Shown here: positions 1 through 64,000 of the stretch, piece after piece
How positions within the stretch are numbered: the stretch's first letter is position 1
Layout of the letters: every line of letters starts with the position of its first letter
Source: Candidatus Bathyarchaeota archaeon
GTDB lineage: Archaea > Thermoproteota > Bathyarchaeia > Bathyarchaeales > SOJC01
Direction: 5' to 3'
NCBI GenBank assembly: GCA_020354575.1
Contig: CP070649.1
Location: 1,094,360 to 1,158,359 of the forward strand
DNA: 64,000 nucleotides
Notes under the pieces: model-generated
The model's database searches: none
Told to the model about the DNA's origin: nothing
What the model saw: only the letters and a program-made list of their open reading frames with translations
Program-made: the position numbers and the translations under genes

Positions 1-555
1 CGTATGATGAATGAATGGGGAATACCCAGCGTAGAGATCTGGTCATTGACATATCATTATATCGATAGGCTAGCAAAGAGAGGGGACTATGTCCCTAGCG
101 TAGCCTTTGCTGGAGGTATCACAATGGAAGACCATATCTTCAAAGCATTGGCACTCGGTGCACCCTATGTCAAAGCCATAGGTATGGCTAGAGCCCCCCT
201 CACAGCAGCTATGGTTGGCAAGAATGTTGGGAGCAGGATCGCCGAAGACAATCTTCCTGTTTACTATGCGAGATACGGCAACACCAAAGATGCGATCTTT
301 GTCGAAGCAACAAAGCTAAAGACTAAATTTAGAGGGAAATTCGAAAGTTTGCCTACCGGAGCAATCGGTCTCTACACCTACAATCAAAGGTTGGTCCATG
401 GCCTTAAGCAATTGATGTGTGGAGCTCGGAAATTCACAGTTCAAAATATAACTCGAAATGATATCGCCGCCTTAACTCCTGAAGCTGTAAGAACATCGGG
501 AATCAACTACATTATGGATGTAGATAAGGAAGAGGTCGAGAAAATCTTAGGCTAG
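1..555 (+). CDS. FMN-dependent glutamate synthase-type protein, C-terminal part (cut by window edge)
   Basis: The frame is open to the left edge, so this is the C-terminal part of a longer protein. The visible 184 codons contain FAGGITMEDHIFKALALGA followed by IGMARAPLTAAMVGKN, the glycine-rich FMN-phosphate-binding segment typical of the glutamate synthase large-subunit TIM barrel (GltB/GltS FMN domain). In that family the barrel uses reduced FMN to convert 2-oxoglutarate and ammonia to glutamate. The three-cysteine 3Fe-4S motif of full GltB is not seen; only one cysteine (QLMCGARK) occurs late. Archaeal stand-alone relatives of this domain are often of unproven activity, so the exact substrate is uncertain. 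Confidence 0.7.
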   Translation, partial: RMMNEWGIPSVEIWSLTYHYIDRLAKRGDYVPSVAFAGGITMEDHIFKALALGAPYVKAIGMARAPLTAAMVGKNVGSRIAEDNLPVYYARYGNTKDAIFVEATKLKTKFRGKFESLPTGAIGLYTYNQRLVHGLKQLMCGARKFTVQNITRNDIAALTPEAVRTSGINYIMDVDKEEVEKILG

Positions 556-717
556 GTGCAATGCTATATGCAGAGGTGTTTTCCTGTGCGCATAATCCCA
601 GTTTCTAACTACTGCGGATTTTTCCCTCATCCGTAAGAAACAACGGTATAATTAAAGACATGCCTTTACATGTTTAATTCCGTATTCACGCGTACAAAAT
701 AAGGGGTAGCTAATGTT

Positions 718-1194
718 ATGCCTCCTATGAGAAGTGCTGAAAAACTGGCGATCATCGATGCATTGGATATGAAGATTATCCGGGCATTGCAGATTGATGC
801 ACGAAAGCCCATAGTGCAGATCGCGAAAGAAGTCGATGCCAATGAAGCGACCGTTAGAAGACGCATCGAGAAGCTACTTAATGATGGAATTATCGAGCGG
901 TTTACTGTTGTTTTGGACTATCACAAACTAGGACGAGTGATCAAAGCCTTCATCGGGCTTCGAGTAGAGCCTACTAAACTAAAAGCAATCGCCGAACACT
1001 TGGTCAAGCATCCCGACACACAAGTGGTGTATAGAACAAGTGGCGATACTGACATTATTACCGAAGTCATCCTCGAGAAGATGGAGGATTTGAATGCATT
1101 TCTGGAGGAAGAGCTAAGCCTTGACGGCATCGTAGGAACAATCGTCACGATTGTCATTGGACCCTACAAACGGTGCCCATGGACAGGACTTTAG
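718..1194 (+). CDS. Lrp/AsnC family transcriptional regulator
   Basis: A 158-residue protein with the standard Lrp layout. An N-terminal winged helix-turn-helix lies at about residues 14-65 (LDMKIIRALQIDARKP, ATVRRRIEKLLNDGII), and a RAM ligand-binding and oligomerisation domain follows at about 75-150 (AFIGLRVEP, YRTSGDTDIITEV). Lrp proteins bind upstream of amino-acid and energy-metabolism genes and respond to small molecules. The start at 718 has a weak AGGGGT motif about 11 bases upstream; ATG at 727 is an alternative. It lies between a glutamate-synthase-type gene and the phosphorylase with its own spacers, so it may control nitrogen metabolism, but this is inference. Confidence 0.9.
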   Translation: MPPMRSAEKLAIIDALDMKIIRALQIDARKPIVQIAKEVDANEATVRRRIEKLLNDGIIERFTVVLDYHKLGRVIKAFIGLRVEPTKLKAIAEHLVKHPDTQVVYRTSGDTDIITEVILEKMEDLNAFLEEELSLDGIVGTIVTIVIGPYKRCPWTGL

Positions 1195-1359
1195 CCTATA
1201 TATGCATGTATCTGTCATTAAAAAAGCGATCTCGTATCTACAATCCGGATAATTACTATAGCCTAGAAACTGAATACATGTATGCATATAATTTCCAATG
1301 AGGCATAGTAGATGTTCAATAACTTCAAACTATTGATTTCCGTTCAGAGGGTTTGAGAA

Positions 1360-3129
1360 ATGGCTAGAGATCCCATCTGTGGAATACCTATAGACAAGGA
1401 AAAGGCGCGGTTCAGGACGACTGTGAGAGGAAGAACGTATTACTTCTGTTGTGAATATTGCAAGCATACATTTTTGGAAGGAGAGAAAATAGCGTACTTT
1501 TCTATGGAAGTTGGATTGACTGACGACATTCCGACTTATAGTGGAGGCTTAGGGGTTCTGGCTGGTGACACGATAAGGTCTAGTGCAGATTTGAAAATAC
1601 CCTTAGTTGCGGTTTCGCTTGTCAGCAAAAAGGGATACCTGAAACAAGAGATCACAGTAGAGGGAAAGCAGATCGAACACCCAGCTGAGTGGGCGCCTTC
1701 AGAATTCATGAATGAGCTCCCAACTCAAGTCCGGGTGCAAATTCAAGGAAGAGAAGTGAGTATAAAAGCCTGGCTCTATGATCATCAAAGTTTGATTGGC
1801 GGGCTAGTCTCCATTCTCTTTCTCGACACCGATGTCGAAGACAATACTCCTGAGGATAGAGAAATCACTTCTTTTCTGTATGGGGGCGACGAAAGGTATC
1901 GATTGAAGCAAGAGATCGTTTTGGGAATCGGTGGAGTGAGGATGCTTAAAGCATCTGGCTTCAAGATTAGAAAATATCACATGAATGAAGGACACTCAAG
2001 TCTCCTCACTCTGGAGCTGCTGCGAGAGAGAGATAAGAATCCAGCTAAGATTAGAGATCTTTGTGTATTTACTACTCATACTCCCGTTGAAGCAGGGCAT
2101 GACAAATTTCCTTATGATGTCGTTCAGAAAGTAATGGGGGAAATTGTTCCCTTGGAAATTGTGAAGCGTTATGGTGGCAGGGAGAGGTTGAATATGACAC
2201 TACTTGCTCTAAACTTAAGTAAATACGTTAATGGCGTTGCCAAGAGGCATAAGGACCTCTCGATTAAGTTGTTTCCAGGATACCACATTTCAGCAATAAC
2301 TAATGGGGTTCATTCTTTCACTTGGACGTGTGAGAGTTTCAGAAAATTATTTGATAAATATTTGCCTGGATGGGCAAATGAACCCGAGTTGTTGGTTAGA
2401 GTGGATCTTATCCCAGATGAAGAGATCTGGCAGGCACATATGGAAGCCAAAAGAAAATTGCTGGCTTTTGTTATGGAAAACACTAACGTCAGACTTGATC
2501 AAGATATTCTTACTATTGGGTTTGCTCGAAGGGCAACTGAATACAAGAGAATGAATTTGCTGTTTTCGGATCTAGCAAAACTTAGAGAGATCAATAGTCG
2601 AGGACGGATACAAGCAATTTTTGGAGGCAAAGCACATCCCAAAGACTGGTCGGGAAAGCATCTTATTGAGGAAATCCATGAGTACATCAGAGAACTGGAA
2701 AATGAGATTAAGATTATTTACTTGGAAAATTATGACATGCAGATCTCAGCCAAGCTTACTTCTGGTGTGGATGTTTGGCTGAACACTCCTTTGCCACCAC
2801 TCGAAGCCTCTGGAACGAGTGGAATGAAGGCTGCACATAATGGTGTGATAAACTTCAGCGTCTTGGATGGTTGGTGGATAGAGGGCTATGTAGAAGGGGT
2901 CACGGGTTGGGCGATAGGCCCCTCTCCAAAGGAATCCTTCGGAGAAGATGAAAGAAGACAGATTGAACTGGAAGATTTGTATCATAAATTGCAATACTTG
3001 ATTATCCCTAAATTCTACAACAGAAGAGACGATTGGATACATATGATGGAGAACTCCGTTGGGAAGGTTGCATACTACTTCAATAGCCATCGGATGATGC
3101 GTAGGTACGTTACGGAAGCCTACTTGTAA
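1360..3129 (+). CDS. YHS domain fused to GT35 alpha-glucan phosphorylase
   Basis: A 589-residue protein. Residues 1-40 form a YHS-type metal-binding domain (DPICG with Cys7, then YYFCCEYC with Cys30, Cys31 and Cys34). From residue 44 the sequence is glycogen/maltodextrin phosphorylase (AYFSMEVGL, YSGGLGVLAGD). The PLP-binding lysine is about Lys490 in SGTSGMKAAHNG, and the WLNTPLPPLEASGTSG segment is typical of short archaeal forms. The enzyme would release glucose-1-phosphate from alpha-1,4-glucans using phosphate. The usual N-terminal stretch of about 100 residues is missing and the YHS domain takes its place. An SD-like AGAGGG lies upstream of the ATG. Phosphorylase identity is secure; the role of the YHS module is unknown. 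Confidence 0.9.
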   Translation: MARDPICGIPIDKEKARFRTTVRGRTYYFCCEYCKHTFLEGEKIAYFSMEVGLTDDIPTYSGGLGVLAGDTIRSSADLKIPLVAVSLVSKKGYLKQEITVEGKQIEHPAEWAPSEFMNELPTQVRVQIQGREVSIKAWLYDHQSLIGGLVSILFLDTDVEDNTPEDREITSFLYGGDERYRLKQEIVLGIGGVRMLKASGFKIRKYHMNEGHSSLLTLELLRERDKNPAKIRDLCVFTTHTPVEAGHDKFPYDVVQKVMGEIVPLEIVKRYGGRERLNMTLLALNLSKYVNGVAKRHKDLSIKLFPGYHISAITNGVHSFTWTCESFRKLFDKYLPGWANEPELLVRVDLIPDEEIWQAHMEAKRKLLAFVMENTNVRLDQDILTIGFARRATEYKRMNLLFSDLAKLREINSRGRIQAIFGGKAHPKDWSGKHLIEEIHEYIRELENEIKIIYLENYDMQISAKLTSGVDVWLNTPLPPLEASGTSGMKAAHNGVINFSVLDGWWIEGYVEGVTGWAIGPSPKESFGEDERRQIELEDLYHKLQYLIIPKFYNRRDDWIHMMENSVGKVAYYFNSHRMMRRYVTEAYL

Positions 3130-3216
3130 GTGCATATATGCAGAGTCTACAAATCCGAAAGCTAATTATATTTAATTACTAATTACATATAATTAGCGCT
3201 CTTGGAAGGCGATGTT

Positions 3217-3987
3217 ATGGAAGGCACATTCCTCATTTACGTTATCGTCGGTCTTTCCATTGGGTTTGTCGATTCATCCTTAGGAATGGGGTATGGTGTA
3301 ACTGCAACATCTGTTCTAGTTACCTTTGGAATAGCCCCTGCGGTTGCAAGCGCATCAATTCATACCTCTGAAGGCTTCGTCGATATAATATCCGCCATCT
3401 CTCATTGGAAATTCAGAAATATTGAAACCAACATGCTGCTTCCCTTAGTGCTTCCCGGTGTCATTGGTGCAGCCTTGGGTGCAACACTGCTGTCATGGAT
3501 CTCTACTGAAATCGCCAAACCACTAATTGGCTTTATTCTCCTCTCAATGGGGCTGCTGATTCTTGTTCGGCACATTAAGAAGAATACTCGAAATCAAACT
3601 AGAAAAATCCCTCCTAAGCTCATTCCATTATTAGGCTTCTTCGCTGCTTTCATCGATGTCACTGGCGGAGGGGGATGGGGACCAATTTGCACTCCAACAT
3701 TCATCATAAATGGTACCGAGCCTCGAAAAGCTGTTGGAACGGTGGAAGCCACTGAGCCATTCATATCCCTTACCGCTATGATTGTATTTGGAATACTCAT
3801 TGGATTCGAGACGTTTTTATGGAATATTGTAATCCCTATTCTAATTGGAGGGATCCTTCTCACTCCAGTAGCAGCATGGATTACAAACCGCGTTCCCAAG
3901 AAAGCCCTCGGTATACTGATTGGATTCTGGGTGACTTTTCTGAGTGTGCGAATGATTCTGAAATTTATTGGTGTTCCAATACTTTGA
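3217..3987 (+). CDS. TauE/SafE family membrane permease
   Basis: About 256 residues with roughly eight hydrophobic segments. The two family half-repeats are visible: GLSIGFVDSSLGMGYGV near the N-terminus and LGFFAAFIDVTGGGGWGP near residue 150. TauE/SafE proteins are putative anion exporters or importers (sulfite, sulfonates, organic acids) of the cytoplasmic membrane. I prefer ATG 3217 over an upstream TTG at 3202 because GGAAGGCGATG lies just before it. An AT-rich promoter-like region occupies 3150-3200. It appears monocistronic. The substrate cannot be told from sequence. A second, diverged family member is at 24453-25283. Confidence 0.85.
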   Translation: MEGTFLIYVIVGLSIGFVDSSLGMGYGVTATSVLVTFGIAPAVASASIHTSEGFVDIISAISHWKFRNIETNMLLPLVLPGVIGAALGATLLSWISTEIAKPLIGFILLSMGLLILVRHIKKNTRNQTRKIPPKLIPLLGFFAAFIDVTGGGGWGPICTPTFIINGTEPRKAVGTVEATEPFISLTAMIVFGILIGFETFLWNIVIPILIGGILLTPVAAWITNRVPKKALGILIGFWVTFLSVRMILKFIGVPIL

Positions 3988-4010
3988 GATCTATCGTCTA
4001 CTTTTCTCCT

Positions 4011-5060
4011 TTATTTCTTGAAGCTGACTGACCAACGTTTCGAACAAATTTTGGTCTTTTTTTCAAGAGTGTTATTGATAGCTATCAGGGCTACTCCAGC
4101 CCCATTATCTGCTATTCGGTTGATGTCCCACAATATGCCTCTCAAATGAGGGATTTCTGGTAGCTCTGTCATCAGCCTGTCTCTTTCCAACTCGATAAAT
4201 TTTAGCATTTCCAAAAGGCTGTTTGCAATTTTAATGTCTCCGATAAAGAAAGCATCTACAGCCTTCAGGACCAAATCATGGGCTAGGTCGTTTAAATTGC
4301 TTATTTTTGCGATTACCCATTCAGGCAGTTGCTTTTTGTATCTTCGCATGAGCGCAATCACTCTGCGTGCAATTTCCTGAGCATAATCAGCAACTAACTC
4401 GAGGTATCTTAACATCAATCCGAAGTACAGAATGTGTAAAGAATCTTCCAATCCTATAGCATCAGCCACTTCCTTCCTTCTTTGGGCAGATACCAACAGT
4501 CGCATAGCAAGCAAGCACATCATATCAGCTTCATCTTCTCTGCTTATTGCGTCTTTTGCTAATGATTCGTTATTTTCTGTGAGAGCTTGGATTGCTTCCT
4601 TAACAATGGTCAGGGAGATTACTGAAAGCCTTCGTAGTAACATATCTACATGAAATTTCCTTGGGTCAACCGAACATTGGAGAGTGATGTGATCCGCTGT
4701 CTCTTCTACAATTCCCAATCCAATTAGTTTGCGTATGATTCCTCTTACTTCCTCAACATGCTCAGAGCTGATTCTTTCAGAAGATATAACAGAGAAAATT
4801 TCGCGCCCTAAGATATAGTTGCCAACAATGACTCGTTCTAACATATTTGGTTCTTCACACAAGTCAGCATTGCACACATATTCTTCTACTTCATCTTCTG
4901 GTTCAGCAAGCTTGTTTGGAAATAACCGAATCGATCCATCCTTTTCAGGTTTTAGATAGACGTTATCTCCTCTCTGAAGGTTGTTTTCTTTAACCCAATC
5001 GCTAGGAATTGAGACTGAAAGTGTCGAATAGCCTACTTTTTGTAATTTTCTTATTTCCAT
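4011..5060 (-). CDS. AbrB-domain/PhoU-domain phosphate uptake regulator
   Basis: About 349 residues. The N-terminus is a SpoVT/AbrB-type DNA-binding domain (EIRKLQKVGYSTLSVSIP, residues about 1-50). It is followed by PhoU-like helical repeats from about residue 110 to 330, with acidic stretches such as SREDEADMM and ERDRLMTELPE. Archaeal proteins with this layout are regarded as regulators of phosphate transport. ATG 5060 is chosen because GGGTGGATC directly precedes it; the upstream ATG at 5078 has no such motif. The gene is divergent from the RHH/GcvH-like gene at 5171 and shares a 110-bp AT-rich spacer with a palindrome at 5080-5095. No phosphate transporter genes are adjacent. Confidence 0.85.
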   Translation of the reverse strand: MEIRKLQKVGYSTLSVSIPSDWVKENNLQRGDNVYLKPEKDGSIRLFPNKLAEPEDEVEEYVCNADLCEEPNMLERVIVGNYILGREIFSVISSERISSEHVEEVRGIIRKLIGLGIVEETADHITLQCSVDPRKFHVDMLLRRLSVISLTIVKEAIQALTENNESLAKDAISREDEADMMCLLAMRLLVSAQRRKEVADAIGLEDSLHILYFGLMLRYLELVADYAQEIARRVIALMRRYKKQLPEWVIAKISNLNDLAHDLVLKAVDAFFIGDIKIANSLLEMLKFIELERDRLMTELPEIPHLRGILWDINRIADNGAGVALIAINNTLEKKTKICSKRWSVSFKK

Positions 5061-5079
5061 TTGATCCACCCTAAGCATT

Positions 5080-5095
5080 TATAGTAAATACTATA
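5080..5095. promoter_or_regulatory. Palindrome in divergent spacer, candidate operator
   Basis: TATAGTA and TACTATA are perfect 7-bp arms around a 2-base centre. The site lies immediately upstream of the AbrB-PhoU gene (minus) and about 75 bp before the RHH/GcvH-like gene (plus). Both neighbours encode DNA-binding proteins, so autoregulation through this site is plausible. AT-rich palindromes can also arise by chance in such spacers. Confidence 0.4.
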
Positions 5096-5170
5096 TCATA
5101 CAATATAAGCATTATGTATATATTTTTTCTTTTATCTATATACACTCAGGATAATAAGGAGGTAGAGAAT

Positions 5171-5770
5171 TTGAAAAAATGGAAAGCAGTAAGGGTTAAG
5201 CAAGAACTCGTCGAACAAGTCAAAGAGGAAATTGAGAGAAGCGAATACAAAGGGCTATCCGAATTCGTCTCAGATGCTATAAAAGAACGCTTGCAGACTT
5301 TAGCCAAGCAAAGAGTATTCGAATACTTGGAACGAGATAAAATTGCTGGAATCCAACAACTGCACAAGCAAATCTTCTACACACCTGAACATATTTGGGT
5401 CAGAATGACACCTGAGGGGATTGCCGAAGTTGGAATATCAGAATATCTCCAAAGGAAACTTAAGGAAGTAGTCAACATCCGAACAGATGATATTGGAAAA
5501 GAGGTCTTTAAAGGCGAATCCTTTGGTGTAACTGAATCCTGGTGGTTCACTCATGACCTTTTTTCTCCAGTTAGTGGAGAAATAGTCGCAGTTAATGAGA
5601 CAGTTACGAAGGACCCCTTCATCTTGAATACAGATCCATCGATTTGGATTGTGAAAATCCAAACGGACCCTGCAGAAATCGATTCTTGGAAGAAGACCTT
5701 ACTAGATTTTCAAAAGTATCAAGAGATCGTTGGAACCCCTCTTGCCTCAACTAGAAATGAGCTGCAATAG
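5171..5770 (+). CDS. Ribbon-helix-helix domain fused to GcvH-like domain lacking the lipoyl lysine (copy 1)
   Basis: About 199 residues from TTG 5171, which has a full AAGGAGGT eight bases upstream. Residues 1-48 look like a CopG/RHH DNA-binding domain: basic strand KKWKAVRVK, then helices ending GLSEFVSDAIKERLQ. Residues 68-180 align with glycine cleavage H protein (YTPEHIWVRM, VGISEYLQ, DLFSPVSGEI, NTDPSIWIVKI). In H proteins the lipoylated lysine sits in ESVKA; here the aligned segment is ESWWF (residues 122-126), so Trp125 replaces the lysine. It therefore cannot carry lipoate at that place. It is the first of a tandem pair directly upstream of an Hdr operon. A regulator or sensor role is inference. 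Confidence 0.75.
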   Translation: MKKWKAVRVKQELVEQVKEEIERSEYKGLSEFVSDAIKERLQTLAKQRVFEYLERDKIAGIQQLHKQIFYTPEHIWVRMTPEGIAEVGISEYLQRKLKEVVNIRTDDIGKEVFKGESFGVTESWWFTHDLFSPVSGEIVAVNETVTKDPFILNTDPSIWIVKIQTDPAEIDSWKKTLLDFQKYQEIVGTPLASTRNELQ

Positions 5771-5802
5771 CCCATGGAATTACTACGTTAGGAGCTTTGG
5801 CT

Positions 5803-6411
5803 ATGGCAAAATGGAAAACTGTGCGGATCAAACGAGAACTCATGGCAGCAGCTAAAAGAACGGTGAAGAAGGGGAAGTACAGCAGTCTTTCAGAATTTGT
5901 ATCAGAGGCTATTCAATTGCAACTCAATGAGATAAGACAATCGCCAAAGGAGAGAATGAAAATACAAATCGATTATGGTGCTGCCGAAGAGCGCTTGTAC
6001 TGTAGTTCAAACCACATGTGGGCAATGGTGACTTCTGAAGGAAAAATCAGAGTGGGATTGACAGGTTATGCTCAAGAGCGCCTTAAAGGAGTGCTTACTT
6101 TGCAAACTGAACCAATTGGATATGAAGTACATAAGAAGAGACCTTTTGGATATATTGACACTTGGATGTTCAGGTTTGGCCTTTACGCCCCAATAAGTGG
6201 AAGAATTACTCAACTCAACAAATTTGTTCAGGATCAACCTTCCAAAATTAATCAAGATCCTTATCGCGATGGTTGGATCGCAGAGATCGAACCCAGCAAT
6301 ACAATAACATTAGGCGAAGAATTGAGAGATCTGATGAGTCTCAAGCATTATGAAATGTGGGCGATTACGCTACGGCATTTTCCTCGAGCAAAATTCCAAT
6401 GTGCCAAATAG
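5803..6411 (+). CDS. Ribbon-helix-helix domain fused to GcvH-like domain lacking the lipoyl lysine (copy 2)
   Basis: About 202 residues from ATG 5803, with GGAG nine bases upstream. It has the same layout as the preceding gene: RHH-like residues 1-45 (AKWKTVRIKREL, SLSEFVSEAIQLQL), then an H-protein-like domain from about residue 65 (NHMWAMVTSEG, VGLTGYAQERL, LYAPISGRI, NQDPYRDGWIAEI). The lipoyl-lysine position is Met122 in DTWMF. Both copies share a W-[WM]-F pattern where lipoylated proteins have VKA, suggesting a conserved new function rather than decay. The end overlaps the frame of the next gene only if that gene started at 6357, which is unlikely. The two copies are diverged paralogues rather than a recent duplication. 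Confidence 0.75.
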   Translation: MAKWKTVRIKRELMAAAKRTVKKGKYSSLSEFVSEAIQLQLNEIRQSPKERMKIQIDYGAAEERLYCSSNHMWAMVTSEGKIRVGLTGYAQERLKGVLTLQTEPIGYEVHKKRPFGYIDTWMFRFGLYAPISGRITQLNKFVQDQPSKINQDPYRDGWIAEIEPSNTITLGEELRDLMSLKHYEMWAITLRHFPRAKFQCAK

Positions 6412-6467
6412 CTACTTTTCAGGGAACAAGTGATGGTGAGCACGCTGCCCGAGGATGTAGGCAAAAA

Positions 6468-8228
6468 ATGATCAAGCATGATCCTAATAGCATGAGAAAA
6501 CGCAAGCTTCCACCTTGTCGTGCTGCTTGCCCCGCGGATGTAAACGTCCAAGCATATATTGCCTTAATTCAACAAGGCAAATTCAACGAGGCTGTAGAAG
6601 TCATTCGTAGAAGTATGCCCTTTCCAGCAATCTGTGGCAGAGTTTGTTTCAGTCCTTGCCAAGATGCATGTACACGAAAGGAAATTGATAAACCTGTTGG
6701 CGTTCGTTATCTGAAGAGGCTTGCTGCGGATATTGAACGAGAACAAAGAAACAAAAAACCCGAGCCCATCTCTGTATCACATGATAAAAAAGTAGCGATA
6801 ATTGGTGCAGGACCCGCTGGACTCAGCGCTGCGTATGATCTTGCAAAGCGTGGCTATCCAGTGGTTGTTTTTGAGTGCATGCCTGAAGCCGGGGGTATGA
6901 TGAGATACGGTATTCCTGATTATCGTCTGCAAAAGTATGTGGTAGCCAAAGAAATTATGCATATCCAAGACTTAGGTGTAGAAATTAAGACGAATGTAGA
7001 GTTTGGCAAGGATGTTAATTTTGAAACCCTGCGGAGCGAGGGTTATAAGGCTTTTTTTGTAGCAATCGGAGCACAAATAAGTCGAAAACTTGGTGTTCCT
7101 GGCGAAGAGTTGAAAGGTGTTTTCTATGCAGTTGAGTGGCTGAGAGACATAGCTTTAGGAAAAACCGTTGATCTAGGTGAAAAAGTTATAGTTATTGGAG
7201 GAGGCAATAGCGCCATCGATGCTGCTCGCATATCTCTTAAATTAGGGGCAAAGAAGGTCATCGTCGCTTATCGTCGGTCACGGATGGAAATGCCCGCGCT
7301 TCCCCAAGAAGTAGAGGCAGCGAAAAAGGAAGGAGTCAAGTTAAATTTTCTCATTTCACCAAAACGGATCATTGGAGAAGGGGGGAAGGTTAAAGCTATT
7401 GAATTTCTGAGGATGAAATTAGGGAAACCTGATGCAAGCGGTAGAAGGCGCCCAGTGCCAATTCAACGTTCAGAGCATTTGTATGAAGCGAATACAGTAA
7501 TTCCTGCAATTGGTCAGATTGTTAAAACTGCAGGTCTCCCTTCTCTTCTCTTGGATAAACGTGGTTTGGCAATTACAGCCAATTTATCAACATTGGAAAC
7601 TAGAATGCCTGGCGTTTTTTCAGGAGGGGATTCATTAACTGGCCCAGCAAGCGTTATCGAGGCTGTCAAAGCTGGAAAGCGCGCAGCTGAGTCCATTGAT
7701 CGTTACTTTAGCGATAGAGCCATCGACCGTTACATTGACGATGGGGATGTGTCTAACGGAGGAAAAGTGGAAGTTGAGGAGACTACTTGGGTCAAACATG
7801 TGGATACGATAATAAAAAAGCCTGAAAGGTACATTGGCTCTCATGTAGACATTGGCAGATGGGAGGCAAGTTTTGAAGAAGCTGATGAGCTTCTAGCGAG
7901 AAACAAGGAAACCGCGATTTCTGAGGCTAGGAGATGTTTGGAGTGTGGTCCCTGTACAGAGTGCCTCGGGAATGAAAAGCTGTGTGATGCCGACAAAGCT
8001 ATCATTAACGAAAAATTATGTTCAGGATGCAATCTTTGTGCAGTGATTTGTCCATACGCTGCTGTGAAAAAGAACGATGCAGAAATTGCACAAGTTGACG
8101 AAGACTTGTGTAAAGGCTGTGGCATCTGCAGTGCAAGCTGTCCTGATCGAGCCATTACTATGAAGAAACTTCCAGATGCTCAAATCGTAGCTGAAGTTGA
8201 GACCGCCTTAAGGAGGGCAGCTATTTAA
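6468..8228 (+). CDS. GltD-like FAD oxidoreductase with C-terminal ferredoxin domain
   Basis: About 586 residues from ATG 6468. The N-terminus has the GltD iron-sulfur motif (CRAACPADVNVQ, CGRVCFSPCQDAC). An FAD site follows (AIIGAGPAGLSAAYDLAKRG) and then a NAD(P)H site (VIVIGGGNSAIDAARI, YRRSRMEMPA). The C-terminus adds two 4Fe-4S motifs, CSGCNLCAVICP and CKGCGICSASCP. Proteins of this kind pass electrons between NAD(P)H and iron-sulfur partners; here the partner is probably the HdrA encoded next. The stop codon shares one base with the next ATG, indicating translational coupling. A homologue starts the second Hdr operon at the right edge. Which pyridine nucleotide it uses is not clear. Confidence 0.85.
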   Translation: MIKHDPNSMRKRKLPPCRAACPADVNVQAYIALIQQGKFNEAVEVIRRSMPFPAICGRVCFSPCQDACTRKEIDKPVGVRYLKRLAADIEREQRNKKPEPISVSHDKKVAIIGAGPAGLSAAYDLAKRGYPVVVFECMPEAGGMMRYGIPDYRLQKYVVAKEIMHIQDLGVEIKTNVEFGKDVNFETLRSEGYKAFFVAIGAQISRKLGVPGEELKGVFYAVEWLRDIALGKTVDLGEKVIVIGGGNSAIDAARISLKLGAKKVIVAYRRSRMEMPALPQEVEAAKKEGVKLNFLISPKRIIGEGGKVKAIEFLRMKLGKPDASGRRRPVPIQRSEHLYEANTVIPAIGQIVKTAGLPSLLLDKRGLAITANLSTLETRMPGVFSGGDSLTGPASVIEAVKAGKRAAESIDRYFSDRAIDRYIDDGDVSNGGKVEVEETTWVKHVDTIIKKPERYIGSHVDIGRWEASFEEADELLARNKETAISEARRCLECGPCTECLGNEKLCDADKAIINEKLCSGCNLCAVICPYAAVKKNDAEIAQVDEDLCKGCGICSASCPDRAITMKKLPDAQIVAEVETALRRAAI

Positions 8229-8998
8229 TGTTTCGACCTCGAATCATTGGGTTTGTGTGTAACTGGGCCTTACCCAAAAGAATCGAGATTCCAAGTTTTC
8301 CAAGAATGAAAATCTATCCCAAAATGCAGGTTGTGCAAGTGATGTGTGTTGGCAGAATTGATCCGGTTATCGTACTAGATACTTTTGCTAAAGGCGCAGA
8401 TGGCGTGCTATTGGTCGGTTGCCCTTTACCTGATTGCCACTTTGTTAAAGGGAATATTCAAGCTGAAAATAAAACCAAGATTTTAAAGAAACTCCTTTCG
8501 CTAACTGGTCTCGAACCAGAACGTCTGCAACTAGAATGGGCTTACGCTACTGAAATCGAGCCTTTCTCAACTATTGTAGACGCTTTTAGAAATCATATTA
8601 TAAAATTAGGACAATCTCCATTGGTTGGAGAAAATTCGGATGAAAAGATTTTATCGAATATTTTGGCAGCTAAAAATGCTGTTGCGGATTTTAGTTTAAG
8701 AGTTTTGACAGGAAGGGAAGAAGAACTAACAGAAGCAATGAACGCTTATGGAAAGCGCATTCCCCAAGAAGAATTTGACGATTTATTAGATGAAATTGTC
8801 AATAGAGAGTTTCTAAGGCATAAGATACATCTTTTAACAAGCCAAAAACTACTCTCAGTCAAAGAAATCGCAACAATTGTAAACCACAGACCCGCTCTGA
8901 TTCTCCGCCAAATCGCAGACATGACCAGTAAGCATATGATTGCTCTTGATCATGTTGAAGAAACCACTCCGCTTTACAAGGCATTGGAGGTGAAATAA
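8228..8998 (+). CDS. Degenerate MvhD-like subunit with C-terminal winged-helix-like domain
   Basis: A 256-residue protein. The first 140 residues follow the MvhD/hydrogenase iron-sulfur subunit pattern, but CNWC is altered to CNWA (Cys11 kept, Ala14 in place of cysteine) and the usual SYAGADLAG after it is replaced by LPKRIEIPSF. Cys40 (MCVGRIDP), Cys65 and Cys70 (GCPLPDCHF) remain. MvhD normally holds a [2Fe-2S] cluster linking an electron donor to HdrA. The last 110 residues (EEFDDLLDEIV, LLSVKEIATIVNHRP, TTPLYKALEV) resemble a winged helix and match the tails of the MvhD proteins at 55790 and 59635. It lies just before hdrA. Altered cluster ligation is likely. Confidence 0.75.
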   Translation: MFRPRIIGFVCNWALPKRIEIPSFPRMKIYPKMQVVQVMCVGRIDPVIVLDTFAKGADGVLLVGCPLPDCHFVKGNIQAENKTKILKKLLSLTGLEPERLQLEWAYATEIEPFSTIVDAFRNHIIKLGQSPLVGENSDEKILSNILAAKNAVADFSLRVLTGREEELTEAMNAYGKRIPQEEFDDLLDEIVNREFLRHKIHLLTSQKLLSVKEIATIVNHRPALILRQIADMTSKHMIALDHVEETTPLYKALEVK

Positions 8999-8999
8999 G

Positions 9000-11900
9000 A
9001 TGGCGGAAGTGAAAGTTGGAGCTGTGCTTGTGGTTGGAGGAGGTGTTGCTGGAATCCAAGCTGCCTTGGACCTTGCAGATTCGGGTTTCAAGGTCTATCT
9101 GCTTGATCAATCGCCAAGTATAGGTGGCGTGATGGCCAGGCTGGACAAAACTTTTCCCACTAATGATTGTTCAATGTGCATTCTTGCACCTAAACTTGTT
9201 GCGACAGGAAGACACCCAAACATAAATTTGATCACAAAGGGCGAACTTATCGAGCTTAATGGAAAGGCTGGGAACTTCGAAGCAAGGGTTCGAAAGCAAA
9301 GTCGTTACATAAACGAAAGCAAATGCAATGGCTGTGGTTTATGTGCACAGAAATGTCCAATAGAGGCTGTAGATACATTCAATGAAAATCTGAGCAGTAG
9401 AAGTGCCATATATGTTGATTACCCTCAGGCAGTTCCTTTGAAATTCACAATTGACCGAGAAAAGTGTATAGGCTGTAGAACTTGTCAAGAAATCTGTAAG
9501 ACAAAGGCAATCGAATACGATCAACAAGACAGCGAAACAGTTTTAAAAATAGGCTCTATTATCCTAGCACCTGGTTTCGAACCTTTTGACGCAACGCAAA
9601 AAAGCGAGTATGGGTATGGACGGTATCTCAATGTCGTTACCAGTCTGGAATTTGAACGTATTCTAAGTGCCTCAGGCCCATATGGCGGACTTGTCTTACG
9701 TTCGTCAGATGGCGAAATCCCTAAGAAGATAGCCTTTATTCAATGTGTTGGCTCGCGAGACGCTCAAATTGGCAACAATTACTGCTCAGCTGCTTGCTGC
9801 ATGTATGGAATAAAAGAAGCTATAATAGCAAAAGAACATGTGCCTATAAAGCTAAGCTGTTCAATTTTTTACATAGATATTCGCTCTTACGGAAAAGAGT
9901 TTGATGACTATTATTCTCGTGCTCAGGAAGAATATAACATAAGATTTGTAAGGTCAAGACCTGCGCGGATTACAGAAGATCCTAGAACGAACAATCTATA
10001 CTTGCACTATGTAGAGGATGGAGACCCCAGAATCGAAGAATTCGACATGGTGGTTCTATCCATAGGAATGCAAGCACCCAAAAATGTTGAAACACTTGCC
10101 AAAGTACTAGGAATACAACTTAATGGCTACAACTTCTGTCAAACAAGCGTATTCTCCCCTGTCGAGACCTCGAAACCTGGAATATTTGTGTGTGGAGCTT
10201 TTGCTGCTCCTAAAGATATTCCAGAAAGTGTTGCTCAAGCTAGTGGCGCAGCAGCCAAAGCAATTGCAGTCATTGCTTCCGAAAGGGGTAAAGAAATAGT
10301 TGAGAAAGAGTACAAACCAGAGAGAGACGTAAGTCAAGAAGAACCACGCATAGGGGTATTTGTCTGTCATTGTGGAATAAACATTGGCGGAGTAGTAAAT
10401 GTTCTAGAAGTCGTAGAGTATGTTAAAAAACTATCAAACGTTGCTTATGCTGAAGCAAACCTTTACACATGTTCCCAAGACACCCAAGGGATCATAAGAG
10501 AAAGAATCGAAGAACATGATTTAAATCGAGTCATAGTAGCTTCCTGTACACCGAGAACTCATGAACCATTGTTTAGAGAGACTGTTCAAGAGGCAGGGCT
10601 TAATCCCTACTTATTTGAGATGGTGAACATACGAGATCAATGCAGCTGGGTGCATATGCACCAACCAAAAGAAGCAACAGGAAAAGCCAAAGAGCTGGTG
10701 CGCTCGGTTATCGCGAAAGCACGATTATTGAAGCCTTTGAAAAAGCCAATTATAAAGGTGACGCCTATTGGTTTGGTCCTCGGGGGTGGGGTCTCTGGCA
10801 TGACTGCAGCCTTAGAGCTCGCTAAGCAAGGTTTTGAAATACATCTTGTGGAACGGGAAAAGAGACTGGGTGGGCATCTACGTCAAATTCGGTACATGCT
10901 TGAAGGCAGAAACCCTGCAGAATACCTAGCCCTTCTGATAGAAGAAGTCATGAAAAATAAAAAAATCCGCATTCATCTTAACGCCGAAGTCACCGAAGTA
11001 AATGGCTTTGTCGGCAATTTCAAATCGAAAATAAGCTACGACAATGGCGAAGAAAAGGAAGTTGAGAATGGGATAGTGATAATAGCCACAGGTGCAACGG
11101 AATACAAACCTGTGGAATACCTGTATGGAAAATCTTCTGGTGTTATGACCCAACGAGAGCTGGAAGAGAAACTTGCAGAGGGTGAATTCAAAGCTGAAAC
11201 TGTTGTCATGATTCAATGTATAGGTGCTAGAACAGAAGCACAACCTAATTGTGCGAGAATTTGCTGTGGAGAAGCGTTAAAGAACGCATTGAAAATTAAG
11301 GAGATATACCCCGAAACAGAAGTTTACGTGTTATACAAGGATATGAGAAGCTATGGGTTTAAGGAAGACTACTATCGTGAAGCTTCTGCAAAAGGAGTAC
11401 TTTTCATAAATTATACTGACGATAAGAAGCCCAAGGTGACGAACAAAAATGGCAAGCTCGAAATAACATTTTGGGAGCCGATAATAAACGAAGAAATCAC
11501 GTTGGAACCAGACGTTATTGCCCTGAGCGTCGCCACGATCCCAAATCCTGATAACAAGCGCACAGCAGAAATGGTCAAAGTACCCCTGACAAAAGACGGA
11601 TTCTTCCTCGAAGCGCATATGAAACTTAGACCTGTAGACTTTCAAACCGATGGGATTTTCTTGTGTGGAATGGCTCATTCGCCAAAATTCGTTGACGAGA
11701 GTCTAGCGCAAGCATGCGCTGCAGCAGCCCGAGCAGGGACAATCATTTGCAAGAAAACACTTGAAATGGAAGGAGCAATTGCCCATGTGGATGAAAACTT
11801 CTGCGGAGGCTGTCGAATTTGTGAGAATCTCTGTCCTTATCGCGCAATAGAAATGAAAGAAAAAGATGGCGAAGTAACCGCTCACATAATAGAGGCTCTA

Positions 11901-12023
11901 TGTAAAGGCTGCGGAATCTGCGGAGCAGCGTGCCCTACAAAAGCCATTACGATGGGACATTTCACTAATGAGGAGATTATGGCTCAAGTAAAGGCCACTT
12001 TATTAGAGGAAGTGAAAGCATGA
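9000..12023 (+). CDS. hdrA: HdrA-type electron-bifurcating flavoprotein, two-module fusion
   Basis: At 1007 residues it is longer than classical HdrA (about 650). Module 1 has FAD site VVGGGVAGIQAALDLADSG near residue 12, DKTFPTNDCSMC, ferredoxin motifs CNGCGLCAQKCP near 109 and CIGCRTCQEIC near 156, and CVGSR/YCSAACCMYG near 249. Module 2 starts with the HdrA hallmark VCHCGINIGG near 455, then YTCSQDTQ, SCTPRTHEP, a second FAD site LGGGVSGMTAALELAKQG near 594, CIGAR/ICCGEA near 740, and two C-terminal 4Fe-4S motifs (CGGCRICENLCP, CKGCGICGAACP). HdrA FAD is the bifurcation site of Hdr complexes. GGAGGTG precedes the ATG. It overlaps mvhD by 4 bp. Confidence 0.92.
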   Translation: MAEVKVGAVLVVGGGVAGIQAALDLADSGFKVYLLDQSPSIGGVMARLDKTFPTNDCSMCILAPKLVATGRHPNINLITKGELIELNGKAGNFEARVRKQSRYINESKCNGCGLCAQKCPIEAVDTFNENLSSRSAIYVDYPQAVPLKFTIDREKCIGCRTCQEICKTKAIEYDQQDSETVLKIGSIILAPGFEPFDATQKSEYGYGRYLNVVTSLEFERILSASGPYGGLVLRSSDGEIPKKIAFIQCVGSRDAQIGNNYCSAACCMYGIKEAIIAKEHVPIKLSCSIFYIDIRSYGKEFDDYYSRAQEEYNIRFVRSRPARITEDPRTNNLYLHYVEDGDPRIEEFDMVVLSIGMQAPKNVETLAKVLGIQLNGYNFCQTSVFSPVETSKPGIFVCGAFAAPKDIPESVAQASGAAAKAIAVIASERGKEIVEKEYKPERDVSQEEPRIGVFVCHCGINIGGVVNVLEVVEYVKKLSNVAYAEANLYTCSQDTQGIIRERIEEHDLNRVIVASCTPRTHEPLFRETVQEAGLNPYLFEMVNIRDQCSWVHMHQPKEATGKAKELVRSVIAKARLLKPLKKPIIKVTPIGLVLGGGVSGMTAALELAKQGFEIHLVEREKRLGGHLRQIRYMLEGRNPAEYLALLIEEVMKNKKIRIHLNAEVTEVNGFVGNFKSKISYDNGEEKEVENGIVIIATGATEYKPVEYLYGKSSGVMTQRELEEKLAEGEFKAETVVMIQCIGARTEAQPNCARICCGEALKNALKIKEIYPETEVYVLYKDMRSYGFKEDYYREASAKGVLFINYTDDKKPKVTNKNGKLEITFWEPIINEEITLEPDVIALSVATIPNPDNKRTAEMVKVPLTKDGFFLEAHMKLRPVDFQTDGIFLCGMAHSPKFVDESLAQACAAAARAGTIICKKTLEMEGAIAHVDENFCGGCRICENLCPYRAIEMKEKDGEVTAHIIEALCKGCGICGAACPTKAITMGHFTNEEIMAQVKATLLEEVKA

Positions 12024-12460
12024 ACGAGAAAGGAAATTTTGAACCTAAAATAGTCGGATTTTTGTGTAATTGGTGCGCTTACGCGGGTGCAGATTTAGCT
12101 GGTGTCAGCCGAATTCAGTATGCGCCAAACATACGCATAATTCGTGTCATGTGCAGCGGCAGAGTCGATCCTGTCTTCATCTTAGAGGCCTTCAAAGATG
12201 GTGCAGACGCTGTACTTGTTGCAGGCTGCCATTTGCCTTCAGACTGTCACTATATTAACGGAAACTACAAAGCGCAGGCGAGGGTAGCACTTCTAAAAAA
12301 GGTCTTAGAGAATTTTGGAATAGAGCCAGAACGTCTAAGATTAGAGTGGGTTTCAGCGAGTGAAGGAGACAAATTTGCTAACATAATGAATGATATGGTT
12401 GAGCAAATTAAAAGACTTGGACCAAATCCAATGAAAAAAGATGGGGGTAAAATTTCGTGA
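12020..12460 (+). CDS. mvhD: MvhD-type [2Fe-2S] electron-transfer subunit
   Basis: 146 residues matching the MvhD/hydrogenase iron-sulfur subunit family over its full length: CNWCAYAGADLAG (Cys16, Cys19), MCSGRVDP (Cys45), GCHLPSDCHY (Cys70, Cys76). The last motif carries one extra residue compared with the common GCHPGDCHY. It should relay electrons from a donor flavoprotein or dehydrogenase into HdrA. ATGA overlaps join it to hdrA upstream, and GTG/TGA overlap to hdrC downstream. No MvhA/MvhG hydrogenase genes accompany it, so the electron source is probably not hydrogen through a classical Mvh. It lacks the C-terminal winged-helix tail of its paralogues. Confidence 0.9.
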   Translation: MNEKGNFEPKIVGFLCNWCAYAGADLAGVSRIQYAPNIRIIRVMCSGRVDPVFILEAFKDGADAVLVAGCHLPSDCHYINGNYKAQARVALLKKVLENFGIEPERLRLEWVSASEGDKFANIMNDMVEQIKRLGPNPMKKDGGKIS

Positions 12461-12987
12461 TTACTGTAGAAACATACCAGACGCACGTGGAAACTTCTGG
12501 AATTGATAAGAGGTTCAAATATGAAATAAGCAGATTTCCTGGTGGCGAAAAACTGCTTGACTGTTTTCAATGTGGAACTTGTACATCAGATTGCCCAATT
12601 GCACGATTTAGTGATACTTATCGCCCAAGGCAGATCATTCGAATGGCACAACTTGGATTGAGAGAAAGAGTGCTCTCAAGTGAGACCATATGGCTTTGTG
12701 CCTCTTGCTTCACTTGCTCTGACCATTGCCCCCGAGGAGTAGAAGTTGCAGATGTTATGCGTGTCTTGCGGAATTTAACCACTCAGCAAGGCCATATCCC
12801 TCGTATCTTTAGAGAGTTAGGCTCCAGTATCCTTGAATCAGGCTACGCTTACCGAATTCCCAAGCGAAGAATCGACAGAAGAGAAGCTTTGGGTCTACCG
12901 CTACTGCCAAAATGCAACCCAGAAAGTCTAGCTAAGAGCCTTCGCAATGTACGCTTTCGACAATTTCTTAGCGAGAAGGGGAGATAG
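12457..12987 (+). CDS. hdrC: Heterodisulfide reductase subunit C-like ferredoxin
   Basis: 176 residues with two 4Fe-4S motifs, CFQCGTCTSDCP near residue 33 and CASCFTCSDHCP near 80, in the spacing typical of HdrC. HdrC passes electrons from HdrA to the catalytic HdrB. The GTG start overlaps the mvhD stop, and the gene ends two bases before hdrB. The C-terminal 60 residues are basic (RIPKRRIDRREALG). No membrane segments are present, so this is the soluble HdrABC type. It is one of only two genes (with hdrB) giving an HdrBC pair in this window. Confidence 0.92.
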   Translation: MITVETYQTHVETSGIDKRFKYEISRFPGGEKLLDCFQCGTCTSDCPIARFSDTYRPRQIIRMAQLGLRERVLSSETIWLCASCFTCSDHCPRGVEVADVMRVLRNLTTQQGHIPRIFRELGSSILESGYAYRIPKRRIDRREALGLPLLPKCNPESLAKSLRNVRFRQFLSEKGR

Positions 12988-12989
12988 AA

Positions 12990-13880
12990 ATGGCAGAAAA
13001 AGACAAATACCTAATCTTCCTCGGATGCCTGATACCTTATCGAGTTGCAGCCTACGAAATCTCAACAAGAAGAATTCTGCAAAAGCTCGATGTAGAACTC
13101 GTGGAAATGCCGGAATTCAACTGCTGCGGCCTTCCAATGGATCCGGTTGACCACAAAATGATGCTGATAATGGCAGCACGAAACTTAGCCGTGGCAGAGC
13201 AGCAATGTTCAGACATTCTAACACTCTGCTCAGGATGTTCCGGAACATTGAGAAAAGTCAACAAAGCGGTTAAGGAAAACAAAAAACTTTGGCGGTCGAT
13301 AAACACCAATCTTAACAAAGCTGGGTTAAAGGTTGAAGGCTCAATAGAAGTGAAGCATCTAGTTCAAGTTCTGATTGAAGATCTGGGCCTAGAAAGGATC
13401 AAGGATTCTATTGTTAATCCTTTGACGACATTGAAAGTGGCTGAACATAGCGGCTGCCATATTTTGAGACCAAAAGAATCCGCAGGATTCGATGATCCGG
13501 AAGACCCGAAAATGCTCAAAAGCCTGATTGAAATTACAGGTGCCAAATGCTTAGATTATATGAACGAGTCTGAATGTTGTGGAGCGCCATCATCAGGTAT
13601 AAACGACAAAATTGCCCTCCAGCTCACTAAGGATAAATTAAATCACATCAAGAGCGTTGGAGCGCAGGCACTCATAACAATTTGCCCATTCTGTCACATG
13701 ATGTATGACACCAACCAAGGACGAATTGAAAAAATGTTCAGAGAGAACTATGGCATTCCCATCCTACATTATCCTCAACTTTTGGGCCTGGCTATGGGTT
13801 TTTCACCTGTAGATCTCGCGTTTGGTGATCTTCGAGTTGATGCTTCCAATATTTATGCCTGCACTAGTGAACTTAGATAA
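12990..13880 (+). CDS. hdrB: Heterodisulfide reductase subunit B-like (two CCG domains)
   Basis: 296 residues with two cysteine-rich CCG domains. The first has FLGCLIPYR, EFNCCGLPMDP and CSGCSGTL; the second has SGCHILRP, SECCGAPSSGIND and CPFCHMM. In characterised HdrB these cysteines hold noncubane [4Fe-4S] clusters that cleave the CoM-S-S-CoB disulfide. In a non-methanogen the disulfide or other acceptor is unknown. It is the last gene of the operon that starts at 6468 or earlier. Length and motif order fit canonical HdrB, so catalytic competence is likely even though the substrate is open. Confidence 0.92.
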   Translation: MAEKDKYLIFLGCLIPYRVAAYEISTRRILQKLDVELVEMPEFNCCGLPMDPVDHKMMLIMAARNLAVAEQQCSDILTLCSGCSGTLRKVNKAVKENKKLWRSINTNLNKAGLKVEGSIEVKHLVQVLIEDLGLERIKDSIVNPLTTLKVAEHSGCHILRPKESAGFDDPEDPKMLKSLIEITGAKCLDYMNESECCGAPSSGINDKIALQLTKDKLNHIKSVGAQALITICPFCHMMYDTNQGRIEKMFRENYGIPILHYPQLLGLAMGFSPVDLAFGDLRVDASNIYACTSELR

Positions 13881-13916
13881 TATTGACACCAGCTTTCTAC
13901 CAGCCATTGCAACGGA

Positions 13917-14696
13917 ATGAATACATTCATGAAGCCCAGAATTCTCAGGTTTTGTACTACTTTGTTGATGTGCATAGGAATCCTGCTTCTAATCTTCGCA
14001 TTAGAAGAGCTAGTTAACCTTCGTTTCTTGATGACCTTATCCTATCTTGCTAGTTTTTTAGTGTTAACGAGCTTAGCATATATGATTTCAGAACACCCTG
14101 AAACAATATATGATTTCTTAGTTTCCATGCATAATGATCTCTATGGTCTTGTGTTGACTTTCTTCACAGGAATCAATCGTAGAATTGGTTCAAAACTGTC
14201 GATTCGGCAAATGGAAGAGGAAACCGCTGAGCATGTTCGCCTGTTGTGTATTGTGTTTTGCTTCCTCTTGCCAGCTAGCCTTCTTTACCTTTTTACTGAT
14301 TTCTATCTCTTCAAAGAGAATGCCCTAGATTCCATGCTATTGGGTTTGCTGATTTTCTTTTACAGCAATTTCCTTCCCGATCTGCCCTCCATCTACAGAA
14401 AAAAGGAAAACGGAAAGGCTAGGGATTTGAAGTGGTATAAGAAGTACAGTCTTCTATTGTTTGCCCCATTGTTGATTTGGGTTTTCTACTCTGGAGTAAG
14501 ATTGAGTTGGAGGACAACTGAGACTTATCACAATTTTAAATCACTGACGGTTTTCGGAGCTTTCCTTTTTCTTTTGAGCTTTGTTGCCTTTGGAGACTTG
14601 TCAATCTCAATTGGAGACATGACCGAAATCGTGTCTCTTCCATTATATGGATTGATAGGATACTTGACACATTTGAAAGTTGATAAGATCTGGTGA
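13917..14696 (+). CDS. Multi-pass membrane protein of unknown function
   Basis: 259 residues with about seven hydrophobic segments (residues about 10-30, 38-56, 105-125, 140-155, 180-200, 212-230, 240-252). A polar cytoplasmic-type loop lies at about 70-100 (GINRRIGSKLSIRQMEE) and another around 160-175 (DLPSIYRKKENGKARD). I do not recognise a family. It starts 36 bp after hdrB on the same strand, so it may be read through from the Hdr operon, but it has no obvious SD motif and no redox motif. Alternative ATG at 13929. Confidence 0.6.
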   Translation: MNTFMKPRILRFCTTLLMCIGILLLIFALEELVNLRFLMTLSYLASFLVLTSLAYMISEHPETIYDFLVSMHNDLYGLVLTFFTGINRRIGSKLSIRQMEEETAEHVRLLCIVFCFLLPASLLYLFTDFYLFKENALDSMLLGLLIFFYSNFLPDLPSIYRKKENGKARDLKWYKKYSLLLFAPLLIWVFYSGVRLSWRTTETYHNFKSLTVFGAFLFLLSFVAFGDLSISIGDMTEIVSLPLYGLIGYLTHLKVDKIW

Positions 14697-14863
14697 GAAG
14701 AAATGTTGTCTTAAGCGTTCTTCAAGGGAAATTAAAACCTTGCCAATGAACACCCAAATATTGCCCAAATTTTAATAGGTGTGCAGAAGGGAAAACCAGA
14801 TAAATCTAAAGAAATTCGTGCAGTATGTTGCTTTGCACGAACATCTGACATTAATCGTCTGTA

Positions 14864-15040
14864 CTATTCATAGCGTTTCAGATACAAAGGCCTGCTAGCT
14901 TCTCGTATCTTCTCTTCGCGAGTCACAAAACGAATAATTGCCTTACTCTCTGTATTTGGCAATTCTATTTGTCTTTCTCCATGTTCATGATTTTGATTAG
15001 TGCTTTTAAACGCTGGAGATTTGATTTCTTTTTGGCTCAA
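14864..15040 (-). CDS. Possible small basic protein (58 residues)
   Basis: A short minus-strand frame in an otherwise empty 528-bp spacer (14697-15224). It starts at TTG 15040 with GGA eight bases upstream and ends at TAG 14864-14866. The product is highly charged, with a coherent C-terminus (IIRFVTREEKIREASRPLY then LKRYE). The composition looks coding, and an AT-rich region that could serve as promoter lies at 15050-15110. No family is recognised. The rest of the spacer shows no other feature apart from AT-rich promoter-like sequence before 15225. Confidence 0.4.
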   Translation of the reverse strand: MSQKEIKSPAFKSTNQNHEHGERQIELPNTESKAIIRFVTREEKIREASRPLYLKRYE

Positions 15041-15224
15041 TTAAGATTCCTAAATGCATCATATATGCTTCATACTTAAATCTTTTATGAATTAAATATG
15101 TATAATATAAAAAAAAGATATCATATGATAAATACTCTATATGCTACAGATGAAACATTAGCTCCAGAAACAAAATGCTTTAATTAGCTATGTTTTTAGT
15201 CATTGATTTGAAGGTGAAATTGAA

Positions 15225-15731
15225 ATGGATACTTCATATTCTCATCAACTAGTCACGGGGATTACCTTTGGTCTGACCACTGCAATTATCACATCTCTTG
15301 GAATGGTTATTGGTATGTTTTCATCAACTTCCTCCAAACTTGCTGTTCTTGCAGGGATTATTATTATGGCTATAGCTGATGGACTATCTGATAGTATAAG
15401 TTTACACATGGTTGAGGAGTCAGAAGTTGAGAAAGGGAAAGCCAAACATAATCAAAAGGAGGTTTGGTTGACTACTCTGTTTTGCTTCCTCTCAGTCTCA
15501 GGTTTTACTTTATCTTTCACGATTCCTATTTTGCTTCTACCGTTGGACATTGCTGTCATCGCCTCGATTGCGTGGGGAATAATGCTTCTTATTTTGCTCA
15601 ATATTTTCATTGCAAAGATTAAGAATGAAAAACCAATAAAACTTGTCTTGGAACACGTTCTTTTAGCAATAGCCGTTATAGTCGTTTCTTACTTGATAGG
15701 CGTTCTAGTATCTCTAGTCTTGCCTACATAA
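15225..15731 (+). CDS. VIT1/CCC1-like small membrane protein
   Basis: 168 residues with about five membrane segments. The N-terminal half (FGLTTAIITSLGMVIGM, IIMAIADGLSDSISLHMVEE) matches the first helices of VIT1/CCC1 iron/manganese transporters, including the acidic ADGLSDS and EES region that in the family faces the metal path. It is shorter than eukaryotic VIT1 (about 240 residues), as are several archaeal relatives. GGTGA precedes the ATG by seven bases. Metal transport is likely from the family, but the short length leaves the mechanism open. Confidence 0.7.
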   Translation: MDTSYSHQLVTGITFGLTTAIITSLGMVIGMFSSTSSKLAVLAGIIIMAIADGLSDSISLHMVEESEVEKGKAKHNQKEVWLTTLFCFLSVSGFTLSFTIPILLLPLDIAVIASIAWGIMLLILLNIFIAKIKNEKPIKLVLEHVLLAIAVIVVSYLIGVLVSLVLPT

Positions 15732-15843
15732 ATCTTGGATGTCAAGCGTGTAGAAAGGAAAGGCATGCACGCATGGTGGCATCATCTTGTTTTTGCTTTC
15801 TCGATGAGCTTATGCATGTATGCTCTACGTTGCGTTCAAAAAC

Positions 15844-15914
15844 CGGGGCTTCAGATGAACATTGGCGAGAGCTACCCGGAGCGAGCGGGATTATGCAAAT
15901 GGTCTGAAGCCCCG
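15844..15914. repeat. Long hairpin: 12-bp perfect inverted repeat with nested stem
   Basis: CGGGGCTTCAGA (15844-15855) pairs perfectly with TCTGAAGCCCCG (15903-15914). The 47-base loop holds a second stem, CCCG with CGGG, around 15875-15891. The spacer 15732-16236 has no convincing gene. A 68-codon plus frame runs through the hairpin but is probably spurious. Such ends are seen in RNAs of IS200/IS605-type elements and in other structured RNAs; the sequence alone does not decide. Confidence 0.5.
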
Positions 15915-15991
15915 CTACTAGGCGAGCGACGTGTTCGATAAAAGGCTTTTGTTGCATGCAGGTCTGTTTGATGGTAGTTGTCTATTTAAAC

Positions 15992-16001
15992 GCATGCATG
16001 C
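15992..16001. repeat. GCATGCATGC palindrome
   Basis: Exact 10-bp palindrome in the spacer between the convergent VIT1-like and secreted-protein genes. Identical decamers occur at 16115, 17670 and 49386, all intergenic. Confidence 0.6.
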
Positions 16002-16032
16002 AAAGCTGCTTTTCTTGGGGGAGACTGAAGCC

Positions 16033-16110
16033 AAGACCCTAAACCCAACCTAGAACGTTAGCTCCAGCCTTCCCTTTCTTTTGTGTTGTCTCATGGAAAT
16101 TAAGGCTTTC
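16033..16110. repeat. Diverged dispersed repeat, copy 1
   Basis: This stretch shares an ordered set of words with 18604-18672: AGACCC, AACCC, AGC(T)TCAGCCTT or close, CCCTTT, TTCATGGAA or TCATGGAA, and GCTTT. Spacing between the words is similar. It lies just before a GCATGCATGC palindrome. No frame is open through both copies. It may be a noncoding RNA, a regulatory or terminator element, or an old mobile-element remnant. Confidence 0.45.
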
Positions 16111-16113
16111 ATT

Positions 16114-16125
16114 AGCATGCATGCT
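16114..16125. repeat. AGCATGCATGCT palindrome
   Basis: A 12-bp perfect palindrome containing GCATGCATGC, in the convergent spacer before the 3' end of the secreted-protein gene. The same 12-mer recurs at 49385-49396. Confidence 0.6.
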
Positions 16126-16236
16126 TTTGTATCAAAGCATTCATGAAGAGAACACGCTCGTGTTGAACTTGCTAAAAGAATGAAGAAGATGATTCTGCTT
16201 ACATACCTGCGTTAAGGATATAAAAAAGGAAGGGAT

Positions 16237-17562
16237 TTAATTGGGTCCCACTACATTTATCATTTTTCTCTTCCACTTGTAGGCTAAGATGACAATTGTA
16301 ATGGTTGAAATGGCGCCTACTAGTAGTAAGAGCGTCTCGGAAGTTACTAGGGTCGGCACAATCTCTAATCCTAGAGATGGATCATGTTCCAATGTTTTGT
16401 TTCCAAAGTATGGGTATGCGAGGAACAATCTCATGTGATTACCTGCTGAGATGTAAGAGGCTTTGACATCCACCACTGTTGTAGTGTCACCATCAAGGAT
16501 TAGAGCTTTAGGTACATATTTGAAGAAGCCTGCTAAGGTTGCGTCTGGAATGGCAAAACGTAATTTGAATCGTTCTCTCAGATTTGCTTGGTTTCTCATT
16601 GGATCTTCGAGGTCGGACTGGGTTTTGTTTTGAGCTAGGTTTACTTGGGTGCCCTCTACATACATGTTTTGAGTCATCGATTGAGTTTCCAATGACCCGT
16701 TTTCCAGATCTATGTCTTGCTCAGCAAGATCGATTTTCTCCAAGGATATAGACGCAAGGTTTATCCAGAGAGCTAATCCTGCCTTGTTCACTGGTATCTC
16801 AATTCCGTTATCCGTAAATTCGTTAATTAGTGGTTGTATTAAATCGAGGTTCCATATCCAGTTCTTAACAATTAGGTCCATTTTGAGCTCGCCTGCTCCT
16901 ACAGAGTAGGTATAGAATCCGTCAACCTCTTCTGTTGTCTCAGTGTAGTAAAACCTGCATCGTATGATGATGTTATTCTCAGCGAATTTGAGATTTGGAA
17001 AAGGCACCCCGATTAGTGTGAAGTTAAAGGATAGGTATTGGGGATTGTCGTCTGGAACTTCTGTAGGTCCACTGAGGGTCCACTCGCAGGCACTGAATGA
17101 TAAGTAGGGATTATGAAGCCCATAAAGTAATGCAAGTTGCATCAGTCTTTGCTGAATTCTAAGTCGGACATGTTGTTGAAGCATGTTTTGGCTTGGCTCG
17201 AAATATTCATCGTTAAGTACCGTTTTAAGCCTGAACTCGGTCGCTTCATAGATGTGTTGGTAATAAGGAGTCGCAAAAGTCATGAATTCGATTAGTCCTT
17301 TGTATTTCAAAGCATAAATATTGCTTGGATCCTCCGAATACCACCATAAGAAGGTGGGTTTCTTTCCGCCTGCGGGGAAGATTATGTTAATCGTGTCTGT
17401 TTTTATCCAAGTCCATTTGTTGCTGCCGTTGGGTCCATAGGGTAAGATTTCCGGTTTCTCTAGGGTTTGAGCTGAGGCTGGTTGAGCCGCGATGGGTAGC
17501 GCTAGAGATATCGCTAGAATCGCGAGAACGGTTGTTCCCAGAAGGTTTCTTCCGATTTTCAA
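16237..17562 (-). CDS. Secreted, C-terminally membrane-anchored protein of unknown function
   Basis: 441 residues from TTG 17562 (GGTGA lies nine to ten bases upstream). There is a clear N-terminal signal peptide (LLGTTVLAILAISLALPIA, likely cleavage after PASAQ) and a C-terminal membrane helix (LLLLVGAISTITIVILAYKW) followed by a basic tail. The extracellular part is rich in aromatic and polar residues with beta-strand-like stretches; no catalytic motif is visible. It is probably anchored in the cytoplasmic membrane and exposed outside. The adjacent upstream gene encodes a membrane-bound HTH protein on the same strand, and a 26-bp dyad lies between them. No family recognised. Confidence 0.65.
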   Translation of the reverse strand: MKIGRNLLGTTVLAILAISLALPIAAQPASAQTLEKPEILPYGPNGSNKWTWIKTDTINIIFPAGGKKPTFLWWYSEDPSNIYALKYKGLIEFMTFATPYYQHIYEATEFRLKTVLNDEYFEPSQNMLQQHVRLRIQQRLMQLALLYGLHNPYLSFSACEWTLSGPTEVPDDNPQYLSFNFTLIGVPFPNLKFAENNIIIRCRFYYTETTEEVDGFYTYSVGAGELKMDLIVKNWIWNLDLIQPLINEFTDNGIEIPVNKAGLALWINLASISLEKIDLAEQDIDLENGSLETQSMTQNMYVEGTQVNLAQNKTQSDLEDPMRNQANLRERFKLRFAIPDATLAGFFKYVPKALILDGDTTTVVDVKASYISAGNHMRLFLAYPYFGNKTLEHDPSLGLEIVPTLVTSETLLLLVGAISTITIVILAYKWKRKMINVVGPN

Positions 17563-17661
17563 GCGTTTTTCACCGAAATAAACTAGGAAACCGCTTCTTT
17601 TAAGAGAATCGTTTCTAGAAAACTCGAATATGCAGCTAGAATAGTTCTAGAAACCTAGAAC

Positions 17662-17687
17662 TTCACATTGCATGCATGCAGTGTGAA
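17662..17687. promoter_or_regulatory. 26-bp near-perfect dyad centred on GCATGCATGC
   Basis: Arms TTCACA..TGCATG and CATGCA..TGTGAA are symmetric about 17674/17675 with a single mismatched position pair. It starts directly after the stop codon of the membrane-HTH gene and lies 100 bp upstream of the secreted-protein start, so it could be an operator for the downstream gene or an RNA hairpin ending the upstream transcript. Confidence 0.55.
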
Positions 17688-18485
17688 TTAGACTAGGCGG
17701 CCTAAGGCAAATAAGACCGCGACGTTCAGGTAGAGAACAAGAAGGCTTAATATTATGGATCTATCGAGGCGTAGACCTTTGCTGAAAGAGTATGCTGATG
17801 ATAAGAGCATCATGGTCCAGATTATTAGCACTAGGAGTAAGTATCGGGCGACTTCATAGGAGAAGAACAGGTATAAGTAAGGGAAGGTTGCGATTGGCAG
17901 TGAGGCGATGCTTATGCAGACAAAGAGTTGTAAATCGCCACCGACTCTCCTGAAAATTGCGAAAAGAATCAAGTCTGAGAAAAAGAAAAGGCTAATCCAA
18001 TTGAATATATAGAGAATACTTGTAGTTTCGAACTGATGATTGGTGAAGGGAGAATAGAAGAAGAGTAATGATTGGGATGACGCAAAAGCTGACCCTAGCG
18101 CTCCGAAAAGTAGAATTAGTAGGGCCAAGGGGAGCCATCGCAAAGATTGAACAGTTTTTGAAAAGACAGGCGCTAGAAACAGCCATCTTATCAATTGATG
18201 ACTAAATGTCTCGCTCAACTCCAACCTTGATGGCGATATGCTTTCACCTTTCAGCGATTGAAACAAAAGGCGACCTTTATCATTGAGTCTGTATTTTCGC
18301 TTTTTATCTTGGTCTAAGTAGCTCGAAAGCATATCAAGGTGATAATAGACAGTGCCGATTCCCATGCCAAGGATTTGTCTCAACTCTTTGAACCCTATCT
18401 TCTCCTGGGTACCTAGAATCTCGATTATTCTTCTTCGGGCAGGGTTTCGAAGAAGAGTGTGGTATTGAGATTCATTGTCCAACAT
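17688..18485 (-). CDS. Winged-helix regulator with membrane-spanning C-terminal domain
   Basis: About 265 residues from ATG 18485, preceded by GGGGT. Residues 8-70 form an ArsR-like winged helix (LLRNPARRRIIEILG, ELRQILGMGIGTVYYHLDML, YRLNDKGRLLF). Residues 95-265 hold about six membrane helices. Such membrane-tethered HTH proteins are common in archaea and may sense membrane or extracellular conditions while binding DNA. The neighbouring secreted protein gene downstream on the same strand is a natural candidate target or partner, which is inference. No metal-binding cysteine motif is seen. Confidence 0.7.
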   Translation of the reverse strand: MLDNESQYHTLLRNPARRRIIEILGTQEKIGFKELRQILGMGIGTVYYHLDMLSSYLDQDKKRKYRLNDKGRLLFQSLKGESISPSRLELSETFSHQLIRWLFLAPVFSKTVQSLRWLPLALLILLFGALGSAFASSQSLLFFYSPFTNHQFETTSILYIFNWISLFFFSDLILFAIFRRVGGDLQLFVCISIASLPIATFPYLYLFFSYEVARYLLLVLIIWTMMLLSSAYSFSKGLRLDRSIILSLLVLYLNVAVLFALGRLV

Positions 18486-18603
18486 GTAACCCCATTTCAA
18501 GTTTGCCCTTTGAAGTAGAGATCATCTGAAAAAGCACTTATTTCTCTTTCTAAAGTTGGCTGTATAGTGTACTAGAGACGGAGAAAAGCTGAGCTTAGCT
18601 TTA

Positions 18604-18672
18604 AAAAGACCCAACCCTGAGAGCCAAGCTTCAGCCTTTCCCTTTTTCTAGTTTTCATGGAATTTATGCTTT
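18604..18672. repeat. Diverged dispersed repeat, copy 2
   Basis: Counterpart of 16033-16110 with the same ordered words (AGACCCAACCC, AGCTTCAGCCTTTCCC, TTCATGGAA, GCTTT). It lies between the HTH gene promoter and the tRNA promoter, in a spacer (18486-18747) with no gene. Confidence 0.45.
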
Positions 18673-18714
18673 GTCGTCTTCGTTTAAATGTACATATAAA
18701 TTTCTATAAACTAA

Positions 18715-18722
18715 TTTATATT
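18715..18722 (+). promoter_or_regulatory. TATA box of tRNA-Arg
   Basis: TTTATATT lies about 29 bases before the first tRNA nucleotide, at the usual distance of an archaeal TATA box from a tRNA transcription start. Confidence 0.6.
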
Positions 18723-18747
18723 CACGTCCAATCCTACAATGCTACCA

Positions 18748-18841
18748 GGGCCCGTTGCGCAGTCTGGATACACTTCATACCAGAAAACGCGTCGGCCCTC
18801 TAAGCCGAAGAGCCTGGGTTCAAATCCCAGCGGGCCCGCCA
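18748..18841 (+). tRNA. tRNA-Arg(UCU) with 16-nt D-loop intron and encoded CCA
   Basis: Acceptor arms GGGCCCG (18748-18754) and CGGGCCC (18831-18837) pair fully. Discriminator G 18838 is followed by an encoded CCA. The anticodon arm is TCGGC/GCCGA with anticodon TCT at 18799-18801, and the T-arm is CTGGG/CCCAG with TTCAAAT loop. The D region is 16 nt too long: removing about 18771-18786 restores a normal 10-nt D-loop and the D-stem GCGC/ACGC. Exon CTGG (18764-18767) pairs with intron CCAG (18780-18783), flanked by the 3-nt bulges ATA and AAA, giving a bulge-helix-bulge-like splice motif. Position 33 is C instead of the near-universal U. Confidence 0.9.
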
Positions 18842-18971
18842 TTTTTAGCTTACTCTGTATCCGCGAAGCATATCGCCCGACAAAAGACGGAAATTTTAAA
18901 TCCTCTCCAGTCAAAATTAAGTCCCATTAACTTTAATATTTGACTTGTTAGTGTATATGGAGGGAGTTAGG

Positions 18972-19712
18972 ATGAGCACCCATGCCGAAGACCTCAAACT
19001 TCGCCTTATGACCATTGAACTGCTTCGAACAGCGAAGCGCCAGCACACTTATCGAGAATTATCCGCGAAAACCGGACTACCGGTCACCGTTCTGAGCCGT
19101 TACGCGAAGGGGCACGTCTTGCCCAATGTTACCCGAGCCCACGAACTATGGAAGACCCTTAGGAAAATGGTGGGGTTAGAGGTTGAACTGCGCAGAAAGA
19201 TCAACTTCAATAGTGACGGATATTTTGATAACACAGACATAATCAGCGATTACAACATTTTACGGCAAGCTGCCCACCATGCCCTCGCCACTTTCGCAGG
19301 AAAGCGTGTCACTAAAGTGCTTACAGCAGCCGTTGATGGCATCCCCCTAGCAACCATGGTAGCAAACCAATTAGGAATCAACCTTGTCATTGCCAAGTGG
19401 AATAAAGAAGTAGGAGTACCCGCTTTTCTTGAGGAAACCTACGTGTTGAGTAACTCAGGTTTCACCATGACCCTCTATATCCCCAAAGGTGCAATTAGAA
19501 GACGAGATAGCGTGCTTATTGTGGATGATATGATAAAAAGTGGCGAAACCCAAAATGCCTTGATTAACCTTGTTCGTAAAGCCAAAGGGGAGATCTCAGG
19601 CATCTTTACGTTAGTAGCCATTGGAGACGAGGGGAAAAAAGCGCTAACCTTACCTAAAGGCTGCCCCGTGGAAGTAGTGACTCAAGTCACCCATCCCTCG
19701 AAACGTGGCTAG
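18972..19712 (+). CDS. GfcR-like transcriptional regulator (HTH plus phosphoribosyltransferase-type domain)
   Basis: About 246 residues from ATG 18972, with GGAGG seven to eight bases upstream. The N-terminus is a helix-turn-helix (TYRELSAKTGLPVTVLSRYA, residues about 20-45). From about residue 85 comes a type I phosphoribosyltransferase fold with the PRPP loop SVLIVDDMIKSGETQNAL. Archaeal proteins with this fusion (GfcR family in haloarchaea, PurR-like design) are regulators rather than enzymes, with PRPP or a nucleotide as likely ligand. It is followed 72 bp downstream by an MtnA-like gene, so control of purine or methionine salvage is possible. Catalytic activity as OPRT is less likely. 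Confidence 0.8.
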   Translation: MSTHAEDLKLRLMTIELLRTAKRQHTYRELSAKTGLPVTVLSRYAKGHVLPNVTRAHELWKTLRKMVGLEVELRRKINFNSDGYFDNTDIISDYNILRQAAHHALATFAGKRVTKVLTAAVDGIPLATMVANQLGINLVIAKWNKEVGVPAFLEETYVLSNSGFTMTLYIPKGAIRRRDSVLIVDDMIKSGETQNALINLVRKAKGEISGIFTLVAIGDEGKKALTLPKGCPVEVVTQVTHPSKRG

Positions 19713-19784
19713 AGAATCGCTATGCGATTCTGTAGAGAGCTAAAAGAATAGCATCACAAACTCACAAAGAAATGGTCAAGTTTC

Positions 19785-20822
19785 ATGACGGTGGCCTTAT
19801 TGAGAACCATCGAATGGAAAACAGGGATAGTTAAGACAATTGACCAGACTAAACTCCCCAGACAAACCGTGTTCTTGGAACTGAAAAACTGCAATGAAGT
19901 TGCAGAAGCCATCAAGAACATGCGAATGCGTGGCGCTCCTCTTTTAGGCGCTGCAGCAGCCTATGGCCTTGCATTAACTGCTTATCATTCTACAGCGAGA
20001 GACAAAGAAAAACTTATGGAAGAACTAACGATCTCTGCGGAAACTTTGAAAAAAACCCGACCAACTGCTGTAAACTTGTTCTGGGCGATAGATCGAGTAA
20101 TGAATAAAGCGGAAAAAACCAATGAAAATACGGAAAGCATTGTGAAGACGATTATTGAAGAAGCCCAAAAAATTGCAGACGAAGACGTGGAAATGAACTT
20201 AAGAATGGGAGAACACGGTTCCACCCTAATAGATGACGGCGACACCGTGCTAACTCATTGCAATGCAGGAGCTCTTGCAACCGTTGACTACGGCACGGCT
20301 CTAGGGGTCATAAGAGCAGCAAGAAAGAATGGAAAGAGAATCGAAGTCATCGCAACAGAAACTCGACCTCTACTTCAAGGTGCCCGATTAACTGCTTATG
20401 AATTATTCCGAGATGGCTTTCCAATCACACTAATTACAGACAGCATGGCTGGGTATATCATGTCAAAAGGACTGATCAACAAAGTGGTTGTCGGGGCAGA
20501 TAGAATCGTAAAAGATGCAGTAGTGAATAAAATAGGAACCTTTACACTTGCAGTCTTGGCCCATGAACACAAAATTCCATTTTACGTGGCGGCTCCTACA
20601 TCAACCTTCGATATCAATCGTTTAGCGAAAGATGTAATTGTGGAAGAGCGAAGCATGGAAGAGGTTGTCAAGTTTGCAGGCATCCAAGTCGCTCCTCAAG
20701 GGGTAACCGCTTCTAATCCTGCCTTTGACCTCACGCCCATGAAGTATGTAACTGCCATAATTTGCGAAGCAGGCGTTTTTTCCCCTACAGAACTGCACAA
20801 GTCCTCCCGGTTCCGAGATTAA
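19785..20822 (+). CDS. mtnA: S-methyl-5-thioribose-1-phosphate isomerase (MtnA family)
   Basis: 345 residues with family motifs in order: MRMRGAPLLGAAAAYG, LTHCNAGALAT (catalytic cysteine), ETRPLLQGARLTAYEL, VVGADRIVKDAVVNKIGT (catalytic Asp in GADRI) and PFYVAAPTSTFD. MtnA converts methylthioribose-1-phosphate to methylthioribulose-1-phosphate in methionine salvage. It belongs to the eIF2B-like superfamily, whose archaeal members include ribose-1,5-bisphosphate isomerase. The motif set fits MtnA best, though GADRIVKDA replaces the common GADRI..NGD. The reading frame of the next gene opens inside its 3' end. Confidence 0.88.
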   Translation: MTVALLRTIEWKTGIVKTIDQTKLPRQTVFLELKNCNEVAEAIKNMRMRGAPLLGAAAAYGLALTAYHSTARDKEKLMEELTISAETLKKTRPTAVNLFWAIDRVMNKAEKTNENTESIVKTIIEEAQKIADEDVEMNLRMGEHGSTLIDDGDTVLTHCNAGALATVDYGTALGVIRAARKNGKRIEVIATETRPLLQGARLTAYELFRDGFPITLITDSMAGYIMSKGLINKVVVGADRIVKDAVVNKIGTFTLAVLAHEHKIPFYVAAPTSTFDINRLAKDVIVEERSMEEVVKFAGIQVAPQGVTASNPAFDLTPMKYVTAIICEAGVFSPTELHKSSRFRD

Positions 20823-20872
20823 TTATATACGCCAATCGCCATGCTAATAATCTATGTAGGCGGAACAAGGTC

Positions 20873-21442
20873 TTGAAAGAGAAGAAAAGGCAAAACAAAG
20901 AAACACGAAATTCTGAGATTAAAATTCGCGGGGCGCTCTCTAAGAAAGGCATCACAATTTCAGGAAAACAAAATTCCGAGAATTTATCGTCACGGGGCTA
21001 TGGCACTATGGAGAACAAAAAACTAATCCTCGACTTTCATGAAGCCTTGTACCTCCACAGCAAAGACATGCTCAAAGTAGGCAAAGGAACTGCACGCAAA
21101 GCGCTGAGTTTTCAGGAGCTTCTGCAGCAGTTCAAAACAATTGATGAAAACGCTTGGATCAAATACTTAATTTATCGTGATTTAAGAAGCCGCGGGTATG
21201 TTGTAAGAAATGGGTTCGGATTAGGAATCGACTTTCGAGTGTACGAACGAGGAGAATATGGAAAAGCCACTGCCCCCTATCTAATCTTTGGAATCCAAGA
21301 AGGCCAGCCCGTTCAAGTGAAAGAACTAGCGCAAGTATTGAGGCATGTCCAAAGCCTAAAAAAGAAACTCGTCTTAGCCGTGGTGAACCGCCGCGGAGAA
21401 ATTGTCTATTACACCCTATCCAAGCTAACTATGAAAAAATAG
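20873..21442 (+). CDS. tRNA-splicing endonuclease-like protein (EndA fold) lacking the catalytic histidine
   Basis: About 189 residues from TTG 20873, close to the 180 residues of single-domain EndA. The N-terminal domain ends HEALYLHSK. The C-terminal nuclease fold has YRDLRSRGYVVRNGFG, FRVYERGEYG (candidate catalytic Tyr), and KKLVLAVVNRRGEIVYYTL (candidate catalytic Lys). Where active enzymes have HSxYLV, this protein reads TAPYLIF, so the general-acid or base His of the triad is missing. It may be the structural subunit of a heteromeric enzyme or use another residue. It precedes hisS by 12 bp and lies 2 kb from an intron-containing tRNA. The start is uncertain; ATG 21009 would lose the N-domain. 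Confidence 0.78.
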   Translation: MKEKKRQNKETRNSEIKIRGALSKKGITISGKQNSENLSSRGYGTMENKKLILDFHEALYLHSKDMLKVGKGTARKALSFQELLQQFKTIDENAWIKYLIYRDLRSRGYVVRNGFGLGIDFRVYERGEYGKATAPYLIFGIQEGQPVQVKELAQVLRHVQSLKKKLVLAVVNRRGEIVYYTLSKLTMKK

Positions 21443-21454
21443 AGAGGACTCGTA

Positions 21455-22750
21455 ATGCCAAAATTTCAAACCATTCGAGGAATGCGAGACTTTCTGCCAT
21501 CAGAAGCAGAAAAACTAAGACACGTTGAGGGAACTACACAACAAATCGCCAACCTATACGGGTTCAAAGAAGTCATAACACCCCTCGTGGAACACTATGA
21601 TCTATTATCTGCAAAATCTGGAGATGAAATCACAGCCCGTATGTACGCCTTCAAAGACTTGGGTGGTCGAAAAGTCGCCCTAAGACCAGAATTCACTGCC
21701 TCCATTGCACGATTGATGGCAACTGCTCTCCGTAACCAACCAAAACCCTTGCGCCTCTTTTCCTCAGGCACTCTGTATCGTTATGACGAACCTCAATTTG
21801 GCCGCTATCGAGAATTTTGGCAATCCAACTTCGAGATAATTGGCAGCCCACGACCTGAAGCAGACGTAGAGGTTCTCTCCCTCACTAAACACCTACTGGA
21901 TACTCTTGGCCTCCAGAATTATTGGTTCAAAATTGGGCACATGGGCATATTACGAGGATTGTTGTCAAAAGAAGGAGTAACTGACGAGCAGCAAAACACG
22001 TTGATGCAACTTCTAGACACCAAACAAATGGACAAAGCCCTCAAAACAACAAAAGAGATAGGCGTCTCCACGAAGGGCATTGCTACCCTACAAGAAATTC
22101 TAGAGACCAAGGGCAAAGACGCCTCCAAAGTTTTAACCTCCCTTAAAGAAACACTACAAAAATACCCAGATTCAATGAAAGCTGCGGAAAATCTCCACAA
22201 GATCCTCCAATTAACCCAAGACAGCGGGATTAAATTCTCACAATCCATAGAAACAGGCTTCGCCCGTGGTCTAGAATACTACACGGGCATGATCTTTGAA
22301 GTTCTCATTCCCGAAATGACCATCGCCTTGGGTGGCGGTGGCAGATACGATAAGCTTGTTGAACTATTCGGTGGCGAACCAACCCCCGCGATAGGAGTAG
22401 CACACGGACTCGATCGCATCGCCCTAGCAATAGACAAACAAAACCTGCCCTCTAAATCGATCCAGGAAACGACCGCCATCATCCCGATCGGCGAAGAAGC
22501 AACCACCCAAGCTTTGAAAGTAGCCTTACAACTGCGAGGAAGAGGAATAGCTGTGGAATTCGAGGTTATGGGTCGTACAGTTACTCGTGCTTTGCAAGAT
22601 GCTGACAGAAGAAAAACTACATTTGCCCTTATCCTCGGTCCAAAAGAACTAAAGGATGGCAAAATAGTACTTCGCCACCTGAAAACCCACAAACAACAGC
22701 TAGTAGATATTAAAGACGTAGCCAACATCTTATCCGAAAGGATAGACTAG
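21455..22750 (+). CDS. hisS: Histidyl-tRNA synthetase
   Basis: 431 residues with class II synthetase motifs: the N-terminal RGMRDFLPSEA, motif 2 YRYDEPQFGRYREFWQ, the histidine-binding RGLEYYTGMIFEV, and motif 3 GGGGRYDKLVELFGG with AIGVAHGLDRIA. A C-terminal anticodon-binding domain covers about 330-431 (IIPIGEEA, GRGIAVEFEVMGRTVTRALQDA). The enzyme charges tRNA-His in the cytoplasm. GAGGACT lies before the ATG. It is convergent with the CPBP protease gene. The length is normal and no residue is missing. Confidence 0.96.
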   Translation: MPKFQTIRGMRDFLPSEAEKLRHVEGTTQQIANLYGFKEVITPLVEHYDLLSAKSGDEITARMYAFKDLGGRKVALRPEFTASIARLMATALRNQPKPLRLFSSGTLYRYDEPQFGRYREFWQSNFEIIGSPRPEADVEVLSLTKHLLDTLGLQNYWFKIGHMGILRGLLSKEGVTDEQQNTLMQLLDTKQMDKALKTTKEIGVSTKGIATLQEILETKGKDASKVLTSLKETLQKYPDSMKAAENLHKILQLTQDSGIKFSQSIETGFARGLEYYTGMIFEVLIPEMTIALGGGGRYDKLVELFGGEPTPAIGVAHGLDRIALAIDKQNLPSKSIQETTAIIPIGEEATTQALKVALQLRGRGIAVEFEVMGRTVTRALQDADRRKTTFALILGPKELKDGKIVLRHLKTHKQQLVDIKDVANILSERID

Positions 22751-22815
22751 TTCTTCTGCCAATCATCAGTATGCATGAAAAATCCAAAAAGTGCTAATTG
22801 ATTCCACCTCAGGTG

Positions 22816-23910
22816 TTAGCTTGTGTGCAAGATACTTGTAGAAGGCGGCACTGAATCAGGTGAGATTTTTGAGGGTCTCCTCAATGTCTTCAAGAATATG
22901 GACATCGCTTTGTAAACGCCGGAAATCATGATGGCTAGCCATAAAAGAATTCCAAGAAAGAAGTTTGCTGACCAACTCAGAAAAAGCAGGTCTACTCCTG
23001 ATGAGTAATAGTTCAACGACAGATAGAAAACATTGAAATAATAATTAAAAAACCAATGTAGCAAAATCGGGGCTTGAATTCCATAGTAGAGATATGCAAC
23101 AGCAAAAATCAATCCACTGATCGCTGCTTGAGAAATTTTTCCTGGACCCCAACCCCCATAATAATGTGCAAGACCAAACAGCAAAGCTGTCAAAACGACC
23201 ATTATCCATTCCGCCCAGATAAGTCCACGAAGCAAGCCTTGCTCTCTAATTGTACTCAGACCCAACATTTCTTTTGCCCTTTCAGGCTGCAACACACCAA
23301 GAACCGCTATCTTCAGTCGTTTGCCTCTGGAAAAAGTGGGTTTTAATCTCGCTCCAGCTACAAAAAAAAACGTCGCCAGAAAGGCTCCTATTGGAATTAT
23401 CCGAAAGATCAACTCCTCAACGAGGGGAGCGCGTGAAACTCCCAGAAAGTCCTGAAACGGGTCACCCTGAGGCAACTCACCAGTTGGAATTCCTGCTTGG
23501 CTTTGCAGAAAAGCCAACACAATCGTAAACACCAATAACATGGAAGTTATTAGCGGCATAGCCAGCAAATTATTACTGAATGGATTTTGCACAACCGGAC
23601 CAGAAAAGAACTCTCGAACTCGATTGGTGAGACTCTCCCTATATCTCCATGCTGCTCCAAAGCAGACAATAAAGATCCACCAAAGAAATAAGAAGTAAAC
23701 CCCCGCATTCACCGTAACTCCCACATCAAGAAGGAGTAATGGATGAATCTGAAAGGGCTCAACGGTGAATTGAAGCCCTTCTGGTGTAGAGAAAACAACC
23801 AATATTCCCATACCCATTGACAAGAGATACGTTAGAATAATGAAAAGACTAATCACTATGACAACATTGGAGAAAAGTTTCTGCAAGGCTTCTGAAATAT
23901 TACTCTTCAT
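22816..23910 (-). CDS. CPBP-family intramembrane metalloprotease
   Basis: 364 residues with about eight membrane helices. The CPBP (CAAX protease and bacteriocin-processing) motifs are complete: VEELIFRI (EExxxR) near residue 165, FGLAHYYGG (FxxxH) near 255, and LLHWFFNYYFN (HxxxN) near 300. The glutamates and histidines coordinate the catalytic metal within the membrane. Members process prenylated proteins, peptides or anti-sigma-like substrates; the substrate here is unknown. The coding strand faces hisS convergently. A long N-terminal membrane domain of about 120 residues precedes the protease core. Confidence 0.88.
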   Translation of the reverse strand: MKSNISEALQKLFSNVVIVISLFIILTYLLSMGMGILVVFSTPEGLQFTVEPFQIHPLLLLDVGVTVNAGVYFLFLWWIFIVCFGAAWRYRESLTNRVREFFSGPVVQNPFSNNLLAMPLITSMLLVFTIVLAFLQSQAGIPTGELPQGDPFQDFLGVSRAPLVEELIFRIIPIGAFLATFFFVAGARLKPTFSRGKRLKIAVLGVLQPERAKEMLGLSTIREQGLLRGLIWAEWIMVVLTALLFGLAHYYGGWGPGKISQAAISGLIFAVAYLYYGIQAPILLHWFFNYYFNVFYLSLNYYSSGVDLLFLSWSANFFLGILLWLAIMISGVYKAMSIFLKTLRRPSKISPDSVPPSTSILHTS

Positions 23911-23968
23911 CGTTTACTCCGCTTCGGAACTAAGGAATAATCATGCTACATCTAATTAACCGTTGGCT

Positions 23969-24397
23969 TCAACGAATCCTTCTGTCCAAAACATGGTTTG
24001 CTGATTGATCCACTTCTTCTATGTCTTTATTACTTCTGGAGATATGAGAGAAAGATACTCCTCGAAAACTCCGCTGAAGCTTACGAACCTTCAACCAAAG
24101 AGGCTCCAACCGGGGACTTTTAATCTGATATTCCCCTTTCAGCTGCTTAACGACTAACTCGCTGTCAAGAAAACAATGCAAATTTCCTTCCGTGAAACTA
24201 CGTGCTATTTCCAAAGCCAGTATCACCGCTTCATACTCTGCTTCATTATTAGTTCTTCTTCCCAGAAACTTTGCCAGTCTTTTCAAAACAACCCCCTTTT
24301 CACTAACTATCTTCACAGCTATCGCAGCTGGTCCCGGATTTCCCCTTGAGGCCCCATCAGAATATATGCGTAAATCCTTCCACTCTTTAGGCTGCAA
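23969..24397 (-). CDS. RNase HI-like protein
   Basis: 142 residues with the RNase H fold signature: YSDGASRGNPGPAA (first Asp), RRTNNEAEYEAVILAL (Glu), CFLDSELVVKQLKGEY (second Asp), and a late Asp in IEEVDQSANHV. All four expected acidic positions can be placed, so it is likely active on RNA-DNA hybrids in replication or repair. Archaeal relatives of this short form are related to YpdQ/RnhA. It lies 55 bp before the permease gene on the same strand but is read separately. Confidence 0.9.
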   Translation of the reverse strand: MQPKEWKDLRIYSDGASRGNPGPAAIAVKIVSEKGVVLKRLAKFLGRRTNNEAEYEAVILALEIARSFTEGNLHCFLDSELVVKQLKGEYQIKSPRLEPLWLKVRKLQRSFRGVSFSHISRSNKDIEEVDQSANHVLDRRIR

Positions 24398-24452
24398 CTA
24401 AAGACCTTCGGTCCACTATTGCTAAACTCGATTAATAAGCTGTTCAGCATTG

Positions 24453-25283
24453 CTAGGGTAATCCCAGAAACTTCAGAATCATCCGAAGACTAACCAAAAC
24501 CAAAATAACACCAAATATCCTTCGCAAGTTCTTACTTGAAACACGCTTAGCGACCACAGCGCCTATCTGAGCACCAAAAATAACCCCAACAATGAGAAGA
24601 AACGCGTAACCAAAATGGACATTTCCAAGATAGAGATGAGTGGTAACTCCGGAGATTGAAGTAAAAATCATGATAAAAACTGAAGTAGCTACTGCAAGAT
24701 GCAACGGAAAACAAAGCGCAAAATGCAGAATCGGCACCATAAGGGAACCCCCACCAATACCTAATAATCCTGCTGAAACCCCTGCAAAAAAGCTCAGAAT
24801 CAGGCCAAGTCTAACATCCGCAAAGTATTCAAAAACCTTACCATCGTAATCCACAAGGCGACGGTGCCACCCGCTCCGTTGACGTGTGAAGACCTTGAAG
24901 TTGCCAAGGCTAGAGGTGAAAATCATACGGGAAGCCACATACAATAGAAACAACGCGAAGATGAAGATTAAGAGCTCTTCTGCAATGATATCTGTTAAGT
25001 ATGCGCCTACAAAAGCGCCAGGTATCGAAGCAGTAGCTAACAACAGACCGATCTTGTAATCTATCCTCTTCTGCCTTGCATAACCACTTGAAGAAGAGAA
25101 GGCCTTGAATACTATCATTGTAAGACTTGTTCCTGCGGCAAGTTGAGGAGAAAACTCGACGGTTAAAGGCAGTAACTGCAAGGCAGGCACAATGAAAACA
25201 CCACCTCCAATGCCTAACATCGCTGCAATTATCCCTACAAAGAGACCGAGGAATGGTAGCAGGACTATTTCAATTAGGGTCGT
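24453..25283 (-). CDS. TauE/SafE family permease, probable ACG start
   Basis: About 276 residues if started at ACG 25283. The first ATG in frame (25220) would begin inside the first membrane helix at MLGIGGGVFIVP. Upstream the frame continues with LLPFLGLFVGIIAA, the normal first half of that helix, until a stop codon just before ACG. GGGAGG lies six bases before this ACG, while no ATG, GTG or TTG exists between the stop and 25220. The second half-repeat FFAGVSAGLLGIGGGSLMVP is also clear. It should export or import small anions; the substrate is unknown. ACG initiation is inferred; a sequence error or polymorphism in an ATG is the alternative. Confidence 0.8.
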   Translation of the reverse strand, partial: TTLIEIVLLPFLGLFVGIIAAMLGIGGGVFIVPALQLLPLTVEFSPQLAAGTSLTMIVFKAFSSSSGYARQKRIDYKIGLLLATASIPGAFVGAYLTDIIAEELLIFIFALFLLYVASRMIFTSSLGNFKVFTRQRSGWHRRLVDYDGKVFEYFADVRLGLILSFFAGVSAGLLGIGGGSLMVPILHFALCFPLHLAVATSVFIMIFTSISGVTTHLYLGNVHFGYAFLLIVGVIFGAQIGAVVAKRVSSKNLRRIFGVILVLVSLRMILKFLGLP

Positions 25284-25387
25284 CTAATCCCTCCCACAAT
25301 AGGTTGAAAAAAGAGCGCCGTTACCTAATAATGATAACGGTTCTCTCCTAAGCGAAAAAAGAGAGAAAGGAGAGAAGAGGGAGAAAA

Positions 25388-25624
25388 TTAACGATGCCCG
25401 GTGCGATAGTAGTGCATTATTGCTTTGGATCTTGTCTCTTCAACTTTTAGTCTGTGATTCTTTTCAACCTTCCAATTCTGGTGATTGGGCAAGGGTGATG
25501 CTTGGGAAGAGTCTGAAAATTGCTGCTTAAGCATATTCCAAAGTCGATTGCGCCTACTGCTCTTCCCCCTTTCTTGCCTTCGATCCCAATCCAACTGAAA
25601 CGGCTCATAATATTTCTGCTTCAC
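25388..25624 (-). CDS. Small basic protein of unknown function
   Basis: 78 residues from GTG 25624, which has a strong GGAGGGGG motif about seven bases upstream; this and the 20-bp gap from the preceding gene support translation in the same operon. The protein is polar and strongly basic (DRRQERGKSSRRNRLW, HYYRTGHR) with no cysteine pairs or hydrophobic segments. I do not recognise it. Confidence 0.55.
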   Translation of the reverse strand: MKQKYYEPFQLDWDRRQERGKSSRRNRLWNMLKQQFSDSSQASPLPNHQNWKVEKNHRLKVEETRSKAIMHYYRTGHR

Positions 25625-25644
25625 GTTTTATCCCCCTCCTTGTT

Positions 25645-26298
25645 TTAATAATAATCCATGCAGTCATTTGCACGAATGTGCACAGTCTCACAACCATCTT
25701 TGGTGACTATGACTGATTTTCCTGGGCGCGAGACAAAGACATCACCGGCACTCTTGAGAACGACCTTATTCCCTTTCGAAACGAAAACTGTATCCTTAGC
25801 TTTGTAAACCAATTTAGAGCCCTTGGCCACAAGAATATCAAATCGACTCTTTTCATTTGGAAAAGCAAAGACAAAACCACGATTACGATCGAACCGTCTG
25901 GACTCACAGGATCCTCCTTTGAAAAACCTGTCCAGCAAGTTAAGTGCATCGGACTCGAATTCCTGCTTTCCCTTGAACCCTGCCTCCACGTAATCTTCTT
26001 CATCAGCCTCCTCGAGAGACCTCTCCGCCTCAGTCCATTCTCCAAGCATTAAGAACGACTCATTGACCTCCTTCTCAACTGGTTTCCCCACAGCACCCTG
26101 TTTCGTCTCAACTATTGAGTCCACAATCAACTTGCCCTTTCCACGAAAAACGTAACCTCTTGGCCGCCCCTCCAAATTAATCTGGATGGCTAAAGCGCCT
26201 TTACCGACTTCAACAATGCCTTTATCATTCTTTAACAAGGTCACATCCTCCGTTGTCTTCAAAACTCTACTGTCAAGTTCATATCCTTGCGTCTTCAT
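25645..26298 (-). CDS. Beta-rich protein of unknown function in ArsR operon
   Basis: 217 residues. Short repeated strand-like units dominate both ends: VTLLKNDKGIVEVGKGALAI near the N-terminus, then KGSKLVYKAKDTVFVSKGNK and SAGDVFVSRPGKSVIVTKDG near the C-terminus, with a charged acidic linker (SLEEADEEDYVE) between. There is no signal peptide or membrane helix. The start overlaps the stop of the upstream ArsR-type gene by 4 bp, so it is translationally coupled and probably functionally linked, for example as a sensor or effector under that regulator. No family recognised. Confidence 0.6.
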   Translation of the reverse strand: MKTQGYELDSRVLKTTEDVTLLKNDKGIVEVGKGALAIQINLEGRPRGYVFRGKGKLIVDSIVETKQGAVGKPVEKEVNESFLMLGEWTEAERSLEEADEEDYVEAGFKGKQEFESDALNLLDRFFKGGSCESRRFDRNRGFVFAFPNEKSRFDILVAKGSKLVYKAKDTVFVSKGNKVVLKSAGDVFVSRPGKSVIVTKDGCETVHIRANDCMDYY

Positions 26299-26852
26299 TC
26301 CGAGTGTCTCCTTTCAAGAGATTTGGTGATTCGCCGTGCCATCTTGTAAGCAGACCTGCCCGGGATTGTAATAAGATAACGGCCTCGCACTCTCTCTTGG
26401 ATTATCAATCCTTGTTCTTCAAGAACGCTGAGGTGACTTGATAGAGTGCTTGCTGCGATCTCTGGAAGATTCTCCTGTAATTCGTTTGGATACTTTCCCC
26501 CTCTCATGAGTTCACCCAAAATTCTGAGCCTGTGCTCTTGACCGAGTGCACTCATAACCGCTGCAACTTTGTTAAAATCCACATGTCGATCTTCTTCCTC
26601 AAATTTTTCTCCCCTCTTGTGAATCTTGATGCCTGGTCTACGGATCTTAACATGTGATCCGTGAGGGCCAATGAAGATCGATCTCTCAAGTTCACCTTGA
26701 ATGCTTTCGGCTATGCCCTCTACAGCTTCCGCTACATTCCCGATATCGATGTATATTCCCCTTTGTTCCTTTTTTTCATCTTTGAGTTCTTCCTTAAGAT
26801 CTGCAAGTTCTTCCTTGAGTCTTTTCATTTCTTTCTTGAGTTCTTCTGACAT
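26295..26852 (-). CDS. ArsR-type regulator with N-terminal coiled coil
   Basis: About 185 residues from ATG 26852 (GGTGAT nine bases upstream). Residues 1-32 are a highly charged coiled coil (LKKEMKRLKEELADLKEELK). A linker with GNVAEAVEGIAESIQGELER follows. The winged helix is at about 95-170 (VMSALGQEHRLRILGELMRG, ASTLSSHLSVLEEQGLI, RGRYLITIPG). No metal-binding cysteine is present, so it does not look like a classical metal sensor. It heads a three-gene operon with two unknown proteins. Confidence 0.78.
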   Translation of the reverse strand: MSEELKKEMKRLKEELADLKEELKDEKKEQRGIYIDIGNVAEAVEGIAESIQGELERSIFIGPHGSHVKIRRPGIKIHKRGEKFEEEDRHVDFNKVAAVMSALGQEHRLRILGELMRGGKYPNELQENLPEIAASTLSSHLSVLEEQGLIIQERVRGRYLITIPGRSAYKMARRITKSLERRHSE

Positions 26853-27076
26853 TCGATTATCACCATTTATAATTTCATTTTCATCTATTTTATTTCTATA
26901 ATAATAGAATTCAAAACGGTGAATATAAATGTTACTGCCCACAATTCCGATTTATCTGCTATTTTCATCTTAAAATCAGGTATACCCCTAAGAATGGGTG
27001 GGTTTCATAGCTCTAGGTTAATGGCAACTCTTATTTGTAAGACGAGTATGTAGCCTTACCACGTGTTGAACAATAA

Positions 27077-28339
27077 TTGAGCAAATCTAGGCAAAAACGA
27101 ACATCGCTAGAACGGTTTCGACTCAAAAAAGCACTAGATACGCTGGCTCGCAAAGAAGGCCGCGGAACTGAGCTTGTAAGTTTGTACGTCCCCCCAGGAA
27201 AGCAGATTAGCGAGATTCTAAACACCCTAAGACAGGAGCACGGAACAGCTGCAAACATTAAATCTGATACAACACGCAATAACGTTCAGGATGCTATTAC
27301 GAAAGTTCAACAGCGTCTAAAGTTATTTAAGAAAGTGCCAGAGAAAGGACTGGTGATTTTCAGTGGGGCTATCCCTCAGAATGGCCCTGGCAGTGAGAGA
27401 ATGGAGACTTATGTTTTAACCCCTCCAGAACCTATTAGTGTCAATCTTTACCGTTGTGATTCCCGATTTCACACTGAATATCTCGAAGAAATGCTGAGAG
27501 AGCGAGAATCTTTTGGGATAGTGCTCTTGGACTCAAGTGATGCTACTTTCGCAATTTTGCGAGGGCGGCATTTGGATATTGCTAAGGAAATTACTTCTGG
27601 TGTGCCAGGTAAAATGCGAGCTGGTGGTCAGTCAGCAAGGCGTTTTGAACGTCAAAGGGAGGCTAAAGTCTTGGAGTTCTTCAATCGTGTGGGTGAATAT
27701 ATTACAGAGATTTTTCTGGGCGTTGAGAATCTGAAGGGTATTATTGTAGGGGGCCCTGGTCCCATGAAGTATGATTTTTTAAAAGCTGATTATTTGCATT
27801 ATCAATTGAAGCCCAAAGTGGTTTCGACTGTTGATACCGCGTATACAGGAAAACAGGGAGTGAAGGAGGTGGTAGAGAAAGCCCCTGAAATCATGCGACA
27901 AGTTCGTTTTGTCGAGGAGAAGAAGCTTATCCAAGCTTTTCTGTATGAAATAGGCCATGATACGGGATTGGCTACATATGGAGAAGAAGAGGTTAGAAGG
28001 GCTCTGAAGATGGGAGCCGTGAGGACTTTATTATTGTCAGACACATTAGATTTTGAGAGAATAACGGTGAAATGCGAAGCTTGTGATTATCATAGGAAAG
28101 AGACGATGAATTACAAGAAAGTGAATAGCTTTCAGCAAGGTCTAATGGGACAACCTTGTCCGAAGTGCAAGTCACCATCTTTGAGTGCAAATGAGATGGA
28201 GGATATTGTGGAAGAGTTTGCAAGACTGGGAGAACAGGCAAATGCAGATGTGGAAGTTGTATCAATAGATACAGAAGAGGGACAGATGTTGAAGAATGCA
28301 TTTGGCGGAATCGCAGCCGTACTACGATACCAACTCTGA
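27077..28339 (+). CDS. prf1: Peptide chain release factor aRF1
   Basis: 420 residues from TTG 27077. Domain 1 has the stop-codon-recognition motif NIKS (AANIKSDTTRNNV), domain 2 the peptidyl-tRNA hydrolysis motif GGQ (MRAGGQSARRFER), and domain 3 includes a zinc ribbon (CEACDYHR and CPKCKS). aRF1 terminates translation at all three stop codons. The C-terminus AFGGIAAVLRYQL is typical of the eRF1/aRF1/pelota superfamily, and pelota itself is encoded 2.3 kb downstream. The SRP RNA gene follows on the same strand. No anomaly seen. Confidence 0.97.
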   Translation: MSKSRQKRTSLERFRLKKALDTLARKEGRGTELVSLYVPPGKQISEILNTLRQEHGTAANIKSDTTRNNVQDAITKVQQRLKLFKKVPEKGLVIFSGAIPQNGPGSERMETYVLTPPEPISVNLYRCDSRFHTEYLEEMLRERESFGIVLLDSSDATFAILRGRHLDIAKEITSGVPGKMRAGGQSARRFERQREAKVLEFFNRVGEYITEIFLGVENLKGIIVGGPGPMKYDFLKADYLHYQLKPKVVSTVDTAYTGKQGVKEVVEKAPEIMRQVRFVEEKKLIQAFLYEIGHDTGLATYGEEEVRRALKMGAVRTLLLSDTLDFERITVKCEACDYHRKETMNYKKVNSFQQGLMGQPCPKCKSPSLSANEMEDIVEEFARLGEQANADVEVVSIDTEEGQMLKNAFGGIAAVLRYQL

Positions 28340-28484
28340 CCACATTTGCAGCAATCCACTAGAAGTGAGAACTCAGTTTCCGTATGGAATTAGACTGAAG
28401 CTCAATTGCAGCACAACATCGATATTGGCTATAAAATCGAAATTCCCCTCTTTTGCACAACATACTACATCAATAATTGGTAAA

Positions 28485-28492
28485 GTTTTAAT
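28485..28492 (+). promoter_or_regulatory. TATA box of SRP RNA gene
   Basis: GTTTTAAT, preceded by purine-rich TAAA as a possible BRE, lies about 27 bases before the first paired base of the SRP RNA. Confidence 0.55.
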
Positions 28493-28514
28493 CTTCGTAC
28501 AAAGTTATGGAATT

Positions 28515-28849
28515 TGGGTGGCGGGCCTTAGGCGGGGGGCTAGGGGTCCTCTGAAAGGCTTTGCCTGACCATAAATCCTCTATACGATGGGCTAACAGCT
28601 GAGGCTGAGGTGTCAAAGAGCGTGAGGCTCTGCCTATCCTTGCAATGAATATCCGTCCCTTGGGGCTGGCGGTCACGCGGCTGTCTCTGTAGGGAGGCTG
28701 TTTCCGTGTTTGTTAGGCGAACCTGGCCAGGACCGGGAGGGAGCAACCTAAGTCTAAACGTTTGGCGCTCAAGGGGGTGCGGATACGAGACAAGAGTAGG
28801 TGTGAGCCTGGCGAAAACTGGGCATCGAATCTCAGTGACCCGTCACCTA
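28515..28849 (+). ncRNA. ffs: Signal recognition particle RNA (7S RNA)
   Basis: The ends pair over 10 bp: GGGTGGCGGG (28516-28525) with CCCGTCACCT (28839-28848). The helix 8 core is seen in GGCGAACCTGGCCAGGACCG followed by GGAGGGAGCAACC, the SRP54-binding loop of archaeal SRP RNA. Total length of about 333 nt fits archaeal SRP RNAs. The RNA scaffolds SRP19 and SRP54 for co-translational targeting. The exact ends are set by the terminal helix and the TATA position and may be off by a few bases. The apical tetraloop region reads GGGAGG where many archaea have GGAAGG. Confidence 0.9.
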
Positions 28850-28860
28850 AGAATATTCGA

Positions 28861-29817
28861 TTAACCTCGATACAACTTGAAATTTTCTAATAATTTGCAT
28901 GGTTGACAAATAGCGTGAACGGTTGGCTCACCACATAACTTGCAGCTATTCAAGCCTGTTGCTGGCAATGCTTCTCCTATATGATTCCTCAGCTTTTCTG
29001 CTGAACGATAAACCGTGTATTTAAGACCCGCGTGTTTCTCTTCCATCCTATTCAACATAGTGCGTATATCATTTCTCAACGCTGCATACGAATAGGGGCA
29101 GGGAATACTTTGAAATTCTATCTGTTTTAAATAAGCATAGAGAGTCGCCTCCTTCTCAAGAACTTCACAAAGGGGCTTGATGCGACGTATAAATTTAGGA
29201 TGTGCTGCAGACGAAACAGGTTTGACTCTTGCGATTCTTTGTGGATCCCCATGAAAAACATTGAGGAGTATAGTTTGTGTTTCGTCGTCAAGGTTATGTC
29301 CAGTCGCCAATTTTGCAGCTTCACAGTTACGAGCTGCAGTATTCAAAGCACGTCTTCGCAGGACACCACAGTATGCGCATGGAGTCAAACGCTCAATACT
29401 TGGGTCTTTCATTATCAAGTCTTTAGCTAACTCGTCAAACTCAAACCCAAACAAGTCTTTGAAAGAGACAACGATATGCTCAACAGCAAGTTTTTGACAG
29501 AATTTTTCTGCAATATTCAACGCTTCATCTCTATAACCAGAAATTCCTTCGTCTACTGTAATTGCCATCAGTCTGGCTTTGGGAAATGACTTTTCAAGTT
29601 TAGCCAAAATACTAAGAAGAGTCATGCTATCTTTGCCACCAGAAACGCCGATGGCAATTTTATCATTGAATTTGAGCATATCATGCTTAGCTATGGTTGC
29701 CCTCACCTTATCTTCTACGGAGCGACAAAAGCATGTAGCACATAGCTTTTCCCCTGAGTATGGTCGCATATACATGGCATTTCTGCGTTTGCACATCGTA
29801 CATCTTGAAAGCATCAT
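28861..29817 (-). CDS. TtuA/NcsA-type tRNA 2-thiolation protein
   Basis: 318 residues. It begins with a zinc finger (CTMCKRRNA, CATCFC), has the PP-loop ATP-pyrophosphatase motif IGVSGGKDSMTLL near residue 58, catalytic-type cysteines in TPCAYCGVLRRRALN and in CPYSYAALRND, and a C-terminal zinc finger (CKLCGE, CQPCK). This layout is that of TtuA/Ncs6, which thiolates U34 or U54 of tRNAs and may hold a 4Fe-4S cluster. It is convergent with the SRP RNA gene and divergent from a nucleotidyltransferase gene. Whether it modifies U34 or U54 is not decided by the sequence. Confidence 0.9.
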   Translation of the reverse strand: MMLSRCTMCKRRNAMYMRPYSGEKLCATCFCRSVEDKVRATIAKHDMLKFNDKIAIGVSGGKDSMTLLSILAKLEKSFPKARLMAITVDEGISGYRDEALNIAEKFCQKLAVEHIVVSFKDLFGFEFDELAKDLIMKDPSIERLTPCAYCGVLRRRALNTAARNCEAAKLATGHNLDDETQTILLNVFHGDPQRIARVKPVSSAAHPKFIRRIKPLCEVLEKEATLYAYLKQIEFQSIPCPYSYAALRNDIRTMLNRMEEKHAGLKYTVYRSAEKLRNHIGEALPATGLNSCKLCGEPTVHAICQPCKLLENFKLYRG

Positions 29818-29862
29818 TTCATTCTCGCGTTTCTTGCTAACTAGTTTTAACTAACACTTTAG

Positions 29863-29869
29863 TATAAAT
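29863..29869 (+). promoter_or_regulatory. TATA box for leaderless nucleotidyltransferase gene
   Basis: TATAAAT is centred 25 bases upstream of ATG 29891. That spacing places transcription start at or next to the ATG, implying a leaderless mRNA, consistent with the lack of an SD motif. Confidence 0.55.
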
Positions 29870-29890
29870 TTCTACAGAGTGAGTTATATT

Positions 29891-30595
29891 ATGGCTAAGA
29901 AGCCTGCTAGGCATCCGGAACGACTAGAAGCTGTCTATGGTAATCTGCATTGGAAGCAATTGGAGAGGTTGCGTTCCAAAGCAATCAACCTTATGACCAT
30001 TTTTGAAAAAGCAAATCTACACACACTTACTCATGGTAGCATAGCAAGAGGAGACGTAACACAAGAAAGCGATATTGACATTATCATACCCAATCCTCCA
30101 TCGTCATTCAAGATTGAAACAATTCTTGAACGAGCTAATATTCAGATAAATAAACGGATACTTCTGCAAGCAACACCCAGTTATGCTGTTAAAGGGTACA
30201 TAGAGATTGATGAAAACGAATCAGTTTCTTTTCCTCTCGCTAAAATGCGGAATGTAGAGAGAGATTTCTACCGCTTTGGTGGAGAAATTACCCATGAGAT
30301 GCTAAAGAAAGCGACACGAGTAGCTGGCGTTGATAAGAGACTCATGCTAATAGAACCAACAGAGAAAGGGCACATTGAAAGCAACATAATCGGGAGAGAA
30401 GAGGAAATTGCCATGATATTAGGAATAAGCGCCGAGACTGTCTTAGATCGCGTGCACGCGCTTCTCCGAAGGGATAGAGTAGGTCGAACGGGTGTGTTTA
30501 TAAAGAGAGAAATATCCCTAGATGAAACATTTGAGTTAGCTTTAAAGAGGCTAGCTGATTCAAAGCCTGAAGTGAGACGCCGTTTGAGCTTTTGA
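29891..30595 (+). CDS. Nucleotidyltransferase-fold protein
   Basis: About 234 residues from ATG 29891; a GTG at 29879 is in frame but would lie at or before the predicted transcription start. The N-terminal half is a pol-beta-type nucleotidyltransferase with HGSIARGDVTQESDIDIII (GS motif and DxD metal ligands) at about residues 48-66. The remainder is charged and ends in helices with an HTH-like stretch (GREEEIAMILGISAETVLDR). Archaeal proteins of this type are conserved but poorly characterised; the DNA-binding-like tail suggests a nucleic-acid or protein NMP-transfer role. It is divergent from the tRNA thiolase gene. Confidence 0.75.
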   Translation: MAKKPARHPERLEAVYGNLHWKQLERLRSKAINLMTIFEKANLHTLTHGSIARGDVTQESDIDIIIPNPPSSFKIETILERANIQINKRILLQATPSYAVKGYIEIDENESVSFPLAKMRNVERDFYRFGGEITHEMLKKATRVAGVDKRLMLIEPTEKGHIESNIIGREEEIAMILGISAETVLDRVHALLRRDRVGRTGVFIKREISLDETFELALKRLADSKPEVRRRLSF

Positions 30596-30611
30596 CGAGC
30601 AAAACTTGAAA

Positions 30612-31691
30612 TTAGCTAATGGAAAATCGCAGAAGTGCTGCAATTCCTCCTAGACTTTGCAGTTTCTGACCCGCTTCATGTTCAATGCTGATGACAATAA
30701 CCGATCCACCCCTCTCTTCAACTTCTCGCATCAGTCTTTCTAGAGCCAGTCGTTTCTCGTCTGAAGCGTCTCTTATTGTGAAGTCAGCTACAAGAAGTTT
30801 CTCTACTGCTCCAAATGATTTCGCCTTCTCTACTTGTTCCACACCATAGGTTGCGGTGCCTTTTTCCTTACCAAGTCTTTCCAGCAGATCCTCAATAATT
30901 CGAGATTCTTCCGCAATACGCATACGCCCTAATGCTTTGTTCAACACACCAGAACGCAAAGCCTCTTGAATTCCTGCGATTCCGCTGTTATTCACACTTT
31001 TTACATCAATAATTGCTTTGGCGATTTCGGGAGTTTCGCTTTCAACATATTTAAGAAATTGTTTTTTGGTGAAACCTACACCAATTATGGCAATTGGGTA
31101 ATCATTCTTTCCCACAAGCTCCCTCAAGGCCTTTGCTGCATTTCCTAAATATTTCTGGAGCGCGGTATCTCTCTTCTGAGCCTCAAGCTTGCCTGGAAGT
31201 CTCGCTTTGTTTTGAACATGAACATTCACACCAAATTCCCTTATCATTCCAATGCAATATTCTTCGGTATCAATAGAAACAACAACGAGAGGTGGACCTT
31301 CAGAATGCTTAGCTCTTTCCAGCCGATCCATTTGATGTTTTGACCATTTGTTTTTTACGATGGTTATCGGCGTGTTAACAGCAATGTTTAATGTGTGGTG
31401 CGTTCCTCTTCCAGCAATTTTCTCAGGAGCCTCGTCTATGGTACCGTGAACCCGAAGTCTGTTTAGACTCCGATCCCAAATAACATCTTCCACTAACACG
31501 CTGAGAAAAACTGATATACGTTTGCCCTTTTGGGGTCTTGAATACTCTACATCAATTTTCACTTCTCTCGTGGTTCGGGAATAAACCAAATCGCCCTTGT
31601 ATATGACATTATACAAATGCCACAAATCATCTAGCGTCTTTGGGATTACTTTGACGAAGCCTTTCTTGAAATTCTTCTTCAGAATCCTCAA
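30612..31691 (-). CDS. pelA: Pelota homologue (mRNA surveillance/ribosome rescue)
   Basis: 359 residues from TTG 31691 (GGTGAG upstream). The N-terminal Sm-like domain starts MRILKKNFKKGFVKVIP, the central domain has VVVSIDTEEYCIGMI, and the C-terminal domain ends GGIAALLRFSIS as in the aRF1/pelota family. GGQ and NIKS are absent, separating it from aRF1. Pelota binds stalled ribosomes with ABCE1 or aEF1A for rescue. With aRF1, RqcH and TtuA in the same window it forms a translation and quality-control neighbourhood. Confidence 0.95.
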   Translation of the reverse strand: MRILKKNFKKGFVKVIPKTLDDLWHLYNVIYKGDLVYSRTTREVKIDVEYSRPQKGKRISVFLSVLVEDVIWDRSLNRLRVHGTIDEAPEKIAGRGTHHTLNIAVNTPITIVKNKWSKHQMDRLERAKHSEGPPLVVVSIDTEEYCIGMIREFGVNVHVQNKARLPGKLEAQKRDTALQKYLGNAAKALRELVGKNDYPIAIIGVGFTKKQFLKYVESETPEIAKAIIDVKSVNNSGIAGIQEALRSGVLNKALGRMRIAEESRIIEDLLERLGKEKGTATYGVEQVEKAKSFGAVEKLLVADFTIRDASDEKRLALERLMREVEERGGSVIVISIEHEAGQKLQSLGGIAALLRFSIS

Positions 31692-31787
31692 AACTCACCG
31701 CACCTCGTGTTTTATCTAGTAAGTTTCTTCGGCTCCTAGCGTATGATCGTGAACTGCTTATTTCTGTTGCGCTAAGCTCGAGTTTCA

Positions 31788-32924
31788 TTAGCCTTGGATG
31801 TCAGCAAAAGTAATTAGATGAATGTTCAAGGGCTGTTTAACCACATCTGATACTCGTGCAGCCACCAAGTATTTGATCTTCTTCTGATTAGCTACATCCA
31901 CTAAACGTTGCGTTATGACTCCATCGAAAACTACTGTATCCACCTCTTCAGTCTGTTGAAGTTTTTCTGCAAGCTCACTTACAGGCAAACGATCAACATC
32001 CTCCATTTTCTTATTAAGCAATACAGCTTCGAGAGTGCCCTCCAACTCTTTAGCTACTCCAACGATTTGCTTTGGAACCAGCAATCTTCGCTTCTCCTTC
32101 TTCTTGGGTATCTTGGTAATAGGTGCCTTTTGGTCAAGGGCTTTCATGATTTCTTTGCAGTTTAATTCCTCAACTTCCACTCCATTGGGAGCTCGTGCAA
32201 TGTACTTTGCACTGGTTACCTGCATTAATTCTTTGAGTATCAAGTCGCCTCCACGATCCCCATCCAGAAAAGCAGTTGCTTCCTTTTCTTTGCAGAGCTT
32301 GATTATTGTTTCAGGTATCTTTGCACCTTCAAGAGCAATAACATTGAGAATGCCACATCGCAGAAGGTTAAGAACATCAGCTCGACCCTCCACTATGGTT
32401 ATTTCTTTGACACTATCGATTTCTGGACCTGCGGTGAGCTTTTCCTTGCCATATTTAACTACCTTGGCAGTTCGCAGTGTTCCTGAAACTTCACGATAGA
32501 TCTCATCTGTACTTGGCATAGATTCGATGTTCCATTGATGAAGAATCTCTTTTGCACGATTGATTATGAGCTTCCTTCTTGCATCTCGTATGTCTTCAAC
32601 TTTTTCTAGTATGACATTAGAGTTACATGGTCCTACACGATTTATGCTTTCCAAACTTGCAGCTAGTATAGCCGTAGAAACCCTGTCTAGACTAGTTGGA
32701 ATGATTATTGTTCCGGTTGTTTTATCCTGTTTTGATTGCAGGTTAATTTCGATTCTACCAATTCGACCAGATTTCTGCAACTCACGCAAATCTAACTCAG
32801 GACCAAACAAACCTTCTGTTTGACCAAAAACTGCGCCAATAACATCTGGCTTCTCTACAACACCATCGATTTCAAATTTCGCTCGAACTACATACTTTAC
32901 TGTAACAGTTTGTGATGAACCCAT
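31788..32924 (-). CDS. dnaG: Archaeal DnaG-type primase-like protein
   Basis: About 378 residues from ATG 32924, which has GGAGGTGA five bases upstream; GTG at 32933 is the longer alternative and would place the start inside the SD motif. The N-terminus carries the archaeal-specific VIGAVFGQTEGLFGPELDLR. A central Toprim domain has ITIVEGRADVLNLL (Glu) and ATAFLDGDRGGDLI (DxD) at about 165-250. Archaeal DnaG is associated with the exosome and its replication role is debated. The downstream end of a Toprim mini-protein gene lies 94 bp upstream on the same strand. Confidence 0.93.
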   Translation of the reverse strand: MGSSQTVTVKYVVRAKFEIDGVVEKPDVIGAVFGQTEGLFGPELDLRELQKSGRIGRIEINLQSKQDKTTGTIIIPTSLDRVSTAILAASLESINRVGPCNSNVILEKVEDIRDARRKLIINRAKEILHQWNIESMPSTDEIYREVSGTLRTAKVVKYGKEKLTAGPEIDSVKEITIVEGRADVLNLLRCGILNVIALEGAKIPETIIKLCKEKEATAFLDGDRGGDLILKELMQVTSAKYIARAPNGVEVEELNCKEIMKALDQKAPITKIPKKKEKRRLLVPKQIVGVAKELEGTLEAVLLNKKMEDVDRLPVSELAEKLQQTEEVDTVVFDGVITQRLVDVANQKKIKYLVAARVSDVVKQPLNIHLITFADIQG

Positions 32925-33017
32925 TAACGTCACCTCCGAATGATATTAGTGAGGATTAGCATCACTAAATGTGAAACGTAAACTGACTATCCGCTACTAT
33001 CTTCTCTCTATTATAGT

Positions 33018-33431
33018 TTACGAATTCCCAATCTTCTTCTTCAGAGTGAGAAGGTAAGGCAAGATGCTTTCGATGTCTTTTACGTTACGACCAATCATTT
33101 TGTGAAGTTCTTGCCAGAAGTATGTGTTGGGCTTAATATTGGTTTGTTCAAGATATTGGACTAATCGTTTAGTCCATTCCTTGCCACGTCTATCAAAATC
33201 CATTAACAATATCACCTCTTCTAAGTCTAATCTCTCAATCTCCGTCACTAGAGCAAGGAAAGACTTTCTCGTTTTCGCAGCAATAATAACCCCAGATAAT
33301 GCAAGTTTACGAAGAGTATCTATGTCGTTTGGACCTTCGACAATAATAGGTATGCCTTTAGTTGAATGAAATGCTAAGCGTTCGAAGAGCTCTTCAATTC
33401 TCTCAATTTTTTCCTTTAAGCGAGTTGACAA
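33018..33431 (-). CDS. Small stand-alone Toprim protein
   Basis: 137 residues made almost entirely of a Toprim fold: IPIIVEGPNDIDTLRKLAL (metal-binding Glu) near residue 28 and VILLMDFDRRGKEWTKRL (DxD) near 75. Small archaeal Toprim proteins of this sort resemble RNase M5 or OLD-type domains and are probably nucleases or nucleic-acid processing factors. It starts six bases after tyrS on the same strand from a TTG and precedes dnaG, also a Toprim protein. Function unproven. Confidence 0.8.
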   Translation of the reverse strand: MSTRLKEKIERIEELFERLAFHSTKGIPIIVEGPNDIDTLRKLALSGVIIAAKTRKSFLALVTEIERLDLEEVILLMDFDRRGKEWTKRLVQYLEQTNIKPNTYFWQELHKMIGRNVKDIESILPYLLTLKKKIGNS

Positions 33432-33436
33432 GAACC

Positions 33437-34516
33437 TTACCTTGTTATTTCGATTTTTTTCATCTCTTCTACTTTCTCAGGATGCTTTTGGAAGTGGGTT
33501 CGAACAGGTTCTAATATTTGTATTAGAGCTTCTGCAACTGCATTTTTCAAGTCTAATGGATGGATTTTTTCTTCTCTGTATGCTTTCTCTAGCTCATTGT
33601 AGTTCGTGTAGGTTTCGATCCCTCCATATTTAGGCGGTCTTGTGATAGTAATTTCGTTAGTGTTGGTAAACACAGCAAGACGTGCGACTTCTAACACGGG
33701 ATTGTTGATTACCTCTTTGGGCGGACAATATGCCTCCTTTAACTTGATTTTGATGCTCTCTATGGAGTCATGCACAAAGATGCATGTGCTGGGAACGCTC
33801 TTTGCCATCTTTGAGACAATTTGGAGGTTTAGTTTCGAATTTTCATCGAGTTGTTTGTCGCCCTTTTTGGGTCCCCGCAACCCCATTAGGAGCGGCGTGT
33901 GAATGCTTATTGGCTTTTGCCAGTCAAGCTTTTCAGCCGCATCACGAGCAAGCATGTGAGCTTTACGCTGGTCCATTCCCGCACAAGCTACATCGAGTTG
34001 CATTTGAAATATATCTGCAGCTTGCATCAACGGATATAGTAACCATGCAGTTTCAACGTCAGAAAGCGTCGTGTCTCTTCCCATTATAGGCAGGGCTCTC
34101 CAAACGCGTTGTACAGAGGCGCTTTTCCCTATTTTGACAATTTTCTCCCAGTAATCAATATCTCTAGCGAGCTCTGCTGCCCATCGATATTCAACATTCC
34201 TTATTCCAAGTGCGGTGAAGCATTCCCTGAAATATTCCCCACATAAACGTATGTTCTCGATTTTTCCTCCAAGCTTGTTGTTTATCCAACTATGCCAATC
34301 AGCAAGAAAAATGATGAAATGAAAACCTACTTGCGTCATTTCTCTAATTTTAGAACCGCAGACCAAGCCCAGACCGAGGTGCATAAGGCCACTTGATTCA
34401 AATCCCCAGTATGCGCGTGGTTTTGTTTTTGTCTCAAGCAATGAACGTAACTCATCTCGGGTTACGATTTCTTCGGTGTTGTGGGCAATAAGCTTCATTT
34501 TTCCTTCTATGTCCAA
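33437..34516 (-). CDS. tyrS: Tyrosyl-tRNA synthetase
   Basis: 359 residues from TTG 34516 (GGAGA eight bases upstream). It is class I: the HIGH-like motif is GLMHLGLG near residue 44, with AYWGFESSG before it. MDQRKAHMLARDAAEKL and PLLMGLRGP are tyrosyl-family signatures, and the KMSKS-like loop is SKMAKSVPS near 240. It charges tRNA-Tyr. The gene lies downstream of pheS and pheT but is separated from them by a 331-bp spacer containing a large predicted RNA structure (34578-34784), unlike the tight spacing elsewhere. Confidence 0.93.
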   Translation of the reverse strand: MDIEGKMKLIAHNTEEIVTRDELRSLLETKTKPRAYWGFESSGLMHLGLGLVCGSKIREMTQVGFHFIIFLADWHSWINNKLGGKIENIRLCGEYFRECFTALGIRNVEYRWAAELARDIDYWEKIVKIGKSASVQRVWRALPIMGRDTTLSDVETAWLLYPLMQAADIFQMQLDVACAGMDQRKAHMLARDAAEKLDWQKPISIHTPLLMGLRGPKKGDKQLDENSKLNLQIVSKMAKSVPSTCIFVHDSIESIKIKLKEAYCPPKEVINNPVLEVARLAVFTNTNEITITRPPKYGGIETYTNYNELEKAYREEKIHPLDLKNAVAEALIQILEPVRTHFQKHPEKVEEMKKIEITR

Positions 34517-34577
34517 AGCAGTGTTCTCCTGATTGCTTGTATAATTCGATAATTAAGGATTTTAGGATTCTCTTTAT

Positions 34578-34784
34578 CGCGGGTGGTATATGTGTCCCAC
34601 GGTACCTAACTCTCAACTTCATTGATGGAGTCTACGCTCTTCTCGGTTAAGCTCTCTCTAGCGTGGGAATTTTCACCCGCGCCCACCATGTCTCGTGCTT
34701 GGGTAAGCTGTCCATCATTGACCAACGGATTAGGCAGGCCTTTGTCAAGTCCGTCATCACGAGCTCAAGGAGAGTTTTGGTGGG
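34578..34784. ncRNA. Structured element between pheT and tyrS (two long-range helices plus pseudoknot), unassigned
   Basis: Domain A: CGCGGGTG (34578-34585) pairs with CACCCGCG (34674-34681), and inside it CCCACG (34596-34601) pairs with CGTGGG (34662-34667). Domain B begins at the next base: CCCACC (34682-34687) with GGTGGG (34779-34784), and inside it CTCGTG (34692-34697) with CACGAG (34758-34763). Within B, TTGAC (34718-34722)/GTCAA (34744-34748) and ACGGA (34725-34729)/TCCGT (34750-34754) interlock as an H-type pseudoknot. All stems are perfect. No frame here looks coding. It could be a tyrS leader on the minus strand or a separate RNA on either strand. It matches no RNA family I recognise. 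Confidence 0.6.
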
Positions 34785-34847
34785 ATTTCAATCGCTCGTA
34801 TCATCGCTAATTAAATCTAGATGAGAACAAAGAAAAAGGTTTCTTAT

Positions 34848-36500
34848 CTACAAAATCTCCAAGTTTACTTCAAAGGCTGCTGTAGGGTTTTCTAACTCAA
34901 AATTATTCAGGACCTCTGGATGAACCTCGCCTACGATTCCTATCTGCTTCTTCTTGACATTGAGTGCTGCAATTCTTCCTTCTGTGAAACTTGGATGCTT
35001 TACAGCTCTTACGTCCCAATGTCTTACCCCCATGTTTGACAATAAAGCTTCCACCGCGGACCTTATCTCAGTGAAATTTGCAGAAGAATGGGATGATACT
35101 GCCGCTAAATGCATTAGTCTTTCACATCTCGACTCCATTTTAGAATTTTGGTTAACCACATCTGAAACTTCAAAGAGTTTCTGTGGAAAGCTCTCGTGTT
35201 TATTCTCCGCAAGATTTTTCATCAGATAGGGGAGCAGATCTTCCCGCATTATGGTGTATTCGCTGGAAACTGGATTGGCAAGCTTTACAGGCTTTTGAGC
35301 CTTTCTCCGCATCTTTTTGTAATGTAAGTGTTCATTTGTGAGAGTGAAGTTTAAGACCTCGACGAAGCCCAACCCTATCATGATTTGTCTTGCCCTATTT
35401 GCCATTATATATGCGGGATGCTGCTTGCCAATTGTAACGGACGATGGGAGCGTTGGTTTAAGCTTGTAATAGCCATGACCAATCGCTACTTCCTCTACTA
35501 AATCAACTTCGTGGAAAATATCGATGCGATATACTGGAATCGCTACTTCAATGGCTTCTTTTCCATTTTTTTTAGCGCCAAGCCTACACTTCTTCAAGGA
35601 TTCAATAATATTTGCCTGAGATAGTTTGAGACCAAGCAAATCGTTGACAAACCTCGTCTGCAAATTCATTTTTTGTGGTGTAAAATTTGGCGAATGCACT
35701 GTACGGTTGGGGTATTCTACCTTGACAGTCTCAACTCGGCCGCCCATATCAGCGAGAGCAGTTGAAAGGACATTTAGGCTCTTATTCACAGCTTCATAGT
35801 CCGTACCTGTGACATCAAGGAACAAGTTCTCAGTGTTTTCATCTACTCTGGTCAACTCACCATTTATTATCGGAGGCATGGACAATACTTTGCCATCTCT
35901 GTCGACAAGCAGGGGATATTCTGACGCCCAATCAATCAAATGTTTGTATTGCACTCCCTTTTCATGGTTTTTTAGAATCTCCCACAGGCTCATTTCCTTG
36001 GTCGTTCCCAAAGGTGCAAATTTCATAGCATTGGGCTTAATTGCAGTAAATGTGAAAGGTGGATTAATTCCATCCAAATTATGCACACCAATAGATGCTT
36101 TTACACGGTCTCTTCCAATCCCCCAATGCAGGTCCTCTTGTATTTCCATCAATTCAGCGACTTCTTCTTCATTAAGCTTAAGATTGCGTACAATAGCACC
36201 AAGCATGAAAGGCCTGACTGCAGAAACTGCGCTGTCAACTTTCAGTACGGTTTTACCCTTCTGCAAATCATATTTTTGCAACCCAAGCTCCCACCCCCTC
36301 AATCCCTTAAGAGCCCGTGCAACTCCCATGTAACTGGAAAAGTCGATGCGATTCGGATTAAACTCTACTTTAACCTCATCTTCTCCAACTTCTTCGATGT
36401 CAAAGCCTAGCCAAGGTAACCACTTGACAATTTCTGCCAGAGACAGCGGCTTTCCTACATACTTGGAGAGTCTTTCTCTGGTTAGGATAATTACCGGCGT
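34848..36500 (-). CDS. pheT: Phenylalanyl-tRNA synthetase beta subunit, probable ACG start
   Basis: About 550 residues when started at ACG 36500, the normal archaeal PheT length. From the first ATG (36329) it would lose 57 residues that are clearly homologous (PVIILTRERLSKYVG, KVEFNPNRIDFSSYMGVARA). The codon at the expected Met position is ACG, with GGGGGGT six bases upstream and an in-frame stop just before it; no ATG, GTG or TTG is available. The protein has the B3/B4 editing and B5 domains and the LFLDVTGTDYEAVNKSLN segment, and ends with the class II-like core (EVSDVV, GEVHPEVL). The start overlaps the pheS end by 10 bp. Confidence 0.92.
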   Translation of the reverse strand, partial: TPVIILTRERLSKYVGKPLSLAEIVKWLPWLGFDIEEVGEDEVKVEFNPNRIDFSSYMGVARALKGLRGWELGLQKYDLQKGKTVLKVDSAVSAVRPFMLGAIVRNLKLNEEEVAELMEIQEDLHWGIGRDRVKASIGVHNLDGINPPFTFTAIKPNAMKFAPLGTTKEMSLWEILKNHEKGVQYKHLIDWASEYPLLVDRDGKVLSMPPIINGELTRVDENTENLFLDVTGTDYEAVNKSLNVLSTALADMGGRVETVKVEYPNRTVHSPNFTPQKMNLQTRFVNDLLGLKLSQANIIESLKKCRLGAKKNGKEAIEVAIPVYRIDIFHEVDLVEEVAIGHGYYKLKPTLPSSVTIGKQHPAYIMANRARQIMIGLGFVEVLNFTLTNEHLHYKKMRRKAQKPVKLANPVSSEYTIMREDLLPYLMKNLAENKHESFPQKLFEVSDVVNQNSKMESRCERLMHLAAVSSHSSANFTEIRSAVEALLSNMGVRHWDVRAVKHPSFTEGRIAALNVKKKQIGIVGEVHPEVLNNFELENPTAAFEVNLEIL

Positions 36501-37999
36501 AACGGAACCCCCCTAATCCACCCTAAATTATTACTAAATAACACTCGAATGTCTTCAAGCCCAAGCTCTAACATAGCAATGCGCTCTAATCCCCCTCCCC
36601 AAGCCAACACTGGATGCTCTATCCTCATGGGAGCTAAGACTTCCGGTCTAAACATGCCCATTCCGCAAAGTTCTATCCAACTTTTAAGTTGTGGCACAAA
36701 AACCATTGCTTGAGCTGAAGGTTCCGTGTAGGGGAAATAGCATGGCCAAAATTGAACTTTCTTCAATCCAAAGCGGCTATAAAACGTCTTTAAGGTTCCC
36801 ATAAGATCACGCAACGTGACTCCCTTATCAACTACAATGCCTTCTATCTGATGAAATTCTGCCGTATTCTTATAGGTCAGTTGTTCGTTTCGATAGACTC
36901 GATCGACTGAGAATACCTTAATCGGGGGATTTCTGTGCTTGGAAAGATATTTGATGGTTTCAGCCGTAGTATGTGTTCTCAACACTAATCTTCGAGCTTC
37001 CTTCCTATTCCATTTATAACCCCATCCACGAGAACCTGTTATCCAACCATTTTCATGCGTTTTGGCAACAGCATCGACAATTTCCTCTGAAGGAAGTTTT
37101 CCGGTTTTTGGATCTGAAACATAAAAGGTGTCCTGCATTTCACGGGCAGGATGATCTTGGGGTTGAAACAATGCATCAAAATTCCAAAAGGCAGTCTCAA
37201 CTAGAGGACCACGAATTTCCGTGAATCCCATTTCTAGAAAGATTTCCCTAGCTCGCTCAATGATTTGCTGCAGAGGGTGAGCTTTGCCAGGGTAAAAAGC
37301 TGGTCCAGGTGCTGTTACATTGAATTTTCTTAACTTTGTCTCTCGCCATTTACCAGTAATTATTAGCTCAGGAGTCAGCTGACTTACCTCGTCAACAATC
37401 GTCACTCCTTTATTAACAAGGGCTTTGCCTTTGGCAGTTAATTTCAAGGTTCGTAGAATTCTCTCTTCGACTTCCACGAGTTTACGTCTCCGCAAAACAT
37501 CTGCAACTATTTGCTTCTCTTCACTATGCTCTTCGATGATAACAGCCTTCTTTGCCTTCAGAATTCCTAAAAAACGTTCATCTTCACCCTTTTCAGGGTC
37601 TCTTAAAGCTATCATCTGCTGTTTCTTCTCTTTTATTGTGGCCCAGTTCTTTCGTCTCACCCAACCCAAGGCTATGGGAGCAAATTGGGAGTCTAGTCCA
37701 GTTTCCTTAACTATTCGATTAATCTCTGCCTTTCCACCTAGCTTAATCAACGATTTGATTAAGCGACGTTCTGGCAGCCCATCTCTCGCATAGGTTTTTC
37801 CTTCACTACTTAAAGTCACAACTGTTTGTTTTTGCTCCAATAATTGAGCCAGTTTTTCTTTCGACAGTTTTAATGTAGCTCTCATAACAGACGCGTGAGC
37901 AAGACCACTTAATTTCATAATTCGATCGATGCTAGCTTTCCCTCCTAACTTGTTGAGAGTCAACAGCACCTTCTGTTCGTTTTGGCGCAGCTCAACCAT
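36491..37999 (-). CDS. pheS: Phenylalanyl-tRNA synthetase alpha subunit
   Basis: 502 residues. The N-terminal 200 residues are archaeal/eukaryotic-type winged-helix repeats (LLTLNKLGGKASIDRIMKLS, LIKLGGKAEINRIVKETGL). The catalytic domain has class II motifs, including EMGFTEIRGPLVETAFWNFD, RLVLRTHTTAETIKYL, FSVDRVYRNEQLTYKN, FHQIEGIVVD, and motif 3 AWGGGLERIAML. With PheT it forms the (alpha-beta)2 enzyme charging tRNA-Phe. GAGGT precedes the ATG by eight bases. Spacer 38000-38187 upstream has no gene. Confidence 0.97.
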   Translation of the reverse strand: MVELRQNEQKVLLTLNKLGGKASIDRIMKLSGLAHASVMRATLKLSKEKLAQLLEQKQTVVTLSSEGKTYARDGLPERRLIKSLIKLGGKAEINRIVKETGLDSQFAPIALGWVRRKNWATIKEKKQQMIALRDPEKGEDERFLGILKAKKAVIIEEHSEEKQIVADVLRRRKLVEVEERILRTLKLTAKGKALVNKGVTIVDEVSQLTPELIITGKWRETKLRKFNVTAPGPAFYPGKAHPLQQIIERAREIFLEMGFTEIRGPLVETAFWNFDALFQPQDHPAREMQDTFYVSDPKTGKLPSEEIVDAVAKTHENGWITGSRGWGYKWNRKEARRLVLRTHTTAETIKYLSKHRNPPIKVFSVDRVYRNEQLTYKNTAEFHQIEGIVVDKGVTLRDLMGTLKTFYSRFGLKKVQFWPCYFPYTEPSAQAMVFVPQLKSWIELCGMGMFRPEVLAPMRIEHPVLAWGGGLERIAMLELGLEDIRVLFSNNLGWIRGVPLRR

Positions 38000-38187
38000 A
38001 ATTGATACCTCAAATTCTCTTTTGAGTTTCTATTGTAGTTAAGTAGTATTTCATTAAAAATGATCTGTATGTTATGTGACCCTCACCGGCTGTTTTCTAT
38101 CGATAATGAAGATGATCTCGCTAATAATTATATAAATTGGAGGGGCATCTTTCACTCTCTCAAAGCCATATACATGGGACCTTTGTT

Positions 38188-38862
38188 TTATTCCGTGATC
38201 ATGGTTCCTGTTGTCTTTCCCTCGATGGCAAGTTTGATATTCTCCGGATTGTAGCCATTTACTACTATGGTTTTGACACCGGTCTTCTGCAAGATTTTAA
38301 CCGCACTAGGATCCAAGATCTGATGTATTCCTGCCTTATGCTGATTTTCTTCAAAAAGCTGTTCCAAATCGTGAAAGCTTATTGTCTCTAATTTTTTTGC
38401 GTCTCCATGCTTTTTGGGGTCTTTGTTGTATATGCCATCTTGATCAGTTGCCTTTACAAGCAACGTTGCTCCTGTCCTTTGTACCAAGTAAGCAGCAACT
38501 GTATCGGTTGTCATTCCTGGCTTAAGCCCTCCCATGATTACAATCTTTCCTTTTGTTGCTGCCTCTGCAGCTTCATCTATGGAAGTAGGTACATTTTCCA
38601 GACCTCTACTGCCTAATTTCAAGTTGAAAAGCAAAGCATAAAGCCGTGATATGTGGATCGCTAACCAATCCTGTGCTTCTTCATCTAAATCTAATGTACT
38701 AGCAATTTCGATGAACTCGCGTGCAAGCTTTCCTCCGCCAACAACCACAATAATCTTACTAGTATTCCCCAGTTCTAGAAGAAGTCTTACATATCTATTT
38801 ATGAGCGTAGGATCTGTAGGAGAGGCTATCACCGACCCACCAATGCGTATGATTACAGGCAT
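38188..38862 (-). CDS. pyrH: Uridylate (UMP) kinase, archaeal type
   Basis: 224 residues of the amino-acid kinase fold: IRIGGSVIA at the N-terminus, VVVGGGKLAREFIEIA, MGGLKPGMTTDTVAAYLV, VKATDQDGIYNKDPKK (UMP/ATP site) and ILDPSAVKILQKTGVKTIVVNG. It phosphorylates UMP to UDP for pyrimidine nucleotide supply. The length matches archaeal PyrH. It stands alone between pheS and a surface-protein gene, all on the minus strand with long gaps. Confidence 0.93.
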   Translation of the reverse strand: MPVIIRIGGSVIASPTDPTLINRYVRLLLELGNTSKIIVVVGGGKLAREFIEIASTLDLDEEAQDWLAIHISRLYALLFNLKLGSRGLENVPTSIDEAAEAATKGKIVIMGGLKPGMTTDTVAAYLVQRTGATLLVKATDQDGIYNKDPKKHGDAKKLETISFHDLEQLFEENQHKAGIHQILDPSAVKILQKTGVKTIVVNGYNPENIKLAIEGKTTGTMITE

Positions 38863-38940
38863 ACTTGCATTTGCTCCCTCGTCTGCTATTTAAGGCGTCT
38901 CTTATGTAATAAAGGCTAACAATGGGGCCACTCAAGTTTA

Positions 38941-40428
38941 TCAGAAACTAACACTTTTTTCCTCTCTGACCACCTTGGTCATCGTTGTCTCATCTCTATG
39001 AGCATATTTTGAGAGATAAACCGTTGTTGCTAAGAAGATTGCTGTTGTGGCTGCGAAGATATACATGAGATTTCTGAGATTGTATGCATTTTCAGCATAG
39101 CGCACCAAATGCTCTTGGTAAGAGCTATTTAATTCATCCAGTCTTCCTTGAAGCTGCGTGTTATTCACTAAGAGATCAATGAAATCGTTAAGAATTTCAT
39201 GATAAGTAGAATTGAGATCTTTGAGATTTGTTTGCAGAACTGAATAATTTGAAAGTAGTTGATTATAAAGGCGCAATATTTCAGGAGAAGTTATTGTGAT
39301 GACTTGAGAGTCATGACCATAAGTGAAATACAAAAGTACATCGATCTCGCTTGAAATATTCAGGAGGGTTGGGTTGACTTCTTCGTTCGCAACCAATACC
39401 AAATATGGATCGTCCATGAGCCTGGCAGGAATTGAAACTCTACAAAAGCCAACTGTAGTCATATCGCCTGATGCTCTAAACCGTATTATTTTGCTTCCTG
39501 TTTCAGCACCTATTTCAAATTTAAAATCGGAAATTGATGAATTGCTGATGACATTGATGTTATTTTCTTCTCCTTTCATTGTGACTGAAAAGCCTGAAAA
39601 TCCCCCCATCAAAGGATAATTATCCCAGATATATTCAGTTATGGCAAATGCGATATCTCCTACTCCATCACTTCCACTGATATTCTGGCTTGGGCCACTG
39701 TAAAAGTCTGTGCCATTGTAATTGCTCCAATAATTGCCTTCCTGCCTATAATCCCAAAGATTGCTCGAAAGACTATCCGCAAAGGCATTCACATTATTTT
39801 CTACGAAGTTGTTATGGTGAATTGTGTTGTTATTACTTCCTCCCAGATAGACTCCATATTCATCGTTTGAGGAAATGATGTTGCCCAGAAATATGTTATT
39901 TAGCGAGTATAAGCCATGAACTCCGCTGAATAGGTTGGAAGAAATATTGTTGCGGGAAATTGTGTTATTAATACTGGAAAATAGCCAAATTCCCATATAA
40001 TTGCCTGTTATTTTATTGTTCTTTATGATGTTGTCGTTGGAAAGTGCCAGATTGATCCCATAATCGGTTGGAATGGTGCCACTATTTCGTATAGTGAAGC
40101 TTTCGATGTTGACTTTATTGGCTGTAACTCGAATAACTGTCCCCGTTCCCCCTGCATCAATAAATGTGGAATCCCTATTTTCTCCAATAAGTGACACGCT
40201 TTTATCCACAACAACATTTTCGATGTATGTTCCACTTCTTACGAATATTATGTCTCCTGTAGTCGCATTGTTAATAGCATCTTGAATCCTCAAATAGTCG
40301 CCCTGACCAGTATAATCAACATAGATTACCCTCGAATCTGCATATACAGACGTATTATATCTGAAAATGATTAAAGTAAAAACTAGAGAAGCAATTATAA
40401 AAGAAGAAGCTAAGAATGTCCTTTTCAA
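38941..40428 (-). CDS. Secreted NosD-type beta-helix surface protein with C-terminal membrane anchor
   Basis: 495 residues from TTG 40428. A signal peptide (FLASSFIIASLVFTLIIF) is followed by a right-handed beta-helix of NosD type at about 40-240, seen as repeated asparagine-rich turns (NDNIIKNNKITGNYMGIWLF, NNTISRNNISSNLFSGVHG, NNNTIHHNNF). A beta-sandwich-like part follows to about 375, then a coiled coil (LLSNYSVLQTNLKDLNSTYH, NTQLQGRLDELNSSYQEHL), and a C-terminal membrane helix (LMYIFAATTAIFLATTVYL). It is probably an extracellular carbohydrate-binding or structural protein anchored in the membrane. It starts five bases after the upstream gene's stop. Confidence 0.82.
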   Translation of the reverse strand: MKRTFLASSFIIASLVFTLIIFRYNTSVYADSRVIYVDYTGQGDYLRIQDAINNATTGDIIFVRSGTYIENVVVDKSVSLIGENRDSTFIDAGGTGTVIRVTANKVNIESFTIRNSGTIPTDYGINLALSNDNIIKNNKITGNYMGIWLFSSINNTISRNNISSNLFSGVHGLYSLNNIFLGNIISSNDEYGVYLGGSNNNTIHHNNFVENNVNAFADSLSSNLWDYRQEGNYWSNYNGTDFYSGPSQNISGSDGVGDIAFAITEYIWDNYPLMGGFSGFSVTMKGEENNINVISNSSISDFKFEIGAETGSKIIRFRASGDMTTVGFCRVSIPARLMDDPYLVLVANEEVNPTLLNISSEIDVLLYFTYGHDSQVITITSPEILRLYNQLLSNYSVLQTNLKDLNSTYHEILNDFIDLLVNNTQLQGRLDELNSSYQEHLVRYAENAYNLRNLMYIFAATTAIFLATTVYLSKYAHRDETTMTKVVREEKSVSF

Positions 40429-40432
40429 TTCA

Positions 40433-41053
40433 TCACGTCCTCGTTCCTTGAGAGAACATTCTTCCCAGCATTAGTGAACAAACAACAGCAACAGAAAAGG
40501 GTAGAAGAAAGACAATTGGATTGATGATAGATTGTGTGAAGGTCCAAGCTGCAACTCCGTACGATGCAGCCATCGCAAACAGTAGAAAGATAATTTTAGC
40601 AGCATTAGAATTAAACCCACCTGAAGGTCGTCCCTGGCCATCGAGCAATAATTGCAGCTGGCTCTTACTTTTTTCAATCTGCTGCTCAGTCACCAAGGCA
40701 ATCCGATTGTTATCTGCGTCTTGGACCTTGAAGCTCGAAAGTGCATATCTCTGTAATTCCCAAGGTTTTTTCTTTGGAAGAATCTTGACCAAATCCCGTT
40801 TTTCCATTTTTTTTAAGATTGTTTGGATTTTACGAATAAATTGTATGTTATTTGTCTTTTCTGTTCCATATAGCCTATCAATTAGGTCCTTCACATTTGG
40901 AAAACGCAGGTCTTTTTGGAATGATGCGACACCCTTCGCGAGTTCATATTGGTACTCTCCTTCTCGGAGTCGGATATCGCTGACCTTGTAGTCTTCATTT
41001 AAGGTTTCTAGAAGAATTTCTATTTCCTTTGTTGTTAGTATGCGGTCAGGCAA
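40433..41053 (-). CDS. Protein with N-terminal HTH-like region and two C-terminal membrane helices
   Basis: 206 residues from TTG 41053 (TAGGAG eight to nine bases upstream). The N-terminal 120 residues are charged and helical (KEIEILLETLNEDYKVSDI, QTILKKMEKRDLVKILPKK), consistent with a winged-helix-like domain but without a certain match. Two membrane helices lie at about 155-175 and 178-195. The gene directly precedes the NosD-type gene, so the pair is likely cotranscribed. I do not recognise the family; it may be a membrane-tethered regulator of the surface protein. Confidence 0.6.
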   Translation of the reverse strand: MPDRILTTKEIEILLETLNEDYKVSDIRLREGEYQYELAKGVASFQKDLRFPNVKDLIDRLYGTEKTNNIQFIRKIQTILKKMEKRDLVKILPKKKPWELQRYALSSFKVQDADNNRIALVTEQQIEKSKSQLQLLLDGQGRPSGGFNSNAAKIIFLLFAMAASYGVAAWTFTQSIINPIVFLLPFSVAVVCSLMLGRMFSQGTRT

Positions 41054-41220
41054 CCTGTTGTCTCCTATTCAATAGTTTCAATTGAAATAACATAAATAAC
41101 CTTTTAGCTTTGAATATATGTTTCAACGATTTTAGGCTTTCAGGTGGCATCTTTCAATATTGTCTATAGAAAAAAGCCGTAAGTTTTTCAACGACCATAA
41201 AAGAAGTTGTGGTGGATTAG

Positions 41221-41541
41221 GTGGCAAGCATTCGGGGGGAGTTGAGCTTAAGCTCGTTATATTTGCCGCGTTCAGGAAAGAGTGATCGAGCTTTCAAGTA
41301 TAGAGATAGATTGACAATTTTTGTCGACATTTTAAATTGCACACAAACTTCAAAAAATGGAAGAACGAAGACCCAAATTCTGCAGAGTGCAAATCTAAAT
41401 TATCATCAAGTGACCAAATATCTCAGTTTATTGTTGGATAGCGGATATATCGCGCGAACCGGAGATGGCTATTATCGAGCCACCGTTGAAGGATTACGTT
41501 TTGCAAGGACTCTTGAGTCTTTGGGCGTAAGACTAAGATAA
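41221..41541 (+). CDS. Small winged-helix transcriptional regulator
   Basis: 106 residues from GTG 41221. The C-terminal 80 residues form a winged helix (RTKTQILQSANLNYHQVTKY, LSLLLDSGYIARTGDGYYRA, TVEGLRFARTLESLG), typical of the archaeal COG3432-type predicted regulators. The N-terminal 25 residues are less conserved and serine-rich. It is divergent from the NosD operon, so it may regulate that operon across the 167-bp spacer; this is inference. Confidence 0.78.
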   Translation: MASIRGELSLSSLYLPRSGKSDRAFKYRDRLTIFVDILNCTQTSKNGRTKTQILQSANLNYHQVTKYLSLLLDSGYIARTGDGYYRATVEGLRFARTLESLGVRLR

Positions 41542-41614
41542 AAGCCCTTAATGCGCATTGGCTAGCCCCCTGCAGAAAGCACTTCTCGTTACTTGATCCA
41601 ATTACCTCAAATCA

Positions 41615-41719
41615 TCAGATTCGCTGAGAGCTTTTTCTAAATAGTTTCATCCTTCTCTCTAAGAAATCTCGCCCTTGTTCTAGGTGTAACTTAAATATAT
41701 CAAGCATCAATTGTTCCAT
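41615..41719 (-). CDS. Possible 34-residue peptide
   Basis: Minus-strand frame from ATG 41719 to TGA 41615, divergent from radA. The product is an amphipathic basic helix (MEQLMLDIFKLHLEQGRD, MKLFRKSSQ). No SD motif is evident. The composition looks coding but the length allows chance. Confidence 0.22.
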   Translation of the reverse strand: MEQLMLDIFKLHLEQGRDFLERRMKLFRKSSQRI

Positions 41720-41749
41720 AACTAGATTGTCGTTTAGGATAGTTATGTG

Positions 41750-42766
41750 ATGCCCCTCACAGAAGAAGAAATTGGATCTACTGCAACCTCTACACCTTCC
41801 AAAAAATTTGAATGCCTAGAGGATCTTCCTGGCGTGGGTCCAGCTACTAGCAAAAAACTGCAGGAAATGGGGTTTCACACTATCGAATCTCTCGCTACTG
41901 CCACAGCGCGTGAACTCGAACCGGCAGGGATCAGCGAAAAAAAAGCCCTTGACGTCATCCGTCTTGCCCGTGGAAATATCGAACTCGCTTTTACCCGAGC
42001 AGATGAACTCCTCAAACAACGCCAAACCATCGACCGTTTAACCACAGGAAGCCAAACACTTGATAATCTCCTAGGCGGCGGTTTAGAGACTCAAACCATT
42101 ACTGAATTTTACGGTGAATATGGTAGCGGCAAAAGCCAACTCTGTCATCAGCTTTGTGTCAATGTTCAACTTCCTGTTCAACAAGGCGGACTAAATGCTG
42201 CTACCCTTTATATTGACACCGAGAACACCTTTCGGACAGAACGTCTTGTCCAAATGGCTCAACATCAAAACTTGGATCCAGAGCAAGTCGCAAAGAATGT
42301 TATCGTCGCTGACGCTTACACGAGTGATCATCAGGTTTTTTTGCTTGAGAATGCCGATAAAATCATCAAGGAAAATGATATTCGTCTTATTATTATTGAT
42401 AGTCTTACTTCCCATTTCCGGAGCGAGTACGTTGGTAGAGAGACTCTAGCGTTGCGCCAACAAAGGCTCAATAAGCACATGCACAAGTTAATTCGTCTAG
42501 CCCGCGCCTTTAATGCCGCGGCTGTAGTCACAAATCAAGTCATGGCAAAACCTGATGTCTTTTTTGGTGATGCTGTTCACCCCATCGGTGGTCATGTTGT
42601 GGCTCACACTAGCCACACTCGAATTTACCTTCGCAAAGCCTCTCGTGGTCCAGTTCGTATTGCTCGCCTTGTATCTAGCCCTTACCTCCCCGATGGTGAG
42701 AGTATCTTTAAGATTACACAGAATGGAATAGAAGAAGTAGAAGAAGACTACCGTAAAGGACGATAG
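41750..42766 (+). CDS. radA: DNA repair and recombination protein RadA
   Basis: About 338 residues from ATG 41750 (GGA upstream; a GTG at 41747 adds one residue). The N-terminal helix-hairpin-helix domain has LEDLPGVGPATSKKLQEMG. The RecA core has the polymerisation-type LDNLLGGGLETQTITEFYGE, Walker A GEYGSGKSQLCHQ, Walker B IRLIIIDSLTSHFR, and AAAVVTNQVMAKPD. RadA forms filaments on single-stranded DNA and catalyses strand exchange. A small helical protein gene follows four bases later. No insertion or intein is present. Confidence 0.97.
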   Translation: MPLTEEEIGSTATSTPSKKFECLEDLPGVGPATSKKLQEMGFHTIESLATATARELEPAGISEKKALDVIRLARGNIELAFTRADELLKQRQTIDRLTTGSQTLDNLLGGGLETQTITEFYGEYGSGKSQLCHQLCVNVQLPVQQGGLNAATLYIDTENTFRTERLVQMAQHQNLDPEQVAKNVIVADAYTSDHQVFLLENADKIIKENDIRLIIIDSLTSHFRSEYVGRETLALRQQRLNKHMHKLIRLARAFNAAAVVTNQVMAKPDVFFGDAVHPIGGHVVAHTSHTRIYLRKASRGPVRIARLVSSPYLPDGESIFKITQNGIEEVEEDYRKGR

Positions 42767-42770
42767 GACA

Positions 42771-43187
42771 ATGAGCTTTCCTCAAGCCCTTACTACCCGA
42801 TACTTTCAACTGATTAAGAATCGACAATTCACTGAAGCTCAAAGAGAATTGCAGCGTATAAAACAGAAGACCCCCAAAACCACTTGGAATCATGGATACT
42901 GTAAAGCTTTGCAAGGCATGCTTCTAGCCCGGAAATCTAATGGCAATCAATACACATTCCTTCAAAACCTTAACATAAATGACAATGCACAGCTTTTGCG
43001 ATATAAGAAAGAATTTCAGAAACACTTGGAAAGTCGTTTTCACGAAGATTTTGATCGCGGCTTTTTCTCGGCTTGGAATGACTATACGCGATTGCTCATC
43101 AAAACATTAGAAGAAGCACAACCTGAAGATAATGAGGGACAAACGCGACTTATCCATTACACTAACTCTAGCCAGCCATCTAAGTAA
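42771..43187 (+). CDS. Small helical protein coupled to radA
   Basis: 138 residues, predicted mostly helical. The first half (RYFQLIKNRQFTEAQRELQR, GYCKALQGMLLARKS) has a TPR-like periodicity; the second is charged. It starts four bases after the radA stop, so the two are translated from one message. No enzymatic motif is seen. Small archaeal genes in this position are conserved in several lineages to my knowledge, which would suggest an accessory role in recombination; that role is inference. Its end overlaps the convergent gene by 8 bp. Confidence 0.7.
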   Translation: MSFPQALTTRYFQLIKNRQFTEAQRELQRIKQKTPKTTWNHGYCKALQGMLLARKSNGNQYTFLQNLNINDNAQLLRYKKEFQKHLESRFHEDFDRGFFSAWNDYTRLLIKTLEEAQPEDNEGQTRLIHYTNSSQPSK

Positions 43188-43713
43188 TATTAAAATGAAT
43201 CTCAAGAGTCTGTAGCCAAGTTAAGGTAAATGTTTGATTTTGATTTGTATTCCCCTGCTGAAAGGTATAGGTTCCAGGAGGTAGCAAAGTCATCTTAGCG
43301 ACTCCTGAGGTTGTCGTCACATTCTGAACTGGTTGATTCATGTAGTTGTAAGCAACGATCCAAAGATTGCGGCCTTCTGCCAAATCTCCGGTATTGATGT
43401 CATAAATTCTCACTGTTGTCAAAGGCATGATCATTGTAACCACTAAAATCCATGATACAATCCATGCAAAGAAGTAAATTCCTATTCCTTGAGTCATCAG
43501 TTTGGATGGTTTTTCAATTCTAGCGAAAAACCTCAGCTTGATGAAATAATAGCTGATGATGTAAAAGATCAATGCAAGAGACAATCCTGTGAGTAATGTA
43601 TAAAGACTCGCTAATTCTCCAGGATTGGAGAAATAGACATATGCAGCGCACAAAAAACCAGCAATTAAGCCAAGCCCAACCCGAATCCAATAGATTGCAG
43701 TCAAGGAATCCAT
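43180..43713 (-). CDS. Membrane protein with four helices and an extracytoplasmic beta domain
   Basis: 177 residues. Four hydrophobic helices lie at about 8-28, 38-58, 75-100 (including AWIVSWILVVTMIMPL). The C-terminal 75 residues form a small beta domain (IYDINTGDLAEGRNLWIVAY, GVAKMTLLPPGTYTFQQGN) resembling carboxypeptidase-regulatory or PEGA-like folds, which usually face outside the cell. No family is recognised with confidence. It is convergent with the radA-linked gene and divergent from the rqcH gene. Confidence 0.62.
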   Translation of the reverse strand: MDSLTAIYWIRVGLGLIAGFLCAAYVYFSNPGELASLYTLLTGLSLALIFYIISYYFIKLRFFARIEKPSKLMTQGIGIYFFAWIVSWILVVTMIMPLTTVRIYDINTGDLAEGRNLWIVAYNYMNQPVQNVTTTSGVAKMTLLPPGTYTFQQGNTNQNQTFTLTWLQTLEIHFNIT

Positions 43714-43843
43714 AAACTTTCAGCTCATGCAATACGCTTTTTCTTATACATTCAACAGCTTCCAATTTAAGGTTTTGACCTTCTAATACCCCAGTTATAT
43801 CCTTAAAGCATTCTAACTATATTTTATCTTTAGGTGGAGAATC

Positions 43844-45859
43844 ATGCAGAGAGCATTGACCAGCTTTGAAGTGTCTGCAATCATTTCAGAACTTAAGCCA
43901 CAATTCGAGCACACTCGCACTCGAATACAGAATATTTACCAACTCAAAGGAAACGCTTTGATTCTAAAACTCCACCAGCCAAGCCATCCCACAACGAGTC
44001 TTTTAATTGACCCGGGCAAACGTATGCATTTGACCTCATACCTTCTTGAAAAACCCAAAAGACCTCCATCATTTTGCATGGCTCTCCGCAAATACCTTAG
44101 AAATGGTACTATTACCGAGATTAGTCAACACGAGTTTGAACGTATCGTCATCATAAAAGTCAGAACAAAAAATGGAGAATTCAAGTTGATAGCAGAGCTG
44201 TTTGCCGATGGTAACATAATACTTGTTGATGATCAGGATCTCATCCAACAAGCACTGATTTTTAAAAGGATGCGTGATCGAAATATCCTGATAGGAGAGC
44301 ATTTTCAACATGCCCCACCTAGCGGAAAAAATCCTCTAGATATCCGATTGGCTGAGCTTCTTGAATTGAATGAGTTTAAAGAATTGGAGACTGTCCGGGC
44401 ACTTACGAAGCTGCTAAGCATAAGCGGTCAATATGCCGAAGAACTCCTCCTCCGTGCTGAAGTCGATAAGAACAAGAAAAGTGAATCGCTAGAAAAGGGT
44501 GAGCTTGCCAAGATTTTCTCAGCTCTCAACGAAGTCTACTCAACTATCGAAACCAGGCAGTTCGAACCTTGTATAGTTATAGATGAAACCGGAGAATGGA
44601 TCGATGTGGTCCCCATTCCCTTGAAAAAATACTCAAGATCCAAGTGTCAGAAATTTGCCTCTTTCAATGAGGCTCTAGATGAATATTGGGCTAAAACCTT
44701 TGTTGAAGGAGAAATCGTTGGATTATCTGAGATTTTTAAACAGAGGCTGCAGAGACAACAGAGGATTCTCGAAGAACAACAAGCGAGCTCGAGAAAATTA
44801 GAACAAGAAGCTAAATGGCTCAGAAGCATAGGAGATAAGATTTACTTGCACTTTCATGAGTTACAGATGTTGTCACAGGGAATTAGGGATATGAAAAGTG
44901 AAGGAGAAGCTTGGCAGGAGATTGTATCAAAGGTATTGGAGGAGAAAGAACTTGAAAAAGTACCCTCGCTGTATTTCGAATCTTTAGATACAAAAAACCT
45001 GGTTCTCGTTGTCTCGATTGATGGAACCACCTTTTCTCTGAAACTTCGTAGATCCGTTCAGGAAAATGCAGCCACCTATTATAATAAAGCGAAAAAGGCA
45101 GAAAAAAAGGCAGAAGGTGCTAAAAAAGCCATGAGAGAAACATTAGGTCGCATCAGCCAATTAAAAATGCAAAAGCAAATTGAGGTTGAAGAAGCTGACC
45201 AGCCAATTACAAAGAGGAAAAAGAAGGCTTGGTTTGAGAAGTTCAGATGGTTTCACTCATCGGAGGATATGCTTGTCGTGGGCGGAAAAGACGCCATCAC
45301 CAATGAAATTTTAGTAAAGAAACACATGGAAACCCATGATTTGATCTTTCACGCTGACATTATTGGCGCTCCATTTGTACTGATAAAGACGGAGGGAAGA
45401 GCCCCTACTCATCAGTCAATAACCGAAGCTGCCCAATTGGCAGCTTCGCACTCAAAAGCCTGGAAGGTCAAGTTCAGTGCAATCGACGTATTCTGGGTTC
45501 GCCCAGCACAAGTGATCAAAGTTCCTCCCTCCGGAAAGCAACTCCCCAAAGGGACCTTCATGATTAAAGGTAAAAAAAATTATATCAGAAAAACGCCGTT
45601 GCGACTTGCCATAGGTCTTGACATTGAAAGAACCCCACCAGTAATGATAGGCGGACCAACGGATGCGGTGAAGAGTAGAACAGAGATTTATGTTGAAATA
45701 ATCCCTGGAGATTTTACAAGCAACAAACTCGCGAATAGAATTCACCAAATTCTAAGTCAGAAGATTCCTGAAAATCTTCGAAAAGAGTTTCAAAAAAGGA
45801 AAATTCAAGCGATACAGGCTTTCATTCCCTATGGGAAGGCAAAAATAATCAAACAGTGA
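43844..45859 (+). CDS. rqcH: NFACT-family ribosome quality-control protein (RqcH/NEMF homologue)
   Basis: 671 residues in the NFACT order: NFACT-N domain at 1-200 (ALTSFEVSAIISELKPQFEH, LLIDPGKRMHLTSYLLEK), a helix-hairpin-helix part, a long coiled coil at about 295-430 (QRLQRQQRILEEQQASSRKL, YNKAKKAEKKAEGAKKAM), and NFACT-R at about 465-590 (WFEKFRWFHSSEDMLVVGGK, LIFHADIIGAPFVLIK). NFACT proteins bind 60S/50S ribosomes with stuck nascent chains and recruit tRNA-Ala for tailing. GGTGGAG lies four bases before the ATG. Together with pelota and aRF1 it makes a quality-control set in this window. Confidence 0.93.
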   Translation: MQRALTSFEVSAIISELKPQFEHTRTRIQNIYQLKGNALILKLHQPSHPTTSLLIDPGKRMHLTSYLLEKPKRPPSFCMALRKYLRNGTITEISQHEFERIVIIKVRTKNGEFKLIAELFADGNIILVDDQDLIQQALIFKRMRDRNILIGEHFQHAPPSGKNPLDIRLAELLELNEFKELETVRALTKLLSISGQYAEELLLRAEVDKNKKSESLEKGELAKIFSALNEVYSTIETRQFEPCIVIDETGEWIDVVPIPLKKYSRSKCQKFASFNEALDEYWAKTFVEGEIVGLSEIFKQRLQRQQRILEEQQASSRKLEQEAKWLRSIGDKIYLHFHELQMLSQGIRDMKSEGEAWQEIVSKVLEEKELEKVPSLYFESLDTKNLVLVVSIDGTTFSLKLRRSVQENAATYYNKAKKAEKKAEGAKKAMRETLGRISQLKMQKQIEVEEADQPITKRKKKAWFEKFRWFHSSEDMLVVGGKDAITNEILVKKHMETHDLIFHADIIGAPFVLIKTEGRAPTHQSITEAAQLAASHSKAWKVKFSAIDVFWVRPAQVIKVPPSGKQLPKGTFMIKGKKNYIRKTPLRLAIGLDIERTPPVMIGGPTDAVKSRTEIYVEIIPGDFTSNKLANRIHQILSQKIPENLRKEFQKRKIQAIQAFIPYGKAKIIKQ

Positions 45860-45961
45860 AACACCCTCATCCCGCTTCAACGCAATTGTCACTTTTTAGC
45901 ACGATCTGGCTCACAATATTTTAATAAATCTTCCCTATTCTCGTATAACCGAGGAATTGCT

Positions 45962-46525
45962 ATGTCAGAGATTGGCCTAAGAACACGAATGCTCGTAAAG
46001 GATGTGATGTCAAGTCCAGTTATTACAGTTGACGAAAACGAGCCTGTGGATAGAGTCGCTCAGTTGATGGAGACGCAAAAGCTGGGCTGCATTATCGTAA
46101 CCGAGAAAACTGGACGCCCAATAGGGATAATTACAGAGAGAGATTTGGTGACCCGCGTTCTTGCAAAAAATAAGCTCCCAAGCAAGCTTGTATCCAAAGA
46201 TGTTATGACCTCACCGCTAATAACCATAAATCCCGAAGAGACTCTAAGCAATACAGCAAGGCATATGAGCAGATTGAATGTGCGAAGGTTGGGAGTTGTT
46301 TATAAAGGCGATCTCGTTGGCATTATTTCCAGCAAAGATGTCTTAGCCATCACCCCCGAGCTTATTGACACAATCCAAGAAAAGGCTCGTATCGAAAGCG
46401 GAAATATGGAAGAGCTAGTCGAAAGTTCCTTGTCGGCTGGGTATTGTGATCGCTGTGGTCAATGGTCAAGCCAATTGAAAGATGTTGAGGGTGAATTCCT
46501 TTGCGAAGAATGTGCTGAGAGATAG
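45962..46525 (+). CDS. CBS-domain pair protein with C-terminal zinc ribbon
   Basis: 187 residues. Two CBS motifs cover about 12-130 (MSSPVITVDENEPVDRVAQL, GCIIVTEKTGRPIGIITERD and MTSPLITINPEETLSNTARH, GVVYKGDLVGIISSKDVL). A C-terminal zinc ribbon has CDRCGQW and CEECAER. CBS pairs bind adenosyl nucleotides and act as energy sensors; archaeal forms with a zinc ribbon may act as regulators. It stands alone between rqcH and a radical SAM gene. Confidence 0.88.
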   Translation: MSEIGLRTRMLVKDVMSSPVITVDENEPVDRVAQLMETQKLGCIIVTEKTGRPIGIITERDLVTRVLAKNKLPSKLVSKDVMTSPLITINPEETLSNTARHMSRLNVRRLGVVYKGDLVGIISSKDVLAITPELIDTIQEKARIESGNMEELVESSLSAGYCDRCGQWSSQLKDVEGEFLCEECAER

Positions 46526-46736
46526 AATTGTTGATTATTCTAGTTCTCTAATTGGAAAACTTCGCTTTCTTGTTGACTCCAAGTTAAAACTAGCCCTAAG
46601 AATACGTTTCTCTTTATGTTTGAAATTTTTGGGAGCATGACATATCGTAGAAAACTCTGAATTAATACGATTTGATTGAAATGTGACCTTTATAAGTTGG
46701 ATTGTAAAAGCAGTTAACACAGTTGGATCTGATGAA

Positions 46737-47747
46737 ATGAAATACGAAGAACTTATGATGGCTGGGGCGACGAAACTGGCAAAGGCTATGACGGAAGCTC
46801 AGACAATAAGGCAGAAGAACTTCGGAAAAAGAATCTTTTTTTACGCACCTAGCTTCACCTATTACAAAACAGAGTATTATTGTTCTTCACCAGCAGCTTT
46901 TCCCTCGATCTCTATAACAGGGTCATCTTGTTCTTTGAAATGTAAACACTGCAATGGAATTGTGCTGAACACAATGTATCCTGCTCGTTCACCAGAAAGA
47001 CTTGTTGAGCTTTGCAGGGATTTAAGAAAAAAGGGTGCTGTGGGAGTTCTGATTAGTGGTGGTTGTTCACCAGATGGATCCATGCCTTTTGAGAAATTTT
47101 TGGATGCAATGGTGGAAATCAAGCATGATTTGAAACTCTCTCTCATGGTACATACAGGTCTTGTTAGCGGTAATCTGGCAGAGCGGTTGAAGGAAGTGGG
47201 AATAGATGCTGCTTTAATCGACATTGTTGGTTCTGAGGAAACGATCAGGGAAATCTATAATCTCAAGGTAACGATAGCTGATTATGAAAGATCGCTTCAA
47301 GCATTATTTGATGTAGGCATCCCCACAGTTCCGCACGTTCTAGCGGGTCTTCATTATGGAAAATTGAAAGGCGAGTTTCAAGCCTTGAATATGATCGCAA
47401 ACTACAACCCATCAGCAGTAATAATAATTGTATTCATGCCAATACGCGGAACTGCAATGGAAAAAGTTGAGCCACCTGATTCATTAACAGTGGGAAAGCT
47501 CATTGTAACTGCCCGGTTCTTAATGCAATCTACACCGCTAGTACTGGGATGTATGAGACCAAAAGGAATGCATAGAGCTGAAACAGATGTTCTAGCCATT
47601 AAAGCTGGCGTGAATGCTATCGCTTTTCCGAGTGAAAAGGCTATCCAAATCGCTGAATCACTCGGCTATGAAATCTCATTTTCTCCCTCGTGTTGTGCTC
47701 AAATCTTCAATGACTTGAGAACTGGAAAATTCAATGAGGGAACATAG
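46737..47747 (+). CDS. Radical SAM protein, BioB/lipoyl-synthase-like (LipS candidate)
   Basis: About 336 residues from ATG 46737 (GGA and GATG motifs upstream; GTG 46683 is the longer alternative). The radical SAM cluster motif CSLKCKHC lies near residue 66, followed by VLISGGCSPDG, a barrel with GIPTVPHVLAGLHYGK, and additional cysteines in VLGCMRPKGMHRAE and SPSCCAQIF that could ligate an auxiliary cluster. It resembles the COG1856 BioB homologues, a group related to archaeal two-protein lipoyl synthases (LipS). A lipoylatable GcvH is encoded 1.2 kb away, which fits such a role, but a partner LipS gene is not seen. Other radical SAM chemistry is possible. Confidence 0.75.
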   Translation: MKYEELMMAGATKLAKAMTEAQTIRQKNFGKRIFFYAPSFTYYKTEYYCSSPAAFPSISITGSSCSLKCKHCNGIVLNTMYPARSPERLVELCRDLRKKGAVGVLISGGCSPDGSMPFEKFLDAMVEIKHDLKLSLMVHTGLVSGNLAERLKEVGIDAALIDIVGSEETIREIYNLKVTIADYERSLQALFDVGIPTVPHVLAGLHYGKLKGEFQALNMIANYNPSAVIIIVFMPIRGTAMEKVEPPDSLTVGKLIVTARFLMQSTPLVLGCMRPKGMHRAETDVLAIKAGVNAIAFPSEKAIQIAESLGYEISFSPSCCAQIFNDLRTGKFNEGT

Positions 47748-47791
47748 CAAGGCTACGTAGGCAAGCTTACTCAACTGCTGGTCTTCCATTG

Positions 47792-48700
47792 CTATGTTTC
47801 CTTTGCAGCCTTGTTCGCACCAGCAAACGCTGATAATCCCACGATTTCACCTTTCACCATGTCCATTGGGATCGCAAATACTATTGTGTTGCTCTGATCA
47901 TAGCTGATATCTTCCAAGCTTGATAATGTACGCAGATAAAGTGCCCGATTACTCATTTGCTTTACAGCTTTTTCCAAGTTCTCGGCAGCTGTTAATTCAC
48001 CTTCGCTCTTGATAATCACCGCTCGTTTTTCCCTCTCTGCCTCAGCTTGCCGAGCAATCACCCGCTTCATATCTTCCGGTAGCTCCACATTTTGCAGATT
48101 CACAGAAGTAATGTCTACACCCCAATCCTTGGTCTCTCTATCCACAATTTCTGCAATCCTATTTGCAATCTCATCACGCCTCGCTAATAACTCATCCAAC
48201 TCAACATCTCCAATAACATCTCGCAACGTAGTTTGAGCATACTTCATCACGCTGTTCCACACATTCTGAATATTGACGAGACTGTCCTTTGTACTCACTA
48301 CTTTCATGAACACCACGGCATCAACACTTACACTGATATTATCCCTAGTCATTACTTCCTGTCGTGAAACATCCAGAGTAATTATTCGCTTGTCTTGCTT
48401 GAGAAAAGTTTCTGCGAAAGGCCATTTGAAGAAAAAGCCTGGTCCTACTAGCCTTTGAAACTTCCCAAACCTTAACACGATTGCTTCCTCCCATTCTTTA
48501 TTAATGGCTACGCAACCAGGTAGGAATGCTAAGGAGACAAAAGCAACAACCGCAAATATGGCTGATGAAACATTTGGGAATGCAAAAATAGCAAGGCTTA
48601 CGAATATCAAAAATATAATCACAAAAAACGCAAACGGAGTAGGAGAACCTGAATACTTGCTTTTCCTCGCTGAACTCTCTGATGTATCTATTTCATTCAT
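47792..48700 (-). CDS. Stomatin/slipin-type SPFH membrane protein
   Basis: 302 residues. Two close membrane helices lie at about 22-60. The SPFH domain follows (EEAIVLRFGKFQRLVGPGFF, KQDKRIITLDVSRQEVMTRD, DAVVFMKVV, TTLRDVIGDVELDELLARRD, WGVDITSVNLQNVELPEDM), then a helical region (RQAEAEREKRAVIIKSEGEL). Slipins form membrane microdomains and often pair with an NfeD protease, but no NfeD gene is adjacent here. AGGAGGTGA lies nine bases before the ATG. Convergent with the radical SAM gene. Confidence 0.92.
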   Translation of the reverse strand: MNEIDTSESSARKSKYSGSPTPFAFFVIIFLIFVSLAIFAFPNVSSAIFAVVAFVSLAFLPGCVAINKEWEEAIVLRFGKFQRLVGPGFFFKWPFAETFLKQDKRIITLDVSRQEVMTRDNISVSVDAVVFMKVVSTKDSLVNIQNVWNSVMKYAQTTLRDVIGDVELDELLARRDEIANRIAEIVDRETKDWGVDITSVNLQNVELPEDMKRVIARQAEAEREKRAVIIKSEGELTAAENLEKAVKQMSNRALYLRTLSSLEDISYDQSNTIVFAIPMDMVKGEIVGLSAFAGANKAAKET

Positions 48701-48938
48701 TCTTTAGCGCTCACCTCCTTATGACAACCTATTTACAGCATGCATAGCTTGTGCATCTTTACTTTTATTCAAACTGCAAATTTATCCTTTTTCAGCGAAT
48801 GCTAAGGATGTAAATTTTAGCGAATGGATAATCATAGGAAAAGTTTACTTGCATGAGCGTGGAAGTTTACAAAATAGGCAATCTTTTAAAACACTAGTCC
48901 TTAAAATAATGCTTCAACACAAGAGGTGAAACGAAAAC

Positions 48939-49349
48939 ATGGTTAAAGTAAAAGATGCTGAAGTGCCTGAAGGGCTAATTTATTCAAAAGATTTTGAATG
49001 GGTAAAAGCTGAAGGTGCCAAAGTCCGAATTGGGATAACAGACTATGCTCAAAAACAGCTTCGAGAAATAGTTTATGTCGAGCTCCCTGCAGAAGGGGAT
49101 ACAATAACGCAAAACGAACCTTATGGTACTGTAGAATCCGTTAAGGCGGTCTCTGATCTTGTAGCGCCCCTAAGCGGTACAATCGAACAAGTAAACACTG
49201 AAGTACAAGACAAGCCTGAACTTCTAAATGAAGACCCCTACAACAAAGGTTGGCTTCTCGTAATTGCGCCCAGCAATATGGAGGAGCAAAAAAACCTAAT
49301 GGATCATCCGCAAGCAGTGGAATGGCACAAAGGTCTCTCAGAAGATTAG
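48939..49349 (+). CDS. gcvH: Glycine cleavage system H protein with lipoyl lysine
   Basis: 136 residues covering the full H protein: YSKDFEWVKAEGAKVRIGI, AQKQLREIVYVELPAEGD, GTVESVKAVSDLVAPLSG with the lipoylation Lys69, and DPYNKGWLLVI. AGAGGTG precedes the ATG by 11 bases. No gcvT or gcvP is nearby. Instead it faces a convergent operon with FlxABC-type, MvhD and HdrA genes. It could act in glycine metabolism with genes elsewhere, or as a lipoate carrier for Hdr-type electron transfer, as described for LbpA in sulfur oxidisers; the second idea is inference. It contrasts with the degenerate copies at 5171 and 5803. Confidence 0.93.
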   Translation: MVKVKDAEVPEGLIYSKDFEWVKAEGAKVRIGITDYAQKQLREIVYVELPAEGDTITQNEPYGTVESVKAVSDLVAPLSGTIEQVNTEVQDKPELLNEDPYNKGWLLVIAPSNMEEQKNLMDHPQAVEWHKGLSED

Positions 49350-49384
49350 TCAATGCTCTGGAAAGGTGGCATTGGCTTACGCCA

Positions 49385-49396
49385 AGCATGCATGCT
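49385..49396. repeat. AGCATGCATGCT palindrome
   Basis: Perfect 12-bp palindrome in the spacer between convergent gcvH and flxA-type genes, identical to 16114-16125. Confidence 0.6.
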
Positions 49397-49435
49397 AGAA
49401 CGAAGTGTCAATCCAATATCTTCAGGCATGCATGT

Positions 49436-49444
49436 CATACCCTT
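49436..49444. repeat. GCATGCATG partial palindrome
   Basis: A nine-base match to the recurring GCATGCATGC element, 41 bp after the complete copy in the same convergent spacer. Confidence 0.45.
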
Positions 49445-49485
49445 TATACATTTTTCTAGGCTAGAATGCTGGAAGCATTGAACGC

Positions 49486-50325
49486 TCAGTGTTCTTTTGG
49501 CATCATCTGAAGTTCTTTGAAAGTGAAGACAGGCCCATCTTTGCATACGAACTTATTTCCTATATTGCACCTTCCACATTTTCCGATGCCACACTTCATT
49601 CTCATTTCAAGAGACAAGAAGGTTTCATCAGGAGAGAAGCCAAGTTCGCTAACAACTGGCATTGTAAACTTTATCATTATAGGAGGACCGCAGATAATCG
49701 CGATTGCGTTATCTGAACTTGGGGCAACTTCTTTGACAACAGCAGGGACAAAACCAACCAGCCCAGTCCAGCCAGGAACTGCTTGATCTATGGTCACATT
49801 AAGGTCAATGTCATCTCTCTGTCCCCAAGTCTTAAGGTCATATTTGTATATGAGTTCCCCTGGGTTGCGGGCTCCGTAGATAACCGTCAGGTCTTTGAAT
49901 CTATCTCTATTAGTCTTATGAAGAATGAAGTTGGTAAGAGATCTCAGTGTTGTGAAGGCGAATCCTCCTCCGATAATAACAACATTTCGTCCCTCCATTG
50001 CTTCTAATGGAAATCCGTTGCCAAATGGTCCTCTAACCCCTATGATCGTGCCCTCTTCACTGTTGTGCAGAGCTGTTGTCACTACCCCAACCTTTTTCAC
50101 AGTAAATTGGATATAGCCTTGGTCGGTTGGAGATGAGGCTATGCCTATGGGGCACTCGCCAGCACCAAAGACAGAGATTTCTGCGAACTGACCACATCTA
50201 TACCTGAAGTTCTTTAGAGCTTCTGGATCTGTGAAAACAAGCTCGAAAGTTTTTATATCGTTTGCATCGTTTTCCGTTGTAATCCTTCTGATGACTGTAG
50301 GATTTGGAATATAAGGATTATTCAT
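49486..50325 (-). CDS. FlxA-type FAD/NAD(P)H-binding electron-transfer subunit
   Basis: About 279 residues from ATG 50325, overlapping the upstream stop by 8 bp. The ferredoxin-NADP reductase fold is seen in FRYRCGQFAEISVFGAGE and IGVRGPFGNGFPLE (flavin) and VVIIGGGFAFTTLRSL with IAIICGPPIMIKFTMPVV (NAD(P)). The C-terminus has MKCGIGKCGRCNIGNKFVC, a [2Fe-2S] motif as in dihydroorotate dehydrogenase electron-transfer and sulfhydrogenase gamma subunits. In FlxABCD-Hdr complexes the corresponding subunit takes electrons from NADH. Gene order A-B-C-MvhD-HdrA (read downstream to upstream) matches the Flx arrangement. Last gene of the operon. Confidence 0.85.
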   Translation of the reverse strand: MNNPYIPNPTVIRRITTENDANDIKTFELVFTDPEALKNFRYRCGQFAEISVFGAGECPIGIASSPTDQGYIQFTVKKVGVVTTALHNSEEGTIIGVRGPFGNGFPLEAMEGRNVVIIGGGFAFTTLRSLTNFILHKTNRDRFKDLTVIYGARNPGELIYKYDLKTWGQRDDIDLNVTIDQAVPGWTGLVGFVPAVVKEVAPSSDNAIAIICGPPIMIKFTMPVVSELGFSPDETFLSLEMRMKCGIGKCGRCNIGNKFVCKDGPVFTFKELQMMPKEH

Positions 50326-51373
50326 CTTTTTCTCTCCATATGTCTGTCGAAATTGCCTCAACTACTTCTCTAATATCAAAGTTCACTGGACATTCTTGAA
50401 CGCATCTTCCACAACCCACGCAGAAGTTTTCGCCATAATTTTTTGGGAAGTAGTTAAACTTGTGCATTATCCTCTGTCTCATCCTCTCCTTTCCCGAAGG
50501 GCGAGGATTGTACCCAGAACCTTGTAGAGTGAAGCAGGAAAACTGACACGAATCCCAGATTCTAACTCTTTTCCATTTGGTCGTGGCTTCATCTAAGATG
50601 TCGAAACAGCAGCAGGTAGGACAAAGGTATGTACAGACTCCGCAACCTAGGCATTTTTCATGTATCAGATCCCACTGCTTGTTGTCAAACATTCCATCTA
50701 GCTTCTTGCTCACACCTTCAACGGAGACCTTGGACTTGATGGCTTTCTCGACATTTCTGGACAAGCTCCTTACCTTGTCTATGTCACCATTTTCTGCATC
50801 CTTCAACCAGGGGAGTTTTTTAATGAGCTTCTCACCCCTTTCCGTAACAGTCTCAATCAGATACTTGTCATTTATATCTTGAAGAAGTAAGTCCATCCCT
50901 TCCTTTCCGAAAGGGGCTCCTCCCATGGAGGTACAAAAACATGTGCTCAGAGGACGATTACATGCTAAGCCAATTATGGTTGTGTTTCTTCTCTTCTCTA
51001 GATAGTATAAGTCCTTATATTCACCAGATGAAAAGAACTTGTCAAGCAACAAGAAGCCTTTCGCATCGCAGGGGCGAATGCCCAACAACACGATATCTCT
51101 CTTCAAAACTGGGGCTTTTTCTATCTCTACTCCCTGCTTGTTTATCTCATAAGTGAATAGAATTTCAGTTTGGGGGAAAAAAACCTCCTTGGGAGACTTT
51201 TTTGTATTCTGGAAGTCTAGGAAAGCTTCATTTCCAGATGAGACTCTCTCAAAAAAGACGAGATTTTCCTTCTTAACTGGTGTAAAAACCTCGTACTCTT
51301 TGTTTAATTCTTGGATGAGTGTGGGGATTTTATTTTTTCCTATAACTTTCCACACCATCTGAAACACAACCAT
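50318..51373 (-). CDS. FlxB/sulfhydrogenase-beta-type two-[4Fe-4S] subunit
   Basis: 351 residues. A large N-terminal domain with VLLGIRPCDAKGFLLLDKFF and conserved cysteines (LACNRPLSTCFCTSMGG) is followed by two ferredoxin motifs, CLGCGVCTYLCPTCCC near residue 243 and CVGCGRCVQECPVNFDI near 322. This is the layout of sulfhydrogenase subunit beta, anaerobic sulfite reductase AsrA and FlxB. It should connect the flavin subunit FlxA with downstream iron-sulfur partners. It directly follows the FlxC-type gene and overlaps flxA. Confidence 0.85.
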   Translation of the reverse strand: MVVFQMVWKVIGKNKIPTLIQELNKEYEVFTPVKKENLVFFERVSSGNEAFLDFQNTKKSPKEVFFPQTEILFTYEINKQGVEIEKAPVLKRDIVLLGIRPCDAKGFLLLDKFFSSGEYKDLYYLEKRRNTTIIGLACNRPLSTCFCTSMGGAPFGKEGMDLLLQDINDKYLIETVTERGEKLIKKLPWLKDAENGDIDKVRSLSRNVEKAIKSKVSVEGVSKKLDGMFDNKQWDLIHEKCLGCGVCTYLCPTCCCFDILDEATTKWKRVRIWDSCQFSCFTLQGSGYNPRPSGKERMRQRIMHKFNYFPKNYGENFCVGCGRCVQECPVNFDIREVVEAISTDIWREKDE

Positions 51374-52321
51374 TTACTTGATGAACTCCTGAGAGTCATC
51401 TATTTTGAACTCTCCTAGGGGGGGAATCTTTTCAAGGCTCAGGCCTGCCGTGTAGTCATATCTCTCTTTCATGATCTTCTCGGTCTTCTTCACGACTTCC
51501 CTCAAGTTTATATTCATTGGGCAGGCTCGGCTGCAGGCTCCACAGTCAACACATCTCCCAGCTACATGGAATGCCCGAACTAGGTGGTAGATCATCGTAT
51601 CTGAGAGGTCGTTCGTTTTGCCGAACCAGATAGGCATTGTCTGGTCGACGAAGCATGTCTTACAGTAACAGAGAGGACAAACCTCTCTGCAAGCATAACA
51701 TCTGATGCACTTGTCCAACTCTTCCTTGAAATGCTCCCATCTTTCCTTAGCAGGCTTGGCCTCAAGATCTGCAATTTCTCCAAACTCATCTACCTCCGCT
51801 TCAGACACTTTTTCGCCTGTAAATACATCGTAAATGGGAGGATTTCTATGTCTGCAAGTTAGACATGAGTTACATATGAAATCCTTTTTTGGAAAGACAA
51901 GCTCGAATCCTTCTCCTTTGAGTCGTATCTGCTCATCCTCAATGGTGGCTTCTAAGAGCTCTCTACCATCAAGTTTTGCCTTTACTTTTTTCTTGTCGAT
52001 GAGTCCGAGACATGGGGCGCCGATGATTACAACCTTCTCCTTATCGATTTGCTTTTCAAAAATACAAACTGCTATTGAGCGTGCATCGCAACCTTTTGCT
52101 ACTACGCCAACGTTTTCCTTTCTGCTTAACAAGTATTTGGATAGATTGGCGTCGCAATTCTCGTTCCACACAAGTTTTCGAACGTCCTCCGCTTTGTCTA
52201 CGAAGCAGGGAGTGGTGCGAAGTGGTAGAGTGCCCCGTTCGTATCCAACTATTAGATCTACTTTCTTCTCACTAAGAAGCTTCTTGGCAGCTTCTCTTAT
52301 TGAGTTTTCAACATTATGCAT
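51374..52321 (-). CDS. FlxC-type iron-sulfur protein (FrhB/ferredoxin-like)
   Basis: 315 residues with cysteine groups in order: GCDARSIAV and GAPCLGLID (FrhB-like N-part), CNSCLTCRHRNP, CIRCYACREVCPLCYC near residue 208, and CVDCGACSRACPMNI near 262. GCDAR and CNSCLTC occur in F420- or NAD-linked dehydrogenase beta-type proteins and in FlxC. It probably relays electrons between FlxB and MvhD/HdrA. GAGGT precedes the ATG by nine bases. A gap of only 7 bp separates it from mvhD and no gap from flxB. Confidence 0.82.
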   Translation of the reverse strand: MHNVENSIREAAKKLLSEKKVDLIVGYERGTLPLRTTPCFVDKAEDVRKLVWNENCDANLSKYLLSRKENVGVVAKGCDARSIAVCIFEKQIDKEKVVIIGAPCLGLIDKKKVKAKLDGRELLEATIEDEQIRLKGEGFELVFPKKDFICNSCLTCRHRNPPIYDVFTGEKVSEAEVDEFGEIADLEAKPAKERWEHFKEELDKCIRCYACREVCPLCYCKTCFVDQTMPIWFGKTNDLSDTMIYHLVRAFHVAGRCVDCGACSRACPMNINLREVVKKTEKIMKERYDYTAGLSLEKIPPLGEFKIDDSQEFIK

Positions 52322-52328
52322 GCGATAC

Positions 52329-52757
52329 TTACCTCTTCACCAATCGTTCAGCAGGCCCCAAGGCTTTCACCTTCTCCACCACTTCCTTTACAACAGTTGC
52401 AAACTTTTCTCCTTCAGCGGCGGAGACCCATGAGAAATTTAGCCTTCCTGATTCAATTCCAAGATATTCCAGTAGATCCTTCAGGACAGCGAATCTCCTT
52501 CGGGCTACAAGGTTTCCGCTAATGTAATGGCAGTCACCTGGATGGCACCCTGAAACTAGAACCCCATCCCAACCGCGCTGAAGAGCTTTTATTATGAAGT
52601 ATGGGTTGACCCTTCCGGAGCAGGGGACTCGAACGACCCTTATGTTAGGGGGATATTGCATCCTGCTTATTCCAGCAAGGTCAGCTCCAGCGTAGCTACA
52701 CCAGTTGCATAGGAAAGCTAGTATTTTTGGGGTCCATTCTTTCTCAGCGGGTTTCAT
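52329..52757 (-). CDS. MvhD/FlxD-type [2Fe-2S] subunit
   Basis: 142 residues, the short MvhD form: CNWCSYAGADLAG (Cys17, Cys20), PCSGRVNP (Cys46), GCHPGDCHY (Cys71, Cys76). It links the Flx genes downstream to the HdrA gene six bases upstream and has no winged-helix tail. In Flx systems this position is FlxD, which docks the flavin module on HdrA. The motif set is complete. Confidence 0.9.
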   Translation of the reverse strand: MKPAEKEWTPKILAFLCNWCSYAGADLAGISRMQYPPNIRVVRVPCSGRVNPYFIIKALQRGWDGVLVSGCHPGDCHYISGNLVARRRFAVLKDLLEYLGIESGRLNFSWVSAAEGEKFATVVKEVVEKVKALGPAERLVKR

Positions 52758-52763
52758 TTCTGG

Positions 52764-55700
52764 TCACCTCAATGTATTGATAATCAAGTTCATTTGCATG
52801 TCAGTGAAGCCCTTGAGGTCTATTGCTGAACACCTGCAGGTAGCAGCGCAAGCTCCACATCCCTTGCAGAGGGCGCTGTTCACCTTTGCTACTTTTCCCC
52901 TCTTGGTTTCTTCGATTTCTATGGCGTTGTAAGCACATACTAGCATGCAGAGCTCGCACGCTGTACATCTGTTCGGGTTGACCGTGGCGATGATTCCCTC
53001 AGCTTCGATGGTGTCTTTCGTCAACAATGTACATGCTCTTGATACTGCAGCTTTCGCTTGAGAGATGCTTTCTTCTATGGGTTTTGGTGAGTGAGCCATC
53101 CCGCACACAAAGATACCTTCAGTAGCGAAGTCAACGGGTCGAAGCTTTGCATGCGCCTCTAAAAAGAAGCCGTCCTCGTTCAAAGGAACTTTTAACATTT
53201 TGGCTAGAGTCCCGTTTTCTTGGGGTGGAATAACCGCTGCGCTCAGGACGAGGAGGTCTGCGTCTATGATTATGTCTTCTTGGATGATTGGTTCGAAAAC
53301 TGATACCTGCAAGTCTTCTTTTCCTTCCGACTTGATCTTGGCAAGCTTTGGCTTGTTTTCCTCCTCGTAGCGTATGAAGATCACTCCCGCCTCTCGAGCC
53401 CTTTTATAGTCTTCTTCCATAATACCGTAGGTTCTTATATCTCGAAACAGGACATACACGTTAGCCTCTGGGTCTTTCTCCTTTACCTTCAAGGAGTTTT
53501 TCACAGCTTCCCCACAACACATTCTGCTGCAGTATGGATGTTCATCATTCCTTGACCCCACGCACTGGATCATCACCACGTTACCAAATTTTTCGTCAGC
53601 AGCAACTGTGATTCTGTTCTCCAATTCTAGTTGCGTCAACACGCGGTGATCTTTTCCATAGAGGTACTCGTTCGGATGATATTCTTCCCCTCCAGTGGCC
53701 ACGATTATTATTCCGTGCTCTAGCTCTCTCTTCACTTCGCTCCCTGAGTCAAGGGTCACTGTGGTCTTGAAATTCCCTACATATCCGGAGACGTTCTCCA
53801 CCTTTGAATTGAGAAAGACCTTGATTAGCTCATTGGAGTATACGTTGTCAATCATAGCTCTTAGGTACTCCTGGGTATCGTCGTTTTCTAGTGTGTAGTG
53901 TATCTTTCTGAGGAATCCCCCAAGCTCCTTGTTTTTCTCTATCAAGTCGACTTCAAATCCTTGCTTCGCAAGAGCTAGAGCTGCAGTTATTCCTGCCAAT
54001 CCTCCTCCAATGACAAGACCTCGGCGGGTGACGCCTAGAGCAACTCTTTCCAAGGGTTCTATCTCTCGGGCCTTTGCCACCGCCATCCTCATTAGGTCTT
54101 TCGCTTTCTCAGTTGCAGCTTTATGATCATGCATGTGCACCCATGAACACTGATCACGGATGTTCGCCATCTCGAATAGATATCTATTTAATCCGGCTTC
54201 CTTGATCGTTTCTTGAAATAGTGGTTCGTGGGTTCGTGGTGAACATGAGGCCACTATGACTCGATTTAGTCCGTACTCTTGAATTCTGTTCTTGACTATC
54301 TCTTGCGTGTCCGAGGAACATGTATATAGGTTGTCGCAGGCATGAACGACATTTGGAAGAGTTTGAGCATACTCAACAACGCTTGGAACATCAATGACTC
54401 CTCCTATGTTGATGCCGCAATGGCAAATGAAAACTCCTATTCTAGGCGGCTGTCCCCTGACATCCCGCTCTTTTGGATACTCCTTCTTCTTGACAAGAGT
54501 CCCTCGAGCAGAAGCCAGCAATTCACCCACACCTGTTGAAGCAGCACTAGCCTGAGTAACGGTTTCAGGAATATCTTTGGGCGAGGACGCTACACCACAG
54601 ACAAATATTCCAGGCTTTGACGTACTTATAGGAGTGAAAGTCTGAGTCTTGAAGAAGCCGAATTTGTCGAGTTCGACTCCCAGCTTCTCAGCTAACTCCT
54701 TATTACTCTCAGATGGTTTGATGCCTACTGTAAGAACAACTAGGTTGAACTCTTCTTGTATGAGTTTTCCATCTTCCGGTTCATACTTTATTTTCAGATT
54801 TCGCGTTTCTGGCACTTCTTCTATAGAGGAAACTCTGCACCTAACGAATCTCACACCGTATTCATTCTCTGCTCTTTCGATGTACTTGTCGAAGTCCTTT
54901 CCATAAGCCCTGACATCCATGAGGAATATTGTGGGCTCGATTTGATTCATATGCTCCTTTGCTATCACAGCTTCCTTCGTAGCGTACATGCAACAGACCG
55001 AGGAACAATAATCAGTTCCACATGTTGCATCTCGAGAACCTACACATTGTATGAACGCGATCTTTCGCGGGATGTCACCATCTGATGGACGAAGAACCAA
55101 ACCAGCATGGGGACCACTGGCGCTGAGGAGACGCTCAAACTCTATGCTCGAGACAACATTCAGGTGTCGCCCGTAACCATATTCTGTCTTAAGACTCGGA
55201 TCGAATTCGTCAAATCCTGTTGCGAGAATTATCGATCCGACATCAAGCTGGAGTTCTTCGTCTTTTTGATCATACCTAATCGCCCCCGCTTTACATACTT
55301 CCTCACATATACCACAGCCCAAGCATTTTTCCTTGTTGATGATGTAAATCAGGGGCACTGCTTGGGGATATCTGACATAGACAGCTCCTCCCTTCGACAA
55401 GCCTTCATTAAATTTGTCTAACGCTTCGACTGGACATTTTTGTGCACAAACCCCACAACCAGTGCACTTGTCCTCGTCGACACGCCTTGATCTCCTCGTT
55501 AGTGTTGCTTTGAAATGCCCTGCCTTTCCCTCAACATGTTTTAAATTCGCATTCGTTAATAGGCTGATGTTCTGGTGCCGACCTGCAGCAACAAGCTTAG
55601 GCGCGAGAATGCACATGGCACAGTCGTTGGTCGGGAAGGTCTTATCGAGTTGAGCCATTGTTCCACCTATGCTAGGCAAGGAATCAACAAGGTAGACTTT

Positions 55701-55793
55701 GAAGTTAGAGTCTGCTAGGTCCAGTGATGCTTGGACTCCAGCAACTCCGCCACCGATTACCATCACAGACCCGAGTTTGTCCACTGTAGTCAC
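52764..55793 (-). CDS. HdrA-type flavoprotein, two-module fusion (operon 2, third unit)
   Basis: 1009 residues with the same double layout as the protein at 9000. Module 1: VIGGGVAGVQASLDLADSN, DKTFPTNDCAMC, CTGCGVCAQKCP, CLGCGICEEVC, CVGSR/YCSSVCCMY. Module 2: ICHCGINIGG, YTCSSDTQ, SCSPRTHEP, IGGGLAGITAALALAKQG, CVGSRNDE/YCSRMCCGEA, and C-terminal CTACELCMLVCA and CKGCGACAATCR. The final motif lacks the usual proline after the last cysteine (ATCRC). Its start overlaps the MvhD-wHTH stop by 4 bp. It probably bifurcates electrons delivered by the Flx genes and MvhD that follow it. Confidence 0.9.
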   Translation of the reverse strand: MTTVDKLGSVMVIGGGVAGVQASLDLADSNFKVYLVDSLPSIGGTMAQLDKTFPTNDCAMCILAPKLVAAGRHQNISLLTNANLKHVEGKAGHFKATLTRRSRRVDEDKCTGCGVCAQKCPVEALDKFNEGLSKGGAVYVRYPQAVPLIYIINKEKCLGCGICEEVCKAGAIRYDQKDEELQLDVGSIILATGFDEFDPSLKTEYGYGRHLNVVSSIEFERLLSASGPHAGLVLRPSDGDIPRKIAFIQCVGSRDATCGTDYCSSVCCMYATKEAVIAKEHMNQIEPTIFLMDVRAYGKDFDKYIERAENEYGVRFVRCRVSSIEEVPETRNLKIKYEPEDGKLIQEEFNLVVLTVGIKPSESNKELAEKLGVELDKFGFFKTQTFTPISTSKPGIFVCGVASSPKDIPETVTQASAASTGVGELLASARGTLVKKKEYPKERDVRGQPPRIGVFICHCGINIGGVIDVPSVVEYAQTLPNVVHACDNLYTCSSDTQEIVKNRIQEYGLNRVIVASCSPRTHEPLFQETIKEAGLNRYLFEMANIRDQCSWVHMHDHKAATEKAKDLMRMAVAKAREIEPLERVALGVTRRGLVIGGGLAGITAALALAKQGFEVDLIEKNKELGGFLRKIHYTLENDDTQEYLRAMIDNVYSNELIKVFLNSKVENVSGYVGNFKTTVTLDSGSEVKRELEHGIIIVATGGEEYHPNEYLYGKDHRVLTQLELENRITVAADEKFGNVVMIQCVGSRNDEHPYCSRMCCGEAVKNSLKVKEKDPEANVYVLFRDIRTYGIMEEDYKRAREAGVIFIRYEEENKPKLAKIKSEGKEDLQVSVFEPIIQEDIIIDADLLVLSAAVIPPQENGTLAKMLKVPLNEDGFFLEAHAKLRPVDFATEGIFVCGMAHSPKPIEESISQAKAAVSRACTLLTKDTIEAEGIIATVNPNRCTACELCMLVCAYNAIEIEETKRGKVAKVNSALCKGCGACAATCRCSAIDLKGFTDMQMNLIINTLR

Positions 55794-56557
55794 CTCTTTA
55801 ACACTGAATAGATTGGAGTCATGTCCTCTATTTTGTCGACGGTGACTAAGCCTCTGCGTCTTAGGAGCACTACGTGGTCCAACACATGTTTGCTGCTTAA
55901 GTTCAGACGTTTAGATAATTGTTTGATTGACGTTGGTTCCTTCTCTAGTATGAGATAGATTCTGTTGCGTATGTATTCGGCTGTTAGAGCATCATCCATT
56001 TTCCTATCAAATTCTTCCTGTGATATCTCCTCTCCATAGACATTTCCTTCTTCGATTATTTTTCTCTCTCTGGCAACGAGTGCTCGCAACCTAAAATCTT
56101 CCACAGCCTCCTTGGCTGCTTGTATACCTTCCCACTTCGATAGATCCAGTTTTTCTTGCCGCAATGGGGAGGGGCCAAGAACCTTGATCTGGTTGGTAAA
56201 ATTTTCTACGACTTCTGCGAATCGAGCCCCCTCCGATGCGGAGACCCATTCCACATGAAGACGCTCTGCTAGGCCTAATGGAGCTATCAGCTTCTTCAGC
56301 ATCTTTATCTTCCGTTCAGCCTCATAGTTCCCAGTCATGTAGTGGCAATCACCTGGATGGCAGCCCATGATAATGACACCGTCAGCGCCATTTGCAAGTG
56401 CTTCTAGAGGCAAAACTGGATCTATTCTTCCAGTGCACATCACTCTGATAATCCTTAGGTTAGGGGGATATTGAATTCGGCTAATGCCTGCCAGATCAGC
56501 TCCAGCATAGGAGCACCAGTTGCAGAGGAAACCCAATATTTTTGGATTGAACTTCAA
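55790..56557 (-). CDS. MvhD-type subunit with C-terminal winged helix (operon 2, second unit)
   Basis: 255 residues. Residues 1-140 are complete MvhD: CNWCSYAGADLAG (Cys12, Cys15), MCTGRIDP (Cys41), GCHPGDCHY (Cys66, Cys71). Residues 145-255 contain VEDFRLRALVARERKIIEEG, ISQEEFDRKMDDALTAEY and a winged-helix-like end (TSIKQLSKRLNLSSKHVLDH, VVLLRRRGLVTVDKIEDMTP). The tail may mediate docking, or bind DNA, which would make it a redox-coupled regulator. It overlaps both neighbouring hdrA genes by 4 bp. Confidence 0.85.
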   Translation of the reverse strand: MKFNPKILGFLCNWCSYAGADLAGISRIQYPPNLRIIRVMCTGRIDPVLPLEALANGADGVIIMGCHPGDCHYMTGNYEAERKIKMLKKLIAPLGLAERLHVEWVSASEGARFAEVVENFTNQIKVLGPSPLRQEKLDLSKWEGIQAAKEAVEDFRLRALVARERKIIEEGNVYGEEISQEEFDRKMDDALTAEYIRNRIYLILEKEPTSIKQLSKRLNLSSKHVLDHVVLLRRRGLVTVDKIEDMTPIYSVLKR

Positions 56558-59500
56558 GCGGTTATCCTCCCTAACAGGGCCCTTGTTTGGGAAGTGATCT
56601 GTTCATCGGTGAAGTGAGGAGTAATAATAGCCCTTTCAGGACAACTTGCAGCGCAGAGTCCGCAGCCTTTACAGAGTACTGCTGTTACCGTTGCTACACC
56701 CACATCATTTTTTGTGATAGCACCATAGGGACAAAGTATGATGCAAGTCCCGCACCCTGTGCACATTTTCTCATCGATCAAGGCAACGATTCCTTCGGCC
56801 TCAATTTTTGTCTTTGTTAGAATTGTGGCTGCCCTTGAAGCCGCAGCATAAGCTTGGGATATGCTTTCTTCAATGGATTTCGGGGCGTGAGCCATTCCGC
56901 AGACGAAAATTCCCTCGGTGGTGAAATCAACCGGACGCAACTTTGCGTGCGCTTCTAAGAAGAAGCCATCTTCATTTAGGGGAACTTTTAACATTTTTGC
57001 TAGAATTTTGTTTCCGTCAGGCGGAACTATGGCAGCGCTTAGCACTACCAGATCAGCATCGATTGAAATTTGTTCACCAATTATAGGCTCATAGACTGAG
57101 ACGCTTAGGCTCTCTCTTCCATTTTCTGATTTTTTAATAACCTCAGGTTTCTTGTTCTCGTTATAACGGATGAAGATAATCCCAAGTTCCCGCGCTTTTT
57201 CGTAGTAGGTCTCAGCAAATCCATAAGTCCTCATATCTCGATAAAGTATAAACACCTCGGTTGTGGGGCTTTTCTCCTTAATCTTTAGGGCGTTCTTGAT
57301 GGCCTCACCGCAACAAACCCGACTGCAATATGGATGGGAATTATCCCGAGAACCGACACATTGGATTATTACCACGGAATTTAGTCTAGTACTGATGGTA
57401 GTCGTCGAAAGACGATCTTCTAATTCCGACTGGGTGATTATCCTTGGGTCCATACTGTATTGATATTCTTTTGGTCTATATTCCTCACCACCAGTAGCTA
57501 CGATTATGATTCCATGATCTAACTCACTCTTTTCCGAGGCGTGAGCTATGGTGGTTCTGAAATTTCCCACATAACCGGAAATTTCTTCAATATTAACTCC
57601 TTGGAAAGTGTGAATCAGATGGTTATCCTTAACTTTTCTTATTAATTCTTTCAAGAATCTTTGTGGGTCCTCTCCTTCGAGTGTATTGTGAATGTTGCGT
57701 AGAAATCCACCAAGCGCTTTTTCTTTCTCAATGAGGTAAGTCTCAAAGCCTTGCTCAGCCAACGCCAGCGCTGCTATCATCCCGGACAATCCACCACCAA
57801 TAATAAGACCCCTTGGAATAACGTCCAGAAGTATTCTATCCAAGGGATTAAGCTTTGCAGCTTTCGCCACTGCCATTCTAACTAAATCTTTGGCTTTCTC
57901 CGTCGCGGCTTCGTGTTCAAACATGTGCACCCATGAACATTGGTCACGGATATTCGCCATTTCGAAGAGATAGCTATTCAGCCCAGCTTCCCTTATCGTT
58001 TCTTGGAAGAGTGGTTCATGGGTGCGAGGAGAGCATGAGGCAACAATAACCCTGTTGAGGTTATGTTCTTTGATTTCATTTTTGATTATCTCTTGGGTGT
58101 CTGATGAACAGGTATAGAGATTTTCGCAAGCATAAACAACGTTTGGAAGAGTTTGAGCATACGCAACAACACTTGGAACATCGACAACTCCTCCGATGTT
58201 AATACCGCAGTGACATACGAAAACTCCTATTCTCGGAGGTTGACCCTTAACATCTAGCTCTCTTGGAAACTTCTTCTTCTTTATCAACGTTCCTCTAACA
58301 GAAAACAATAATTTACCAACACTCGCTGCAGCAGCACTGGCCTGAGTTACAGTTTGAGGGATGTCCTTGGGGGAGGAAAACATGCCGCAGACAAAAACTC
58401 CAGGTTTGGAGGTTTCGATAGGATAGAAAGTTCGGGTTTTGCAGAACCCATACTTATTCAATTCAACGCCTAAGTTTTTGGCCAGTTTTTCAACTGTTTC
58501 AGATGGGGCGAAACCGACTGAAAGAACCACCAGGTCGAAATTTTCTTCGTGTTGTGTTCCATCTTCGGTCTCGTACCTTATCTTCAGGCTTTGGGTTTTA
58601 GATATTTCCTTCACTTCTGACACCCTGCATCTGGCAAATCTGACTCCGTACTTGTTCCTTGCTCTCTCAATATATTTGTCAAAGTCCTTCCCATGAGCTC
58701 GTAGGTCCATGTAGAAAATTGTGGGTTCGATCTGGCTCATGTGTTCTCGGGCTATCACCGCTTCCTTTGTAGCATACATGCAGCAGACTGATGAGCAGTA
58801 TCCGTTTCCACAGGTGACATCTCTAGAACCAATACATTGTAAGAAAGCAATCTTTTTGGGTATCTCCCCGTCTGATGGACGCTGGACACGTCCCATGAAA
58901 GGTCCAGAGGCACTTAAGATACGCTCGAACTCGATACTTGTGACCACGTTGGGATATCTTCCATAGCCATACTCGCTTTTCAGTTTTGCATCAAACTCTC
59001 TGATGCCTGGAGCTAGAATGATTGCACCAACATTCAACGTAACTTCCTTTTCTTGCTCCAAGTAGCTTATGGCGTCGGCCAAGCAAACGTTTTTGCAGAG
59101 GCCACAACCTACACACTTCTCCCTGTCGATCATATACGCCAAAGGAACAGCCTGCGGATAGCTGATGTGAATCGCAGTTCTGTCTCTCAAACCTTTGTTG
59201 AAGCTGTCTATGGCGTCGACTGGACAGAACTTGGCACACAGCCCGCATCCTGTGCACTTGGCGATGTCAACATATCGTGGTTGTTGCTTCACTGAGACGT
59301 TAAAGTTGCCTGCCCTCCCAGAAATCTTGGTGACCTCGGAGCAAGTCAAAACCTCGACATTCAAGTGCCTTCCACACTGTACAAGCTTTGGAGACAGAAT
59401 GCACATGGAACAGTCATTAGTTGGGAAGGTTTTGTCTAATTGTGCCATGACTCCTCCTATAGCTGAGGAGTTATCCACTACATAGACTTTGAAACCAGAC

Positions 59501-59631
59501 TCGGCTAGGTCAAGAGCAGTCTGTATCCCTCCAATTCCTCCTCCTACAACCAACACCGAACCCACTTTTCTTCCTTTAGAAACAGTATCTTGCGAGTTCA
59601 TGTTTGCCATCCTTAGTGTTGTTGATTTCAT
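56554..59631 (-). CDS. HdrA-type flavoprotein, two-module fusion (operon 2, second unit)
   Basis: 1025 residues; GGAGGATGAG directly precedes ATG 59631. Module 1: VVGGGIGGIQTALDLAESG, DKTFPTNDCSMC, CTGCGLCAKFCP, CVGCGLCKNVC, CIGSR/YCSSVCCMY. Module 2: VCHCGINIGG, YTCSSDTQ, SCSPRTHEP, IGGGLSGMIAALALAEQG, CVGSRDNS/YCSRVCCGEA, and the C-terminal pair CTGCGTCIILCP and CKGCGLCAASCP. It is closely related to the neighbouring HdrA at 52764 but with a longer N-terminus, pointing to duplication within the operon. It should be an FAD and multi-cluster electron bifurcation subunit. Confidence 0.9.
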   Translation of the reverse strand: MKSTTLRMANMNSQDTVSKGRKVGSVLVVGGGIGGIQTALDLAESGFKVYVVDNSSAIGGVMAQLDKTFPTNDCSMCILSPKLVQCGRHLNVEVLTCSEVTKISGRAGNFNVSVKQQPRYVDIAKCTGCGLCAKFCPVDAIDSFNKGLRDRTAIHISYPQAVPLAYMIDREKCVGCGLCKNVCLADAISYLEQEKEVTLNVGAIILAPGIREFDAKLKSEYGYGRYPNVVTSIEFERILSASGPFMGRVQRPSDGEIPKKIAFLQCIGSRDVTCGNGYCSSVCCMYATKEAVIAREHMSQIEPTIFYMDLRAHGKDFDKYIERARNKYGVRFARCRVSEVKEISKTQSLKIRYETEDGTQHEENFDLVVLSVGFAPSETVEKLAKNLGVELNKYGFCKTRTFYPIETSKPGVFVCGMFSSPKDIPQTVTQASAAAASVGKLLFSVRGTLIKKKKFPRELDVKGQPPRIGVFVCHCGINIGGVVDVPSVVAYAQTLPNVVYACENLYTCSSDTQEIIKNEIKEHNLNRVIVASCSPRTHEPLFQETIREAGLNSYLFEMANIRDQCSWVHMFEHEAATEKAKDLVRMAVAKAAKLNPLDRILLDVIPRGLIIGGGLSGMIAALALAEQGFETYLIEKEKALGGFLRNIHNTLEGEDPQRFLKELIRKVKDNHLIHTFQGVNIEEISGYVGNFRTTIAHASEKSELDHGIIIVATGGEEYRPKEYQYSMDPRIITQSELEDRLSTTTISTRLNSVVIIQCVGSRDNSHPYCSRVCCGEAIKNALKIKEKSPTTEVFILYRDMRTYGFAETYYEKARELGIIFIRYNENKKPEVIKKSENGRESLSVSVYEPIIGEQISIDADLVVLSAAIVPPDGNKILAKMLKVPLNEDGFFLEAHAKLRPVDFTTEGIFVCGMAHAPKSIEESISQAYAAASRAATILTKTKIEAEGIVALIDEKMCTGCGTCIILCPYGAITKNDVGVATVTAVLCKGCGLCAASCPERAIITPHFTDEQITSQTRALLGRITA

Positions 59632-59634
59632 CTC

Positions 59635-60417
59635 TCATCCTCCAGCTCTTCGATATTTGGGGCTGTTTCCTTCAACTCCCACGAAGAGGACTAACCCTTC
59701 GTGCTCTAGAGAGACTACATTTCTCAGCACTTCCCTGGGAGAAGCACCAACTCTCTGAGCTATCTCCCTGATAGAGAGAGCTTCTCCTTGCATGGACTGT
59801 AGGATTCTCCTTTTCGAAAACTCTTTTTCAATAATCTGGAGCATTAACTGGTCGAACTCTTTTTGTGACACCTTCTCCTCGAAAACATTCGCACTATCTA
59901 CAAGCTCCATTTCTCTGCCTACAAGCCATCTAAGTTTCTCTTGAGCGAGAGCCTCCTTAGCCGCAACTAAGCGCTTCTTTAGCTGGTGCAGCTCCAAGTG
60001 CGTTTCGTTGCCAAGCGAACCCAACTTCCTTATTCTTTCTGTGAAATCTTTCACCAAAGCTGCAAAATGCTCACCCTCAGCCGCGGACACCCAATCAATT
60101 AGCAGTCGATCAGGGGATAATCCTGTGCTCTTCAAGACATTTTTTGTCGTCTTCATTCTCTTTTCTGTGTAGTAGTTTCCGGTCATGTAATGGCAGTCGC
60201 CAAGATGACAGCCTAAAACCATCACACCATCTAGCCCTCTGATGAACGCTTCGAGAACGATGGTCGGGTCAACCCTTGCTGAGCACATTACTCTGATGAT
60301 CCTAACATTTGGTGGATACTGGAAACGACTAACTCCTGCCAAGTCTGCACCAGCATAGGAGCACCAATTGCAGAGGAATCCAAGAACATCAGGTTCAAAA
60401 CCTTCTTGGGAGATCAA
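59635..60417 (-). CDS. MvhD-type subunit with C-terminal winged helix (operon 2, first unit)
   Basis: 260 residues. MvhD part: CNWCSYAGADLAG (Cys16, Cys19), MCSARVDP (Cys45), GCHLGDCHY (Cys70, Cys75). Tail: LRWLVGREMELVDSANVFEE, VSQKEFDQLMLQIIEKEF, LSIREIAQRVGASPREVLRN, NVVSLEHEGLVLFVG, a clear winged-helix pattern. The 4-bp overlap with the HdrA C-half upstream and 3-bp gap to the next hdrA indicate coupling. The tail differs enough from that at 55790 to exclude very recent duplication. Confidence 0.85.
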   Translation of the reverse strand: MISQEGFEPDVLGFLCNWCSYAGADLAGVSRFQYPPNVRIIRVMCSARVDPTIVLEAFIRGLDGVMVLGCHLGDCHYMTGNYYTEKRMKTTKNVLKSTGLSPDRLLIDWVSAAEGEHFAALVKDFTERIRKLGSLGNETHLELHQLKKRLVAAKEALAQEKLRWLVGREMELVDSANVFEEKVSQKEFDQLMLQIIEKEFSKRRILQSMQGEALSIREIAQRVGASPREVLRNVVSLEHEGLVLFVGVEGNSPKYRRAGG

Positions 60418-62126
60418 GATTTCACCTCAGCTAATGCAGCTATTTGCGCGAGGAGTTGCTCATCTGTGAAGTGTTGCATAGAGATTGCCATCTGAGGACA
60501 GCCAGCTCCACATGCTCCACAACCTTTACATGAAGCGGCTATCACTTTGGCTTTTCTTCCCTTCTTAGTTTCTTCGATCCGTATTGCTGCGAAAGGGCAT
60601 GTTAGCTCGCACAAACCACAGCCTGAGCATATTTCCTCGTCAACTAAGGCGTTTAGCGCTTCAGTGTGTAGTCTCTTGAGAGACATTGGAATTGAGGCTC
60701 TTGAGGCTGCACCATAAGCCTGCGAAATGCTCTCTCCGACATCAGCAGGCCAGTGCGCACTGCCGCATACAAAGACACCATCTGTGGCAAAGTCAACTGG
60801 TCTTAGTTTCACGTGGGCTTCGAGGAAGAACCCGCTTGGTCCCAAGGGAACCTTCAGTTTCTGCGATAGCTCTTTTGCGTCTTCATGCTGAATTAGAGGT
60901 GTTGACAACACGACTAGGTCAGCGCTAATCTCAATCTGCTTATTAATGAGCGAGTGATAAACATTAACATTTAATTTTCCGTTCTCTCCAAGAGAAACTT
61001 CCGGTGGCTTTTCTGGAAGATATTTGATGAATTTCACACCTTTCTCTTGAACCTCTCTGTAATATTTCTCATATTCTTGTCCATAAGTCTGAAGGTCTCG
61101 GTAAAAGATATGAATATTAGCGTCAGGATATGACTCTCTGATAAGCTTAGAATTTTTCAAAGCAGTCATACAGCATATTCTGGAGCAGTAACTTCTACCC
61201 TCCTGTCTAGATCCTACGCATTGAATCATGACAACTCTTTTTAGATTCTGTAATCGCCCCTTCTTCAGCAGCTGTTCTAGCTGAAGTTGGGTTATTACGT
61301 TGTCGAATTTCTTGTATCCGTACATGCCAACAGGCTCAAAATCGGTGGCTCCTGTAGCTACAATGATAGTCCCTACTTCGAAGTTAACTGTCTTTTCGTC
61401 TCCTTTCTGAATTGCGACTTCAAAGTTTCCAATGAAACCTTTGACTTCCTTTACGACGGATGATGTTAGTATTTCTATATTTTTGCTCGCCTTAGCCTCG
61501 TTGACTAACTGATTAAGGACTTCGGAGGCATTTCGCATGGTTGGGTACAATTTGTGCAAGTATCTGAGCATTCCCCCCATTTTAGCTTCTTTTTCAACGA
61601 TATAGACGCTAAAGCCTTGATTCGCTAAGCAGAGGGCAGTCGTTATGCCCGCTATACCGCCGCCGACAACTAAAGCTGAAGGAATGACATCAATTTCTGT
61701 CTCCTCTTGCGGATGAAGTAAGCTAGCCTTAGCCACCGCCATTCTTACAAGATCCTTTGCCTTCTCAGTGGCGGCTTCAGGATCTTTCATGTGCACCCAA
61801 GAACATTGGTCGCGGATGTTGGCCATCTCGAAGAGATACTTGTTCAGACCAACTTCTGTACATGTGGCTCTAAACAACGATTCGTGAGTCCTGGGTGTGC
61901 AGGAGGCCACAATGACCCTGTCAAGATGATGTTCCTGTATTCCCTCTTTAATCTTGCTTAATCCTTCCGATGAGCATGTGTAGAGATTTTCCTCAGCGTA
62001 AACTACATTTGGCAGCTTTTTGGCGTATTGGACGACTTCCGGTACTTTAATCACACCGCCTATGTTTATACCACAATGGCAGATGAAAACACCAATTTTT
62101 GGCGTCTCGATCCTTCTGTGTTCCAA
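60414..62126 (-). CDS. HdrA C-terminal module (canonical HdrA-like), split unit
   Basis: 570 residues beginning at the HdrA hallmark ICHCGINIGG near residue 13, so it matches module 2 of the fused proteins: YTCSSEGL, SCTPRTHES, VGGGIAGITTALCLANQG, CVGSRQEG/YCSRICCMTA, RPVDFATDGVFVCGSAHWPA, and C-terminal CSGCGLCELTCP and CKGCGACGAGCP. The first module is a separate gene three bases upstream. The two products probably assemble into the equivalent of the 1000-residue chain. It also resembles classical HdrA more closely in size. Confidence 0.9.
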   Translation of the reverse strand: MEHRRIETPKIGVFICHCGINIGGVIKVPEVVQYAKKLPNVVYAEENLYTCSSEGLSKIKEGIQEHHLDRVIVASCTPRTHESLFRATCTEVGLNKYLFEMANIRDQCSWVHMKDPEAATEKAKDLVRMAVAKASLLHPQEETEIDVIPSALVVGGGIAGITTALCLANQGFSVYIVEKEAKMGGMLRYLHKLYPTMRNASEVLNQLVNEAKASKNIEILTSSVVKEVKGFIGNFEVAIQKGDEKTVNFEVGTIIVATGATDFEPVGMYGYKKFDNVITQLQLEQLLKKGRLQNLKRVVMIQCVGSRQEGRSYCSRICCMTALKNSKLIRESYPDANIHIFYRDLQTYGQEYEKYYREVQEKGVKFIKYLPEKPPEVSLGENGKLNVNVYHSLINKQIEISADLVVLSTPLIQHEDAKELSQKLKVPLGPSGFFLEAHVKLRPVDFATDGVFVCGSAHWPADVGESISQAYGAASRASIPMSLKRLHTEALNALVDEEICSGCGLCELTCPFAAIRIEETKKGRKAKVIAASCKGCGACGAGCPQMAISMQHFTDEQLLAQIAALAEVKS

Positions 62127-62129
62127 CTG

Positions 62130-63449
62130 TTAGCCCTCCCTGCGAGCCGTCAGAGTTATTACTTCAACAGCTCTCGCAGCTGCTCCGCTGGCTTGGGCAA
62201 CTGACTCAGGAATGTCTTTCGGACCTTGACAACATCCGCAAGTGAAAATGCCTGGAATATTTGAGTCGACTGGCACCAAAGATGCATCTTCAGCTTTGAA
62301 GAATCCATATTCATCAAGTTTTACTCTGAGCTTCTCGCTTAGCTTATTGTTAGATTCCCTAGGAATAAAAGCAGGGCAGAGAACTACCATATCCACTTCA
62401 AGTCTTCTTACTTCTCCCCTTACAGTATGTTCGCAAAAAATTATGAGGTCCTTTGTTGTTGGATCCTCTATAATCTCGCCAGGACGACCTCTTATGTATA
62501 GGACGCCCCAGTTTTCTTTGGCTCTGTTGATGAATTCTTGGAAGCCCTTTCCGGAGGCTCTGAGGTCTAAGTAGAATATGAAGACTTCTGATTTGGGTTT
62601 GTGTTCTTTTATTAGTATGGCTTCCTTTGTTGCATACATACAACATGCGCTAGAGCAGTATGAGACACCTCTTCCTAAACCCCTTGAGCCTACACACTGT
62701 ATGAAAGCAACTTTGTCGGGGATTTTTCCGTCAGATGGTCTTGTTACATGGCCTCCGGTTGGACCTGAGGCGTTAGCTAGACGCTCAAGTTCCAGAGATG
62801 TTATTACATTCTTATATCGTCCATAACCATACTCGTTGATTACAGACGGATTAAGTAGGCTAAAACCTGTAGCGACAATGATGGCGGAGACATTTAGGTT
62901 AATCTTCTCTGGTTTTTGGTCGAAGTCTACAGCTTCGGCCTGACAAAGCTTTTGACAAATTTTACATACCGAACGTGTAAAGTATAAGCAGCTGTCTTTG
63001 TCGATAGTTGTAACACGAGGTACGGCTTGTGGGAGTGGCATATAGATAGCCTTCCTATCTCCTAGAAGCATATCAAATTCGTTAGGTACTATAATAGGAC
63101 ACTTCTGTGAACACGTGCCACAACCAGTACATTTAGCTTCATCAACAAATCGAGGTTTCCTCGTAATTTCAACGGTGAAATTTCCTGCTGATCCTCTGAC
63201 CTTCTCTACTTCGGAATAAGTGAGCAATGTGATGTTTGGGTGGCGATAACATTCGATCATTTTTGGGGCAAGTATGCAAATTGAACAATCCAGTGTTGGA
63301 AATGTTTTGTCTAATTGTGCCATCCTTCCGCCTATGCTTGGAGTTTCCTCTACAAGATAAACCCTAAACCCACGGTCGGCTAGGTCTAAAGCTGCTTGTA
63401 TCCCAGCAACACCGCCGCCAATGACTAGAACAGAACCGCTCTCTTTCAA
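62130..63449 (-). CDS. HdrA-like N-terminal FAD/Fe-S module, split unit
   Basis: 439 residues equal to module 1 of the fused HdrA proteins: VIGGGVAGIQAALDLADRG, DKTFPTLDCSIC, CTGCGTCSQKCP, CVGSRGLGRGVSYCSSACC, GIFTCGCCQGPKDIPESVAQ. The second ferredoxin site is altered: DKDSCLYFTRSVCKICQKLC has spaced cysteines in place of CxGCxxCxxxC. Four-base overlap with the GltD-like gene upstream and 3 bp to the C-half downstream. Neither a frameshift nor a lost stop is needed to explain it: the end ITLTARREG is followed by a clean start at MEHRRIETPKIG. Confidence 0.88.
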   Translation of the reverse strand: MKESGSVLVIGGGVAGIQAALDLADRGFRVYLVEETPSIGGRMAQLDKTFPTLDCSICILAPKMIECYRHPNITLLTYSEVEKVRGSAGNFTVEITRKPRFVDEAKCTGCGTCSQKCPIIVPNEFDMLLGDRKAIYMPLPQAVPRVTTIDKDSCLYFTRSVCKICQKLCQAEAVDFDQKPEKINLNVSAIIVATGFSLLNPSVINEYGYGRYKNVITSLELERLANASGPTGGHVTRPSDGKIPDKVAFIQCVGSRGLGRGVSYCSSACCMYATKEAILIKEHKPKSEVFIFYLDLRASGKGFQEFINRAKENWGVLYIRGRPGEIIEDPTTKDLIIFCEHTVRGEVRRLEVDMVVLCPAFIPRESNNKLSEKLRVKLDEYGFFKAEDASLVPVDSNIPGIFTCGCCQGPKDIPESVAQASGAAARAVEVITLTARREG

Positions 63450-64000
63450 GGGAATTTCACTCTCGCTCCATTTAAATAGCGATTAATAGAAATAGCAGCT
63501 CTCTTACCAGCATCGATTGCCTCAACCACACTCGCTGGTCCAGACACCACATCTCCGCCAGCAAATACTCCGGGCAGACTTGTTTCCAAAGTAATCGGAT
63601 CTACCTCAATGGTGTTCCACTCAGTAACTTTGATTTCATTAGGAAGAAAGGAAGTATCTGGTGACTCACCAATGGCTATGATGGCTGTGTCTAATTCTAT
63701 AGTGAACTCCGAGCCCTCGATTGGTATCGGTCGTCTTCTGCCACTTTCGTCAGGAGATCCCAGCTTCATTCGAATGCACTCCGCGCCAACAACCTGTTTA
63801 TTCTTACCTAGGATTTTTCTCGGTGTTAACAAGAAATGGATCTCTACACCACTCCTTTCCGCTTCTTCTACTTCTAATGGATTTGCGGGCATTTCTTCCC
63901 GAGATCTTCGATATAGAATGTTTACTTTTTTTGCCCCCAATCGCTGGGCGGTTCTCGCTGCATCCATAGCAGTGTTACCACCACCAACAATTCCAACTTT
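63446..64000 (-). CDS. GltD-like FAD/NAD(P)H oxidoreductase, C-terminal part (cut by window edge)
   Basis: The minus frame stays open to the right edge (VGIVGGGNTAMDAARTA reads in from outside), so the N-terminus is missing. The visible part has the NAD(P)H site, YRRSREEMPANPLEVEEAER, SGRRRPIPIEGS, and the FAD-end motif LPGVFAGGDVVSGPASVVEA. It matches the central part of the flavoprotein at 6468 but ends without the C-terminal ferredoxin motifs. It is the first visible gene of the second Hdr operon and overlaps the HdrA N-half by 4 bp. Confidence 0.88.
   Translation of the reverse strand, partial: KVGIVGGGNTAMDAARTAQRLGAKKVNILYRRSREEMPANPLEVEEAERSGVEIHFLLTPRKILGKNKQVVGAECIRMKLGSPDESGRRRPIPIEGSEFTIELDTAIIAIGESPDTSFLPNEIKVTEWNTIEVDPITLETSLPGVFAGGDVVSGPASVVEAIDAGKRAAISINRYLNGARVKFP

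Follow-up and report, generated by a model that had tools for sequence, protein, structure and literature searches.

H-proteins acting beside Hdr enzymes are known or proposed in two settings. LbpA of Hdr-like sulfur oxidation is an H-like protein encoded together with Hdr genes, and its lysine is kept in all 95 aligned LbpA sequences (PMC6067878). For archaea without CoM/CoB it has been suggested that H-proteins with a lipoyl group serve Hdr as disulfide partners; the GcvH encoded in the Hdr gene cluster (Ehe cluster) of Culexarchaeia is a proposed disulfide partner of HdrB (PMC9723716). A third relevant system is NikR, which joins a ribbon-helix-helix (RHH) N-terminus to a C-terminal metal-binding sensor domain and recognises the operator GTATGA-N16-TCATAC (PMC7055735).

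The locus analysed here resembles each of these in part. It lies in a 64,000-nucleotide stretch of Candidatus Bathyarchaeota DNA (hereafter the window), which belongs to an archaeal contig of 1.84 Mb, and consists of two adjacent genes, A and B, each encoding an RHH-type segment fused to an H-protein domain. These proteins share the fold and the conserved scaffold residues of GcvH (PF01597), but they lack the lipoyl lysine, possess an extra N-terminal RHH-type domain and also occur in genomes without GcvP. Like LbpA they are encoded with Hdr genes, whereas LbpA has a strictly conserved lysine and no DNA-binding domain. The Culexarchaeia GcvH is treated in its paper as lipoyl-coordinating and non-fused, while A and B cannot be lipoylated at that site. 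The layout that we propose for A and B is that of NikR, but with an H-protein domain in the place of the metal-binding sensor. Two named GcvH-related subfamilies matched only weakly, namely TIGR03077 'not_gcvH' (44 bits against a cut-off of 144) and NF045810 'GcvH_rel_desulf' (33 bits against a cut-off of 150).

Regulators composed of an RHH part and a sensor domain are thus of a known kind, while a lysine-less H-protein domain used as the sensor appears to be undescribed. Our literature searches returned no description of an RHH/CopG-GcvH fusion or of a lysine-less GcvH regulator, in line with the remark of an earlier note on this DNA that no such family was known to it. The fusion is a real, conserved family and apparently an undescribed one. 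We give about an even chance to the reading that A and B regulate an Hdr/Nuo-type redox operon with the lysine-less H domain as sensor. If this is true, the family would be the first H-protein-based regulator within the searches made, and would offer a handle on the nature of the H-protein/Hdr interaction and on the control of electron bifurcation in uncultured archaea.

The altered lipoyl site

Gene A (5171-5770, + strand; 199 residues) starts with TTG, preceded by AAGGAGGT; the 202 residues of B are encoded at 5803-6411 (+). The RHH-type segment covers residues 1-48 in both proteins (5171-5314 in A and 5803-5946 in B). The GcvH domain follows at residues 70-187 of A (5378-5731; Pfam GCV_H, E = 8.6e-25) and 67-185 of B (5998-6354; E = 2.2e-23). 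Its H fold is supported by the Pfam profile and by Foldseek, where the top matches of the B domain (AlphaFold2 pLDDT about 90) are all H-proteins. In the alignments the ESVKA segment is replaced by ESWWF in A (E122 to F126; 5534-5548), which puts Trp125 at the lysine position, and by DTWMF in B (D119 to F123; 6157-6171), where Met122 takes that place; most relatives of B have ETWMF. Gene positions, architecture and lysine replacement, as described in the earlier note, were all borne out by the open reading frame check, the profile searches and the alignments.

The change extends across the family. None of 36 B-type and none of 11 A-type proteins has the lipoyl lysine, which is present in 41 of 41 standalone GcvH sequences; this count compares about 47 aligned fused relatives with the standalone set, and three odd standalone sequences (L111 with ETWNF, L185 with ETWMF and L146 with Asp), which have neither lysine nor RHH, stand outside it because they were left out or found later. 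The earlier note had named lysine in most homologues as one finding that would count against it, and the alignment clearly gave the opposite; its argument that a change common to two diverged paralogues was selected agrees with the absence of lysine from all fused members. Moreover, the hairpin tip was exchanged as a block, from Ser-Val-Lys-Ala-Val-Ser in the 41 standalone proteins to Thr-Trp-Met-Phe-Met-Phe in the 36 B types, with retention of Glu at position -3, the following Asp and the scaffold Pro, Gly, Asn and Trp (column comparison). B-type hairpins read Glu/Asp-Thr-Trp-Met-Phe, with Leu for Met in one member, and A types have Trp-Trp-Phe or longer loops, e.g. ETAAGWPF and ETSARWPL. The observation is far beyond chance, because many other genomes of the order encode full-length relatives, all of them altered at the site. 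A chance or pseudogene origin was rejected, since the roughly 47 relatives retain full frames together with the altered site.

The genome encodes GcvP, an LplA match and two lysine-bearing GcvH proteins: that with ESVKA is encoded in the window (48939-49349), that with ESTKC immediately beyond it. A LipS1-type lipoyl synthase (46683-47747, +; NCBIfam NF053742 above cut-off) lies near the former. The cell hence has lipoylation at its disposal, and it is specifically A and B that have lost the lysine. The ESTKC gene (in the region L151 5887-8957; G000:C1 about 1160886-1163956) stands between a CoA-disulfide/dihydrolipoyl-reductase-like flavoprotein gene and HdrB/HdrC-like genes, a neighbourhood suggestive of a partnership between lipoyl-GcvH and Hdr. 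A role of the fused proteins in glycine cleavage was rejected, as they lack the lysine and occur in genomes without GcvP (e.g. G016, G027, G031, G035 and G051).

The aromatic residues occur solely in the former lipoyl hairpin, and this would suit a lipoate- or redox-responsive repressor in which the groove of the lipoyl arm in the H domain takes up a small ligand (free lipoate, octanoate or another thiol); a genome that encodes LipS1, an LplA match and two lysine-bearing GcvH proteins would suit it as well. However, A and B have different tip residues and longer loops are found in some A proteins, and we hold such ligand binding to be very improbable.

Distribution and phylogeny of the family

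Searching 151 genomes of the order recovered full-length relatives, aligned over both halves, from several dozen genomes. The B type often occurs alone, and the A type is nearly always found just before B. All full-length fusions fall within the order of the window when 398 genomes of the phylum are searched, with the sister orders sampled by few genomes; a named scan of GTDB genomes gave records with the title Candidatus Bathyarchaeota, apart from two listed as uncultured archaeon.

In a tree built from few columns and with long branches, the fusions form one clade (100/98) that contains an A subclade (100/96), and the A/B split is old. A branch (94/81) separates all lysine-bearing GcvH proteins from both lysine-less types. 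L111 and L185 group within the fusion clade and may therefore have lost their RHH part. The former is encoded at 238-720 (+) of its locus; the latter (2169-2663, +; genome G078) is preceded by the composite promoter element described below, with spacing one base shorter.

Gene neighbourhood

Upstream of A, at 4011-5078 (-), is a divergent gene for a protein with an AbrB/MazE-type DNA-binding domain and a PhoU domain (Pfam), here AbrB-PhoU. Such a gene directly adjoins the fusion genes, divergently, at 29 of 32 non-redundant loci. Downstream, all on the + strand, follow a GltD-like FAD/Fe-S oxidoreductase gene that opens the next operon (6468-8228; start codon uncertain, longest frame from 6357) and genes for an MvhD/FlpD-domain protein (8228-8998), an HdrA-type protein (9000-12023; NCBIfam HdrA2 model, E = 0), a further MvhD/FlpD protein (12020-12460), an HdrC-type protein (12457-12987) and an HdrB-type protein (12990-13880), where the MvhD/FlpD, HdrC and HdrB assignments come from profile searches. 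The earlier note had placed the pair before an Hdr operon, and this arrangement recurs: the next gene is the GltD-like start of an Hdr operon at 23 of the 32 loci, in the order GltD-like, MvhD, HdrA, MvhD, HdrC and HdrB, often then hydrogenase genes. At six loci the next gene encodes a TauE/SafE transporter, and in some of them a conserved small gene and NuoE/NuoF-like genes come after it. The window is of the Hdr type, and its TauE/SafE gene (3202-3987) lies beyond AbrB-PhoU.

Two other features of the window were also recorded. A large second cluster (49486-63967, -) contains several HdrA-type and MvhD-type genes and sulfhydrogenase-like subunits, and a gene at 1360-3129 (+) encodes an alpha-glucan phosphorylase-like protein with a YHS metal-binding domain fused N-terminally.

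The N-terminal RHH-type segment

The segment WKTVSIRQELIKEIERIIRTGRYRSISEFVSEAIRLRLEEL follows the usual RHH pattern. Taken alone, the window proteins match Pfam RHH_1 below its curated cut-off (E = 0.017 at residues 7-41 of A, no match in B), while 14 of 23 N-terminal segments of the family match it, the best at 2.9e-7. The family profile finds the B segment as its top match in its own genome (E = 4.2e-25). Among sequences in the PDB the closest are those of Helicobacter pylori NikR, and the family profile aligns with the NikR segment at a probability of 95.5% (hhalign). On this sequence similarity, the RHH part would be a DNA-binding-type domain.

Structure prediction gave a less clear picture. 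The AlphaFold2 monomer of the full protein has helices at residues 2-22 and 29-45 without an N-terminal strand (pLDDT about 70 there and about 90 in the GcvH part). In the model of the segment alone there are helices at 3-22 and 29-48 and a helix at the strand position (pLDDT 88), and a Foldseek search of this model against the PDB gave no match. The RHH strand pairs only with that of a second chain, in the dimer. The earlier note had regarded the absence of an RHH fold from residues 1-48 as evidence against it; here the outcome is ambiguous, as the monomer models, with two helices and no strand, lean against an RHH fold, while the sequence profiles match RHH.

A helical hairpin in monomer models is also what may be expected if A and B are accessory subunits of Hdr and not transcription factors, with the lysine-less H domain filling the lipoyl-carrier docking site and the N-terminal helices serving for oligomerisation or anchoring. 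At many loci short gaps separate the two genes from Hdr genes of the same operon, and the proposal that lipoyl-GcvH acts with HdrB in archaea (PMC9723716) would fit such a role. This seems quite improbable in view of the RHH profile matches of the N-terminus, the TauE/SafE gene that takes the place of Hdr at six loci and a separate RHH-only family that has the same N-terminus and promoter element.

RHH-only proteins of this kind include two of 119 residues (L159 10698-11054, -; L160 13180-13536, -), in which the same RHH domain is followed by a different, Cys-containing C-terminus replacing GcvH. They are encoded beside other HdrA/HdrB/HdrC genes. In another genome (G044; L217 2582-3457, +) the same RHH type is fused to a different C-terminal region of about 220 residues, opposite AbrB-PhoU.

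Conserved promoter elements

Two elements lie in the spacer between AbrB-PhoU and gene A (5079-5170). The palindrome P1, TAGTAAATACTA (5082-5093), is the sole exact match in the whole genome and is conserved in relatives; the spaced inverted repeat P2, GTATATA-N14-TATATAC (5116-5143), is the sole genome match at up to one mismatch. P2 resembles the NikR operator (PMC7055735) in its span of 28 bp and its outer GTAT/ATAC, and is a putative RHH site only. It probably overlaps the TATA box, which would explain its A+T-rich arms in part. The centres of P1 and P2 are exactly 42 bp apart in most relatives. We defined a composite element as TAGTAWWTACTA followed by GTATWTA-N14-TAWATAC at that distance.

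At up to six mismatches the composite precedes 26 of 37 first genes. The corresponding figures are 0 of 9 for second genes, 0 of 42 for standalone GcvH genes and 2 of 740 for shuffles. At up to three mismatches it occurs at 16 places in the 151 genomes (reversed control, 0), 15 of them before RHH-family genes, two of which encode the 119-residue RHH proteins. The sixteenth (genome G040) lies beside AbrB-PhoU with neither an RHH gene nor an RHH-GcvH gene there. What the elements establish is conserved local control of the locus. A broad regulon for P2 found no support, as 14 genomes gave 24 matches at up to one mismatch against 27 for the reversed control, and the non-random ones lie before RHH-family genes.

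The boxes extend beyond the fusion family. A more distant AbrB-PhoU stands opposite a different lysine-less, RHH-free GcvH-like gene in four genomes, three of which have GTAWWTAC boxes at a spacing of about 20 + 31 bp, the mirror of the 32 + 20 bp in the window. Because they also mark AbrB-PhoU loci without an RHH protein, the boxes are not creditable to the RHH protein, and P1 and P2 were rejected as a proven RHH operator. The boxes at G040 and at three of the four distant loci make AbrB-PhoU a strong candidate for their binder.

AbrB-PhoU may in that case be the regulator of the locus and own the GTAWWTAC boxes, with the lysine-less H protein as its partner (co-repressor, anti-repressor or redox input) and the RHH part gained by a single lineage to dimerise or to make additional contact with DNA. 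Its divergent position at 29 of 32 loci would agree with this, as would its pairing with a different lysine-less H protein and similar boxes in the four genomes, the boxes kept in G040 and the branch that splits lysine-bearing GcvH from both lysine-less types. However, genome G033 has RHH-GcvH, no AbrB-PhoU match at E = 1e-50 and a weakened element that is still kept (6 mismatches), and perfect or near-perfect elements precede RHH-only genes that do not adjoin AbrB-PhoU, which is encoded elsewhere in those genomes. We consider this arrangement unlikely.

A possible mode of action

The reading of A and B as regulators draws on the RHH_1 and NikR matches of their N-termini, the H fold and the block exchange of its hairpin with Glu -3, Asp, Pro and Gly retained, the single fusion clade, the adjoining Hdr genes and the composite element before first genes. 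It draws further on the 119-residue proteins at two other Hdr-linked loci with the same element, and on occurrence without GcvP. Against it stand the monomer models and the boxes at AbrB-PhoU loci without RHH, which may be AbrB-PhoU sites. The suggestion in the earlier note of a regulator that borrows the H-protein surface is thus supported in part, by architecture, conservation and location; its sensing role is putative, and so is its DNA binding, as the boxes are not creditable to the RHH protein.

As such regulators, A and B would act locally, as dimeric or tetrameric RHH-type DNA-binding proteins on the redox operon that they head. Their N-terminal RHH dimers may bind near the operon promoter and regulate their own genes as well. 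The H domain would retain the H-protein surface, including Glu at -3 to the lost lysine and the scaffold Asp, Pro, Gly and Asn, and a fixed aromatic tip (Thr-Trp-Met-Phe-Met-Phe in B) would replace the swinging lipoyl arm. In this form it could sit in the site where a lipoyl carrier docks on its partner, in the simplest case an Hdr/HdrB subunit, otherwise a lipoylation enzyme, and report whether the site is free. We infer such sensing of docking-site occupancy from the lipoyl H-like proteins that are known (LbpA, PMC6067878) or proposed (GcvH with HdrB, PMC9723716) as Hdr partners. That the domain senses specifically through docking on Hdr is a tentative idea, and less likely to be right than wrong.

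The lysine-less GcvH genes facing the distant AbrB-PhoU form a second lineage without RHH (L234 from 1027, +; L235 from 1013, +; L236 and L238, -; genomes G072, G043, G075 and G056), located ahead of NuoE/NuoF-like genes. A single ancestral loss of lysine could have given the Bathyarchaeota a class of apo-H-protein signalling modules linked to an AbrB-PhoU gene that heads electron-bifurcation-type operons, of which one branch gained RHH and the Trp-x-Phe tip and another a cysteine-bearing loop, both reading lipoyl-carrier/Hdr redox traffic through the H-protein surface; this is a speculative scenario that we rate as improbable. In the second lineage a longer, cysteine-bearing loop takes the place of the lipoyl hairpin (GRPCANLDEMRCEY; KLYANLDLMRCECV in L235) and might act as an internal dithiol instead of lipoamide.

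Follow-up and report, generated by a model that had tools for sequence, protein, structure and literature searches.

The window analysed here is a stretch of 64,000 nucleotides from a Candidatus Bathyarchaeota archaeon (GenBank assembly GCA_020354575.1, contig CP070649.1, positions 1,094,360 to 1,158,359 of the forward strand), and all positions below count from its first letter. The spacer between pheT and tyrS contains a conserved RNA gene of approximately 240 nt, running from ~34812 to ~34570 on the minus strand, which is also the strand of both neighbouring genes (Table 1). Past tyrS, the same strand carries two genes for Toprim-domain proteins (33018-33431 and 31788-32933) and an eRF1 gene (30612-31691), which together make positions 30612-33431 part of a translation-related cluster. 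An archaeal SRP RNA (RF01857, 136 bits) lies on the plus strand at 28519-28845. At 18748-18841 on the plus strand, ARAGORN additionally called a 94-nt ‘tRNA-???’ whose anticodon it left undetermined; the tRNA covariance model listed no match at this place, and the call is probably spurious or marks a degenerate gene. A tRNA was also considered as an identity for the spacer itself and was rejected.

Table 1. Features of the pheT–tyrS spacer and its flanking genes, in window coordinates
Feature	Position	Strand	Basis
pheT, gene upstream of the RNA	34848..36329	-	Pfam tRNA_synthFbeta, B5, B3_4
Predicted BRE/TATA promoter (ATAAGAAACCTTTTTC), directly past the pheT stop	34832..34847	-	AGAAANCTTTWTT-like element at fixed spacing
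Whole RNA gene, two-hairpin H/ACA RNA (putative guide)	34570..34812, both ends approximate	-	Limits of conservation in the alignment; match to covariance model R1 at G000:C1:1128930-1129172
GCGATGA, conserved 5′ terminus	34801..34807	-	Near-invariant in the alignment
Hairpin B (5′ domain), H/ACA hairpin inside outer helix P1 (34779-34784 with 34682-34687)	34682..34784	-	Covariation, helices 1-4
Hairpin B lower stem P2, 5′ strand (partner 34692-34697)	34758..34763	-	3 pairs changed on both sides
Hairpin B 5′ guide ATGACGG (GACGG conserved)	34751..34757	-	Sequence
Hairpin B 3′ guide UUACCCAA	34699..34706	-	Closing pair to ACA 15 nt
Hairpin B ACA box, flanked by P2 and P1	34689..34691	-	15-nt spacing
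Hairpin A (3′ domain), H/ACA hairpin inside outer helix P7 (34674-34681 with 34578-34585)	34578..34681	-	Covariation, helices 5-8; HgcG stem III matches the homologous hairpin at related loci
Hairpin A lower stem P8, 5′ strand (partner 34596-34601)	34662..34667	-	Covariation
Hairpin A 5′ guide CUAGAGAGA	34653..34661	-	Complementary to LSU UCUU, on the 3′ side of the target U
Hairpin A upper stem P9, 5′ strand (partner 34612-34617)	34646..34651	-	Covariation
Hairpin A apical part, K-turn-like internal loop (CGAGAA facing AAUGAA)	34618..34645	-	Layers 9-10 carry tandem G-A/A-G in 17/24 sequences
Hairpin A 3′ guide GUUAGGUAC	34602..34610	-	Complementary to LSU CUGAC, on the 5′ side of the target U
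Hairpin A ACA box, flanked by P8 and P7	34593..34595	-	15 nt from pocket
tyrS, gene downstream of the RNA	33437..34516	-	Pfam tRNA-synt_1b

An earlier note, made from the letters of the window alone, had described two domains meeting at 34681/34682, each with an outer and an inner helix, and all of these helices (P1 and P2 in hairpin B, P7 and P8 in hairpin A) were found in the sequence, were conserved, and covaried among homologous spacers. In an alignment of 24 sequences, 89% of the cells of the helices were paired and 17 pairs had changed on both sides, with 71 both-side-changed cells compared to 28±6 in shuffles and 0-14 in controls in which the helices were slid. The note had named homologous spacers without compensatory changes as a refutation, and this check went in its favour. 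The outer helices P1 and P7 are among those that covary, and each ACA box sits between a lower stem and an outer helix, an arrangement that constitutes an unusual feature of this RNA; in one related family (f28), inspection by eye likewise shows outer pairing around hairpin B. Other parts of the note fared differently. Its span, 34578-34784, is real structure but falls short of the full RNA. The H-type pseudoknot that it placed in the 5′ domain (TTGAC/GTCAA with ACGGA/TCCGT) proved to be a coincidence of one sequence, as the paired fraction of its two helices, 51% of cells, equals that of the shuffles, half of the cells being unpaired, and covariation is absent. Chance pairing is indeed improbable, as it had argued, but on the grounds of conservation and not from the single sequence, for which the minimum free energy is marginal on either strand (z −1.65 on the plus and −1.48 on the minus strand); the element was thus judged to be real because it is conserved and covarying, not because of its folding energy.

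The consensus pairs contain 99 G-U wobbles when read on the minus strand versus 59 when read on the plus strand, and the RNA was assigned to the minus strand because of this count and the presence of a conserved BRE/TATA element; a plus-strand RNA was ruled out on the same two grounds. The element resembles AGAAANCTTTWTT, and in most loci its position on the minus strand relative to the 5′ GCGATGA is constant (~−38 to −28), from which the RNA is predicted to have its own archaeal promoter and to be transcribed independently. The GCGATGA motif itself resembles box C, with no box D partner seen, and is found in family f28 at a similar distance from the TATA element.

Of 61 genomes searched by blastn, 39 contained the spacer, counting that of the window, and the covariance model R1 found the RNA in 193 of 232 Bathyarchaeia genomes, including 109 of the 120 high-quality ones. 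In a phylum-wide sample of 397 genomes, 126 matched at an E value of 0.01, and 44 of these belong to other classes of Thermoproteota; in a pattern search, every named match was to Bathyarchaeota, Bathyarchaeia, or Bathyarchaeum. Copy number is mostly single across the phylum. Second, partial matches occur in G042, G044, G047, and G112, and one second match (L150, G042:C1:1414500-1417000) is located before tyrS beside a run of Ns and could represent either an assembly artefact or a real copy. The gene neighbourhood recurs as well: of 53 distant loci, 25 have pheT as the immediate upstream neighbour and 26 have a co-oriented tyrS next to the RNA downstream. One or both genes adjoin the RNA in 38, and neither does in the other 15, some of which are cut by contig ends. 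A gene that we read as EVE-domain-like takes the place of tyrS in family f27, which is probably composed of ammonia-oxidising Nitrososphaeria; that family f26 is Desulfurococcales-like is our guess.

Archaeal H/ACA RNAs are characterized by a distance of 14-16 nt between the closing pair of the pocket and the ACA box, and by a GA stem of 10 layers that ends in the sheared G-A pairs of a K-turn (PMC4652768, PMC7991803). In the 24-sequence alignment, the pocket-to-box spacing was 14-16 nt in 47 of 48 hairpins. For hairpin B, the distance from closing pair to ACA was 15 nt in all 24 sequences and in 72 of 82 loci across the phylum; for hairpin A, it was 14-16 nt in 23 of 24 when ANA was accepted, the box being ACA itself in 15. 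A sequence pattern of tandem G·A at layers 9-10 (5′-GA facing 3′-AG) was observed in 36 of 48 hairpins (17/24 for A, 19/24 for B), and the window's own hairpin B deviates locally, with an A replacing the first G of the K-turn. The lower stems amount by pair counts to 7 bp (P2) and 6 bp (P8), with weak extensions possible, where the criterion for guides is 7-9 bp.

Targets were sought with a canonical scan in which a pocket defined by the structure was combined with a 2-nt UN spacer and a required U; the criterion for guides is bipartite complementarity of at least ~8 bp. Six genomes had complete LSU and SSU rRNAs, and in each of them the top site for hairpin A was CUGAC[UC]UCUU, which belongs to the 3′ strand of helix 69; in G024 an SSU site scored equally. 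The helix-69 site ranked first or second in most other genomes. Pairing there amounted to 5-6 + 4 bp in 23 of the 24 sequences, the 3′ duplex of Bathyarchaeia having only 4 bp, and none of 300 joint shuffles reached the score of hairpin A. The site was picked both by the guides of Bathyarchaeia (GAGAGA / GUUAG) and by the different guides of the probable ammonia oxidisers (UUUAGA / GUCAG). Homologues linked to tyrS in family f26 pair more extensively around the target U, with 5-7 + 6-8 bp when computed against the helix-69 sequence of the other genomes; the f26 5′ guide UUUAAGA yields 7 + 8 bp, and one member has GUCAG in place of GUUAG, by which a G-U pair becomes G-C. Family f43 (G285, G341; L132, L135, L159) possesses the RNA with a hairpin A 3′ guide (GAUCG) that misfits helix 69, and the site is absent in G258, in which the LSU is interrupted. 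The LSU genes of G239, G260, and G258 (L241, L242, L245) appear to have an intron-like insertion right in the helix-69 target region.

When aligned via the equivalence of E. coli 1915/1917 to yeast 2258/2260, the target U corresponds to E. coli U1921, and the equivalent yeast nucleotide is Ψ2264 of the 25S rRNA, a helix-69 pseudouridine made by snR3 (PMC8307265). Position U1915 was tried as a target of hairpin A and rejected, the bathyarchaeal guides forming 4 + 1 bp there versus 5 + 4 bp at U1921.

Hairpin B yielded no convincing canonical target in LSU, SSU, tRNA, SRP, or RNase P RNA, and a genome pattern search did not rise above its control. Bathyarchaeia and several further lineages conserve its guide segments GACGG and ACCCA, which complement both sides of CUGGGU[UUAGA]CCGUC (E. 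coli 2579-2594) in the peptidyl-transferase loop; this was the best site common to two distant genomes. This match entails a 5-nt spacer, which is non-canonical, and was equalled by 12 of 100 shuffles. We tentatively suggest that hairpin B may act on the peptidyl-transferase loop around U2585/U2586.

No catalogued RNA family was found at the locus: an Rfam scan of the window returned only chance-level matches there, even at an E value of 10, and no family reached its cut-off for the RNA at related loci. At a permissive threshold, HgcG (RF00064) hit one related RNA in its hairpin A (E 1.7e-4 on 351 bases) and weakly matched the whole RNA of one bathyarchaeon (E 0.015 on 361 bases), with E values as low as 1e-12 elsewhere in the phylum. 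HgcG and R1 identified the same coordinates in G272, G236, G265, G376, G346, G306, G351, G356, G251, G286, G188, and G030, and HgcG also found single hairpins in family f26 that R1 missed, three of four being directly before tyrS. The window's own genome (G000) had no HgcG match, and none of the 397 genomes reached the gathering cut-off of 77 bits, the best scoring 49 bits; because its scores fall below this cut-off, the RNA was not filed as HgcG and is probably a distant relative of that family rather than a member. An HgcG-like single hairpin of family f49 (L248, G344:C1:1066757-1066826) bears guides GGGUCA / GUUAC that fit helix-69 U1915 and not U1921 (by our reading, leaving out one guide base per side gives 5 + 6 bp), and G344 seems to have kept the HgcG-like U1915 type.

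We consider it very probable that the spacer encodes an independently transcribed double-hairpin H/ACA sRNA guide of ~240 nt whose hairpin A is directed to helix 69 U1921. Counting against this reading are the HgcG scores below cut-off, the neighbouring U1915 as the known target of HgcG stem III, the misfit in family f43, the 4-bp bathyarchaeal 3′ duplex, the want of a convincing canonical target for hairpin B, the altered K-turn base in the window's hairpin B, and the placing of the ACA boxes within closed helices. Each hairpin would comprise a lower stem, a pseudouridylation pocket, and an upper stem ending in an L7Ae-type K-turn, on which L7Ae, Cbf5, Nop10, and Gar1 would assemble, with the ACA box 14-16 nt below the pocket clamped by the extra outer helix. 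Hairpin A would pair with LSU helix 69 and offer the U of CUGAC[UC]UCUU to Cbf5, and hairpin B would act, less certainly, in the peptidyl-transferase loop. A bolder extension, which we regard as doubtful, is a Thermoproteota-wide RNP in which the two clamp-locked H/ACA units cooperate on helix 69 and the peptidyl-transferase loop, thereby coupling modification and folding of both halves of the LSU active region within one particle.

The earlier note had proposed either a cis-regulatory leader or a new noncoding RNA for the element between pheT and tyrS, and it was the latter that held, in the form of a minus-strand H/ACA class that the note had missed in what it correctly took for structured RNA. 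A cis-acting tyrS leader, sensing for instance tRNA-Tyr, tyrosine, or L7Ae, would accord with the fact that the RNA precedes a co-oriented tyrS both in the window and at roughly half of the distant loci (26/53), and K-turns in mRNAs can bind L7Ae. The RNA is, however, also kept where pheT alone or neither gene adjoins it, is preceded by its own BRE/TATA element at a constant distance, and has guide-type pocket and ACA geometry, all of which make a leader very unlikely; a riboswitch or T-box-like leader was rejected since linkage to tyrS is not constant.

That the RNA has an H/ACA fold yet serves mainly as a chaperone of rRNA folding or assembly, bridging helix 69 and the peptidyl-transferase loop instead of guiding modification, has an in-principle parallel in snR30/U17. 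Such a role would suit the strongest conservation of both guides being against the functional core of the LSU, the non-canonical spacing of the hairpin B pairing, and the covariation of the otherwise unexplained outer clamp helices, but the geometry of hairpin A obeys the rules for productive guides and yeast carries a pseudouridine at the target nucleotide, and we deem a predominantly chaperone function distinctly unlikely. Coincidental H/ACA resemblance in some other structured RNA, such as a second RNase P-like or SRP-like RNA, would agree with the lack of an Rfam family at cut-off; it is rendered extremely improbable by the near-universal spacing of pocket and box, by the finding of the same loci with HgcG, and by the separate existence of RNase P RNA (elsewhere in the genome) and of SRP RNA in the window, identities that were each rejected for the locus.

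As an H/ACA guide, the RNA would represent a mostly single-copy, phylum-wide gene in a recurrent neighbourhood, where descriptions of H/ACA guides have so far come mainly from euryarchaea and a few hyperthermophiles. Searchable papers contained no named bathyarchaeal or thaumarchaeal RNA of such a kind, and a guide spanning Bathyarchaeia and their relatives is covered neither by those papers nor by Rfam families at cut-off. A pseudouridine at helix 69 U1921 is predicted in archaeal ribosomes, a modification that to our knowledge has so far been known only from eukaryotes, and the structure and covariance model will allow others to annotate the RNA.

Several known systems invite comparison. The H/ACA guides described from the same phylum are single hairpins, several of them without a full lower stem or ACA (PMC4652768; likened by description), and yeast snR3, which has the same predicted helix-69 target nucleotide, is a eukaryotic snoRNA without a K-turn. 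HgcG (also Pab40 or Pf7) of Thermococcales is likewise a multi-hairpin H/ACA guide active at or close to helix 69. The hairpin A homologue aligns to its third hairpin, with a common K-turn (CGAUGA), 3′ guide GUGUUA, and ACA. HgcG differs in being composed of three hairpins instead of two, the outer helices around each ACA are a trait of the present RNA, and the known target of HgcG stem III is the neighbouring U1915 (guide GUUAC) instead of U1921 (GUUAG), the HgcG 3′ guide fitting U1915 better. The two hairpins HP1 and HP2 of Haloferax volcanii (Hvo1/Hvo2) have helix 69 (E. coli 1915/1917) and the peptidyl-transferase loop as their assigned targets, that of HP1 being Ψ2621 of H. marismortui, which is E. 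coli 2586 (PMC2584109); as described, they differ in their exact helix-69 target and in the long spacer between hairpins that are here tightly joined. The helix-69 strand holds the near-repeat GUAACUC / CUGACUC, by virtue of which, we infer, retargeting by a slide of six bases would be easy. That the two hairpins described here point to the same two regions as HP1/HP2 suggests, by analogy, an ancient paired guide whose helix-69 target may have slid by six nucleotides.
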